A DNA stretch of 64,000 bases from Nymphaea colorata (taxonomy: Eukaryota > Streptophyta > Magnoliopsida > Nymphaeales > Nymphaeaceae). Below the pieces are notes generated by a model. It was not told where the DNA came from. It did not search any database and saw nothing but the letters and a program-made list of their open reading frames with translations. Where the stretch lies: contig NC_045138.2 in assembly GCF_008831285.2 (NCBI RefSeq), positions 10,798,571 to 10,862,570 of the forward strand, given 5' to 3'. The position numbers and the translations under genes are program-made. Below are positions 1 to 64,000 of this stretch, in pieces (position 1 is the stretch's first letter; each line of letters opens with the position of its first letter).

Positions 1-495
1 TGTCGACTTCTCATCAAGTATCATTGCTTCTTTTTCATCTTGGTGAAAGTTCATACAATGAATGGGGGCACAAAGACAGCCCATGGGTTCAGCCTTTAGT
101 CTGAATCAAGTCTTGTCCCTAGTTTTTGCTGTTGGGGTTGTTATTTTCATGCGGTTTTCTATTTTGTGCAGTTAACGCCTAATTCCTGAGCTTCAGGACC
201 CCAATTCTTTTTCTGTATTTAGTATGTTCTTTCTTAATAAATCTGGGTAATCCCCGAGCAGGTGTTTTCCTGGAATTTAATTTTGCTTTATTGTTCCATT
301 GCTTGAATTTTCTCTTGAACTTGGCCTTGTAAGGCTTGTTGGTCAGGGCTCTTCCTCAATTTGAAACAAAAAATATGTTAAAAATACTCTTAATCTCTAG
401 AACTGACATTAGAACTAAATAACATGAAGATGTAAGGTGAATATTTTCTTTCTTAGTAGTAAGCAAATTAGCATCATATGGTACCATTGGAGACT
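1..495. other. no recognised gene; AT-rich flank
   Basis: No open frame here resembles a known protein on either strand. The stretch has T-rich tracts and an AATAAA-like motif near 236. It may be the 3' part of an old retroelement or a distal intron or flank of the SKU5-like remnant that follows, but the next expected exon of that gene family was not found here. Confidence 0.4.
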
Positions 496-574
496 TTAGA
501 GATGATTGGTGCCTTTAATTTGGTTTTCAACATAGTGCCTAGTGAATATAGCTAATGTCTTTCTTCTTCCATGC

Positions 575-1290
575 CCTTTCATCTTGTACTGGTCAGCTAG
601 CCTCAAAGGAGTTGCTGGATTAACATATGAAATGCCACTGAGGTCAGTACGGACCTTTCCATGTACAAGTGATGGTGGTTTATTTTGTGCATGATACCTT
701 TGGGTAACATTGATTAAGCCATATCTAAATGAGCCCTGGGGTTTTGGACGAGCAGCACTAGCTGAGACATTCCAACTATCCATCACATGTGAACATCCGA
801 TATGAGAGACAGGTAGAACAAAAATAACCATGGGGAACCAAAAACCTGGTAAATTCAGATGAATACTAGTAAGCATTTCTCTTTAATTAAGCATACCTTA
901 TTGATCTTGCTTGGTTCATTGAGAAATATTTGTTATAAAAGCCAATAGGGGAGCTTGGTAAAGAACCCTTAGAGTACTGCGAAATTGCAACACCAGTTAC
1001 CCTTTGCTCGATTGTCGTGTTTACAAACCAAGCACTTGCTACAATATAATAAACACTACTGGCATTTTTATCCATGGACACCAAAAATGTATAAGATTGA
1101 ATAGTTTTGTTGAGAAGTGAGATGATCCAACCATGTGAACAAAGGAGTTGCTGGAACGGTTTGCATTTGATTTCTTAGCATGGATGAGAATAGTTGTTGG
1201 AGCTGCAAACGTGGTGTTCCAGTGGAACTTAGACCTCGTACTGTTTGAGTCATTCTTGCATTTACATATCACTAATGGTGTAGATTTGTA
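575..1290 (-). pseudogene. SKU5-similar (multicopper-oxidase-like) gene remnant
   Basis: Two adjacent exons read on the minus strand. The first (about 897-1110) encodes VSMDKNASS, YYIVASA and FYNKYFSMNQARSIR and ends at an AG|GTATGC donor. After a short intron (776-896, acceptor GATAG) the second (575-775) encodes WNVSASAARPKPQGSFRYG, then GISYVNPATPLRLADQYKMKG. These are hallmark segments of SKU5/SKS (monocopper-oxidase-like) cell-wall proteins, GPI-anchored or secreted relatives of ascorbate oxidase that usually lack copper ligands. Upstream (1110-1290) the match decays: TSQQNY and QSYTFLV lie in different frames and the residues normally between them are missing. The 3' exon boundary is followed by GC instead of GT, and no later exon appears in the window. 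I read it as a truncated, decaying copy. A functional gene continuing outside the window is less likely because of the frame break. Confidence 0.7.
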
Positions 1291-1310
1291 TGGAATTTCA
1301 GTCTCCACCA

Positions 1311-3640
1311 ATTAAGATTGTGATTTTTATTAAAAAAAAGTATTACAGAAAAGTAAACATTTTCAACATAAATAGTCATTAATAAAATTAAGATTACCTC
1401 TAACGATAAGATGTAACAAACTCAAATTTGCAATGTAGATTTTCATTGTTGTAGTCAATTAACAACCAAATAATTTGTTGCTGATCATCTATTATTGGTA
1501 ACAAATAGCATTTTCGTTACTAACTGTTTCAGTGTCACAACTTTTACTAACAAAGATTGTGATGGACATTTTCGTTTGTGAAAATCTTTACCAACGAAAA
1601 TCTTGCGATACTAAAAGTCTTCCATATTGTATAAACCCTGATCAACATGTTTATCTAGGACATATAACATGCATTGTTCAAAACCGCCATATGGCTTCTA
1701 CTGGTACATGGTAATCCCAATTGGGATGGCAGCCAATTTGGCAGGAGTGTGCATGAAGCAAAGTAGTAGTGAATGAATAGGTCGATGGTAATAAGAGAAG
1801 GTAAAGACATGGAATGGAGGCTAGGTAACAAACAAACCAATAGGATAGGGTGATTCCAACGAAAAGGAAAAAAAAAAAGAAGTCATTTAAAAAAGTCAAT
1901 AAAAATATATACTTTTGAAAATTACAATTATGCATTGGATTTAAGGCGATATCAATTTAATAAATAAAGCGGAAACTAATTGTGCTTAAGATGAATAATT
2001 ATGTATCCATTGTAAATTTCATTAGTTACTGCATTCATTTCATTACATTGTCTTGAACTTGTTTATTTTTCTTAACTAACACATCTGTGGTTGATGCTTT
2101 CATTGGTTTTAACAATTTTTGTTTCGTTCTATTAAATTTTTTATTTTTTAAATTATATATATATATATATATATTAACATAAGCATACGTGATATTGATG
2201 AAATGTAATGTAGTTTAAGGACTTCATCATTTAATTTATTTCAAATTTTAACTTGAATATGACATTGGTTGTGATTTCTAATTTGCCAACTCATCACAGT
2301 GCAATAATGTGCCTCGATAGATCGCAATTCACTAAGAATAAAATTTCACATGATTTAGCATGTGTTAAGGACAGATCTCACACACCCGCTTGTTTGCAGT
2401 TCAAACCTCTTATCAGTTGCTCTAATTTGTAATTGAAGAGGATAATAAAAATTTGATATTCACTAAAGAGCAGTTCCACAAATATTGTGGTAATTTCAAA
2501 AATATTGTGATATTAACATGAAAAATAAAAAAACTCAAAAAATGTCAAAGAATCACGACATTTTGGAAAAATGTGAAGATATATTTATTGAGTTTTTAAC
2601 AAATTTTTCAATTTTCTCTTTTTAAAGTTAATATCATCATGGGTTCAAATTTAAACTACTTATTTTTCATCATTAAAATATCATTTTTGTGACTTTTATC
2701 TGGTTTTATTTGTTTATTCATATTAGTTTCTAATTTATTTCATTGTAACCTTTTTTTTCTTATTTCTTTTTTCATTTTTTAAGATTTTCCAACCTTTTTT
2801 CAAGATTTTTCCAAGAAAACAGCCTCACCGAGAAACACTCGATAAAAATTTAACTGTTTGAAAACCCGAGAAAATAGACAATGCTAAAATTAATCCAAGG
2901 GAATTCAGCCGTCTTAATTTCTCTTTTTCATGTTGGGGAAGCGTTCTTTAGGAGGCATTTGATTCATATTATACATGCATCAGCATTGGAGCGTGTTAAT
3001 TTTATGGATTCCTTATGTACTAATGCAACGCATGCGCATTCCCTCCATAGTTAGCAAATTCACTGATCAGAGTTGCCAGTCACCTGAGTCAGTTAGGATT
3101 GGGTCACGAGTGAGGGTTCACCGAGACCATCGACTAATTACATGCTATTTCTTATCGTAGATTGTTGGTTACTAAAGTTTGTTATTTTTTGAATTGTGAA
3201 ATATCACAAACTTTACTAGTATACAGAAATATATATGCTACATGTTATTCAGTTTTAGTTGATGAAAAAAATCAAACATGGAGTCCCAGCGGGCTTATTT
3301 TCATCTATTTATAAAAAAGAAAAAAATGCACTACAAAAATTTATGACCTAACCCAGCCTGAGTTGCCAAGTCAACTCTTTTTGCTGGTTATCAAGTCTTC
3401 AGACAATCTGAGTCTGAATCATGGGCTTGCAATTATGAATCCCACAGCTTGAGGAACACCTTGTTGGCATTTGGAGGGTTGGAACATGAAGGAATGGGCA
3501 CTCCATGTTAAGAGGAGCATTCTTTCCAAAGGATGAGTCGAACATTGAACTTCATGGTTCCTTGTTCGTTCTACCAGTTCCTGCAATCTTAGGTTTTCAT
3601 CCCTAGCATCCTATGAAACAATAACCAAACACTACCTTGA
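1311..3640. other. intergenic, AT-rich, no gene seen
   Basis: No coding sequence is recognised. A short (TA)n tract lies at 2154-2174. Around 1440-1610 there are scattered repeats on the theme of TTACCAACGAAAATC and its complement, which resemble subterminal repeats of CACTA-type elements, but no matching ends were found. A CACTACAAAAATT motif at 3330 also recalls a CACTA terminus without a partner. Confidence 0.4.
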
Positions 3641-3806
3641 GGATAGTTTGACATTAGAGACACTTTGTTAGCGTTTCATGAATGAATCTGTCTTAAAGAT
3701 TGGAATAAGTTTATAAAAAAATAGTTTTAGTGTCTGATGAACCTATCCCAAATTTTGGGGTAGATTCACAAGACACTCACAAAGTGTCTCTACTTCCAAA
3801 CACCCT
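3641..3806. mobile_element. MITE-like inverted-repeat element
   Basis: The ends form a long imperfect inverted repeat. GAGACACTTTGT at 3657-3668 pairs exactly with ACAAAGTGTCTC at 3779-3790, and similarity extends outward (GGATAGTTTGACATTAG on the left against GGGTGTTTGGAAGTAG as the complement of the right end). The element is about 165 bp, non-coding, with a GTGTTTGG-type outer end common in plant miniature transposons. No clear target-site duplication was found, so the superfamily is not assigned. Confidence 0.5.
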
Positions 3807-4936
3807 AGAAAACTCATACTATACCCTTACAAATAGAAGCAGTTGGAAAATAATTAGGCATCAGGAAAATTGCCACAAAAATGAGGAATGAGTGGGGCCC
3901 ATCTAAGCACTATTTATCTCTTCTGTATTTCCTCAAATTCAAATTTCAAAATTGCAGCAATTCAAAATTATTCAAGTTGACCACTAACTTGGGAAAAGAA
4001 CTCTAGGAAAGTACATGTTTACAATAGGTAAGAATATTGTAACGGTAACTTGCAAATGCATCAGTTACTTTAAGATGTGCTGGGGCCACCTAAGTGCACC
4101 ACCTGACTTGTGGTCCATACCACAAATATCCCTGCTTTACCTCAATGTTAAGCAATTTAAATAGCATATATCTTTTTATAAACCATGTGACTTTCTCAAG
4201 CTATTAGAATGTTCTAAACGCTAATAAAACTAATCTCTTTAGATTTTCAAAAACGTTGAGATTTACCAACTTAATCCATGCTTTATAATCAAATTCTTAA
4301 TAATTTTTAAAAGGCATGCCCCAAGCCAAAACTCTTCTAGAAATATTAGTTCTGGATGAGTTGTGTAGACTACACAAACACTACAAAAGTGACAATGCTT
4401 AGTCTTAATCTCTAAAATCTTTGTCTTTACTCCCAAGCTTGTTCTTATGCACATCAAGCTCTACTTCGATTCTGGAGTTGACCTTGATTCCAAGCTTAAT
4501 TCAGCAGTAAATGCTAATTTTAGCTCAAAATTAGTTGAAGTACTAAGGAAAAAGTTGAGGTTCCTCTCTTAATCTTTTTAACGAAATTCATTTACAAAAT
4601 TTAGGATTTCTGAATAGATGGAGGTTCTTTATCTTCAATTCATCTGTTACACTAGCAAAAGTTGCATACATAAACACATGAAACTGTTAATGAATCTGTT
4701 GATATTAAACTAGGCAGCAATGCTAGTATGCAACCTTTCCTAATAGAACCACAATCTTAAATAGACTAACATACCTCGAACCCAACCTTCATTTTGTGTC
4801 TCTTTATCAATAAAAATCACACAACATGATCACCCTGCATCAAAACTTGAATCCTTTTGTCTTGGATCAATGCAGTTGTTTTGCCTATTATGTGCAGCTA
4901 ATAAGCACTACAAAATCAACTTTACTTACTTAGAGT
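3807..4936. other. intergenic, no gene seen
   Basis: AT-rich sequence without a recognisable coding region on either strand. Short open frames here match no family known to me. Confidence 0.4.
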
Positions 4937-5194
4937 AATGGTACAAAGCTACCTCAAGGGACATAGCATAGTTGGTTAGGCTAGGGGCCTATAAAGGGGC
5001 ACGTATCTAGCTCGATTCTCGTGGGCATTATGTCTCTATGTTTTGAGTGGATGAGGTGTGGTACCTAAGCTGAAGGGTCGACTGCTGCCATCATTAACAC
5101 CAAAGCAGCCTAGGACCAAATTGAGGGGATTTCTGACCTCTTTTCCGAATGGTGGGTTGTTAACCTCTCACCTACCTAGAATGGAGCAAAGCTA
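4937..5194 (+). mobile_element. tRNA-derived SINE with target-site duplications
   Basis: The head is tRNA-like. A box-A-like TAGCATAGTTGGTTAGG is followed about 35 bases later by a box-B-like AGCTCGATTCTCG, the spacing of an internal RNA polymerase III promoter. The body (4952-5179, 228 bp) has no coding frame. It is flanked by AATGGTACAAAGCTA (4937-4951) and AATGGAGCAAAGCTA (5180-5194), a 15-bp direct repeat with two mismatches, which is the target-site duplication left by LINE-driven insertion. SINE families of this length and structure are common in plants. The family name cannot be given without a database search. Confidence 0.75.
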
Positions 5195-6256
5195 AATGAT
5201 CATCCACAGCTTTGAATCCAGTTTAACTTTCAAAAGCAAGGGCATCTACACTCCCACAAAGAGATATGAACGGTGCTAAGCCAATCTTCTTAACAAACTT
5301 GTTAAGACTCACATGCATATTTCATTCACCTTTCTAATCTAGAGCACTAGAATGCAACACATCTTCGAAGGCCTAATTCATGGACTCTGATTATCTATCA
5401 GTGTGTATAGAATGTTGTACTGAACTTCAAATTAATTCTCAACGGTTTGCACATTTGTGGCCAAAATCTTGTGGTGAACTCGAGATTCGGATCAAACATG
5501 ATGAAGATAAGGACTTGATTTAGTCTAACCATACACAAATCTATGGATTTCAACTCCAAAGATATGTAAATGTACAAACTTTATTAAGTTTAGCAATAAA
5601 GTACATAAGTTATGTCATTCTTAACCTGTAGTCTTTTGTATTTACATCTATTCCAGTTATAGATTTTGGATATGCATGTAATATGGTTGTAAACAGAATT
5701 TTGAGTACCACAACCTACTCCTCTCGATAAAAAGGTTCTAATCAGACGTTATGGCCTATAAGCAAAACCATGATAACCATCTTTGCCTTGACTTTGATTT
5801 ACCGTTCCCAAAAGGACTACTAGCCGGCCAGAGAAAGTGAAGGTAAAGCGAAATATTTTCTCTCATGAAGGTATGTTTTCAAACAACCTGCATGAAATAA
5901 TGGAGGGCCGAATTGACAAAAATTGTCCAACCATGGTAAATTCTACCATGAATGGCTTGAGGGAGCTATCAGATCAACTTACAGCATGGTGATAGAAGAT
6001 AACGAAAATACATGCCTGCACCCATACATACACCTGACAAAGTCTCGATATCCCTACTGCAATCAACAGAATAACAGAAAAGGTCACTAAGATGGATTTC
6101 CATTTAAAATGATTGAGAAGAGCTCAGTGGATGCATCCTCCACCGAGGAGAAAAATGATTTTATGTTCTTTTCTTTGGTTGCTATTAATCAAGGCAACCA
6201 TTAACTTTTTCCAAAACAGTACCTCATTTCATATGTACATTTCCCGCTTCTGAGCC
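5195..6256. other. downstream flank of the PPR gene
   Basis: This contains the presumed 3' untranslated region of the PPR gene next to 6256 and otherwise AT-rich intergenic sequence. No other gene is recognised. Confidence 0.4.
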
Positions 6257-7717
6257 TCAAGTCTCAAAGGCCACAGTATTTACACGATTTTCATTGCACA
6301 GATTGATGAGGCCCGCCATTAACGGTTCATCCAGTGATCTGTAAAATGCTTTAATCACCAGACCATATACCTGCTTCCCCTCCTCTATTGCTGACACGCA
6401 TACAACAGCTTCGACCACGCGGCATATCAAAGAAGAATTAGGCTTCACATTCTTACTCAACATTTTAGAGAAGAGAGTCAAGGCATCCCGGTTCAATCCT
6501 TCTGTTACACTAGCAAAAATCAAGGCACTCCAGAGGTGAGCAGGTGTATGCAGTGCAGGTTCATAAATGTGCAGAGTGTTGAAAAGAGAAAGAGCTGCCC
6601 TCGTCTTTCTACATTTCAGATACAACTCAACCAGCTCCAGTCTCGCCCCAGCACCTGGATCATAACCTGTTTTTATCAAATGGGCATGAATTTCTTGGCC
6701 CTGCCTTAACCCCATTACCTGCGCACATGACCTGATCATGCAAAAGAAGCCTACTTCCTGTACAAACCTCTCGTCTGCACCCAAATCCAACATTCTTCGG
6801 ATGAGGACGATGGCTTCAGGTGTTCCGTTCTCGAGATTGCTGTAACCATGTATCATGGCGGTAAACGCCACCGGGCTCGGTTCAGGAATCTTGTCAAACT
6901 CACTTCTAGCTTCTTCCATTCTCCCACATTTTGCGTACATGTCGACTAGTGCAACCTTGATATAGTTATCTGAATCGCAGCACTCGTCTATCACTCGTTG
7001 GTGAATTTCACGGCCTTTCTCAAGGTCCTGCAGCTTCGCACACGATTTCAATACTGCCGCATAAGTGAAAGCATTAGGTTTGATTTTTTGCGCCACCATC
7101 TCATCATACAACTTCAGTGATTCCGCGGCCCGACCAGCCTGGCAATAAGCAGAAATTATGCTGGTCCAAGAAACTACGTTTCTGTGAGGCATTCCGTCAA
7201 ACAGTTGACGCGCATCCGGCAACCGCCCGCAGACCACATACATACCTATGAGATTATTGGCGATGAAGACATCGGATTCCAGCCCCTGACGCACGATCTC
7301 TTTGTGAATGGTAGCGCCCACTTCGAGGTTCCTGGCATCGGCGCAGCTCTTGAGGAGGATGCAGTACAAGCTGGGGTCTGGCCGCATGCCCTGGCGCCGC
7401 ATGAGGTCCAGCACCTCGAGAGCCTCTTTCATTCTCTCTTCTAAGCTCCATTTGTCTACCGGCGGCAGCATGTGCCTGCGCTTCTTCGCCATTTGCCGAA
7501 AGGCACTCGCCGCCGGCAAGTCCATTAAAGACGGTATGGTCATCAAGCCACGGAACGGCTCCAAGGGGAAGACTCCCAAAAAGGATGTGGGTGCACCTCC
7601 TTTGAGCTTACTGCTAGGACAGTGCAGAACGGGTGGCTGTGGTTGATGAGGTGATAAGTAGGAGGATGTGAACGGGCACCTCACAGCAGCGGCCATGGCA
7701 GTGCCAGGAGGTAACAC
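6257..7717 (-). CDS. PLS-type pentatricopeptide-repeat protein, probably organellar
   Basis: An intronless 486-residue protein. The first ~70 residues are rich in Ser, Pro and Ala with few acids and begin MAAAVRCPFTSSYL from the second Met (residue 8). This is typical of a plastid or mitochondrial transit peptide, and either Met could be the start. From about residue 115 tandem PPR motifs follow in P, L and S types: NNLIGMYVVCGRLPDARQLF (from 154), VVSWTSIISAYCQAGRAAES (from 181), AFTYAAVLKSCAKLQDLEKG (from 216) and VALVDMYAKCGRMEEARSEF (from 255). PPR proteins bind organellar RNA for editing, splicing or stabilisation. The protein ends without an E, E+ or DYW domain, so if it acts in editing it would need a partner deaminase. 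The gene is clearly more GC-rich than its surroundings, as usual for plant PPR genes. The RNA target cannot be inferred. Confidence 0.92.
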   Translation of the reverse strand: MLPPGTAMAAAVRCPFTSSYLSPHQPQPPVLHCPSSKLKGGAPTSFLGVFPLEPFRGLMTIPSLMDLPAASAFRQMAKKRRHMLPPVDKWSLEERMKEALEVLDLMRRQGMRPDPSLYCILLKSCADARNLEVGATIHKEIVRQGLESDVFIANNLIGMYVVCGRLPDARQLFDGMPHRNVVSWTSIISAYCQAGRAAESLKLYDEMVAQKIKPNAFTYAAVLKSCAKLQDLEKGREIHQRVIDECCDSDNYIKVALVDMYAKCGRMEEARSEFDKIPEPSPVAFTAMIHGYSNLENGTPEAIVLIRRMLDLGADERFVQEVGFFCMIRSCAQVMGLRQGQEIHAHLIKTGYDPGAGARLELVELYLKCRKTRAALSLFNTLHIYEPALHTPAHLWSALIFASVTEGLNRDALTLFSKMLSKNVKPNSSLICRVVEAVVCVSAIEEGKQVYGLVIKAFYRSLDEPLMAGLINLCNENRVNTVAFET

Positions 7718-8010
7718 TTACAAGCATTCATGTGCTAGAAAAAGGCTGGCTGCAACCCACTGCCTTCGCATGGCCAGAGAGGCTGAAGTTCGTCTCACTA
7801 ATCACTGAAAATTCTCGACACATGCCAAGAATATGAGCTTATATCAAAAGCCCCACTATAGCTTAAATTGTTTTCATTTAACAGGTCGAGCTAAGAAGTT
7901 ATTTTACAAATACACGTAAATAATGGAAAACGTATATCTTAGAACAAGAGTTACGCATTAGGAATTTAGGTAAAAGAACATTGTGTTTTGGACAATCTGC
8001 CTCTAGATAT
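7718..8010. promoter_or_regulatory. upstream region of the PPR gene
   Basis: On the minus strand a TATA-like GATATAAGC lies near 7841-7849, about 125 bases upstream of the first Met. It would suit a short 5' untranslated region. This is a positional guess only. Confidence 0.3.
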
Positions 8011-8011
8011 C

Positions 8012-8215
8012 AGGTCTAGTGAGAGTAAGATAGATCAACTTTCCAGTCTAGTGAGAGTAAGATAGATCAACTTTCCAACTAGATGTTGATACCTTCCCTT
8101 GGCCTCCTCACGTAACTCCATCTTTAATACTGAGCTTGTGTCCAACATCTTTAATACTAGATGTTGATACCTTCCCTTTCCAACATCTTTAATACTAGAT
8201 GTTGATACCTTTCCA
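8012..8215. repeat. short direct repeats at the truncated end of the copia element
   Basis: The unit TCTAGTGAGAGTAAGATAGA (about 30 bp with its extension to CTTTCCA) occurs twice in tandem at about 8017-8077. CTAGATGTTGATACCTT recurs three times between 8080 and 8210. The repeats lie exactly where the copia coding sequence ends and look like rearrangement debris from its truncation. Confidence 0.6.
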
Positions 8216-8219
8216 GTCT

Positions 8220-8831
8220 CCTTTAGTAAATCTAAAGTGTACTTCGTTTATTCAACACAAGGCTCATGCTTGACCTAGCAATTTCAATACCAAGAAAATA
8301 TCTCAGCTTGCCAAGGTCCTTGAGATCAAACTCAATAGCCAATAACTCCTTTTATTTGTTTATTTCTTCTTCATCTAATAACAGAGTAACTTTATGCTCC
8401 TTCCTCTTGACAAAGAGAGTATGATCTTCATTTCCTTGATTATAACCATGTTGTCTCATAACTAGTTTGAGACATTCCAACCATGTTTTGGGAGATTGTT
8501 TGAGTCCATATAAAGCTTTTCTCAGTTCGCAGCATTTTTCTGGTTCCTCATATCCTGGGGGCATACACAGATACACCTCCTCTTCAAGGTCTCCATTGAG
8601 AAACACATTCTTAACATCAAGTTGATATATCTTCCACTCCTTTATCACTACTAAAGAAATAATAACTCTAACGGTCTTCATCTTAGCGACAGGAGCAAAA
8701 GTCTCCAAATAGTCAATTCCATATTTCTGACTGAACCCCTTGGCAACAAGGCGAGCTTTGTACCTATCATCACTCCCATCTAGTTTTAATGGTGTAAACC
8801 CATTTGGATCTAACCAGATGAGCCGCTTCAT
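8220..8831 (-). pseudogene. copia reverse transcriptase fragment lacking the YVDD box
   Basis: The frame encodes RYKARLVAKGFSQKYGIDYL, ETFAPVAKM, YQLDVKNVFLNGDLEEEVYL, MPPGYE and LRKALYGLKQSPKTW, which are standard copia RT blocks. Next comes VTLLLDEEEINK, where functional copies have a stretch containing YVDD between VTLL and DEEEI. Those catalytic codons are absent near 8383, consistent with a small deletion. After an in-frame stop the match resumes with DLKDLGKLRYFLGIEIA down to about 8250. It cannot encode an active polymerase. Confidence 0.85.
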
Positions 8832-9348
8832 GGATCTTTACCACCTCTCACGTTTTGTTTCTGTTCAAAGCTTCTATCTCTTCTCGCATTACATGAGTCC
8901 ACTTGGAATCGCTCTGAGCCTCAACAACAGTCCTGGGAATCACAGCCAAAGAAAGCGATGATATAAAACATTTGTAGTCATTGTTCAGTTTAGAATATGA
9001 TATGAAGTTACCAATAGGGTGTTAAGTACATGACTTGACACCCTTCCTAAGGGCGATGAGTAGCTCTTCATTAGCAACTTCTATCTGAAACTATTTTTCA
9101 GCTGACTCTTCCCGAGCATGACTTGGGTCATCCAGGGAAGATGTAGCATTGGGATTAAGAGTAGAATTCTTTCCACCAGTCACCTCATCTGTAGGCAATC
9201 TTCGCCTAGAGTAAACCTGCCCAAACAAGTGGTTATGTTCCTCCTCAATCTCAGTAGAACAACATTCATCCTTTTCATGCTCAGAAACATCTGTAACTGT
9301 AACTTGACTCTCTTCCCTTTTGTATTTTAGAAAATCTGTGAATTGAAT

Positions 9349-10480
9349 TTATTGACTCAGAGAATACTTTTCCCTTGGCATAGACTTCTCCTCCAGAAGA
9401 GAATTCTCACCAAAATAGGAGACATGTTCTAGGAAAGTGACATCCTTGGTGACATAAACACGACCAGTGGAGGGATCAAGGCACTTATACTCCTTTTGAG
9501 TGGGAGAGTAGCCTACAAAAACACCCTTAATCAACCATAGATCAAACTTTTTAACAGTAGGATTGTGATTATGAATAAAGCAGACACAACCAAAAACCCG
9601 AGGTGGAAGAGGAAAGGGCTGATGACTCCCTGATAGCATAGAAAAAGGAGTTCACCCATTCAGCACATGACTAGGCATACGATTGATTAAATATGCACTA
9701 GTGAGAAAAACAACACCCCAAAACTATTTTGGAAGATTCCTTTGAAACAAGAGGGCCTTTGTGACATTAACTGACGGTTCTTTCTCTCGGCCACCCAATT
9801 TTGGGTGGGAGTATAACTATAAGATGTCTTATGAACAATCCTTCTTTTTCAAAAGAAATTATCAACAGATTGACACATACTCACGGGCATTGTCAAATCG
9901 AAAGGTCTTAAAAGAGCTTCCAAATTGAGTTTCCACAGGAACAATGAAAGTCTCTATGATATTAGGCACTTCACTATGGTCTTTAGTAAGTATACAAAAG
10001 TATTGTGAGAGCAATCATCTATAAAGGTTATGAAGTACTGGAAGCCATGATAAGAATGAATTCCTGAAGGTCCCCATATATCAGAATGGATCAAGGAAAA
10101 AACTTCATTAGAATGACTGGTAGATATAGGGTATGAAGCCTTTACATGTTTAGCAAACTGACATACAACACAGATATCATATTCATATCTAAATTATAAC
10201 ATAAATTGGGGAATAACTATCTCAAAACTCCAAAAGGAAGATGTCTACCACGTTCATGACAATACAAAAACAGTTGAAGGAGTTTCTCTCTATTCTTCTT
10301 TGTTTTTCTAATCGTCGTCATGAGAGCTGTGACAACACGCATGGGTAAATGATATAGCCCCTCAGAAACCAAACCAATCTCAATCCTCTTTCCTATCTAC
10401 AAGTCCTGCAAAACACAACGATCAGCAGAAAAAATAAGTTTGCAATTTAACTTTTTTGTAATCTTGTTACTGACAAGAGG
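9349..10480 (-). pseudogene. copia GAG-pre-integrase and integrase remnant
   Basis: On the minus strand NLLSVTRLQKKLNCKL (pre-integrase) is followed by a degenerate core in which PTQNWVAERKN (about 9790) stands for the conserved catalytic-Glu block PQQNGVAERKN. FGCVCFIHN and GVFVGYSPTQKEYKC from the integrase C-terminal part lie at 9349-9639. Several stops and frame changes occur. Confidence 0.7.
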
Positions 10481-10496
10481 TTCAAGGAAAGATGAG

Positions 10497-10690
10497 GAAC
10501 ATTTAGAGCATTGTGAACTAAGAACTTGTTTAGAAGTAAGAGACTCCCTTTCCCAGCCATAGAGATAGAAGAACCATTGGCAAGAGAAACACGTACCTTC
10601 CCTGATGAAAGCTTATACTCATGAAAACACTTAGGATTGCCGGTCGTGTAGTGGGTAACACCACTATCAACAATCCACTCTCCCGTACAA
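10497..10690 (-). pseudogene. copia aspartic protease segment
   Basis: An open minus-strand stretch reads EWIVDSGVTHYTTGN and later LANGSSISMAGKGSLLL, the retropepsin-like protease of copia elements with its D-S-G catalytic triad intact. It sits between gag and the pre-integrase region as expected. The zinc knuckle of gag just upstream (10860-10960) is broken by a stop. Confidence 0.75.
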
Positions 10691-10859
10691 GAATTACCTT
10701 TTTCTCCTGAAATAGCAAGGCATGATTAATTTTCACATCATCTGATGCCTCAGTCTGACTGGTCTCAATCTGACTTACGTACGCATGAAGCTCACGAATC
10801 CGTTCAACACAGATAGGTGTTTTTCCTCCATTAGGGTTAATAACATCAAGAACAGGCTT

Positions 10860-11725
10860 CTTCTCACTGGAAGTCCTCCTACGACTATTCTTCTTTTCAG
10901 GATATAAATCTCAACAAAACTCCATGGTATGACTGGTTTTCTTATAGTGAGTTCCAAGGAGGTCGGGTAGCCCCCATAGGAGCTCGGCTAACAAGAGCAG
11001 ACCTTTCACTATATGAGGTATGATCCTCCCTTTTTCTTGTTATAACCAGATGTCTTTGCTCTTCAGCTTCAACGTGAGAGTAGACATCTTCAATGCCAAA
11101 CATTTCTTCTGAATTAAGAATTTGACTCATTATACCTTCGAAGTCATCGTTTAGTTCTGCTAGAAACAAGAACACCCTATTCTTCTATTCCTTGGCCAAA
11201 TGACGCACCTGGTCTTGGGCACAATTCCAAGTATCATCAGAGTAGTAGTCAAGTTCCTGCCATTTTGATTTCAATGCTGCATGAAAGTCTGCCACAGAGA
11301 GTTCTCCTTGCCGTAGGGCATAGACATCCTTCATCAGCTGATACACTCAAACATCTTTCTTCTTCTGGCCATACATCTGTTCTAAAATAACCTACATATC
11401 TCTCGCAGTCCTCTTACGAAGAATGAGGGGTTGAATATCAGATGACACATAGTTGACAATCCAAGTTTTGACTTGGTTGTCCTCAAGAAACCATGTATCC
11501 CATGCTAGACTAGTCTCAGCTAGTTCAATCTTCCTCCCATTTACATAATCAATTCGGCCCCAACCAGCAATCCCCATGGTGATAACAGCGGACCATTGAA
11601 TGTAATTATCCTTGGTAAGGTGAATGGTGGTGACTAGAACAGGGATATTTTTGGTTCTAGAGGACCCAACATTAGCCTGGTCCGTATTGACAATAGAAGA
11701 GGTTGATTCCACCATGACCAAGGCT
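10860..11725 (-). pseudogene. copia gag remnant
   Basis: The frame starting near 11721 encodes IHLTKDNYIQWSAVITMGI and AWDTWFLEDNQVKTWIV, the N-terminal gag region of copia elements (UBN2/DUF4219 type). A second frame at 10942-11175 gives LAELNDDFEGIMSQILNSE and ends in a degraded CCHC knuckle (near KTSHTMEFC). Frame breaks separate the pieces. Confidence 0.7.
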
Positions 11726-12525
11726 TAACAATGCAGCAAAACAAATGCAAACAGCAGTAACAACAAAACACGGTTGTGCAGGTGGCAACAATAACAGTGC
11801 ATACGGCAAAAAAAAAGGGAACAAATGCACACGATGCAGATGAACCTGGCGACCGGCAGAGACAAAGAAGAAGGGCAGCAACAGCGACGACACTCCACAC
11901 ACGTTAGGAGAGGAACGAAAAGCGACTAGGCAGGCGAGACAACGTAGCAGAAGATCGAACGACCAACAGAAGCAGCGTACAGCTCAGTGACGATGAGTAA
12001 ACAGGTCAGTGATCTGGGACACTAAAAGATAGGCAGAGGCTCGGGTCTGAAACGTTGTGTAGAAAAATGTGAGACATGTAGTATGTTGACGGCAGGAGCA
12101 CAACAACTGCAACAGAGTCTCAGCGACAGAGGGCTTAGGTGCGGTCCAGTCCAACAGCGTCCCACCAAGATCGCCCACGATAGAGGATGCTGTCAGAGGA
12201 GAAAAACATTGGCTGCCGCCAGGATCGACCTGATGTTCAACTTTCACCAGAGTAGTAAGAACCACTTGAATAAGCAAAGCACTATGGCAACCAGCAACAC
12301 AGGCGATGGCAGATGAGTGGGGAGAGAGCAGTGGGAACAGGTGAGCAGGAGACGACCTCCACCACAACTTCACGACAGCAGCAGCAGTATAGAGACGCAG
12401 GCAAGCTGGAGATGACTTACCGCTGGGACTTGACACCTGAGCATCATGGCAAACCTCCATCGTCAGAACGATGCATGCTGCAATGTAACAGGGAGTTGGG
12501 CGACGGAGGATCCTTCGTTCCAACC
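11726..12525. other. GC-richer stretch between copia gag and CACTA fragment
   Basis: Base composition here is visibly richer in G and C than the neighbourhood, with CAGCAGCAR-type runs. It may be the leader or a degraded 5' LTR of the copia element. A minus-strand frame of 195 codons (11984-12571) resembles nothing known to me and runs into the CACTA fragment, so I do not call it a gene. Confidence 0.35.
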
Positions 12526-12529
12526 AAAC

Positions 12530-12840
12530 ATGAACAAAAAAGTCTTTGGAGAACTTGCATACTAGATACAACTTTCATTCAACATCTTTTAAAAGTTTAA
12601 AAAAAGTCTTTGCTTCCTCAATAACTTCATTGAAGCTTTTGTCATTACTTGCATCATTGTCAACTTTATCAACGCAGTTTATAAATGTATTTACCAATAT
12701 TTCTTGCATATCAACATCATTTTTGTGTCATGAAGCACTTGCTAGGGGTGTACTTGTTGTTGACATGCACTCCCCATGGTATATCCAATTTATATAATCT
12801 TTGCAAAACTCGTGACAAATTATGCCATCCATTGCATCCT
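12530..12840 (-). mobile_element. CACTA (En/Spm, TNP2-like) transposase fragment
   Basis: The minus strand encodes IICHEFCKDYINWIYHGE (about 12769-12825), resembling the transposase-associated domain at the N-terminus of plant CACTA transposases. It is followed by FNEVIEEAKTFFKLLKDVE and then KLYLVCKFSKDFF after a stop. These correspond to the family blocks that read roughly EAxxFYxLLKDAExxLYPGCxxFSKLSF. Only this ~300-bp segment is recognisable; the catalytic TNP2 domain and element ends are absent. Confidence 0.6.
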
Positions 12841-14516
12841 CTCAACTCTTAAAATAACAACTGTTAGACCATAAACATACACATCTAATCTTTTCATCAC
12901 TATTGAATTATTTTTTACAATAAATTTGACAAATTTATCAACCCCTGTAGAATATTATTCATTTAACATGTTTACATCCAGCCAAATGCAATAGAAAAAT
13001 ATTTAATATACATAAATAATATAATAAACATTGTATAGTATTCCAAGTATCCAAAGTACCTTTTTTTGCTGATCCAACGTTTGTCTATATAGAGATTACT
13101 TGCATACTTCGTATCAACTTCTTGACACTACAAAGTCATTAGAAATATAATTCCTTGCTACATAAAGTATCATACATCATTATCCCTGGTGCAGGCAATT
13201 TATGTTGGTGAATAACAAAGTAACACTTTATGCATCATATTGATTTTCAAATGCCTATAAATTCCTACATAAATGCTATGCATACACATTAGATCATCAA
13301 GGTCACAATCATATCATATGCATTGTATTCAACAATGTCCAAGGATTTAGTGTCACTTTTACATGCATGGTTTTATTTTACTTTTTGTATCTCATTTCCT
13401 TTGGATGTATATATGAATGGGTCTACTAGTGTTCTAATCATTGATGTTTTTTCAATCAATGTTAATTGTTGTGGACACCACAAAATGCATGACTTTGTAC
13501 GTTCTAACATTGGTTTTGAGGGAAAGATGGAGCATACAGTAAAAACAATTTCAGTTATTTTGTTCAGATACTTGTTTTGAAAACTCATTGACACTTGAGA
13601 ATTCCTAGTTGGCAGCAAAAAATATATCTAGTGTAAGTCTGTTGTAGGACACACTTTACTAAAGCAAATGCTGCTTTCAGACTGATGGTATAAAAGAGGA
13701 AACGTGTTGGGATGATTCAAATGCTAGCAAATTGATGTCATTTTCTATCAAATATAAAATTAACAAGAAACGACACATTCAACATAAAAATAGAAAATAA
13801 TTTCACCTATATTACTAGACAAAATGTAATTTGAAGTAATAAAGATGGAAATAGAAACTTCCAGTGAAGTGGCAAGTGAATCTCTTAAATTTTGAACTTG
13901 AGTGGGGCCCTGTGGGAGAAACAAGTAATAAAGCATGAAAATATCAACCCACATCTTCAAAAGCATAAGTGACAAAATCATAAAGCAACATAAAGAAGTG
14001 TTATGGAGACAAACTAGATTTATTTGATAGAAAAAATTATATTTATAACCAAAATGTAATAAATGTCAATGAGATACCTCACAATAGAAAATTTCATAAT
14101 AAAAGGATAAAATTTCAGGATGCACATGGAACTAAGATAACAAACTTTGGAAGCATCAGAAGCATTAAAACATCTACCAGACATTCACTCTATAGTTGAA
14201 ACATCGAGACCACATGTTGTGTGATTTGTAGGGTAGGCGCATGGATGAATGTAAACATGATCAACCAACATCTTGTTCAAATACTTGTTACTACTGTACA
14301 AACTAGTGCTTTTGTGAGGTTTATATAGACATGAAAATTTGGATAAAAGTCGATGCTTGATTCTAGAAACAAGTATTTGACTCTTTTTGCCATTTCCTAC
14401 ATAAGGAATGATGGTCATCTTGAAATCTTATTGCTAGTTTTCTCCCTTGACATGCAGAATTGAAGCTATTGTTCTTTGGTCAAGATTATTGGTTGTCTTA
14501 AGGCATGTTTCCCCTT
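12841..14516. other. AT-rich flank of the Tat element
   Basis: No gene is recognised. Parts of 14180-14420 resemble 36240-36400 on the far side of the retrotransposon (for example TGTGAGGTTTATATAG followed by CATGAAAA), suggesting a common dispersed repeat. Confidence 0.35.
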
Positions 14517-17500
14517 TGACATTTGTTTTGAAATCGATGATTAGGGATTTTGAAGATTGAAATTGAGTTCTTTGTTGTGAACTCAAGATGTTTTTTGGGT
14601 TGAAATTATGATGATCAATTTTTGAGAAAAATGGCAAAGTTACCTTAGCAAGCAAAATTGATTTTGAATTATCCTTTGCTAAATCGTGTGATTTGGTCTA
14701 AGATATTAGAAACTTGAGATTTGATTAGATAGTGTTCATTTTTTTGATGAAACATAGGTTTCAAATTGTTAGAAAATGTGTTGTTTTCAAAACATATTTT
14801 GGCCAAGATTATGAATGTATTGCTTGTGTTTTTTTTTGAAAGTTAAGTGAAATTTACAAATTCTTGTTGCAATATGACTTGGTCACTTTTTACAACTCAA
14901 ATTTGAGTCACTTAATTTCTTGAGAAAGTGCATGCGGTGCTATTGGCTTTAAATGAGTGTGAATGTGTGAAATGAGAAGGAAAACTATATGAAACATGCA
15001 ACCTTCACCTCTCTAATCTCTCAAAAGTTATACATTTGGAACATTCATGCTTCACTCTCTCATAATCTCTCAAAGTCCATTATACATCATACAATCTACA
15101 CACAAAGATTGATTTTAATTAAAATGTAGGACTTTCTCTAAATGTGCTTATTATATTCTTAAGAACAAATGTTAGAGAAGTAGTCTATAAGCTTGTGACT
15201 TAACATAAAATTATCAAAATGATAAAGAATCTACAAATGATGTCAAAATCAGTTTTTAAAATAATGGGAGACGTGAATGGCATCCACTTTTGTCTCAAAA
15301 TTGCCATAAAAATTAGATTTTATTCTGATTTAATAGCTTAAAATTAAAATATTGATTATAAGAGTGCTTTACTCTTAAAAAATGATGACATTCAGTTTTA
15401 CTCCATATGAACTAGACATCCAAGTCGGCAAAAAAACATGTGTCATATACTCTCATTCATGTTGTGGTTTGTCTACATATGAATTAAGCACCTAAATCGG
15501 CAAAAGGAATGTCTCATGTGCTCTCATTCATGTCATAAAATTCTAAGAACCTTTCTTTCTCCCCCAAATCAAACTAAATTCTAGATTCTTATGCTAAAAG
15601 ATCCATTCATTTCTTGGACTATTAAAAAACTTTTGATCAGATTCTTTAGGGGATACAAAGATTAGGGTCCTAAGTATGATCTTAAATTGTTCTTTAGACT
15701 TTATCAATCACATGTAAGTCTGAAAATTGATGAATGAAATCTGAAAATTCTAAAAGTTTTCTAGAGAGCCGATTAGGTAGGATTAGAATCTCTTTTTTTT
15801 TTGTTCTACAAGACATAGCCGCTTTGTGGCTGAACATTGGTAAAGCTTGTAAACTTTGAAATTATTAAATTAACTCTTTTAAAGTATGATCTAATTTCAG
15901 CAACTTGTGTACACTTTACGTATGCATTGCTGGAATTAAACAAATTTTAAGATGAAAGAAAAGTCCGCTTTGTGGCTGAACATTGGTAAAGCTTGTAAAC
16001 TTTGAAATTCTTAAATTAACTCTTTCAAAGTATGATCTAATTTCAGCAACTTGCGTACACTTTACGTATGCATTGCTGGAATTAAACAAATTTTAAGATG
16101 AAAGAAAAGTAATTTCATAGCTTTGCACAATGAAAATCAATAAAATGATCCCTTTTCTTAAAAAGCAGTTTGCAAACGTGTTCCAACTTAATTTTAAAAG
16201 AGAAAAATGGCTTTTAACAAGAGATTACACGTGCATATATATAATAATATATATATATATATGTATACATATCTTACTCCTCAAAATGAAATTTTATCAA
16301 GGGACAGCATGACTCATGAATTATGATGATTCATGACTGGGTTCTTTTACGTTGGAAGATTGAAAACTAGTTTCTAATCTTCTCTACTACTCTTTATCAA
16401 TTAAATTGAAAAACATGAGGCAAAATGACTTTAATTGAAAAGGAAAACAAGACAATGTCAAGCTAGTTCGTCCATATTTTACCATGCAAGGGTGGATTAC
16501 ATTCATAAGAATGTATCGGTCTCTAATATTCATTTTCATCATATATGTTGCAGCAAAATCACAATTTCACTGTGGGATTCTCTCATAGTAGGGAGTTCAA
16601 AATGGTTTTAAACTTGTTGTTTTGAAAGGGACGTGGCCTTGGGGTCCTTTTCAAAATTTGATTCATGGGTTCATCTTTTAGAAAACTGACTCAAGCATGT
16701 ATTATGCATTAACATGTATATGTAATCTTAGTTTTTCCCTAGTTGGACATCATTTCCAGCCATGAAATAAATGAAAATAAACCCTTCCCATGAGTGCTTA
16801 AATTAAAAATAAGTGCAAGAAACTGAAATCGATGAAAATGAATTAGAGTCACCTACCTTGTGGTCGGTCTTGATGATTGATCTTTCTCCTTGCTTGTTTT
16901 CTAAATCAGGCAATCCTAAGCAAGAATCCCAGCTTGGATTCGAGCTTAGCAAAGCAAGAAGAAGAAGAATGACTTGCTGGAATTTGCAATGGGGAAGAGA
17001 GTGCTTCTCATCATGAAAATCCTAAGTAAGGGTTCACTTAAGCACCATAACTTAACAAAATCAATGGAGAGAATAGGGGAAGCCGAAGAAGACAATGAGA
17101 TAGTGGGGGAAGAGGGCTTGGACGAATTTTTCTTCTCCCCCTTGGCTTCTCCCTCCTAGCTGCAATTGGTGCCATATTTGGGTGCACCTAGGTCAAACCT
17201 ACATGGATTAAGTAAGTAAGGTGAGTTTAATTCGAAAACTTATTGTTTCTTTGGAATTTGATTTTTTTTAACTACGGGAGAGAGAGAGAGATTTATGTCT
17301 CTCTTTTCCTATGAACACATATTCATTTCTTTTGAAAATAATTTTTTATTTAATTGAGGGCAGATATTTTTGAAAAAGGAGCGGTGCGTGACCTCTTGGG
17401 TGGACTTCTGTCCACATGATCTAGGTTGGGCCCACACGTGGGTCCCACATGGTCTTTTAGATCGAATTAGATTCAATTCTCGGATTTAAATCAAAATTTG

Positions 17501-17715
17501 AATTTTGCAATCAGATTTGGATTCCAAATCCTAAGTTGGATCTAGTTTGGACTCGTAATCCTACTTTGGGAATCATGTCATGAGTCAAATTCATGATTTG
17601 AATCTAAATTGTGTTTAGATTCGAAATTGGCTTTGAAATTATAATTTTCCACAATTTTTTTGTAAAATTTTGACATTGCTTTAATTCTGATGTATAAAAA
17701 ATTGAGGTGTTAACA
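14517..17715 (-). repeat. 3' LTR of the Tat element
   Basis: Matches the right-hand LTR along most of its length, starting at TGACATTTGTT and ending GGTGTTAACA on the plus strand. Differences from the partner: a 146-bp tandem duplication (15819-16110), about 245 bp near 15535-15770 and about 90 bp near 16265-16350 that the partner lacks, and loss of about 860 bp present at 33078-33935 in the partner. Point differences are scattered, so the insertion is not recent. Confidence 0.85.
15819..16110. repeat. 146-bp tandem duplication inside the 3' LTR
   Basis: The segment starting CCGCTTTGTGGCTGAACATT and ending GATGAAAGAAAAGT occurs twice in tandem (15819-15963 and 15965-16108). The matching place in the other LTR (31979-32122) has a single copy, so the duplication arose after insertion of the element. 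Confidence 0.85.
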
Positions 17716-17730
17716 GATGCCCTCTTTGCT
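17716..17730 (-). promoter_or_regulatory. polypurine tract of the Tat element
   Basis: On the minus strand CAAAGAGGGCATC immediately precedes TGTTAACACC, the start of the 3' LTR. A purine-rich run ending in GGGCATC at this place is the usual plus-strand primer of plant gypsy elements. Confidence 0.6.
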
Positions 17731-18772
17731 GTTAAGCAAGTTAAAGAATTTGCTTAATAGCAAAGATTTACGCACCAAATTTTTGTAAATGGTTTGCAAC
17801 ATCTATTTTTCAAATAATGTTGAGTCATCCTCTCTCGAGGGGAAATGCTAGGCATAGACCTGAAATAAGAAGATTTTCCTCTATCTCACAGGAGACTTTG
17901 TAGAGGAATTAATGTTGATCAGAAAATTTTACAATTGTGAAGGTTTTTGCATTTGATGATTGGAGAACTTAGCCCTTGACGCCTTCTTAACTATTGGCAA
18001 GTGCTTTTTCTTTCTTTTTTGCTTAGCTTTTCACCTTTTGGCTTTACCTTTTGAATTTTGATTTTCTTTTTGAGCTACCCTTCACTCTTGGGGGAAATTC
18101 CTCACCACCCCAAAAGCTACTATGGAGTTTCACTGCTTTGGTGGTTTTGTGTAGTTTGCTTTATGTAATATCAAGTTTATCGGGCTTTCTTCTGAACCCT
18201 TGTAGCGAGCTTTGGGCTGGTAACTCTCAGACCAGTTGGCCTTACCAAATGTAAAACACTCTTCAGACTTACTCGAATTCAGAAGGCTTTAGAAGATTTA
18301 ATATAAGCAAAATGTTCATACATTGCTTTTTAACTTCATGGCATAAGCATAGGTTGTATGCCAACCCGCAAATGCAGAGCTTTGAACCAAATGAACATCT
18401 ACACTCACCCCGAGCTCATCGCTCAACTCATTTTGTGTGATAGCTTTTTCTTGCATCTTGCCAAGGTTTTTTTAGGTTACAAGAGCTTTTTTCTTACAGC
18501 ATCCCATGCTAAACCTTTACAAATGCCCAATTGTCAGGACCAACATTAATTTCTATACATTAATCCCTCAATTTCATTGAAATTTCTTGCATAGTTCAAG
18601 CCAATGCCTTGTTGTTGTCCTCAAGACTTGGGCTGAGTTTGAAAATTTTGGAAATTTTTTATGCATTTTTTGAAACTTTGTCTAAGGGATACTGTGCCCC
18701 TTAGTTGGTTTGAAAATTGATTAGAATGTGTTTATCAAAGCCCAATTGTTTTGAAATTTTTGAATTGCAAAT
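17731..18772. other. non-coding 3' region between integrase and 3' LTR
   Basis: No domain is recognised. Plus-strand open frames (for example 18051-18254) look accidental. Long spacers here are normal for Tat-lineage elements. Confidence 0.45.
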
Positions 18773-19324
18773 TCAAGTATAGAATTTCTTGAGATGCAAA
18801 GCACTAATTGGATCAGGGATTTCGACCCCAACGGCATCAATCAGTCGATAAGAATTATGAGGTAGAACTTCTTTGATGACATATGGTCCTTCCTAGTTTA
18901 GTGCTCATTTTTCTTTGGGTCTACTCCTGAGTGGAACTATAGATCTTAGTACAAGATCATTTACCTGGAGTTTTCTTTCAATGACCGATTTGACATAATT
19001 GTGATAGACTTCAGCATGCTCTGTCGCTTGCAGTCTTTTCTCGTCTAAGAGGTCTAATTAAGCAAGTCTCATTTTTTTATACTCTCTAATTGAGAGTTCA
19101 ATGAGCATAGCAAATTTCATTGTTGGTTTTTGGACATGTAATGGAAGGATAATTCCGGTTCCATACACTAATTCTGTTAGTGTAGCATTGGTGGGAGTTC
19201 GAACTGTAGTTTGATATGTCCAAAATGCATTGTGTATTTTCTTGTGCCAATCTCGGTCTATTTCAACAGTCCTTTTTAAGACACGAATCAAAATCTTGTT
19301 GGTTGCTTCCACTTAGCCATTACA
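18773..19324 (-). pseudogene. Tat integrase, C-terminal half (after the insertion)
   Basis: Minus-strand reading continues from the insertion edge: CNG, then a stop replacing Gln, VEATNKILIRVLKRTVE, then WHKKIHNAFWTYQTTVRTPT. The C-terminal domain reads GPYVIKEVLPHNSYRLIDAV and ISALHLKKFYT with a stop at 18773. Several in-frame stops show decay. It joins directly to the N-terminal half at 22901 once the inserted block is removed. Confidence 0.85.
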
Positions 19325-19397
19325 TGAAGTGTCATGCCGACTACCACTGTCAGGGGGGGGGAGCGAAGCTTAGCGAGCTTTAGAAGGCCGACCTTCT

Positions 19398-19444
19398 TGA
19401 AAGGTCAATACTGTATTTACAGGTCAGGACTGACCTTACCAAAA
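19398..19444. repeat. left arm of inverted repeat flanking the polymerase gene
   Basis: This 47-base segment, from TGAAAGGTCAATACTG to GACTGACCTTACCAAAA, matches the reverse complement of 22674-22720 with only a few differences. The two arms lie on either side of the polymerase ORF and resemble the terminal inverted repeats of linear plasmids, though they do not sit at the extreme ends of the insertion. Confidence 0.8.
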
Positions 19445-19463
19445 GCCTGCCTTATTCAGGCTT
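19443..19463. terminator. stem-loop just 3' of the polymerase stop
   Basis: AAGCCTG and CAGGCTT pair around a 7-base CCTTATT loop, eight bases beyond the stop codon of the minus-strand polymerase. In an organellar setting such a hairpin could stabilise or end a transcript. Its function here is inferred only from position. Confidence 0.4.
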
Positions 19464-19470
19464 TCCGCTT

Positions 19471-22302
19471 TTAGACTGCCACTGTCAAAGCGACAAGCCA
19501 TAAGTCTATGTCTATTACATCTATAGGTCGTGTGTCTATCCAAACATGATTGGAATCATAGACATTCTGTCTTTTATGACTATGTGGTAGTCGTAATTGG
19601 ATGAGAATCTCTTTTTTTCCAATCAGGAGTTTTTTCCAGTCGATTCTAAAATTAGCTACAGTGGGGATCTGACCCGTTAGAGATAGATCTGCTAATTGCT
19701 TTTTAAACCATTCAGATGTGACTAAATCTTTAGCTGGACCTTTGTGTTTAATAATTTGTCTATCATCTTCTATGTCTAACATATAACTTTTAGGTGCTAA
19801 GAAGATTCCTCTCTTGACATGGTCTTCGAGTTTAAACTTACCCAATTCAAAGGAAGAGATCAAATCGTCAGGAAGAGGACTTCCTAGAACTATTGAGTCA
19901 GTATCAGTATAGTAACAGTCAGGTCTGGAAATGTATGGGTACATATGAATACGAGCACATGCAGTGATAGCAGCAGCCAATTGAACAGCCGACATCTTAG
20001 GAGCTTTCCATTCATCGTCGTCAGCAAAGCTACTATTGCTACTGTAATTGACCATATAATAATGATCGGTCAGCTTCTCTGCAGATTTAAAATTATCCGT
20101 CATCATCAATTCTTCATATTTCTTGTGATTGCAGATCTCTGTTACTATACTTTCAGGATTCATACCAAATCTACCATATATGAAATTCATTAGAATCTTA
20201 TAAATATATGTCATAGCTTCATCACCAGCTTTCTTGGTTTCTAGTCTGCTTTCAAAAAGGTTTGAGATGAAGCCTTCGAAAGGACTTGACTTCTTCTCAA
20301 ACAAATACCCCCTAAGAGGAATGACTTGGTAACCTAAATCGTGTGCAAACTTCAACTCTTCGCTATAAAAGACTCCAATGAATTTACCTGTAGGAAAGAG
20401 TAAAGTACCATATTTATCCTTATAGGGCAAGAATGGACGTGATATATGAGTAGGACATACTACATAGGCCTCAATAAAGCCAAACAAGCTATCCAATCCA
20501 ACGCGCTCCAAATTATTCTTCCAGACAGGTATACCACAAGGCATAGAATAGGATTTCATAATATGAGGATATAATGAGTTCACATCATAATAGTAAAGAT
20601 TCTCACCATAGGGCTTATAGACATCAACATGACCCCCATAATAGCCACGCCTAATAAATGTGTCTTGGTTTCTTGTAGGTATATTAATATGAAAGGTCTC
20701 ATCATCAAAATAATTCTTACGAAAGATTTTCAAGGCAAGCGATGATATTGTCATCACATCCTCGACATCAATACTGTATTTAGACCAATTAATCTCTTGA
20801 GCCTTCAACATCACACCACCTAAGATCAGGATATCTTGGCGAAGATATTTGATCAAATCCACACTATTCAACAGAAGATTAGACACAGACAAATCCACAT
20901 GTGGGATAGAACCTTTGGATCCTAATTCAGGGCATAATGTCTTTCCCAATGTTTCCAGAGAGCTAGGCATTAATGTGCAAGAATCTCTGAAACGAAATAA
21001 TAACTTATCGCCAAGATAAACTTTCAACTCGTAAAGTTTATGATTCCTCAACAATGTTTTGATTTTATACTGATTACCACGATCAACATAATACCTCAGA
21101 ATGAAAATGCCATCAAATCGGGCAAAATTATGGAAATATACTGTTCGAAGACGAACACCACTATTTTTTTTCACATATTCTTCCAAAGTGGATAAAAACT
21201 CAAATAACATTTTTTCACTCCTCTCTTCAAAGGTAGGATAAACATTAATGTGGTTTTCACTGAAAAAGGTTTGAATAGAATAGGAAGGTAGGGATGTTAG
21301 ATCATCACCTGGTTTAACTACTAAGAAACCTGCAGCATAAGGAACATGAACATAATTCAAGACTATAGTCTCTAGATCGGCTACAATGAAAGGACGACAT
21401 TCTTTTTGATGACCTTTGATAGCGCTGATTTTAGAGGAAATACGAGTTTGTTTATACATCAGTGATAGGACTTCGGGTAGATTACCACTGACGATTTCAG
21501 AATCCATAACATTTCTGATTCTTCCAAGAAGATTTGATATATTAGGAAAGTCTAATGATTGACTGGAATCCTTAGATTGATAATAGATACGAATAAAGAC
21601 ACTTTTAATCACAGCATCATGATATTTCTCACCATTTAACCTAACAAGTTGTTCAATCATATCATATATCCTCTTTTTGTGAAGTCTATTACCTACAGGA
21701 TCACACAATGGAATAGCATGACCTAAAGTCAAGGATATATCATAGGATGCTGGTAATTGCATAGTATATCCAATTGTAAATTTCACATACTCAGAATCAA
21801 TATTGTAAGCGTACTGTTCGACCAACTGTATGAAGGCTAATGTTATAACTTCAAAATCATTAGTTCGAGGGTATGGCTCTACAAAACTCATAGAAGCATA
21901 GATAGATCCAGGATAAAGAAGTGTAAATCGAACATAATCTGTAATCCTTTGCAAAGTTTGCCAATAACTATATAAAGCATAATTGGTGAAATCAGAATCA
22001 AACCTCTTCTTGGTGAAAGAAGAATAAAACCTCTTATTGGTGAAATCAGAATCAAACCTCTTAGTCACATAGTACCTTTCATCAAACATAATACCAGACG
22101 CACGATTAAAGAACCTCAAACTCATATAGGACCTTTCATACAATATAATACCAGACGCACGATTAAATAACCTCATACTCACGCTCTCAAATTGGTGTGA
22201 CCTTTTAGCGCTCTCAAATTGGTGTGACCTTTTAGCACTCTCAAATTGGTGTGACCTTTTAGGGGATAAGGCCTGTCCCTTCATATAAGTTTTTTGTTTC
22301 AT
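19471..22302 (-). CDS. dpo: protein-primed family-B DNA polymerase (linear mitochondrial plasmid type)
   Basis: A 943-residue uninterrupted frame. Exonuclease motifs: ADLE (D309, E311), NFARFD (N392, D397) and YLRQD (Y486, D490). A YYGG motif lies at 554-557. Polymerase motifs: A DVNSLYP (573-579), B KILMNFIYG (702-710), C YTDTDS (798-803), and KHKG (852-855). FPTGKFIGVF (636-645) also suits this group. All catalytic acids are present. Such enzymes replicate linear plasmids from a terminal protein. The first ~300 residues, upstream of the exonuclease, could carry the terminal-protein part as proposed for related plasmids. Residues 14-40 contain three copies of KRSHQFES(A/V), 45-78 two copies of FNRASGI, and 81-107 three copies of KRFxSxFTx. 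The ATG at 22302 fits, with no in-frame alternative before the repeats. No partner RNA polymerase gene is present. Expression from its nuclear position is doubtful. Confidence 0.92.
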   Translation of the reverse strand: MKQKTYMKGQALSPKRSHQFESAKRSHQFESAKRSHQFESVSMRLFNRASGIILYERSYMSLRFFNRASGIMFDERYYVTKRFDSDFTNKRFYSSFTKKRFDSDFTNYALYSYWQTLQRITDYVRFTLLYPGSIYASMSFVEPYPRTNDFEVITLAFIQLVEQYAYNIDSEYVKFTIGYTMQLPASYDISLTLGHAIPLCDPVGNRLHKKRIYDMIEQLVRLNGEKYHDAVIKSVFIRIYYQSKDSSQSLDFPNISNLLGRIRNVMDSEIVSGNLPEVLSLMYKQTRISSKISAIKGHQKECRPFIVADLETIVLNYVHVPYAAGFLVVKPGDDLTSLPSYSIQTFFSENHINVYPTFEERSEKMLFEFLSTLEEYVKKNSGVRLRTVYFHNFARFDGIFILRYYVDRGNQYKIKTLLRNHKLYELKVYLGDKLLFRFRDSCTLMPSSLETLGKTLCPELGSKGSIPHVDLSVSNLLLNSVDLIKYLRQDILILGGVMLKAQEINWSKYSIDVEDVMTISSLALKIFRKNYFDDETFHINIPTRNQDTFIRRGYYGGHVDVYKPYGENLYYYDVNSLYPHIMKSYSMPCGIPVWKNNLERVGLDSLFGFIEAYVVCPTHISRPFLPYKDKYGTLLFPTGKFIGVFYSEELKFAHDLGYQVIPLRGYLFEKKSSPFEGFISNLFESRLETKKAGDEAMTYIYKILMNFIYGRFGMNPESIVTEICNHKKYEELMMTDNFKSAEKLTDHYYMVNYSSNSSFADDDEWKAPKMSAVQLAAAITACARIHMYPYISRPDCYYTDTDSIVLGSPLPDDLISSFELGKFKLEDHVKRGIFLAPKSYMLDIEDDRQIIKHKGPAKDLVTSEWFKKQLADLSLTGQIPTVANFRIDWKKLLIGKKEILIQLRLPHSHKRQNVYDSNHVWIDTRPIDVIDIDLWLVALTVAV
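22178..22263. repeat. 27-bp tandem repeat (x3) in the polymerase N-terminus
   Basis: CTCTCAAATTGGTGTGACCT with its extension TTTAGCG recurs three times at a 27-bp period. Because the period is a multiple of three, it encodes a 9-residue repeat and keeps the frame. Confidence 0.9.
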
Positions 22303-22464
22303 GGTTTGTTTTTTTTTTACTTAACTTAACTCCTATATTCTTCGTATTGGGGTGTATTTTTTACCCGAACCCTAAAAGAGGGTAGGGGGTGTATTTTCTT
22401 CTACGTATTCTCGACTGGTTCTGAACATCATGGTACCGAACTTCATGGTACCGGTATCTATTAA
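22303..22464. other. 5' flank of the polymerase ORF
   Basis: Includes a poly-T run (22308-22317), CCCTAAAAGAGGGTAGGG and a doubled CATGGTACCG at about 22429-22453. No promoter can be assigned. Confidence 0.35.
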
Positions 22465-22642
22465 CCTACTACTCTAGTAGTAGACTAATACTACTCATTC
22501 ATTTGTTAGTCTATTCCCCTCCAAGGTGGGGGGGGATGGGATATGCAGGTTTATTTTACGATACTAGTAGCCTACTACTCTAGTAGTAGACTACTACTAC
22601 TCATTCATTTTAGTCTATTCCCCTAAAAGGGGAGATGGGATA
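22465..22642. repeat. direct repeats of ~75 bp with near-palindromic core
   Basis: CCTACTACTCTAGTAGTAG starts two similar segments (22465-22545 and 22571-22642). Both continue through ACTACTCATTCATT and TAGTCTATTCCCCT and end GATGGGATAT. The core CTACTACTCTAGTAGTAG is nearly its own complement, so each copy could form a small hairpin. Similar short repeats are frequent in organellar plasmids. Confidence 0.8.
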
Positions 22643-22656
22643 TAGGGTGTATTTTT

Positions 22657-22866
22657 CAAGACAGTCTTGATCTTTTTGGTAAGGTCAGTCCTGACTTTGA
22701 AATGCAGTATTGACCTTTCAATAAGAATCAGTCCTGATCTTTCAAGATAGTGATCTTTTTGGTAAGGTTAGTCCTGACTTTGAAATACAGTATTGAAATA
22801 CTACCCTCATGATTAGACCATGTCCCTGACCTTACCAAAAAGATCAAGACTATCTTGAAAGGTCAG
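22657..22866. repeat. cluster of inverted and direct repeats at the right side of the insertion
   Basis: CTTGATCTTTTTGGTAAGGT occurs at 22667 and, slightly changed, near 22751. Its reverse complement ACCTTACCAAAAAGATCAAG occurs at about 22830-22849. Segment 22657-22688 can pair with 22827-22858 to form a long hairpin, and 22674-22720 pairs with the left arm at 19398-19444. The blocks look like rearranged copies of one terminal repeat. Confidence 0.75.
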
Positions 22867-22900
22867 GTTCGCGCCTCACGAGCTCCACGGGGAGAAGCGG

Positions 22901-23528
22901 CTGAGGGTAATATGGGGCAGAAATGTAATGTTGTATTTTGTGTTTGTGACAGAGATTGTGCATTCTTATTTTTAAAATGAATACCATTGTCAGAAATGAT
23001 ATCGTGCGGGATCTCAAATCTACACAAAAGGTTTTTGTGAATGAAGGACACTACACGTCGTCATTCAACTATTTTTAAAGTGATTGCTTCAACCCATTTG
23101 ATGAAGTAATCTATAGCTGCAAGAAAATATCTATATCCATTTGAGGCAGGTGGATTGATTGGACCGACCACATCGAAGGCCCACATAGAAAACGACCAAG
23201 GTGAGCTGACTGAATAAATGTATTCTGCTGGAGCATGAATTGATGGTGCATGGAACTGACATTTAATGCACTTTTTGACAAACTGGTGACAGTCTCTCTG
23301 CATTGTGGGCCAATAGTACCCTGCTCTGACTATATGTTTGACGATGGTCTGATACCCTACATGTCCCCTACAAATTCCTTCATGAGCTTCCTGAATGACT
23401 TCTAGTACCTCATTTTCATCGAGATGTCTAGCGTATTCCATACTGAATCCTCTTCTATATAGGACGTTAGCTGAAATAAAATATCTTGAAGGTATGTGTC
23501 TCAGAGCTCTTTGCTCTTTTCGAGACAT
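22901..23528 (-). pseudogene. Tat integrase, N-terminal half (before the insertion)
   Basis: On the minus strand an H2C2 zinc-binding region is seen (HEGICRGHVGYQTIVKHI, then YYWPTMQRDCHQFVKKCIKC), followed by the core with SMWAFDVVGPINPP (first Asp), YFLAAIDYFIKWVEA and IISDNGIHFKNKN (second Asp). A small frame slip precedes APYYPQ, which abuts the insertion at 22901. The order and spacing match the gypsy integrase family. Confidence 0.88.
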
Positions 23529-23549
23529 TTCAGGTGGAAGTGTTCTTGT

Positions 23550-24030
23550 TCAGAGAAAATCTTTGATGTTCTGATACCATGGTGTTTCTCTACTTTCTGC
23601 TTGTAATACCTGTTCTGGTATGACAAAAGATGGTTGTTCGAGTCTTCTGTCTTCAAAAGATTTGATAGATTCTCTAGGTTTGAAGCTGAAGGTAGAGCCT
23701 AAACTGGCCAACCCGTCTGCAATCGGGATCAATTCTTTTTTGACATGTAAGAGCTGATACTCCTCAAATTGTTTTAAGAGGGAAGTTGCTAACTTTTGAT
23801 ATGGTTTCAATTTCTGATCTTTGACTTGTCAATCTCCATTGACTTGACTAACAACTAAGAGAGAATCCACAGAAGCATTGTGATACCTTGGATTAAGGCT
23901 TCATATTCTGCCATATTATGTGTGCAATATAAATTCAATTTGAGGGAGTAAGGAATCATTTCATTTTCTAGTGTAATGAAAAGTAACCCAATGTCTACCC
24001 CAGCTGTGGTTTTAGATCCATCGAAATACA
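23550..24030 (-). pseudogene. second (archaeal-type) RNase H of the Tat element
   Basis: Fragments MYFDGSKT, HNMAEYEAL and then KKELIPIADGLASLGSTF match the additional RNase H domain that Tat-lineage gypsy elements carry between their own RNase H and integrase. Frame changes interrupt it near 23830. This domain is the main evidence for the lineage. Confidence 0.75.
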
Positions 24031-24057
24031 TCTCCCAAATTGACTCTAGTTCGGTCG

Positions 24058-24608
24058 TTAGGATTTGCTCATCTGGAAAATTATCATTTGTTTTAATTTC
24101 TTCAGATAGAGAAAATTTGTCAATTGATCTGCAATGGCTTGACCCTTGATTGATTTCTGTGACACATATTCCAAATCATATTGTATCAGCAGAATTTGCC
24201 ACTTTGCTATCCTTCCATTTAGAAATGGCTGTTCAAGGATATATTTGAATGGATTAAGTTTAGATAAATTTAACATTGCATGACAATAGGTAGTGCCTTT
24301 TTGATACAACCATAACAAGGCTAAGCAAGTTTTTTCCATGTGCGAGTAGTTCTTTTCATACTGCACAAATGCCTTATTGATGTAATAAATGGCATGTTAT
24401 ATTCGACATCCTTCTTCATATTGAGCCAAAAATCCACCATAGGATGAATTGTTAACTGTGATGTAAAGCAATAGAGGTTTCCCCAAAATTGGGGGTTTCC
24501 AAATCGATGGGCAAAGAAGGTATTTCTTGATCTTTTCGAATGAGGTCTGACATTCATGTTTCCATTCAAGCTTGACTCATTTCTGTAGTAAATGGTTGAA
24601 GGGTTCAC
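24058..24608 (-). pseudogene. gypsy RNase H region
   Basis: NYSHMEKTCLALLWLYQK, HAMLNLSKLNPFKYILEQPF and GRIAKWQILLIQYDLEYV are conserved segments of the gypsy RT-associated RNase H. The preceding overlapping frame supplies its start. The reading frame is broken between the pieces. Confidence 0.82.
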
Positions 24609-25473
24609 ATCTCATGATAAGATTAGATTTAAACCTTCTAATTGACTGAATTTTGTCTTGCGAGCTACGTAACTCCTTTAGATTTGTTGGTAGTGATATA
24701 TCAATAATCTCCTTTGTTTTGGAGGGATCCATCTCGATTCCTTTTTTGCTGACCATAAATCTCAAAGCTTACCAGATTCTACACCAAATACACACACTTT
24801 TGTGGATTCAATCCAAGCTTTCTGTTGTAAGAGTCTATCAAAAACTTGAGAGAGAATGCTGATGTAGTTTTCCCTTATTTTTGACTTGATTAGCAGATCA
24901 TCCACATATGCATCCATGATTTGATGCATTTAATCATGAAAAATAGCTGTCATAGCCCTTTGATATGTTGCCCCAACGTTCTTCAGACCAAACGACATTA
25001 CAGTATAGCAGAAAGTGCCCCATGAGGTTGTAAATGATGTTTTGGCCTGGTCTTCAGTGGCCAACTTAATTTGGTTATAGCCAGAATATCTATCCAAAAA
25101 GAAGAACATTGGCCTGCGATACTGTCTACCAGTCAATGTTTGGAAGTGGATAGTCGTCTTTTAGTATGGCTTTATTCAAATCTCTGAAATCGATGCAAAG
25201 ACGAATTTTGTCATTTTTCTTTGGGACTACCATGATGTTTGTCAATCATTCAGGATAGTCAATTGTTCAGATGAACTCTGCCTTTAGTAAGTCTTCTAGG
25301 CCTTCCTTAACGTTCCCCTCAAGATAAGGGTCTAGTTTCCCCAATTTTTGTTTGATTTGCTTGCATTCCGGTTTCAATGGCAATCGATGCTCAACTAATT
25401 TTATATCAAATCCTGGCATGTCTTCATAAGTCCATGCAAAGGTTTCTTGATGATTTTTTAGGAAGTCTATCAA
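24609..25473 (-). pseudogene. gypsy reverse transcriptase
   Basis: The minus strand shows FAWTYEDMPGFD (RT entry), FFFLDRYSGYNQIKLATEDQ (first catalytic Asp), FCYTVMSFGLKNVGATYQRA and then MDAYVDDLL at about 24895-24920, the catalytic YVDD box, just after a stop. KKGIEMDPSKTKEIIDI follows. All RT blocks are recognisable but lie in several frames. Confidence 0.88.
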
Positions 25474-26451
25474 CTTTTTTCTTTCTTCTGTTGGGAGACT
25501 TGCTTCAATTTGTAAAATCTTTGGATTCTCTTCTGTACCAATATTAATTTTCTCAATTGGACCATTAATAAAAAGTGACTGTTGATCTTGTTTTCTTATT
25601 TGGATGAACTTTAGAATTCTACCATAATGAGTTCTGGATTTACCTCCTTGAAGCCTTTTGATGTTAGATCCTCAGGTGCCATCCTAAAGATTATAAAAAG
25701 GTTAGATGGAATTTGAGACATTTTATGTGGAAGTAAGTTCCATATGTCATTGCATATTTGAAGGTATTACAAAATAAAGACACTTGGTCAATTAGAGTAC
25801 AATGATGACAAAATAACAAAATGATCATTAGATGATAAAATGATAGCGGATTTGTTGATTCAAACTGATGGTGAACATCTGCCTATAGTGTTCCTCTTGA
25901 TAAAAGGTACTGGCTTGAATTCTTCCTTGGCATCCATTTTTTCATAACTTTGGCATCTTAGGGCTTGAGTACCACGCTGTCCTAACAAGATAATTGGTTC
26001 CAAGATTCCATTTTTATATTTGCCAAGGCTAGTGAATGACTGGTAGCTATAGCGTAAGAGTAAATCCAATCATTTCTCATTCTGGCAAAAATTTTTGAAT
26101 AATAGATGGCTTTTATAACTTGTTTTAGGATTGGTACCCTTTTTTACCCACATTTGTTTTTTTAGCTTCTGAATGGCCAATTTGCTCAAACCATGAGATA
26201 TTTCTTATTCTTTGCAGACTTGAATACTAGGTACTTCGATTGTATATGTTGATACTGAAATCATTGGATGCATAAGATGATTTTGCATGTCCTCTATATA
26301 GATGATTATAGTATTCCTATTGTGAGTCCATTTGACGCACTGATGTAGAGTAGATGGAACCGCATTGGTAGCATGGATCCATGATATGCCAAGAAATAGG
26401 TTGAATGAAGGTTTTATATCTACAACATGAAAAAAAACCCAATGATATGTC

Positions 26452-26649
26452 TCAGAGATTCGAATTCAGACATATATAGCCCAGGCAAGGTTGTCCCATT
26501 CCATCATATCCAAGAATGAAAATTGATGACAGGATATAGTCGGCTTGCTTTATGCCTAATTCGTGAGCTTTTTGCTGTGGACAAATGTTCAGGCATGATC
26601 CACCATCGATTAAAACATGAGAGACTCTGGTACCCCTTGTTTCTACCAC
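26452..26649 (-). pseudogene. gypsy aspartic protease
   Basis: VSHVLIDGGSCLNICP matches the protease active-site block of plant gypsy elements, in which DGGS occurs in place of DSGS in many Tat-type copies. IFILGYDGMGQPCLGYI follows. The frame is short and isolated by stops. Confidence 0.78.
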
Positions 26650-26739
26650 TATGTGGAAGACATCATTATATGATGCGCCTCTATTTGGTAGATCTTTATC
26701 AGAAAATATGATCTGACCATTTTCATATAGTCCAAAAGC

Positions 26740-27248
26740 CTATTCATTTCCTCGATTAGAGCTAAATCCTTCCTTCTTGACTTGAGGTAAAGGGTTTATT
26801 TCCTTGAAAATAGATTCCAAAGGTTCAGGATCCCATATTTTTGACTTTTGATCGATCTTTGTCCAACCGTCTTGTTTGCTTGGCCTAGTTTGTGCATTGA
26901 CAGATTCTTTGTCATGTTTGAAAAGTAACCCCAAGACATCCAGGGATGCTTTATTCCTTTTGTTTGCTACTACGACTTGATGATTTGTTGAAAACCTGAC
27001 CATTGTAATTGTTCCTTTCCATGCTTAGGAAAAGGGGTTTTGAGGATGTCCGGTTGTTCATTGACCTCCTTAATGATTTCTTTGTTGACAGCATCTTGCA
27101 CAATATTTTTTAGTACAAGACAATCTTTTGTATCGTGTCCTAGAGCACGATGAAATTTGCAGAACTTTTCTTTGTTTTTTTCCATCATTGGTGAAGGGTT
27201 TGTAACTTTTGGGAGGAACAGAGTGCCTCTTTCAATCAGCATGTGCAT
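26740..27248 (-). pseudogene. gag C-terminus with zinc knuckle
   Basis: FCKFHRALGHDTKDCLVLKN is the C-x2-H-x4-G-H-x4-C zinc-binding knuckle variant typical of this lineage. It is followed by a frame containing LLFKHDKESVNAQTRPSK. It separates the gag core from the protease. Confidence 0.75.
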
Positions 27249-27517
27249 GACTTTTTCTTAACTCTGTTGTAATGGGATGAGTTTTTTGTTGTATCCCCAT
27301 CTAGGATGTTTGTTTTTAATACCGCTACTATTGTTGCTAGCTTTGTATGCTATCCCTTTATTCATGGGATAGTCTGCCCTTTCTTTTTTGAAGGTAGCGG
27401 TGTTGGCTATAATGTTGGCCAGAGCATTTTGACTCTTGTTTTTTTTTGTGTGTCTTCCTTAGTCTTTACTGGGATGACATAATCAAAAGCTCCATTTTCA
27501 ATTCTTGTTTTGATGAA

Positions 27518-28404
27518 TTATGATATCTTGGTGTGATCAATGAAAGACTTGATTGAAGCATTGGAAATGAGGCTCCTCAGTGGTTGTGTCAAATTGGTGA
27601 TGATCAATCTCAATGCATGGGATTGGGAGATTGGGTCTCTCATCTTGTTGCAAGAAGAACTCCATCTTTGAATAAAATCCCTAACCTTTTCACCTAGCCT
27701 TTGTTTCAGATAACACAGTATGGTGATCGTTGGTATTGTTTCAACATTCTGGATGAACCTTTTAATGAAAATGTTGATTAGTTTATCAAAATTTTTCAAT
27801 TCGACTGAGTTTATGTACTCCCGGTACTTCCAAACTCCTTGAGAAGCATCGAAAGAGAGCTCTGTGATTGTGGCAAAATTTATAGCATTCCACAAAGAAC
27901 ATGGCCAAATGTGTCTTTGGGTCTCCATGGCCATCGAATTTGATAAATTTCTTAGGCAAGTTTTGTATGTGTTTGTCATTTTCAAAACTTTCATAGAAAT
28001 CTTCGCAGGTAAAATTTCTTTTGTTGTTGCCCTCGAGTTGAACCACGTTCAACTTCTTTTCAACTTCCTGAATTTTTGTTTTCCAAGATTCCCCTTCTCT
28101 TTCTTGGAAGTCTTTGGTTCTTCCTCACTACTTAATTTTGTTGTATCATCTTCAGAAGAGTCAGAACTACTCAATAAAGATTTCTTTGTTTCTTCCTTTT
28201 CTTCTTGGCCCTCTCTGCCTGGGCTTGCTCTTCATTGAACATAGTCATGTATCTCCGAAATTTCTTGTATTCTTCATATTCTAGATCATTGGCTTCTGTC
28301 CTGGGAGGTGTTTTGGAGGAGGATTCTTCTCCCTTGTCTCCCAAAAAGGCTTGTTCTAGTTCCATCTCAATTCTCTTCCTTTGTTGGCTTCTAGTCTTCA
28401 CCAT
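27518..28404 (-). pseudogene. gag of the Tat element
   Basis: The likely start is the Met at 28404 (MVKTRSQQRKRIEMELEQA). The gag core (retrotransposon gag domain) reads IQNLPKKFIKFDGHGDPKTH then LAMFFVECYKFCHNHRALFR, and after a frameshift YINSVELKNFDKLINIFIKR, RLGEKVRDFIQRW. The N-terminal part contains an acidic segment and a Lys/Arg cluster (RAKKKRKKQR). Confidence 0.82.
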
Positions 28405-28619
28405 AAAGTGGATATTCACCTTGTAAGAAGAAAAATTAAAAATGTCAGGATTTGAATTGATGAGAGATAATTTGTACAAATGACAAAATGGCAAATTTTG
28501 ATTGTATATTGAAATGACAATGAGATTGACAAGACTTTTGACAATGTTCAACACGCCTTGACAAAATTTGGCTTTGTTAACCATGATTATCTAGGATAAA
28601 ATGATAGATGGATGGATTT

Positions 28620-29260
28620 CATCCCGCCATTTTACGTATTCAGGACCCATGTCTAGACCAATGATAAGGTACAAGTGAGCAAACGATTCCCAACGTTCTT
28701 GGGTATAAGTGTATATTCCGAACCACTCTTCGGTATCCAATTCACACTCTACGATGGCTCCTTTAGACTCAATTGGATATGCTTTCCTTTGATGCAGTGA
28801 GAATTGTCTGAGGCAATGATCTGGATGGTATTCAACTATGTAAAATGGTCCTCATAGAAGACTTCCTCTGGCTGGGTTGTAGGTGTATCTTGACTTGATG
28901 ACTTCTGGATCAAAGAAGTCTCAAATGATGGCGAAGTCATCCACTTCCTCCATCTTCTTATGGTAGTGCTCCATACTAAATAAGTGGCCATCGGTGTTCT
29001 GAAAATAGTATGATTGTGGCCCTACGTGTTTGTAGAACCATGTTTGTAATGTGAAGACATATCCTTCTATTGAATCTGCATCCCCAATTGAAAATTTGGT
29101 CAATCTTCGGTAAAGGAATGCCAAGGCTGCCATTGCTATAGATATGCAACAGACTTTGACATGCCCCCATTTTTTGAAGAGGCAACGTGTGCGAAAATTC
29201 ATTATGTGTTCTTCACTGTTGAAGAAGATGAGACCTGCATTACAAGTCACCATGGAGTTT
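28620..29260 (-). pseudogene. leader ORF of the Tat element, plant-mobile-domain-like
   Basis: The frame at 28921-29253 contains VKVCCISIAMAALAFLYRRL, TKFSIGDADSIEGYVFTLQ and TWFYKHV. This pattern (AALAxLYRxL, then GxxxxLQxWxxxH) resembles the plant mobile domain found in transposons and in MAIL/MAIN-type proteins. Extra ORFs upstream of gag are known in Ogre/Tat elements. The assignment is by eye only. The neighbouring minus-strand frame below 28900 appears to continue the same ancient ORF. Confidence 0.5.
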
Positions 29261-30908
29261 TTGTACTTGTTTGTGACACTTCTAGATAGTGAAGCAGGGT
29301 TGACATATTGGGAATATGTTTCACCAAGTTCTTGTAGTTGGAGGTATTGATGTCCATCCTTTTTTAGAAATGGTCAACTTTGTTTTCCTGTAAGTTTACG
29401 AATTACTTCTAGAGTTTTGACTAGACATTGATTGACAAAGAACGGGTCTTCAATTGGTCCTCTTGGGTCACATTTGGCTTTGGCAAACCCATAATGCTGG
29501 AAAACTCATCTAAAGTAATTGCCAATTAACCCCATGGGAATCAGAATGTATTGTTCCTTGGGTTCTATATTTCGACACTTGCGTGGATTAGACTGTCGTT
29601 GATAGGTTACATGGCAAGACTGACTGCTTCTTCGAGACCGCAATCCTTTAAGTGGTCCAAAAACATACATCGAAAAGTTGGGTATCATGAAAGATACCAC
29701 TAAGCTATGTAGACTCCACTTGGGATGATGCGAAGTCCGGATCGACCTTGACATGACCCAAATAAAATATGGTCATATGAGAAAATACTTTCTGAGTCCA
29801 TCTGGACAAGAGAAAGTATTAGATGTTGACATAAATTGAACTAATAGAGACTTGAGAAAAGTTTTGGTATCGGGTTTGGACGTCGGTTTGGATATAAGAT
29901 AAAACATCACATCTCATGCATCATACAAGCAATTAATGAAAATTTGATAATGCATTCCCTAGGACACTTGCCTATATGCATTATTTTGAAAATGGATATT
30001 GGAACCTATAGAAAATAAATGGGTAAATTGTTCTTGATTTATCCAAAATTCAAGATATGTCTATATACCAAATCTATGGTACTGGGATAGACTCCTTCAA
30101 GATTTTCTATATTTGGACTCTCCAATTCTTCTTGTTCACCCATCGATATACCAGAACTATTGTCTGTTTTGATACTAATGGGGGGACTTCTCAGTCCAAT
30201 TGGGTGGTCCAGCTGTATAGCTATATCTTGGACTAATGTCCTAGAAATAGCTCGGCAACATGATGACCGAGATATGGCATAGGTAAGGATTTGTTTTTCA
30301 AAATTTATGAGAAGATGCAAAATAGATGGCTCTATTGCATACATTCCGAAGAGATAGATTTAAAAATTTGAGAGCATACTGGGCTTCATACAATCCCTAA
30401 ATTGAGAAGGGGTAGGGTAAATTGAAACAAAAGGGGTTCATAGAATATCCTCAATATGCGCTAACATGATAATGGCATTCATGTTTATGAAAAATTTTGT
30501 GCAATGATATCCGGCATTGTGACAATAACTTGTATATGAACCAATAAATCCGTAGGCAGATGATGATGGGTCCTACCGGGTGTGCCATCTATTCGCGCTC
30601 CATCCCATCCTTGGGGGCGTATCAGCAAAAATTCTTTTCAAATTAAGGTTTTGACGAAATTTTCACAAGAAAGGGATCCACCCATTGGTACGAGGTCCAA
30701 CCAATCCTGCCAAAGACTAAGGATCATTTGGGTCATGTATGAGTTATTAATGCAAATCTTATATGTTTGTGCATTGAGGTTTTGGTTTCAAGAATCAAAG
30801 TTTATCTTGAATAAGCAACTTGTTTTTGAAAATAAATTCAATGGAAAATTATTTGAAAAGTTATTCGAAGATTGGAGGGGTTTCAAATCGATATGAAAAC
30901 CTTTGTTT
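29261..30908 (-). other. 5' leader of the Tat element
   Basis: Open frames at 29506-29754 and 30039-30344 may be further fragments of the leader ORF but match no family I recognise. The primer-binding site expected next to 30909 could not be matched to a common tRNA end. Confidence 0.4.
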
Positions 30909-33900
30909 TGACATTTGTTATGAAATCAACGATTAGGGATTTTGAAGATTGAAATTGAGTTCTTTGTTGTGAACTCAAGATGATTTTTGGGTTGAAATTG
31001 TGATGATCAATTTTTGGAAAAAATCGCTAAGTTACCTTAGCAAGCAAAATTGATTTTGAATTCTCCTTTGCCAAATAGTGTGATTTGGTCTAAGACATTA
31101 GAAACTTGAGATTTGATTAGATAGTGTTCATTCTTTTGATGAAACATATGTTCCAAATTGTTCGAAAATGTGTTGTTTTCAAAACATATTTTGGCCAAGA
31201 TTATGAATGCATTGCTTGTGTTTTTTTGAAAATTAAGTGAAGTTTATAAATTCTTGTTGCAATATGACTTGGTCACCTTTTGCAACTCAAATTTGAATCA
31301 CTTAATTTCTTGAGAAAGTGCATGTAGTGTTATTGGATTTAAGTGAGTATGAATGTGTGAAATGAAAAGAGAAACTATATGAAACATACATCCTTCACTC
31401 TCTCATAATCTCTCAAAATTTATACATTTGGAACATTCATGCTTCACTCTCTCATATTCTCTCAAAGTCCATTACACATCATACAATTTACACATAAGGA
31501 TTGATTTTAATTAATATATAGGACTTTCTCTAAATGTGCTTATCATATTCTTAAGCACAAATGTTAGAGATGTAGTCCATAAGCTTAAGACTTAACATAA
31601 AATTATCAAAATGATGAAGAATCTACAAATGATGTCAAAATCAGTTTTTAAAATAATGGGAGACGTGGATGACATCCACTTTTGTCTCAAAATTGCCATA
31701 AAAATCAGATTTCATTCTGATTTAATGACTTAAAATGAAAATATTGATTCTAAAGGGTGTTTGACTCTTAGAAAATGATGACATTCGGTTTGACTCCATA
31801 TGAACTAAACATCCAAGTTGGCAAAAAGCATGTGTCATATACTCTCATTCATGTTATAGTTTGTCTACATATGAATTAAGCACCTAAATCGGCAAAAGGA
31901 ATGTCCCATGTGCTCTCAAGGCTTTTAGGGAGCTGATTAGGTAGGATTAGAATTTTTTTTTGTTCTACAAGACATAGTCGCCTTGTGGCTGAACATTGGT
32001 AAAGCTTGTAAGCTTTGAAATTCTTAAATTAACTCTTGCAAAGTATGATATCATTTCAGCAACTTGCATACACTTTACATATGAGTTGCTGGAATTAAAC
32101 AAATTTTAAGATGAAAGAAAAGTGATTTCATAGCATTGTACTACGAAAATCAATACAATGATAATTTTTTTTTAAAATGAATTTGGAAATGTGTTTCAAC
32201 CTGATTTTACAAGAGGAAAATGACTTTAACAGGAGATTGCACGTGTATATATATAACAATATATATATATATAAGAAGATTGAAAACTAGTTTCTAATCT
32301 CCTCTACCACTCTTTATCAATTAAATTGAAAGACATGAATCAAAATGACTTTAATTGAAAAGGAAAACAAGACAATGTCAAGCTAGTCATCCATAATTTT
32401 GCCATGCAAGGGTGGATCACATTCATAAGAATGTATCCATCCCTAATAGGCATTTTCATCATATATGTTGCAGCAAAATCACTCTCTTACCATGGGATTC
32501 TCTCATGGTAGAGAGTTCAAAACGGTTTTAAACTTGTTGTTTTGAAAGGGATGTGGCCTTGGGCTCTTTTTAAAATTTGACTCATGGGTTCATCTTTTAA
32601 AAAAACCGATTCATACATGTATTATGCATTAACATATATATTTAATCATAATTTTATCATAACTAGACATCATTCCAGCCATGAAATAAATGAAAATAAA
32701 CCCTTCCCACGAGTGCTTAAATTAAAAATAAGTGCAAAAAAATGAAATGGATGAAAATGGATTAGAGTCACCTACCTTGTAGTCGGTCTTGATGATTGAT
32801 TCTTCTCTTTGCTTGTTTTCTAAATCAAGCAATCCTAAGCAAGAACCCAAACTTGGATTTGAGCTTAGCAAAGCAAGAAGAAGAAGAATGACTTGTTGAA
32901 ATTTTCTGTGGGGAAGAGGGAGCTTCTCACCACAAAAATCCTAAGTAAGGGTTCACTTAAGCACCCTAACTTAACAAAATCAATGGAGAGAATAGGGGAA
33001 GCCGAAGAAAAGAATGAGATAGCGGGGGAAGAGGGCTTGGACGAATTTTTCTTCTCCTCCTTGGCTTCTATTTCCTAGCTCCTTAGTTGCAGTAATTTGA
33101 TGAAGACTTCAAAAATTCGTCCCCCCCTTGGTTGCCAAGGGGAGGTTTATATAGAGGAGGAGATGGGTTCAACCACCTCCTTAACTCACCATAGAAACTT
33201 ACTTAAGACTTTGGGGATTTGTAAAATGGATTAAATAGGGTTTAATGATCCTAGTTGACCACACCTGGCTCATTTACACGAGCTAGGTTGGCTGGGTTTG
33301 GCGTGGTCTACCTTGGTTCAGACTTAGCTGCCCATCTTTGACCAAAATTTTGGGTGAAAATGCCCTTGCCCAAGGTTTTGTCTTATTTTATTCTATTTAT
33401 TTTTTTCTTTGTTTGAAATTGAGCTTGTTAGGTCAAAACCTAGTTGTTAAGCTCTAAATGTTATTGAATTTTGACAATTCAATTAAAATTTGAAAATTCT
33501 ATCAAATTTGGTTGAGAAATGGTATTTTTGTCCATAACTTGATTGAAGATGGATTTCAATCAAATCAAGCTTTGGTTTGAAATACATTTGATTTATGCAT
33601 TTTACAAATCCAAATGTATATTTCCCTTTTATAAAATCGTAAATTAGGTTTTGTAATCTCAATTTGATCATAGAAGGGCAAAATTGTCTAGATTGGTCAA
33701 ATTTGACCAATTGACCAAAGTCAAAGCTCATTTGCGAGTAGTTTGATTTTATTCGAGGTAACTCAATGAATATGAGATAAGAAAGCTCTTAATTGAGCTA
33801 AATTGTACTTTGATTGAGCTTAGCCAAAGTGGATTCGATCCGGTCAAGGTCTATTTTTGTCCACTAATTTGTCCTGGGACAAACCTACCCTTTTGACTGA

Positions 33901-34519
33901 GCTGAGCTCGTGTTGACTGAGCCTAACTGAGTTTGGCACCATATTTGAGTGCACCCAGGTCAAACCTACTTGGATTAAGTAGGTTAGGTGAGTTTAATTC
34001 TAACACTTATTGCTTCTTCGGAATTTGATTTTTCTTTAACTAAGGGAGAGAGAGAGGTATTAATGTCTCTCTTTTCGTATGAACCTTTATTCATGTATTT
34101 TGAAAATGATTTTTTTTTAATTGATGGGAGATATTTTTGAAAAAGGGGGTGTGTGACCTCTTGGGTAGGCTTCTGACCATACGAGCTAGGTGGGCCCACT
34201 CGTGGGTCCCACATGGTCTTCTAGATTGAATTAGATCCAATTCTCGGATTTAAATCAGATATGGATTTCAAATGACATCTGTAATTGGATTTGGATTCCA
34301 AATGGCATTTGTAATTGGATTTGGATTCTAAATCCTAATTTGGATCTAGTTTGGACTCGTAATCTTACTTTAGGATTCGTGTCACAAGTCAAATTCATGA
34401 TTTGAATCTAAATTGTGTTTAGATTCAAAACTGGCTTTGAAATTGCAATTTTTCACAATTCTTTTGTAAAATTTTGACATTGCTTCAATTCTGATGTACA
34501 AAAATTTGGGGTGTTAACA
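30909..34519 (-). repeat. 5' LTR of the Tat element
   Basis: Matches the left LTR from TGACATTTGTTATGAAATC to GGGGTGTTAACA (plus strand). It keeps about 860 bp (33078-33935) missing from its partner and lacks the partner's tandem duplication. Together the two copies let the ancestral LTR be inferred at well over 3 kb. Confidence 0.85.
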
Positions 34520-37500
34520 TTGACTGCAGGTCAACATGTGGCAATAGGAGTTAGTCTTTTGTGGAGATGTTGAAGCTTCTAACACAAAAGAGTGGATTTC
34601 AAGAAAGTGGGTTGCATGTAGAGAGCATTTAGTGGTAGTTCTTTTTTGTGTAACATGTCTACGTAAGCATGCATAGATACAAAAGTACACAATATTCATT
34701 TACCAAGACACACATGTACAACATAGTTTTATATATAGATGTGCTATAGAGTTTGCAGTTCTCAAGAGACTACTGAAGTTCCTCCTCTAATGAATAGAGT
34801 TCCATGTATATGTGTGTGTGTGTAAGAGAGTGGGAGGAAAAGTTGTTCTACTCTCATCTTTTCATAGGCCATTCTTTCCAAAGAAAATAAATTTTCTACC
34901 ATGATCTGCCAACCATGTTAGAATTTGTGTCTTCCTGCTTTTTTTTATCCATATCTATAGTCAACTTATAAGCACTACTATGAGTCTAAAGCATCAGGTC
35001 AGCTATTGTGGAATTGTCAGTTACATCAGTAGCTTCTCCAAATGGTCTAACCACACATAAATACTTATTGAAATTAATTTGCATGAAGGATTTGCAAATC
35101 AGAGGAAAGATGTCTGTGTAGTACATAGGATACAAAAATATGTAGGTAGCAGAGATAGATTAAGCATTATAGCTTAAGGGAAATATAAGTTGTCTTGCCT
35201 AACCCTCATGACTTCACATATTCATAGTGTTACAGTTATCATACAATGCATGAGAACTCCTATAATAAATTAAAATTATAGAACTATGTTACTTTTCACC
35301 AAGTACTAGTACCATACAAGCACTACTTGCCTAACAAAACAATAGATTCTTTCAGCTAGGTTGATTATTGATATTTAATTCATAGCATAGAAGCACTACT
35401 TGCCTAACAAAACAATAGATTCTTTCTGCTAGGTTGATTATTGATATTTAATTCATAGAGAGGAATGAAGTAAAAAAAAAAATCTATAGTTCTTCACTAA
35501 CTTGATAAAATTTCAGTAGGAGGTTCAAGTGCAATTTTTGTGTTCAATAGCATAACTGTCTATAACTTTGTCATGGATTGGATCCAATAAAATGGTGATG
35601 CTATTGGAAGCATCCAAATTGGTTCCCTCTTTTGGCTTCTCATTACTTTGTTGTTGTATTTCTTAATAAAGATGTTTCCATCCAAAAGCAAAAAAACATG
35701 ATTCTTTGTTTTGACAAGATCCAACTAGTTTATTTTCAAACTGCATATCACCCATTGTTCATAAGCATTACTAAGTTACTCTTTTATTTTAGAGCCTATT
35801 GATTTTATTAGTGCATTATGACTACTTATGCACATCATGAAAGAATATGTCTCCTAAAAGGAACATTTTACCCAAAAGACATGCTAATGGCACTTTTTAA
35901 GGAAGATCATGATTCAAATAATTAAATATTCTTATTTTTTTATGATAATTTTGCTACATTAACATACTTTTGGGATAATGAGTTAATCTATCTTTTATAA
36001 CTATTTTTTTCTCAAATTCAAACCTCGTTTTCTATCAGGTTATTCTTAATCTTAGCCAAACCCAAATACTTCAACATGATAGATGGCCAAAATTGTAAAG
36101 TTATAACTCATAATAAGTTTCTGGTGTGTATATTTGTTGTCCCTCTTTTCTATTTCTCTTTGTGACTTATTCAAGAATTCATGATAATAAACAAAAAGGA
36201 AGTTGCAGTCCTGGTACGGGAGGTAGAAGAACACTTCAACATTTCAACATACATAAAGTTGGCTAGTAGTAACAGACATAGTTCAAGCACTTGTTCCTAA
36301 TGGACAAACCGGTGATCTTGTGAGGTTTATATAGCCATGAAAAAACCAGATAGAGATAAGATGCTCTCTACTAGTAAAATAGAGGATTACATGGTTTGTT
36401 ACATGGTTCTCTTAAAAGCCTGATTTCAAGAGCATAGAAAGTTTTAGAAGAACATCTCAATGGAAATGACAAGTCAAGAGACATTTTAGTTACCTTCACC
36501 AATGAAGTGTTTTTTTTTATTTCACAATAACTCCCATAGATTTATGCGTAGGATCAAATTCAAGGGTTGAAATTTCAAGTTCAGGATGTCTCCACTACTT
36601 GCAGCAGCTTAACAACACATGCAAACCAAAAATAGAAAAACAATAGCAATGAGATGAAAAGGACAATCTCCAGAACTCGAATTTGGGCTTTCAATGAACA
36701 AGATTGTAGGAAGGGAACACACCTCAATGACTTGGGGCAGATTGAATGACTTCAGGAAGTTTTGAAGAAACGATGGTCACAACTATGTCCAAATGGTAGG
36801 TGAAACTAGACAAAAGAGAGTTTTGAGGAAATGATCGACTTTGGTGCTTATACACCCAAAATGTTCATCAATAAGAAAGGAAAACACAAGCTACTTTTCA
36901 TCTTCTATGGATGAATTTGGCACCAAAATTTTGGTTTTAGAAAGTATATCTTACCCAACTTTCCAATTTTTTTAAGGAAAAAAAAAACTCAACTGCCGAC
37001 CACCATTGGTGTCGACGATGAAGCCAAAAATTTTGTCGCCCTTCAATGCAATCAGCAACACTACTTTGTTTGCCACTCTTGCCATTGGCAATACATTTCT
37101 CTCTGCTAATTATGCAAAGCTTCCATTCGTGGTGGCTTCGGTCATGACCAAACCTGTAGTCGGCAAAGCTGTTCATCTTTGTGGATGTTGTGCCCTTCCA
37201 TTGAGGCTTTTTGTTTATTGTTGTAGTAAATTAAAAAAAAAAGTGAGAAATACAAACAATTTAATAATTCTTAAATATTATCCTCCAAACATTTGAAGGT
37301 TTAAATTCAAAATTCAGGATAGAACTTAAGTTTGAAGTTTTAAAGTCAAGATGGAATTTATGTTTAAACTTGAATTCATGTTCAAATCAAGTTCAAATCT
37401 TGATCAAATCCAAGAATTAGATAAATACTTCAAGCCACTAATCCAGTGTATTTTTTCCATTAATTTTGCTTGAACTGGTCAAATTGCTTGCTTTTTTAAT

Positions 37501-40109
37501 GAGGTTCTGGTACACATTATTATAATTGCTGTTATACATACGTTTAGGATATTGTTCTCTTTCAAACTTAAAGACATGGAGATATTAGTTTCATGGATGT
37601 AATGTCCATGTCTAGAAATTTAGTAATATAACCATCACATTCTTTCATTGTATGGCTGAGTGTTCAGCTGAAAAAATTCAGATTGTTTGGTTTTTATATT
37701 CTTATAAAATTCTCAAATACACTCCAAAAGTAGTTACTTTCAAAATTTTGAGGTTTTTGCAAATGAAATCATATGATTATATATGATATTTTCACTTCAT
37801 GCGAAAGACACATATTGCAAAATTGGGACAAAGGTGAGCCACAAGATAATGGCAATATTTTTGCATATCATTAGTTGTTAACTGTGTCCCGGTCCTTGAA
37901 TCTGGATGAACTTGCTATAGAACATAAGCATTAGAGGTACTTTGAACATTAAAAGAAAGCAATGCACTTTCAATTTCATATCCAATTGTTACAGAAATTG
38001 CATGTGTAAGAACAATTATATGTTTGTTTCTTGGATCATCATACTGCCATTCATGTCGACTTTAAAGCAACTAGTTTTTCCTTGTAGGTATCAAGAATTT
38101 GCCTGTCCACATCTAGGAGGCTAATTTAAAGTTGTCACATCTGGCTGAGGTACACCATTTGTGTACATGAAACTAACAAGTCATGTTTCCACTTTTTTTT
38201 CTTATCATGTTTTCAATTTTTTTCTTACTCTTTATTTTTTCTTTTTTCCCTTCATGTAGTGGCTCTTTTTTCCTCTTCACTTTTATTTCAATTGAGAAGT
38301 GATAAGTGCATGATATGGTTTGAATGGCTTCTGAATGCAAAGATGCAAATATCAATGCTATCCATTATGTAAAGTCATTGCCTACCTTCATTGTGAATGC
38401 ACATGAACCTTCATAATAAGTGCACATGAAGTTTGAATCCACGAAGCTGACAGAATTCAATTTGAATGTAAACCACACTAACGATTATTCTCTTTGTATG
38501 CAGTTTGAATACAAGGTCACTTGTCTGCATGATTCTTGTAGGACTCAATCAAACAACAAGGCGACAATAAGTGATCAAGCATGCATTTAAGACTTTTTTT
38601 AATTTCTTTCGGGTTCTCAACCACCAATCTTTTCCTTCAAAATTTGTGTTTTCCTTTTACCATAGTGGTATCAAATTAATTGGGTGCCAATTGCATGCCT
38701 AGCCATATATCTTATGAAGGTTATAGTGGTCATATAAAGTATATTTATTTCAATAACCATGGTTCTAGGGATACACTTATAGCAACAACATAGAATTCAC
38801 AGATATGATGTCGCTACTTGCAATGCAAGTTTTCAGGGATGCAATACAATTTGTCTTTTCAGGTAAAAGAATTGAATAACCAAATGTTAGTTCTTTGGCA
38901 CACTTATCATGGTAGCATTTTCATGCAGGTTAGGAAGAACGAGATTATGTATAGTGCTTATAAGCTAGTTGTTTGTTTTGATTAGATAATCTAACCAATT
39001 TTGCTTCCATTGGCAAGCTTTGTCAGTTGAATATTGACAAAATTTCATGGTAAAAACATTTTAGCTTGCTTACATTGCCTCTCAAAATGTTGTAATATCA
39101 TATGGATTCATATTTCTACCTCAAAATATATAAAACGAAAAAAAAATCACATTATTGAGATACATATATAAGCTGTTTCTGTCCTTTGATTCTTTCCTCG
39201 TCTTCATATCAATAGGTCTTCTTGAAATTTTCTTTTCATTAACTATAACCATGTACGTCATTTCATGTAACTAAAGATTATTTGTATTCATACAACATTC
39301 TTCTTATATAGTCATCTTTCATGCATTTGTTTCCCTAGGCAGGTTTAATATTCTACAAAACTAGTAATCTTGAAAAGAAAAATCAGAAAAAAAAATCAAG
39401 CATCTTCAAATTTTGAACGTCCATGTATTATAGAAGTTGTATTGGCAAAAACTTGGTGTGTTGGTTAATATTAGAGCATACTATATAGTAACAATCCAGT
39501 CTATCGTTTTTTTAGCATTTTATACCCATCTAAGTGGAAAGGTAGTCCTCCATATTCTAGATCTCTTCATTATGTTATATTATGTAGGAAATACAATTTA
39601 CAATTATTATGTATTATCTATTACAGGGACTTTGGATAGGAAGAAATTTTGGTACTTTTAGACAACATGTCTTCTTTCTCTGCTTCACACTTTCTACTAA
39701 CTGAGAAAAAGAAGTAGCTTCTCAATTGAACCGAGCAAAGGTTTGATGTTTACGCAGCATCAAACTGATCAAATTGATAAGCTGCCTGTATTGGCTTAGC
39801 AAAGTAGTATGATTTCCCTAGTGATCAGTAGAAAGTTTGAGGGTTTGTTTCCGTAGTCAGATGTTGAGTGCCAGGATAATGTGTTGGTCAGTGACATTGA
39901 AGATCTGTGTTGCTTGAATGTAAGTTTAAACTCTGTTTGATTGAATGATGTGATGATTCATAAGAATGATATGAGAAAAGTTGCATATGTATGTTGATAA
40001 ACAAAATCAAGGCTAGGTATGTAAAATAAATGTTAGCTTTATCATTAAATTATTTGGTAAGAGCTCATTGGTCACAACCTTTTGTTTGGGAATTCTAAAA
40101 CTATCTATT
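34520..40109. other. intergenic, no gene recognised
   Basis: Long AT-rich sequence. A 73-bp tandem duplication lies at about 35316-35458 and a short (GT)n tract near 34808-34822. A locally GC-richer block at 36990-37210 has open frames on both strands, but neither resembles a known family; TTTGCCGAC (complement, about 37155-37165) recalls subterminal repeats of some CACTA elements. Confidence 0.35.
35316..35458. repeat. 73-bp tandem duplication
   Basis: AGCACTACTTGCCTAACAAA and the bases following to TTAATTCATAG occur at 35319 and again at 35392 with one obvious mismatch. It is non-coding and recent, judging from the near identity. Confidence 0.85.
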
Positions 40110-40144
40110 ATACCTTTCTCAGCCTTTTGGCTAAGATCAAGTAT
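40110..40144 (+). pseudogene. truncated U2 snRNA copy
   Basis: The sequence starts ATACCTTTCTC, then AGCCTTTTGGCTAAGATCAA, matching the 5' end of U2 spliceosomal RNA (stem-loop I and the start of the following region) with one G-to-A change. Similarity stops after about 34 bases, before the branch-point-recognition sequence. No plant upstream sequence element or TATA box is seen in the 70 bases before it. It is therefore a dead 5' fragment, not a gene. Confidence 0.8.
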
Positions 40145-43100
40145 GGAATATTGAGTATATGAGTTTGAAGACAATAATGGGCTCAACATCTTGTTTTTGT
40201 CTTTTTGACATTTGTCTAAGATATCACTTAACATTCCTCCAAGATCTTTTATTTTTTGTCTTTAGATAATAAATCAATTTTTCCCATAACTTTTTCTGTC
40301 ATTGAAGTTTATTTGTAGAGTGCAACTTTTAGGAATTGCTTGAATTACCAGTAGACTTCTAAGATGCATACATGCATATATAAAACATGATCTTAGATAT
40401 TTAAATATAGGTTTTTTTATTTAAAGACACCTAAGATCGTTTTAAGGGATTATATAAGAAGTTTGAAATGAAATCTTTTCTAGTTATTTCCTTTGTTCTG
40501 ACTTTAATTCTAGTGTTAATTTCTTGCAACCTATTTTCACCCCTTATTTTCCTGCATTTCCGTCACTTAACTTCAGTTCAATATTTTTAATTGGTTGATA
40601 CAAGCAATGTACTTTGCTATTTGTCCAAGTTTGTTTGTAAATACCATTATAAAAATTAGGATTTTCATTATTAATGGATATAGCATGACTAATATCACCA
40701 CATTAAATCATCATTATAGTAATACTAAATTCACTGCTAATGATGTATACTTGTGTCAATTACACAAATATTTATATCAGTGACTTTTTCACTGGTGTAA
40801 TTTTTGTAGTGCTGACATACAACAAATCATAAGGCTTATACTAGAGTAGCAGTAGAATAAATCAGTGTACAGACTATAACAGTGGCATTAATCACTACTT
40901 ATAATGGTATACGAATTGCATCAATTTAAGTTTATGAGCATTCTTGGTCGACACCCAAAAGCACTCATGCACTTCCTTTTGCAAATTTAAATTGTCCATC
41001 TCTAAACTACATCTATGGTTGTTGTGATGTGGTAAGACTTTGAACCCTACTTAAATCACAAGAGAAGACATCAATGACCAGAAGCAAGCGTCACTTTCAA
41101 TCTACCTTTTTATCAAGCAACTTTTTCCAGAAATTGCTTTCAACCTCTTTGTGAAACAAGAGAAACCAAGATCATGAGTACAATTCAAATCTCTTCGCAA
41201 AACACAAGCTAAAACCTTTCCCAATATCCCAAAGTTTTTATTCAAAACCAATAAATTTTCCAAAGCCTTCATTCAACTTCCCAAGTAAAGTTTTCCTAAA
41301 AAGATTTCATTTTTTCCCATGTTAACTCAAGGTTTGGCAAAACTTTAATTCTTCAAGATAAAAAAACATGTTTACATCTTTTAAACTCAAAGATTAGAGC
41401 TTCAAATCTGAAGTTAAGATTTTCAAATCATTTTTTTTAAGGTTTATGCACAAGCATATAGGAAAGTAAAAAAGATTATTTGAACATTTGAGAGAGTACT
41501 TTGTTTTTGGCTTGATTACCCATGATAAAGGAATTGAAAATGGCAGAACTTCATACTGACAGGCAGAACACAAACCCAATTTCAAAACTATGCTTTCCAC
41601 ACTACCAAAATTTTCAGATGCAAACATCATGAAAGGTTTTAGGATTTTACACATGAAAGGTAGTTTTTTTTACCAAAACTAACAGTAAACCAATTAAAAC
41701 AAGTTTTGGTTGACCTTTTATCTTTTTGATCTTTTTTCCTTAGCTGAATTCCACTAAAATGATGAAACGTTTTCTCCACTAACTCTAGACCACACTTCAT
41801 TGTATTCTTAATCATTACTTAATTATCAAAAAAGAAGGATGAATGAGAAGCTAGTTGCTATCATTTGAGAGAACATTCTTTTGGATTGTGACATAAAAGG
41901 GAGACTAAGAATGTAAGGAGTCATATTATGTAACGGATTCCCATCCCACCCCACATTCTTTGATAGATTAATGAGATAGGATCCTATACCTTTAGTGTCA
42001 TCCACAATTGTAGATACATTCGCTTAGTATGCAAAAGTGTGTACGCTTGCCACAAGGAGACATAGAGATCATGCCAAAATATGCAAAATAATGGTGTCTT
42101 CTCATTGTAGAACTATGAATTTATAAGGAGGAAGCATGATATGCCATTATTTTACAAATTCCACAAAGAAATATAATAAAAAATGAAGAAAATAGTCATC
42201 CATGAATAATATGTTTCCTTCTCCCGTGTTATTTTTATTCCATGCAATTCGTGAAAAAATCCATTGTTGCATGAATTGCTTCTATAGCATGATGACAATT
42301 TCCCCTTTACATTTTGGTCACAAAGTAAGAGATGCAATTCTTCGCAGAAAAGCTAAGAAGCAACATTAATAAAAATTTTCAATAGTGGAAGCCAATCGCC
42401 ACTGCCATCCAAATGAACCTTCCATGGTTGATCATTTTTTTTTTGTCAGAAACAAAAATAAATAAATAAAGAGCATGACTGGCACAAGTGTAATATCATT
42501 GAAACTAGATTAAATATCGCATTGCCTTTGCATTAAGAACATGAATAATATATGTGGATTATGGTGTATGTTACCTAATGGCGTAATGTTGTCAGGGTTA
42601 TGTCCTTTTGTGTGATATGTCATATCCGGGTCCCACTACTAGGATGAAATCTATTTGCTTGAAAATGCAAAGGAATAAACACAAATATGCATGTTCAGGC
42701 CAACCATATAAGCTGCTTGAGCCAACGGTGATGTTAAAAAGGTTTGGATTATATATGAGAGCATACAAGTATGTCATGTTAAGAATGTTGGGAACACAAT
42801 TTTTATGACTTGAGGGTGATCATGATGCATGAAACGTACTATGTTATATATATTATAAGTATGCCGTTTTTCATGACTAAATGCTCATAAACTCATATTT
42901 GTGTTCTTCCAAAATATTTCAATAAGATTTAGGCCAAACTTTACAGAATGTGGTGCTAAATTGGGAGAGTAGTGGTTGCTTTACATGCGTGAGAGATTTT
43001 TCAAAAGAGTGGACGTTGACCTGCTCCAAATGATGTTATTTAGACTTCAAATGAGACTTAAACTCAATTAAGCCCATAATCTACTTGATCCAACACCCAA

Positions 43101-46100
43101 ATTAAGCAAAATTTCAAAGGAGACTCTTAGAGGTACCAAGGACTTTTGGAATTTGATGAAAAGCATTAAGTGAGTGTTTATACCTTTTTAGGGTCTAGTT
43201 TGGAATGAGAAGAACATTTTGCAGCAAATAAAAAACCAAAAATTTTCCATTTTAGGGCATCCTTGGATTGAGAGACTCATACCCATTGTGCCTTCTTCTT
43301 CTTCCTTTTTGTAAGCTCTCCTTCATCATGCTCTAGTGGACAATTAATAGTGGCTTTTCTTCACCTATCTTCTTCATGTATATTTTTTTTCTATTTTCTC
43401 ATATTATTTTTTGTATTTGTATGTATGTTCATTGCTAGCTTTATAGGGTTCAACATGTTGAAGGAGGTTTTCTTTGTGTTTGGCATGGCCAAGCGTCCAC
43501 TTTTGCACTAGGTTGAACCTCTCCTACCACTAGCACACCTCATCTTCCTCACATATTCTTAGTCCTCAACTCGCATTTAGCAAGTTGTTGCACCACAGAC
43601 GACTTCACAATTAAATGAGAATCTATATTGTGATTAGTCCATGTTTATCTTTATTCTCAATTAATCCTCTCTAGTTACGAAGTATTACCCAAATATATAA
43701 CCAATTATTTATCAGACTAGACTTAGATATTCATGTAGATTGTGGTTTAGATTGGGCACCATCCCTAGAATTTTAACATTTGTTGATTAGGTATTGTGTC
43801 TTCCTTAGATCAAGCCCCATCTTTTGGAAAACAAAGTGGGAAAAGATGGCATCCATATCCTCTTAAAGAATTTGAGTTATGTAATATGGCCAATGTACTA
43901 TGTATAATATTGTTGCATGGAGTCTTTTTCTGGTCTTCAAACTCCTCTTTATGAGCTATAGGATCTATAGTAATGATATATAACATGAAATCACTAAATG
44001 TATCGGCATTGATTTTCATGAAACATTTGCGATCAAGTGAATCAAGATGTGTTAAAAGTCTACATCATGACACAACAAACAACTTTGAAATTGACTATTT
44101 ATTTACTAAACTGTTTAACTGCTCTTATGTAGTTTGCAAACTTGGTACAAGAGACCTGTATACACAAGTTTAAGAGGGTATATTGTCATTATTTTTTCAT
44201 TAAAGAAGATAATGATGCCACCATGCATATCGTGTACTACCTTCCTAATTGATAATAACATTTGCTATTGCAAGAGATATCATGTGATATTATGTAATTA
44301 AGTACATAAAGAAAATATGGATTTTTAACAAGGTGTTGTGGAATTCATTTTCTCAGCAGCATGCCCACAAATATGATATGGAACTTTCCTTTGGAATTTC
44401 CTTGATTTGAGGAATGGTCAAGAGCTATGAATATTCAAATCTAAATTAACTTTTTAAAAGTGATCTACCTTTTTGTCTTGATTCCTTTCCATTGGCTAGA
44501 GAAACTAATTAATATATTCAATGAAATTCACCAATATCTTATACTTAGTGCATGATATTATAATTCTGGTGAGGAGTCAAAAAGAAAGTTTAGGTGACCT
44601 ATATTCTTGTTAGAGGAATGCTTCTGACACAAAGTCTTTTTCTGTTAAAGTGCTTTCAAGATGTGACATGGACTTCCTAAAATATTTGAAAAGAAAGCCT
44701 CTTCTGAGCATGTCCAGGAACTTACTGAAATTATTGAAGAGTAAGCCAATTTGGATGCCCAATTTAATGTAATTTTTTGTTTTTGTCATTCTTCCATTAT
44801 GTTTATCACTTTTTATGGTTGTATACATGTGGCCTTCTTCAGTGTCGTGCAATTTGAAATATGAACCAAGTATCATAACTAATGTGCTACTTACAATAAA
44901 TGTAGCATATCTAAATCCTCAATTGTGCACTTATGCTTGGTTTTTTTAGAGGATTGGCAATGAGAAAGTTTCATTCAAGAATTTGAAAACATTGTTCAAC
45001 TGTCTGTTAAGATATGAGATAATAGAGTTACCTAGTACCATTAACTTTTTCTCATATTGTGAAACTTGTGAGACTAGATGATAAAAAGTTTTAGATAACT
45101 TTCCTTCATAAATGTTATCTTAAGTTCCATGATCATAAAGCTACATTTGTTTTTTTTTTCTTGTTTATCATTTATTTGTTACCATTGGTATCATTTTTGT
45201 TACAATATTATTTTGCAATAGTTCAGCAACAATGATGTTGCATTTGTACTTGTTCCGTAGAATTCATCTTTCCTATAGGTGCTGGGTAGGTTACTAGAAG
45301 GATCTTGCGTAATAATAATATGAAATGTAGTAAGGACATCTTTGTTAGCATTTTTTTCTACATGTATAGTCATGTCTCATTCTCCCTGATTTTTTTGCTC
45401 TCCTCTTTTGTCTAAAAGTTGTAGGTGTTTGTGAATGTAGCAGCAATTGTTCACAAAGATATGTGGGCTGCAATATAGATTGTTTTGCATGCTTCAAACA
45501 AGAATGAAATATGTCCACCAAATATGTGTGGTGCTATTAGATAGTAAAGTAACTACTACACTTTGTCATGTCTTTGCATAATATGGGTTGTTTTGCATGT
45601 TTTAAATAAGAATGAAATCATACAATGGACAACTATGAGAATCAATTTTTTTTTAGAAAACATTTAGTGGGGATAGTGGTTTGTGACACTTTTTCACTAT
45701 GTTACTTAAAAGACTGCGTACCAGCCTTGTTTTTCTATAACACCAAGTGTCTTTCTGTAATGCATTTTGCTGTCACTAGGAATAGGTAATTGATTTCATT
45801 TTTAGTAATGTTGCTACATATCTATAACACTAAGTGTCTTTCTATATGTTTGGTAATGCACTCGGTAGCATGGATTTCATGTTACTGAATAAGTCTTGCC
45901 GAATGTTAAATTTCTTTGCATACTCCATTCATCCACATACATCATGAATGCACCAATTGATTGAATGGATTGCTTTTTCTTGATAGGTACTGGAGCGGCA
46001 TATAAAATAGTTAGGAGTGCAAATTTAGTAAACTTGACCAAAGATTTCCAGTACAAGCCATGACTCTAACTAAGTGCCTAGATAGCCTCAACACAAAAGG

Positions 46101-47175
46101 ATTTGGCTAGCTAGAAGGGAGCAACATTACAAGGATGGACTGGCAATGGTGAAGTCGCATATTGTCAATTTGATATTCTATGAGTGCAGCGCCCCTATTG
46201 TCAGTTTGACTTCCTACAAGTACAATATTTGTATATATGTGGGGTAGGACCATTGTGCTAGCCAAGCGAAGTAGATTAGGCTTGCATTCTTAAAACTGAA
46301 GCAGCTGTAGACCTTAGGTAAGGGGAAGGGGAGAGATTTGGCCCTCGAGAACCAGTGGGTCTTCTCACATGCTCACCAAATATAAAAGGGACATTTGTTG
46401 CACTAGTCTATCCTCAATATGGACTCTAGAATGCAGTGAAAAGAAAAAGCTAACAATTATTTTATAACCAGTATATTCTTCATTGGGTTTATGCCCTTTA
46501 TTAAGTTAGCATTTAGATAACACGTTAAAAAAATGATTTTTACTAAAACATGGTTTTATAAAAAGATTTGTTAATGTGTTCTTGAAAACATAGTTTGTAT
46601 GTTTAGGTGGGCATGAACACCCAAGTCTAGAGTGAATAACCTTTGGATGGGGGAGAGGGGGGAAGGAGAGGGCGAGGGGAGAAGCGGGGAGAAGCGGGGA
46701 GGTTTTCTTTAATCATGTAAAGATGGTGAAAAACAGTGGTTTTTTAAAGACACCATTTTTAGTCCACTCAAACATGCCAAAAATAGGGTTTGGGAGGCAA
46801 AAGGACATTATTTTTGCATACAAAACACCATTTTTGTATGCATCTGAACATGCCCTAAACTTCTAACAGCTGCCACTAACTCTTCTTTCAACCATTCTTT
46901 CATTGCAGTATAGATGTCTGATGCAGTCAAACACTTTTAGCCTTTGATGGATAATTGTTATGGAGAGGGATGCCTAACTTATTTACCAGTAAGTTCCTCA
47001 AACCTAATCATTGCTTCCACAAGTAAATCCATATGATTCATTAAATCAACATCTTATAAAGAGATCTAGATCTTTCCATCCCATTTTGCTGAAGGCATCT
47101 TGGTTTTGAGTGTTAAATATGCATCTTTTTGGGTTTCATCACTTATACAGAGAAAAGAAAAAAAAAAGGATGGGA
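40145..47175. other. intergenic, downstream of the SOSEKI gene
   Basis: No coding sequence recognised. CACTGGTGTAATTTTTGTAGTG at 40790-40812 resembles one end of a CACTA-type MITE without a partner. A purine-rich block lies at 46650-46700. The minus-strand frame at 44610-44876 has no family match. Confidence 0.35.
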
Positions 47176-47479
47176 CTAACTGACAATGGCCACGAGATTT
47201 GCTAGATGACCAAAACTGCCGGCACTCTGAACTTCTCCACTTGTTGCAACGCTCGTCGTCTCTTGCTTGTGGCCAGCAGTTTGTGACATGTTTTGCTTCA
47301 GACCTTTACAGGACCTCATGTGGGATCCCAGCTTCTCCGGTTTGAACTTCTTCCCACACTGCCTGAAAAAATTTAAGTAACTATTTATCATCACTCTAAT
47401 CATATTATTTGAAGGGAGAAGAAAGAAATTAAATAAAACTTTAAATATCAACCAAAAAGCAGTCGGTTCCCTTGTATGT

Positions 47480-47528
<49 letters not shown>

Positions 47529-50500
47529 AAACTATTTTTTCAACCATGAAATCCCCCTCAAAGGAGACAAAGGGTCTCTTTTTGGGAAACTCATTTGTTT
47601 CCATTCTTATCTTTCTCTCTGTACTCATTTGAAAAATATTTCAGACTCTAAGGAAAATTGCTTGACTTCTATATTTGCAAGTTAATTTCTACTATATGAT
47701 ATTTGGAATCAATGGGCCACATGATTAGGATCAGGTCTCGTATAAGAGTGAAATCTTACTCAAAGGAGTCAAAGGGTTTCTCATAAGGAAACTCATTTGT
47801 TTTTTTTTCCTTCTTTATCTCTCTATCCTCTTTTGAAAAATATTTCTGACTGTTGAAAAGTAGTTTTTCATATTTGCAACTTAATCTCCAACTATCTTGC
47901 TGGAATCAATAGTACAAATGATTCATATCAAGTTTTATATGCAACTTAATTTCCACCAATCTTTCTAGCTATCTAGGGTAACCCAATTCACTCATGAAAA
48001 ATTGAATATTCACTCATGAAAAACTGCATCACCTATTGTGATGGGCAGTTGAAGGAAAAACAAGGAGAAATAAGTGTGAACCAATAATAATTGCAAAATT
48101 GTTGTCACCTTTGTCTTCTTGTTTTTCTCTCAATTGCTCTTAATGATAGATCGAACAGCCCTCAGTTGTGTGTGTGTGTGTGTGTCTATGTATATATACA
48201 TATAGAAGAGTAGCCATAATTTGGTAGATGCGATCTATATATATTTTTTAATGCATAAGAGACTTTGATGATATAACATCAAAATTTGATGAATGATGAA
48301 CATTCACGATTTTCTTTCAAAGGAAACATAATTCAATTCAGGATTCTTAACAAGAGAAATATGTTATTTGTTTATACCATCAGATACTTGAATATATCAA
48401 ATCATTCAGATCAGGCCGCACGCAAAACTCGAGGGAACACATTGAGAATATGTATTAAGCAATAATAAGAGTAGTACGGTGCGAACAATTATGAATCATC
48501 CAATTAACCTGATTTCATAGTTAACTGAGTCACGAACAACTTTTTTTTTCTTAAAGTGCCAAAGTAACTAATACTTTGAGTTTTGAATAAATAATTTATA
48601 TTTGGCACCTCGAATATAATATACAAAATTGATTAGACGACCAATTGATATGTATAATCCTCATATTTATTTTCGTCTATCTGCCTGTGTATGGTCCCAA
48701 CAAAAAAATAGCTACCAAATGTTCTCTGTTGAAACCAATGGATGCGATTAAATTCTTTCAGTGAAAAACCGCACTAAATGTTAATGGTGAAGATCTAAAA
48801 TTCTTTCATCAAATTAATTAGGTCCGTGCCAAAATTATGTTTCTTCTAGAAAAGTACTAAGAAATAATTTATATGCTTAATGTTGTATTTAAAAAAAGCA
48901 ATATTCTGATACGAAAGATCAAAATGCCCAAACAAAAAGGCTACATACCATTTCAACATAGACAATATGTACTGAATATGAATCGTTCAATCAATTTAAT
49001 TATTGGTTGTTAATAAAGTCCTACTTACAAAATTACTTTTTCAGAAAGGTGGATGGAAAGTGGGCCCGGGCACTGGGCTGAGTAACCAAAGGAAACCCTC
49101 TACCCAGCCTGACTCAGGCCCGGGCCCAGGCCCAGACCCAGGCCCAAAAATTGGGTATCGGGCTGTACTTGGGCCGGCTTGATAACTTGTCGGGCAGGCC
49201 CGGTGGGTCAAACTCAACTTTAGATATATTATTCCAACTCTAATTCATTTTTACGTATAATTATATATATTATTATGATTTATCAAATTTGTATATTGTT
49301 TCATATTTAAAAATATATTTTTTTAATGTTAATGGGCCCAGGCTCAAGCCACAGTTATAAGCTGTGGCCCGACCCATTGCTCAGGCCTAAATTAGAAAGT
49401 TTATTAGTTTTGGGTGAGCATGAGGGTTATCCCATCACCCGAGTGAGAGCCGAAACCCCTCTTCCCCTTGTCCGTAGGGTTTAGAGTTAGAGTTGCATCG
49501 GTACTGAGCAGTGAGATCTCCACATAGAGACCCTTGGTACAGGAGCACAGGCCCCTGTGGGTTGAACCTGAGACAAGTCACATAACTAGCCCGCCCATTC
49601 CGCTTAGGGCTAAAGTTCATTACTTTGATATAAAGTAACTTTACAGATAACTCTTTTCCAAATGTCAATGAAGGTTGATCAAATGAAGTAACAGACTACA
49701 TAGTTATCATATTTGTTTTAGACCAAATCTGGTTTCTACTATTGCAATGTACTGATTTGGTTTAGTAGACTTGGCATTTGAACAGCTGAATCTATCAATT
49801 CATTGGTGACTGGAGACAAATTGCCAACAATGCAATCACATCTTAGAGGCTCAAACAGATGTTTCTCGCTTAGCTGCAAAATACAAATAGTAATACTAAT
49901 GAATATATCTTCTGCCGGATATTGTTTGGATGGCTAAAAATTTTAGTCAATTGCTTATCTATCAGGAACTGTTCAAAATTATTATAAGCTATCCCTAACC
50001 AATGAACCATTGCTATTTAATGATGGTTTCAAATTTTTTTAATCATCTCACAATATCAGCAACTTTATCAGCCGGTTGATTATATATACATAATATAGTA
50101 TAGTTTTTAATATCTAATCTTCTAGATATGATCTTAAGAAAAAGTTGATGGGAAACATATATTAAGTTAATCATTTTTTAAAAATAAAGTATATATTTTA
50201 TAATATGCAAAATTGAATGGCTCATTAGCATCTCGATTTTGAATATGGAGATATCCCCATATTTCATAAAAACAACTTAAACTAAAGTATGTTTGCTATC
50301 AAATAGTTCAAATTGTTCTTATATAGAGAGTGGAAAGAATCCGTTTAGTATATTTTTGGACACATCCAACATCCATGTAACTAACGTTATTTTTTAAGGG
50401 GGAAAAAGGTTGAAAACCACCAAACCCTTCGTAAATTGTTGACGGACATAATTTAATGGTTGTGCTTATTCCATGAGTTGTCAATAATTCCTTAAATAGT

Positions 50501-52492
50501 TTCATTCAACGCGCTTAATTCTTTGAAAGTCTAGAAGGGGACATAAATTAATATATAAAGTCAACGTTCACTATATTCAAATTAATCCTTGCCAATGGCG
50601 TCATGAAAAAAGTTTTTAAATATTTTACTAGAATATTAGCTCGTCAATCAATTGTTTAGTTGGTAGATCATAAATATCTTGCGTCATCGTCGATCAATAC
50701 TTTTTCATTTTTCTTTTCTAATGTCAACTTTAAATTATAAAACGATTGGGTCTGATAGCGATCAGCCTCCTATTCAAATGTTAGGACCGTCAACTCTCTA
50801 TGCCTAGAAATTTACTATTCTTTGTCCAAATGCTAATGTTTTTACATTTAGCTTTCAATGCTAAGCAAAAAATTCATGTCATCCCCTTTATTTGACAGTT
50901 CTCATGTAAATTGTAGTATTTTTATAACATTTATAAAAATATGTCTCTGTTTTAAAATTATGGGCAAATATTAGGTTCGTAAGCAATTTTTTTTGCTCCA
51001 GATATTTCTAGGACTTGGCTTTTAGCACAGCCCAGTCAAATAAGAAGTCAGATGCCGATTGGGGTACAACCCCACTGCCTACAACTAAACTATTTTTGTC
51101 TGATTAAAATAAGAAATATATTTTTAATATAATTTAATATATATGTATATATATAAATATACCAATTATATATAAACATATATATGTTTAAACAAAGTAT
51201 AAAACAAGTTATTAGGCTGACTTCGGTCTGCCCACTGCCCAATTTTAAGGCCCGAAATAAACATGAGTTAGGCAAGAAAAGAGATACCTGCCGGAGACCT
51301 GGTTTGTAGGCAACAGTGGTCCATCAGGTTATATACTCTGTTTCCCACAGCAAAGGCTGTTATCCAAAACCATCCTTTTTACCTTTTAATTAGTCACTTA
51401 ACCTAGCAACTATGTGTTTACTTTTATTTATTTCTTCTTTCAATACTTTAATTATATGAAGTAATTAAAACAAGTGGGATCAGCTTAAAGGAGCTTACTT
51501 ACCTGACCGTAAGTTCGCTTACTCAATTTAAATGGGTCAAGCCAGAACACAGCTCAACTCTAAGCTCGTACAATATTTAAAGTTTAATCGAACTACATAT
51601 TGAGCTCACATGGTAAGTGTTCTCAGTTTTAGCTGAGCCCACTTTATGGCAAGCAAACTAAATTCATGGACTCGATCCGACATCAAGTTGACAAAGCACC
51701 CACATTACACAGAGGGGCTCGACAGGACGGATTGACTCTGCAATTCCAAGTGCTTATATGCACCGTTCGGAGTAAAAAGAAATTGGTCAGTATACCTTAA
51801 AAATACAAAGGGTTAAAAGAAAGGGGAAAAAGTGAAAAGTCTAAAGAATATATATATTTTTTGAAAAATCTCTAAAATACCAAACTTCTTCCCTTTTTTT
51901 TTTTAACGTATATATCAGCTGTGTGGTGCACTCACCCTCCAGGGGCAGAGCCAATTTTTTTATGAAGAGATCAAATTATAATTTCAAAATTTTAACAAGA
52001 GCCAAAATATAATTTTTTTAAATTTTTATACAAGATAAATGAATTTTTTAAATATATATATATATATATATATTAATTTTGAGATGAAAGGTGGTGGGGG
52101 GTGGGGCTCTAAGCCCCTCGACCGAACACATATTGGGTGAGCTCGCCACTTTGTTTAATCTTCTATTTTATCTTCATAAGTTGGTTCTTTTTCATTCTTT
52201 TCAAGGGCGTTCGGCACCCGAATATGTTTGGGCTTAAATATTTAACCAGCTTCGCAATTTATGCCTGGGAATTTTTTCAAAATGACAAGGCAAGGTTTGT
52301 GCTTCACGATAGAGAGACCATACAGGATGAAATGCAGAAGGGAAACTGAGAAGTATCTTACGAGCACGTTGGTTCGGGGCGAGGTCGGTAATCTTCTGAG
52401 AAGGAAGACTTCTGATTCTTGCCGGCCCCCGTTCTCTTTTTTCGGGCGCTCTCGTCGCTTTTCCTGTCAAAGCAGCAAACGGTGTCAATAAC

Positions 52493-52587
<95 letters not shown>

Positions 52588-53564
52588 GTTGGTAAAAAAA
52601 AACCATACTAGGTAAATGACAAAAACTAGACCTATTAAAATTAATTATTAAAATATTGTGTTTGCAATCTGTAAGGTTATAGATATAATTTTAAAAGTAA
52701 TTATGTGATAAACATATATTAACTTAGTCAATTTCTTACATCAATAATGTTTTTTAATAACAAAAAATAAATGACTCTTATAACATCAAAATTGTGGATA
52801 AGTTTGACTTTTTTTTGACAAAAATTATCTGAATTAAAGCACCATTTACATTAAATTAGTGTTTATAAACATATTAAAAGGTTCACATTTTGTTTATAAC
52901 ACTTTTAATACACTTTATTCAAGCATTGTTAAAGCAACCTGATCTTAAAGTGTGATTTGATGTAAAACATACATTAAGTCCATCAGCTTTTGAGTTTAGC
53001 AATTCACTCAGTTTCCTGTATATAAAAAAGAAATTGTATAACTTGGAGAACTTAGGTGTTTGATTACTTGGGATTTCAAATCCATTCATTTGATTTGGAT
53101 CTGATATGACAAAAGATCCAATGTAAAATCTTTGGTTCATTAAACTAGGGATATTACTTCAACCTAAAATTGATACTTAAAAGATCCGTATGTTCTTCTT
53201 TGCATTGAAAAAATGTGGGATTTAAGATTAAAAAAGAAGTTTTGCTGTTAAACCCACTATTGAAGTTCTCAAATCCAAGGCTATCAATTAAAACTGAAAC
53301 TATTGAAATTATAAACATAAAAATGCTTTTCAACTGGTTATCTATTACGAATAACCTTTTGTTAAGTTGGCATGTATTGATCAATCAGATTTTTTTCATG
53401 CGCAATATATATATGTGTGTAAACTAGTGAATTGTGACTCTAATTATTCAGAATTACTCAACCATCTAATCAGGATTGTATTTCTAATGTCATCACTTTT
53501 TTTTTCATTTTTTTTTAACCATTTTATCATGATGAATCACATGGTCTGGTTAGATGATTGGGTG

Positions 53565-53619
<55 letters not shown>

Positions 53620-54623
53620 GAGAGAGGATTATAAAACAATGTGAGTAAGTATTTAAATTTATGCAAAATATCAATGTATAGACCGAGTAAACATTAGTAC
53701 AAGGATGAAACCGCCAAGCGTATGAATATTACAAAATATAAAAAAAAGGGGGAGAAGAGAGAGATTACCAGGTATTGCCGCCGGCATTTTGGTTCCAAGT
53801 TGAGCTACCAGACGTGCCGCGTTTGGCGCTAGAGACCTCCATTCTGGCGACGTTGTTCTCATTGACGGCCACGTCTTTCTCTTCTCTGCACGCAGAGGAA
53901 ATCTTGCTGCCGCCATGAGCATGCGTCACCGTGGAGTCCTTCGTCTCCACAGCGCGACAGGTGAGCAAGTTCTTCAGGAACCGAGAATATGCTGCACCAG
54001 AGGCGGCGCCACCGGACGAGCAACCATTCCTCCTACGGCGCGAGCTGCCGCTCTTCGTCCTCCTCCCCCTCCCCTCGGCCGATCCATGCCCTCTTCCTTC
54101 TTCCTTCTGATCTGTTATTTTCTGCCGTTCCCCATCTGCACCGCCTTCTTCCATGAGGATCTCTTCATGATTCTCTTGCCTCGACTGATCCGTCGATCGA
54201 GCCTTTGAGCGGCGCGTGCTTGTCTGCATTACCACCATTGAATCATGATTGTCTTCGTCATCATCGTTTTGAATGGTTGATGAGTCTGATAACGAATCGA
54301 TGGTCCTAGCAGATGCTGCTCTAGACTGTCTCCCCATCGACGCAATGCCAAATGGGTTCACGTTGTCGCTGTTCATGGAATTGACGGCGCTCAGGTGTCC
54401 GTGGCCGTCTTGGTGCCTCTTGCTTGCTAATGATTCGCACCTCATTTCGTCTGCCGATACATCTGATCCGGCGACCTGGGATGATCTTCTGCTCCCGCTC
54501 GGTCCCACCTCCATACTCGGATGTTCATGAGTAGTACTGTGCCCATTATCAGATGGGCAGACCTTAGGTGTGATCATGGTGTTCTCTGCAACAACCGGTT
54601 CAGAAGCTATCATGTTTATAGGG

Positions 54624-54679
<56 letters not shown>

Positions 54680-56470
54680 GAGTTCTTGCACATTGAGAGC
54701 TCATATTTCTGCATTTTCTGAAGCAAATCAGAATCTGCACATGAATTGGACATGGTAAATAATAATATTCATATTGTACTAGACCTTAAATCATTTCTGA
54801 AACCAAAAGAAAATTGTCCTTTCCTTTTCACATTGGGAAGAAATTGCACATACATCTCGAATTTCTTTTGTTCAATAATTGATCTCAGCCAAAAGGAACC
54901 ATGAATATGATGATTCCATTCATGTGGTCTGATTAATATCAAGCCAAGGAAGGATCTGCACTAATATTTTTGCTCTTTCGTCAAAGAGTTCATTTTAATA
55001 TTATCAGGATCTTTAATCAAAACAGCAACTGATTTAGCAGTTCCTCTTTGAGGGCATGTCTGTGTGGGCAGGCACTTGCGTGCCTGTGTGGTTGATAGAA
55101 TTGTGAGCCTTGATTTGAAGGCCAATCAGTTTGCAACACCTGATTATGCACGTGCTCTTAGCTTTTTCATATACAATCAAGTTTTCCTTGTAAGGCATAT
55201 AGTGGCCGGTGGTTAGAGTGCCCTCTTTATCACCCTATAAAGGCACCCACTTTGTACTGTGACACCCACTCAAATGTTGTATTCTTGATAAGGAGAGAGT
55301 ACTCAATTAGCTACTCTGTTCGAGACTGCTATAACCCCCATTGACATGGTGATCCTGATCAATTGCCAGATATTTTGCCTTTTTGGAGGGTACCCACATG
55401 GCTATTTCATCTTTGGAGGGTTCATTTTCTTCCAAAAGAGAAGAACATTAAACAAAGCAAAACAAAATATAGTGTTGTAGAGGATATAGACTGTAGGGAA
55501 GCATGATATCATCTGTGGGACTTTGGCCCAAAAATGTAGTGAACTCTTACCAGGTGATGAGGCTGCAGGAATCTCCGATCCCTTGAGTACGTACTCGTTA
55601 TCAGATAGGGCGGCGATCAGGTCATCGTCGTGCAAGTCTTGCCAGATATAACCTGTCTTGTACCTCCTACATGGATTTGAGGGCAGCAAATGTTTCGAAT
55701 GAGAACCAGCAGAGAAATTAATCCACCACGGATGATCAGCAAAGAATGTTCGCCAGTGAGAAGATTGTACGAATGAAAGGAGAGAATAAGATAATTAATG
55801 TTTTCAACATTTCCAAACACAAGAAAATTTTCCATATTGTGCTCAAGAATGAGTAACATTAATGCGTTCTTCATTTGAGGAGATGGGGAAATCTTCAACA
55901 TGAGAATTTTTCCATAAAGTTAAGAAATATAAAAAATTTATCTCAAACTTTCATGAAAAAACCATACAAGGTTTCATCTCTTACGAGTGCTCCATGACCA
56001 GGATCATCACCTTTTATTAGACCAGGAGAAAGAGTTGGGCATGTCCTTCCCCCTCACGTCCGAGAGCCATTTCTTGACATCTGCAGAAACGCCAACAGCA
56101 AAATGGCCAAACATCACAAGATCGAACCTCATAGTTCTACCATCTCGATTCATGAACAGATTATTCAGCTAGAAATGAGGCTCAGAAACTCTGTTCTGTC
56201 TCGTGATTCTACCATCTTGTGAAGAAACCAGACATGAGATCATGCCCACATCAAATTTTGTCAACCAGCTGCAACAGGATCGTTCTTACCTTTCAACCTA
56301 ACTCCATTGCTGGAAATGGGGGGTTGGATGCGAATGAGATGAGGATGTTCAACCCTCCCTTTCCTGCTCAAGAAATAAACGACATGGATGTTCCTCCCCG
56401 CCTGATCACCGTTCAATCTACCACCACCTACTGCCTCCTCCTGATCAATGGCGAACGGCTGTCTCTCCAT
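47176..56470 (-). CDS. SOK: SOSEKI (DUF966, DIX-like) polarity protein, 5 exons
   Basis: Exons on the minus strand: 56470-56290, 56080-56011, 55666-55551, about 54699-53769 and 47362-47176, all joined by GT...AG with matching phases, giving about 494 residues. Exons 1-3 make the DIX-like domain: [20 protein letters not shown], then [40 protein letters not shown] and [13 protein letters not shown] domains polymerise head to tail; SOSEKI proteins accumulate at cell corners and edges and recruit effectors in plant polarity. Exon 4 encodes a long Ser-rich, disordered middle. Exon 5 completes a Trp codon and gives [20 protein letters not shown], the C-terminal zinc-binding motif of the family. Start: MERQPFAID at 56470. 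The acceptor of exon 4 is uncertain because a (GA)24 run lies near its start. Intron 4 is about 6.4 kb. Confidence 0.88.
49060..49390. repeat. GGCCCAGGCCC-rich island
   Basis: Repeated GGCCCGGGC and AGGCCCAGGCCC motifs in an otherwise AT-rich intron, with more of the same at 49330-49390. This composition is common in dispersed plant repeats; the parent element is not identified. The following stretch to 49670 is also GC-richer and could belong to it. Confidence 0.5.
51938..52125. mobile_element. MITE-like repeat with GGGGC...GAGCCCC ends
   Basis: The left end AGGGGCAGAGCC is the approximate inverse of the right end GGGGCTCTAAGCCCCT. The ~185-bp interior is AT-rich with a (TA)n run. Similar AGGGGCGGAGCC-ended repeats are widespread in plants. 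No target duplication was identified. Confidence 0.4.
52498..52580. repeat. (TA)n(GA)n composite microsatellite
   Basis: About 44 bases of alternating TA followed by about 38 bases of GA, inside SOSEKI intron 4. Confidence 0.95.
53564..53627. repeat. (TA)n(GA)n composite microsatellite
   Basis: A second TA-then-GA tract of the same build and orientation as the one at 52498, about 1 kb away and close to the intron 4 donor. Confidence 0.95.
54628..54676. repeat. (CT)24 microsatellite, (GA)24 in coding sense of SOSEKI exon 4
   Basis: A run of 24 CT units (54629-54676), read in the sense strand as GA repeats and encoding alternating Arg-Glu near the start of exon 4. Its length modulo three decides whether the upstream part of the exon is in frame. 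Confidence 0.95.
55030..55400. mobile_element. possible solo LTR or TRIM in SOSEKI intron 3
   Basis: Within intron 3 a locally distinct segment carries a TATA-like CCCTATAAAGGCACCC (about 55235) and promoter-like downstream sequence in plus orientation, as in short copia-type LTRs. Clear TG...CA ends and a target duplication were not found, so this is tentative. Confidence 0.3.
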
Positions 56471-56584
56471 CAAAACCAATCCCTTTGGGCTATGCTACTC
56501 ACCTCTTAGACCTCCCAAAGTCTGCAAATACGTAACGTAGAAGAAGAAGATAACTCGAAAGAAGCTAGAGAGAGAAGCATTGTT

Positions 56585-56622
56585 TCCTTTTTCTTCTCTC
56601 TCTCTTTCTCTCCTTATATGAG
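56585..56622 (-). promoter_or_regulatory. TATA-like box and pyrimidine/purine patch before SOSEKI
   Basis: On the minus strand CATATAAGG (56620-56612) is followed by a GA-rich patch typical of plant core promoters. Transcription would begin near 56585, leaving a 5' untranslated region of roughly 115 bases before the ATG at 56470. Confidence 0.5.
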
Positions 56623-56639
56623 AAATTTATGCTGTTAAT

Positions 56640-59190
56640 GATAAAAGTTGACCGTTTCACCGCCTGACGCTGATGTTGCCTCCTCCTTTCGCGCTGGGAA
56701 CGATTGCACCCCTTGAATTCCTCCAGCACAAACCACTCCGCCTAGATCATTTATCTTTCTTGCCTGGGAAAAATTTCCTTTCTTTTGGGGTCGCTTCTCT
56801 TTTTACTGCAATTCTCAAATGGACACCCGAAGTTTTTTATTTATAGACTGCTGCCTGGTAGCATTACAACTTTTTTTTAACCTTTGGGTGAGCAAAAGGA
56901 AAGCCCACTTTTGTAAAAATGGTTGTTGGGAGACTGACAAAGAGATCTAAATTCCTTATATTATTCATCCCAAAATTTGTTAGTTAAAACCCAGTTGAGC
57001 AGGACACCATGAGAGTCATTGGAGTGCCAACCTGACCCACTCACATGTTGTGATTGTATAAGAGAGAATACCTGAACAATTCAGTTCGAGTACCCTAACC
57101 TTAATTTCTAGTTGACTAGATTGCAAAGAATACGTTCACTTAAATTTAGTTTTTTTTTTTTTTATGTTCCTTTCAAAGCCTTTTAGTTTTATTAAGTTAA
57201 ACCAATATATTTTCAAACTTGTCAAAAATGATTTGGAGGCTTTTGAATGGCAATTTTAATTAGACGTCTCTTTGTTTAAGATGTTAGGTTTCAATCTATA
57301 GTCGTTGTCACACTCTTGTGTGTTACACCTTTGAGTTGTAAACGACAACTAGCACAATACTTGAGTTGAAAGATGTACCATAAGTTCAACTAGCTCAAAA
57401 CCATAAAAGTATAGCTTTGGGGGTTTTACACCATGAGCAGCATCCCTAAACAAACATTGAGAAAAAGATATTCCAGAATAAGTGTTTAGCCGTTTCAAGA
57501 AAAATTCACAAATATGAAGCCTTTTTTGGGAAATTGAGACAAAGAGTTGCATTTATATAAATGACAACTTATCCTCTCTCTTTCCTTACGTGCACCACCT
57601 ACAATTACCGGAAGACTTGCTTTCCTTTGCTTAATGGCTTCTCCTTGCTTTCCTTTGTGTTATCTTCTTCGCTTCACTGATCGATCGTAAACTATAGCAA
57701 CATTTCACCACCAATATGCATGATTACCCTAAAGTGACCCTCTTTTTTGTAGTATAAAGGGTTGATGCCCTTAACACTTGAATTGAGGACTGGCCACATG
57801 TGTTGTGCTGCTGCACCAACCTCCTCATGGTTAACTCAAGTTGGCCATCTGACGCCAATTTTAACAACAGTATCTTACTCGCTACTGAAACACATCTAAT
57901 CTAGAAAATAATGATGAACAAATTAATTAATTAATTAGATATTGGTCCCTAGCAGTATGATGAAACAACAAGAGCGACGTACCAGATGTTAGTAATCATG
58001 CATTGGGACTAACTTGACAAAATTAACCCCTTCTCAACAGAACCCCAGCAGGTCATCATCATCCCACTTAAAGACAAGTGCGTCCCGCCAGACAACTAAT
58101 TAATGAAAATGGCTTACAATGCATGTTTGGTGGCCCATCTAATTTGGAATTTCTCCACGGAAATAAGATTAGTTAGTGCAAATTAAAATTTTACAAATGT
58201 CATATACTCCTTTATTTCTTGGAGAAATTTTGGTTATTTATCATGCTTGTGGGAAAGAGAATTGAAGACCAAAATGTGTATGATCTGAGGTCAAGGCAAT
58301 GCATTTCGGAAAGGACAGCCGATATATATATATAGAATTTCTCTCTCTCTCTCTCTCTCTCTTTATATATATATATATATATATATATCGGCTGTTGAAT
58401 GTTGTAGGATAGTTAAGCACTTAAAAATTGTGGCGAAATGCACCATAAACTGTTGTTAAAATCACCATAATTGTCAGTATAACATAAAATGTTTCTAATG
58501 CTTCCATTTCGTTAAGTTTTCAGTGCCAATTTTCAAATATTTGACCATCCAGTAACATGTAGCAGCTGGTTGACTACTCACACATGCAGCTCTATAAAAG
58601 ATACCCAGATAGACTGATGGCCGAAGGAATCCAATAACACTATTTATAGAGAAATTGAAATCAGTGGCTACGTTTGTGGCTAGATGGTTATTTTTTGTTT
58701 AATGTCACTAAAAATGGTCACAAAATAAGCATTTGCACTGGCCAACTACTTAATCATGGTTTTTAGCAACAGAAGATATCTATTGCCATAGCTTTTAGCG
58801 TCATAAAATAAAAAAATAGCCATATGATCACAAAGGTGGACAGCTGGTTTCAATTATATATATATATATATATATATTATGTACTTTTTCACATTGCTAT
58901 ATCGTAATCACCAGAATTGTCAGCATGCTTCGAAACAGCTCGCACGGTAGAGGAAAAATACCGACGACTGCACATCACCAGCAAGAACTGGTCTAATGCC
59001 AAAATCGTTCAGCGATGTCAGATGAAAGCAGGAACTCTTCCTTATGCAGCGAGTAGGACCAAGAAGAGCAACCTACCTCGATAGGTTGTGAGACATCTAA
59101 CGTCCAAGCAAACAAGGGAAAAGTAGCGTCAGGGCATCTGCTTTCATTGCCATCGCCCATGGGCACTAAGGCATAATTCCTCCTCCTAAC
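56640..59190. other. upstream intergenic region of SOSEKI
   Basis: No gene recognised. It contains poly-T at 57150-57162, the microsatellite hairpin at 58315-58395, a (TA)n tract at 58856-58877, and MITE-like repeats around 58650-58800 whose ends were not resolved. Confidence 0.35.
58315..58395. repeat. hairpin built of (TA)n-(CT)n-(TA)n
   Basis: ACAGCCGATATATATATATA at the left is the reverse complement of TATATATATATATCGGCTGT at the right, enclosing a (CT)n run. The unique ACAGCCGA/TCGGCTGT ends show that this is a true inverted repeat and not only two TA tracts. Confidence 0.85.
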
Positions 59191-59270
59191 GAAGAAGAAG
59201 AATCTCCCACTGCCGAAGATACCACAGCCCATGCAAAAGAGGCACCACTAGAGATCTCCCTGCATGCGCT

Positions 59271-59410
59271 TGCAGGGGATGAGGTTCCCCAATTTTTGAG
59301 GATTGAAGGGTGACTGCGTGGTAGAAAGGTAAGTGTGTTGATCGACATTGGATCAACACACAACTTCATTTGTGAGAAATCCGCCTGTGCTTTGGGTGCA
59401 GTGTGGAGAC
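59271..59410 (+). pseudogene. chromovirus protease
   Basis: EVPQFLRIEG, a stop, then RGRKVSVLIDIGSTHNFICE. The active-site block normally reads DSGSTHNF; Ser is replaced by Ile here. The frame is interrupted. Confidence 0.65.
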
Positions 59411-59819
59411 GCAGCCCATTTTCAATGTGGTAGTTGGGGAAGGTAGGAGCCAACTTGGTCTTGGGCATCCAATGGTTGCCCAACATTGGAAAAGTGGTTT
59501 GGGATTTTGTTGGCATGAAGGGTTCCACGGGCTATGAGAGGAGAGATGAACACTAACGGCAGCTCCTAGGCCAAGAAAAATCAGCCATGCGTCTACTCAA
59601 AGGACCTGTAGCTACTTTTCTGCTACTTTTCAAACATGAGACCAGTGAACCCCGACCACAGTGGACAGACCCCTGTATCCCAGCCCTGGATGGCCAACTC
59701 CTGGCGACATGATCATCACATAGGATTACAACAAGGGAGGAACCGGTGAAATCTAGGCCTTACTGCTACAGTTGAACGCAGAAGGAAGAGATGCTGGAAT
59801 AAGAGGTCATTCAATCAAG

Positions 59820-60180
59820 TAGGAGCCCTGTTGCATCCCCTGCCCTATTGGCCAAGAAGAAGGACAATATCTGGCAGTTTTGTATTGATGACTGTGCTTT
59901 GAATGCTATCACCATTAAGGACTGGTATCCCATCCCTGTGGTGGAGGAATGGAGGAACTGCTGGATGGACTGGGGGGAGCATTTCTCTTTTCTAAACTAG
60001 ATTTGCGCTCCGATTACCTTCAAATCAGGGTAGCAGTAGAGGGCAACCCCAAAACTGTCGTTTATACTCACGATAGACACTATGAGTTTCCAATCACCTT
60101 TCAATCACTGATGAACGACCCGTTTTGTCCTCATATGTGACACTTTGTTTGAGTGTTTTTCGATGATATCCTCGTTTATA
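59820..60180 (+). pseudogene. chromovirus reverse transcriptase fragment
   Basis: ELLDGLGGAFLFSKLDLRSD, then YLQIRVAVEGNPKT and YEFPITFQSLMND. The MPFGLTNAPA block that normally lies between YEF and TFQ is missing. FFDDILVYS, carrying the catalytic Asp pair, follows at about 60156-60182 in another frame. Confidence 0.75.
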
Positions 60181-60599
60181 GCTTATAGCAGGGACAAGGC
60201 AAACCACATACAACACTTATGAACTGTGCTCAATGTTTTACATCAGAACCAGCTTCACATTAAGACCTCTAAATGTTTAGCTTCACATTAAGATCTCTAA
60301 ATGCTCATTCAGAATGAGGCAGATCTCATACCTAGGCCACGTAATCAGTCAGGGTAGAGTTAGCATGGAAGGAGAAAAAATTGAGGCCGTAAAGGAATGC
60401 AGAACACCCAAATCAGTGAGAGAACTGTGTGCATTCTTGGGCTTCACGGGATATTAGTTTGTCCACGGATATGGCACAATAGCTGCACTCCTTACTAAGA
60501 TGACAAATAAATGAAAATTTGCGTGGACTGAGAAGGCATATCAAGCGTTCCAATAGTTTAAACAGGCTGTCACCACTGCGCCTATATTACAATTACCCA

Positions 60600-60970
60600 A
60601 CTTCTAACAACCATTCATTGTGGAATCGAATATGTCAAACCAGGCATGGGTGCTATCTTGAGTGAAAACAGCCACTCAATAGCCTATTTCAATAAAGCCA
60701 TGGGCATCACCTTCAGCAGGCCAGCCTATGGAAGGGAGTTGATTGCCGTTGTCCTTGCCGTCCTCAAGTGGAAGCATTACCTCTTGGGATAGCAATTCGT
60801 GGTGCTAACTGACCATCAAAGGCTCAATTATTGCCTACAATAACCAGTGCCTGATACCGACACTGCAGAAATGGCTTCTCAAGTTAATAGGCTTCGACTT
60901 TGATGTACACTTCTGTAAGGAAAAAGAAAATGCTGCAGCCGACAGCCTCTCTAGGTCAGTACCACCACCG
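60600..60970 (+). pseudogene. chromovirus RNase H region
   Basis: HSIAYFNKAMGITFSRPAYG then RELIAVVLAVLKWKHYLLG and FVVLTDHQRLNY, with later LIGFDFDVHFCKEKENAAAD. Stops interrupt the frame. Confidence 0.75.
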
Positions 60971-61120
60971 ATGCCCAACCTGCTAACTCTGTCTCAAATG
61001 CAGGTTCAACTATACGATCATATCCTACGAGCACATCAAAGTTGTTTCAGTTCAACAACTAAAGACCAGTTAGCAGCCAATCGTCTCAAGGTATACGACT
61101 ACAAATAGAAATCCCCATAT

Positions 61121-62334
61121 TTGTATCATAGAGTACGCATTTATGTACCAGCAAAAGCATCCTTACCTCAAGTGCTCTTGGAGCACTATCACAATGATAG
61201 AGTTGCTAGGCATGAAGGAGTGGAGGCCACTTATAGAAGGATGCACCAAACTTTCTATTGGCTAGGGATGAAGCAATCTGTCAGGAATTTCGTGCTAACC
61301 TGCAATGTCTGCCAAAAGAACAAATACAAAACTATGAGGCTAGCTAGACTGCTACAGCTCCTTCCCACACCTGAGCTCATATGGGATGATATCCCTATGG
61401 ATTTTGCATAATAACTAACCTCGTCTAGAGGCAAATTAGTCAAATTGTTGTGGTAAACTGCCTCTCAAAATACGCCCATTTTGTAGCCCTGTCTCATCCT
61501 TATACCTCCAAGACTGGCGACTGCTTTCCAAGAAAACGTGGGAAAACTTCATGGAATGCCACAGACAATAACTAGTAAGAGGGACACCATTTTCTTCAGC
61601 AACTTTTGGAAGGAGTATTTTCGCATGCAGGGCATAACATTGCATATGAGCACCACCCATCACTCACAGACTATGGGCAAACAGAGGTCGTAAAGCTTTG
61701 TCTTGAAACATACTTGTGATGTTTTGTAGGTCAGAAACCCCGATTGTGGGTAGATTACTTATCATTGGCAGAGTCTTCTTACAATACCAGCTGGCATTCA
61801 TCCACCAGAACCATCCCTTTTGAAATTGTCTTTGGCAGGCCCCCTCCTGACATTCGTTGCTACCAACCAGGGACTGCTAGGGAACAAGAAGTTGATACTC
61901 GACTTAGGTGTTGTGATGCAGTCCTTAACGACTTAAAGGAGCACCTAGCAGCAGCTTGCAATCAAGTGGTCCTCCAATACGACCGCAGATATCACGAGCC
62001 ACACTTTGAAGAAGGGGATTAGGTATACTTGCAGAGACCCACTCACGGTGTAGGGTTTCGCCTACCCAAAGGATACAATAAGCTGGCCCCTCGCTACATC
62101 AGACCTTATAAGATTATTATGAAGATTGAAACTTTAGTCTATGAACTGCAGCTCCATGAAGGAAGTAACATTCATCCTGTCTTCCAAGTCTCAAAACTGA
62201 AGGTTTGCTCCCATCCACCCAATCTGGATGCAGTAGCCTCTCCTTCGATTGTTGAGGACCAGACCACACCTGAACCCTTCAGACGGGCATCCACAAGAAT
62301 AGTAACAACAATGGTTCCCTACATCACTAAATAA
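61121..62334 (+). pseudogene. chromovirus integrase
   Basis: The zinc domain HYHNDRVARHEGVEATYRRM continues to LTCNVCQKNK (H2C2 residues present). WDDIPMDFA has the first core Asp, then a decayed middle. WVDYLSLAESSYNTSWHSST, IPFEIVFGRPPP and the C-terminal LAPRYIRPYKIIMKIETLVY and HPVFQVSKLK follow. At least four stops or frame shifts occur. Confidence 0.8.
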
Positions 62335-62470
62335 CTAATTGAATGAAGTCGCCAGGAAGACATGCTACAACCTGGGAACCTGTGGAGGAGATTGCCAGGC
62401 GCTTTCCAAGTTTCACACCTTGAACACAAAGTGTTTCCAAAGGGGCAGATACCGTTAGGTGCAGACCTGA

Positions 62471-63299
62471 CAATGCCTTGTTCATGTCTTTATGTTTTTT
62501 GTTTTGTGTTAGTTTTGTTTATGTGCAACACTCACAGGCAGTTCAGGGGTCGGGTCATTAGTTAGGTCATGCAATAAACCCACCCACTTGCACAGATACG
62601 TATATGTAGCTCTTAAGGGGAATTTAAACCCTAAGAAATAAATGAGATTACTATCGAAGCTGGGCTTCATGTTACCTGTGTCTTTAAGACAGAACTATAA
62701 CATAGAGGGAGGCTGATAGCTGCTTGGTAGCTATCACACTCTTACACAAGTCATATGCTACTTTGAGACATTCATTATGAAGTTTTTTATAGTTAGGCTA
62801 CGCAAGCAGAGTTGCATGTGTTTTACGATTTTATGTATTGATTATAGAACATTATATGACCAAGTTGTGAAAAATAGATACTTTGTTGCAGCTTTATGTT
62901 ATCTATATGTAGGTACATCTACAAAGAGAGAGGGAGAGAGAGAGAGTCAATCCCAATTCATGTTTTCAGAAGTGTGCATCCCATGCTTCAATGGGTTTAG
63001 AAGTGTTCATGTGACAAAGTGGATTAGATTCATCTTTTGCTGTTATTTCCACTTCTTTTGTACCTTTCTATTTTGATGAGATCGGCAATGGAGCTGGCTT
63101 ATCAGAGAGCTTCCAGAAAACGTGGCACTTGAGCTTTTGGGATTGCACGCTTTTTAAAATTTGGTCAGTCTTTAATCACCCAAGCCATAAGGTTTGTTGG
63201 ATGCAACATGCATAATAAATATTAGTGGATGCAGCAGTTCATTGAATTCTTGAAGAGCTGCTATAATTGATTGGCTTTCATGTTACATGTCTTATATGT
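62471..63299. other. flank between chromovirus and release-factor remnant
   Basis: Possible 3' LTR sequence near the start, a short GA-rich tract at 62925-62946, and otherwise unassigned AT-rich sequence. Confidence 0.35.
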
Positions 63300-63535
63300 A
63301 GATGAAAGGAGTCATTTTGCTAACAAGATCAGGGCTCTTAAACATTTGAAAGCAAAACTACTTGTACTTACAGATCCGCAGAAAGTATCTGATATCACAA
63401 AGATTTCTATAGATGGCTGGCATTCGTGACCTTTGGCAGGAAGAGACACAGACAGCTATGTACATCATTAGGTTTGTACGTTTATTATGGAGCTATTTGG
63501 TAGTGGCAGGCCTACGGACATTGATGTTGGTTCCT
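63300..63535 (+). pseudogene. organellar RF2-type peptide chain release factor remnant
   Basis: After an acceptor-like ATGTAG the frame gives DERSHFANKIRALKHLKAKL followed by a segment ending QKVSDITKIS, then a stop. RDLWQEET occurs in the next frame and GSGRPTDIDVGSF after that. In class-I release factors of the RF2/PrfB family the segment after the GGQ region runs QxxRSxxxNKxxAxxxLKAKL, then SDI...W..(Q/E), then a conserved LRTG.ET..... block. The order matches, but three frames are needed, so I call it a decayed copy. An intron-containing gene with small undetected exons is a weaker alternative. The catalytic part upstream was not found. Confidence 0.45.
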
Positions 63536-64000
63536 TTTAGATGCATAGTGCTAAGGTCATTCTCAAATGTCCATGCAGTGGTTGTTAACCTGTGGAACTC
63601 ATCAGACCATCAAATTGTCTTCCATGTTTTCATGTTTAATACTGTTTTCTGATAATCCTGTTCTAGTTGAAAATGGTGAATGTTGATACTAATTGGTTGG
63701 TGTTGTTTTGTTCAGGTTTGGGTTACCAAGAGAGAGAGTTAGAAAGTGGGACTTGTTGCCCTGGAGAAGCTGAAGCTTGCAGTTAGTTGGTCATTTTTTT
63801 CATCCCCAAGTGTCAGGGTTATTTTTGTAATAGCTGATGCTTGATGCTAGTTAGCTTCTAGCAACAAAGAATGCGTATGGGATCCCTAAAAAGGTGATGC
63901 ATAATGTATTTAATGTTAATGTTTATCTACTTGTTGTGTTATTGGATGTACATGAGTTGTATCTAAAAGGATTCTACCGTGTTTTATGTACTGTTTTTTT
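63536..64000. other. right flank, no gene recognised
   Basis: T-rich sequence that may be the former 3' end of the release-factor remnant. No further domain is seen. Confidence 0.35.

What the first reader, a model, noticed from the sequence alone, without database searches (positions are those of the whole stretch)
19325..22900. Intact mitochondrial-plasmid-type DNA polymerase inside a nuclear retrotransposon
A 943-codon protein-primed family-B DNA polymerase with every exonuclease and polymerase motif present sits in the integrase gene of a decayed Tat-lineage element. The host element carries many stops; the polymerase carries none. This indicates either recent nuclear capture of plasmid or mitochondrial DNA, or selection to keep the frame. 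It could be a nuclear refuge of a linear plasmid, or a passenger able to spread with its retrotransposon.
Basis: partly seen in the sequence, partly recalled or inferred. Interest (0 to 1): 0.92.

Follow-up and report, generated by a model that had tools for sequence, protein, structure and literature searches.

The report
Mitochondrial plasmid gene stranded in nucleus
A water-lily chromosome carries a 3.6-kb scrap of mitochondrial DNA, including a plasmid's DNA-copying gene, pasted into an old jumping gene; it looks like a dead fossil rather than a working or spreading element.

Summary
[quoted passage not shown] The insert is 19324-22901 (3,578 bp). Five related Tat copies read across the site are all empty: 2 bp lost, no target duplication.

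The plant is probably Nymphaea colorata (its 617,195-bp contig has the published mitogenome length). Both outer parts of the insert match that contig, so this is a NUMT carrying plasmid dpo.

"Intact" is too strong: the native C-terminal tail is gone and motif Kx3NSxYG carries S713F. Against a chr12 copy dN/dS is about 1; the window lineage has 13 nonsynonymous and 3 synonymous changes, near neutral expectation. At that divergence an open frame is unremarkable (P 0.11-0.39). None of 39 other scored Tat copies lies at a dpo match, so spread is not indicated.

Nuclear captures of such plasmids are published. Less usual: chr12 holds an 8.4-kb plasmid-like block (dpo, rpo, another ORF) abutted on both sides by a 4,736-bp direct duplication (99.56% identical), while the searches found no dpo or rpo match on the mitochondrial contig. 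The nucleus may preserve a plasmid that the mitochondrion has lost.

The parts
19324..22901 (.). Whole insert (3,578 bp) in the Tat integrase; the empty site has 2 bp (CT) here, no target-site duplication
   Evidence: five Tat relatives L057-L061 continuous across the site
19326..19444 (.). Mitochondrial-chromosome DNA: 19326-19393 = C782:474237-474303 (97%), 19393-19444 = C782:471697-471748 (100%)
19445..19505 (.). Unassigned junction piece that supplies the foreign C-terminus DLWLVALTVAV; not in the other long dpo copies
19471..22320 (-). [quoted passage not shown]
20182..20184 (-). Codon 713, F where 97% of 118 relatives have S (motif Kx3NSxYG)
20236..20238 (-). Codon 695, T where 97% of 118 relatives have A
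21963..22262 (-). Tandem duplications with 27-, 27- and 57-nt units in the variable N-terminal region of dpo
22397..22649 (.). Region upstream of dpo, 72% like chr12:1446659-1446907
22654..22867 (.). Mitochondrial dispersed repeats (22654-22796 up to 95%; 22826-22867)
19058..19323 (-). Downstream part of the interrupted Tat integrase (...NG*VEATNKILIRV...)
22902..23549 (-). Upstream part of the Tat integrase, with Integrase_H2C2 domain in 23061-23549
14515..17715 (-). 3' LTR of the host element
30907..34519 (-). 5' LTR of the host element
24930..25160 (-). Fragment of the element's reverse transcriptase (RVT_1)
27518..28048 (-). Retrotrans_gag-like frame of the element (below the Pfam cut-off)

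Best explanation
It is a NUMT. In a Nymphaea mitochondrion, DNA of a linear plasmid (dpo with its upstream region) lay next to, or became joined to, repeat-rich mitochondrial-chromosome DNA. A 3.6-kb piece reached the nucleus and served as filler when a double-strand break inside an already old, dead Tat-type retrotransposon was repaired by end-joining: 2 bp lost, no target duplication. The gene had lost its native C-terminal tail, or lost it on joining, and has since drifted without detectable selection; it is still open because too few mutations have fallen on it. Shown: mitochondrial matches in both outer parts, dpo in between, the empty site, the relative ages, the near-neutral pattern. 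Inferred: a join inside the mitochondrion before transfer, repair by end-joining, and lack of function.
For: Mitochondrial matches in both outer parts, on contig C782 whose length (617,195) equals the published N. colorata mitogenome (PMC6092842 passages). Empty site in 5 of 5 Tat relatives read, 2 bp lost, no duplication. Separate dpo pieces elsewhere in the same genome: 10 DNA matches besides the window; 9 of the 10, at eight loci, were fetched, and against window 17000-26000 they show, apart from the insert itself, only one weak 78-bp match to the host element. LTR K2P 0.098 against 16 changes in 1,557 nt for the window dpo lineage. dN/dS against chr12 0.94 over 811 codons and 1.03 over 884. 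2 of 14 window-lineage amino-acid changes fall at sites at least 95% conserved, neutral share 19%. 8 of 16 window-lineage changes are C>T or G>A (not tested against an expectation), the direction reported for nuclear organelle inserts (PMC7037861 passages). The TpG/CpA excess of the surrounding DNA is missing in the insert's non-coding 721 bp (0.78; 1 of 591 overlapping windows elsewhere as low).
Against: The frame is fully open, and with the LTR indel rate that is somewhat lucky (P 0.11). dN/dS rests on 9-14 synonymous differences, and two other pairs come out lower (window-chr4 0.85, chr12-chr4 0.74; the pairs with the second chr4 piece 1.08-1.54), so moderate constraint is not excluded. Against the deeper N. 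thermarum split the window's changes lean to variable sites (2 of 22 at sites at least 95% conserved, 4.8 expected), which I read as selection in the mitochondrial past. Over the whole insert neither TpG/CpA (13 of 215 windows as low) nor CpG (42 of 215 as high) is extreme. The mitochondrial repeats also occur at some nuclear places (C1, C7, C8, C229), so a nuclear source of the outer parts is not excluded. 19445-19505 and 22868-22901 are unassigned; the searches meant for the latter and for 22204-22656 did not complete. No reads, RNA-seq or methylation data were seen.
Confidence: 0.92

Rival explanations
1. The polymerase frame is kept open by selection in the nucleus (a domesticated or refuge copy that could act in mitochondria).
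For: 949 codons without a stop or frameshift inside a broken element; seven of eight tested motif patterns match.
Against: dN/dS about 1 against chr12 and 13 N: 3 S in its lineage; S713F and A695T at sites 97% conserved in 118 relatives, neither seen in any of them; native tail replaced; the other Nymphaea copies read over that motif are damaged too: chr12 TAG at codon 600 and C802Y, chr4 G716S and truncated, N. thermarum G716C.
Confidence: 0.03
2. The retrotransposon picked up the polymerase and carries it as a passenger when it transposes.
For: The insert lies inside an LTR element of a high-copy family (342 candidate places). A review reports nuclear plastid pieces near Ty3 elements and suggests they were multiplied with them (PMC7037861 passages).
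Against: The element was already old (LTR K2P 0.098) and the dpo lineage is about one fifth as diverged. None of 39 other scored Tat copies lies at a dpo match; five of five read are empty. 302 of 342 candidates were not scored.
Confidence: 0.02
3. Assembly chimera: plasmid or mitochondrial DNA wrongly joined into a nuclear contig.
For: The outer parts are organelle DNA, which is abundant in total DNA (general knowledge); no reads could be checked.
Against: The same integrase gene resumes after a 2-bp gap relative to empty relatives. The searches found no dpo on the mitochondrial contig, and the other long copies differ from this one by 3.7% or more, so no donor contig for a mis-join is seen.
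Confidence: 0.03

Closest known systems
Mitochondrial linear plasmids found in plant nuclear genomes (Wei, Gong and Han 2023, PMC10583447)
   Same: Same polymerase family; [quoted passage not shown]
   Different: The words Nymphaea and retrotransposon do not occur in its main text (supplements not seen). Plasmid dpo flanked by mitochondrial-chromosome DNA inside a dated retrotransposon is not described in what I read.
NUMTs, including complex or mosaic organelle inserts joined by NHEJ (PMC7037861 passages; PMC6215612 abstract)
   Same: Organelle DNA as filler at a nuclear break, several fragments in one insert, C>T biased decay.
   Different: Here the main cargo is a plasmid gene with no match found on the sequenced mitochondrial chromosome.
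Linear mitochondrial plasmid of Brassica napus (dpo P0119, on an 11,640-base record)
   Same: Homologous dpo, 44% identity over 84% of the query (alignment).
   Different: A plasmid of its own (recalled); the window holds one plasmid gene with a foreign tail and no rpo.

Membership tests
Plant mitochondrial linear-plasmid dpo (protein-primed family-B polymerase) | DNA_pol_B_2 domain and phi29-like fold | tested here: met
   Pfam E 3.3e-94; profile hit to phi29 polymerase 1xhx E 2e-10; Foldseek 2pyj E 1.3e-24
Plant mitochondrial linear-plasmid dpo (protein-primed family-B polymerase) | All exonuclease and polymerase motifs intact (a mark of a working member, not of descent) | tested here: not met
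   7 of 8 patterns found; Kx3NSxYG reads KILMNFIYG; LExE and Tx2GR not tested
Plant mitochondrial linear-plasmid dpo (protein-primed family-B polymerase) | C-terminal tail of the near relatives (also a mark of a working member) | tested here: not met
   tail absent; similarity ends at 19506
Mitochondrial linear plasmid (whole element) | Terminal inverted repeats enclosing dpo and rpo | tested here: not met
   the inverted repeat 19393-19444/22674-22725 matches a mitochondrial dispersed repeat; the insert has room for dpo only and no rpo frame was found
NUMT | Mitochondrial DNA inside a nuclear chromosome | tested here: met
   window lies on a 44-Mb contig
NUMT | End-joining signature: no target duplication, small loss or microhomology | tested here: met
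   2 bp lost, no duplication
Tat-lineage Ty3 retrotransposon (host element) | Second, archaeal-type ribonuclease H before the integrase | tested here: inconclusive
   frame 23855-24175 reads like one by eye (recalled feature) but has no Pfam match
Tat-lineage Ty3 retrotransposon (host element) | Long LTRs with gag, RT and INT pieces in Ty3 order | tested here: met
   (gag below the Pfam cut-off); this places it in Ty3, not by itself in Tat

The most novel reading that the evidence does not exclude
The nuclear chromosomes of N. colorata are the only place in this assembly that still records a mitochondrial linear plasmid (dpo, rpo and a third gene): several separate captures, one nearly whole and abutted by a 4.7-kb duplication, while the 617-kb mitochondrial chromosome shows none of it. 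The plasmid was lost from the mitochondrion within the genus, and its former neighbours there can be read from the nuclear copies.
Probability: 0.45. Interest if true: 0.5.

Novelty: new member of a known kind. Interest (0 to 1): 0.35.

Why it matters
It shows how easily an open frame in a dead transposon suggests function: dating by the LTRs and counting changes against sister copies explains it without selection. The wider pattern, nuclear fossils of a plasmid with no match found in the sequenced mitochondrial chromosome, offers a way to date plasmid gain and loss in plant mitochondria.

Tried and rejected
Nuclear refuge, selection and passenger readings were rejected for the reasons given under the rivals. 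The inverted repeat around the ORF looked like plasmid termini but matches a mitochondrial dispersed repeat. The two ends of the chr12 plasmid block were compared for terminal inverted repeats: only a 12-base match between them, so I do not call it complete. Viral contigs: 6 stretches matched a pattern, none encodes a relative. phmmer with the single protein against PDB found nothing; the profile found phi29 polymerase. CpG depletion did not separate insert from host (42 of 215 windows as high). Paper searches whose listings showed no report of this locus (listings only, several capped). Warren et al. 2016 is not held.
Full report
What is there. The minus strand of 19471-22320 is one open frame of 949 codons, 943 from its first ATG at 22302. 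It is a DNA_pol_B_2 protein (Pfam E 3.3e-94). A protein search found 151 matches and listed 120; the closest by identity is N. thermarum (91% over 68%), the highest-scoring an unnamed one at 76%. Nine of the 120 rows lie on contigs over 20 Mb (Cinchona 2, Primulina 4, Mercurialis 2, Olea 1), so copies on chromosome-sized contigs are not rare. The family profile reaches phi29 DNA polymerase, and the predicted structure (mean pLDDT 78) matches phi29 polymerase first.

Host genome. The window is C1:10798571-10862570 of a 407.8-Mb assembly. Its contig C782 is 617,195 bp, the length published for the N. colorata mitogenome (PMC6092842, passages and section 6 read). A PPR protein of the window is 93% identical to N. 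thermarum and at most 38% to the other 119 listed.

The target. Long direct repeats at 14515-17715 and 30907-34519 are taken as the LTRs of the host element, K2P 0.098 over 2,170 aligned sites. Gag-like, reverse transcriptase and integrase pieces lie in short frames. The flank 18780-19320 has 342 candidate places in the genome; 40 were scored, and the 39 besides the window are 86-87% identical. Five were read: all five are continuous where the window is interrupted, so the insert is 19324-22901, with 2 bp lost and no duplication.

What the insert is made of. Its left end matches C782: 19326-19393 at 97% and 19393-19444 at 100%. Its right part, 22654-22867, belongs to a repeat family with 1,327 matches; of those listed, all but the window itself and one on C229 are on C782 (24 fetched places, 23 on C782). 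The same repeats also match a few nuclear places on C1, C7 and C8, which look like other NUMTs. The published mitogenome is 49% repeats. Between these parts lies plasmid DNA: dpo from 19506, and an upstream region 72% like that of the chr12 copy. No dpo match lies on C782: 0 of 11 DNA matches and 0 of 8 family matches, at the sensitivity of those searches.

Other copies. On chr12, 1438613-1446995 holds a plasmid-like block: an rpo frame of 987 aa (RNA_pol E 3.8e-22), a 301-aa frame without a Pfam match, and dpo with one TAG and the family tail. A 4,736-bp sequence abuts it on both sides as a direct duplication, with 21 mismatches and no gap. Its two ends share no terminal inverted repeat that I could find, so it may not be whole. 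chr4 holds rearranged, inverted pieces. The chr12 rpo-ORF region has 9 matches, on C1, C4, C5 and C12 and none on C782. In a FastTree of 17 sequences the Nymphaea copies group together (support 0.986), with N. thermarum inside.

Is the polymerase sound? Seven of eight tested motif patterns match; Kx3NSxYG does not (the motif is listed for phi29 polymerase in PMC4974454, passages, where LExE and Tx2GR, which I did not test, are listed too). S713F and A695T occur in none of the 118 relatives with letters there. The tail is replaced. All four Nymphaea copies that I could read over that motif have some damage: the window, chr4 (G716S) and N. thermarum (G716C) in the motif itself, chr12 by a stop and C802Y elsewhere.

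Selection or luck? Window against chr12: dN/dS 1.03 over 884 codons, 0.94 over 811 codons without the N-terminal repeats. Other pairs: window-chr4 0.85, chr12-chr4 0.74, and 1.08-1.54 for the four pairs with the second chr4 piece for which a ratio could be formed. With chr4 as outgroup over 519 codons, the window lineage has 13 nonsynonymous, 3 synonymous and 0 nonsense changes; the chr12 lineage 4, 4 and 1. Neutral expectation for 16 is 11.0, 4.5 and 0.5 (p 0.58). At that divergence (0.0103) the chance of no nonsense is 0.39, and 0.11 with the LTR indel rate. At the LTR divergence (0.049) it would be 0.011 and 2e-5, so the insert is much younger than the element unless it was under selection. 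Leaning the other way: against the deeper N. thermarum split, 2 of 22 changes fall at sites at least 95% conserved, where 4.8 would be expected, which I read as selection in the mitochondrial past. The synonymous counts are small.

Mechanism. Plant NUMTs are reported to enter as filler at breaks by end-joining, with 1-7 bp microhomology or none, often from several fragments (PMC7037861, passages; PMC6215612, abstract). The 2-bp loss, missing duplication and mixed content fit. Whether the plasmid piece was joined to mitochondrial DNA inside the mitochondrion or during integration is open.

Known or new? Wei et al. 2023 report mitochondrial linear plasmids in plant nuclear genomes (parts 1 and 2 of 3 read). 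This locus is a new member of that kind. The possible loss of the plasmid from the mitochondrion, and the 4.7-kb duplication around the chr12 copy, go beyond what I read there, but an unassembled free plasmid is not excluded.

Change made on checking: confidence in the best explanation was lowered from 0.93 to 0.92, because the mitochondrial repeats of the insert also occur at some nuclear places.

Noticed in passing
L026/L009/L010 (C12:1433877-1451731): Plasmid-like block of 8,383 bp in chr12 abutted on both sides by a 4,736-bp direct duplication (99.56%, no gaps), far longer than usual target duplications; its left end is a 1,400-bp palindrome holding the start of rpo twice, head to head.
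   Followed up: partly
L027 (C36:1-7311): Small unplaced contig with a family-B polymerase piece and, by eye, ATPase-like and protease-like frames; looks like a Polinton, possibly a contaminant.
   Followed up: no
L011 (C4:9668922-9673994): Inverted, rearranged plasmid pieces with dpo, rpo start and the 301-aa ORF; 772-bp inverted copies are 98.4% alike.
   Followed up: partly
window 28921-29373: A plant mobile domain-like frame (below the Pfam cut-off) lies upstream of gag inside the host element.
   Followed up: no
window 6257-7717: A 486-aa PPR frame with a 93% match in N. thermarum; the other 119 listed proteins are at most 38% identical.
   Followed up: no
G000:C229:8200-8345: A 34-kb unplaced contig carries the mitochondrial repeat at 94%: a NUMT or an unmerged mitochondrial piece.
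   Followed up: no
window 21963-22262: Three tandem duplications in the dpo N-terminus, with unit lengths (27, 27, 57) that are multiples of three, suggesting that they arose while the gene was still working.
   Followed up: no
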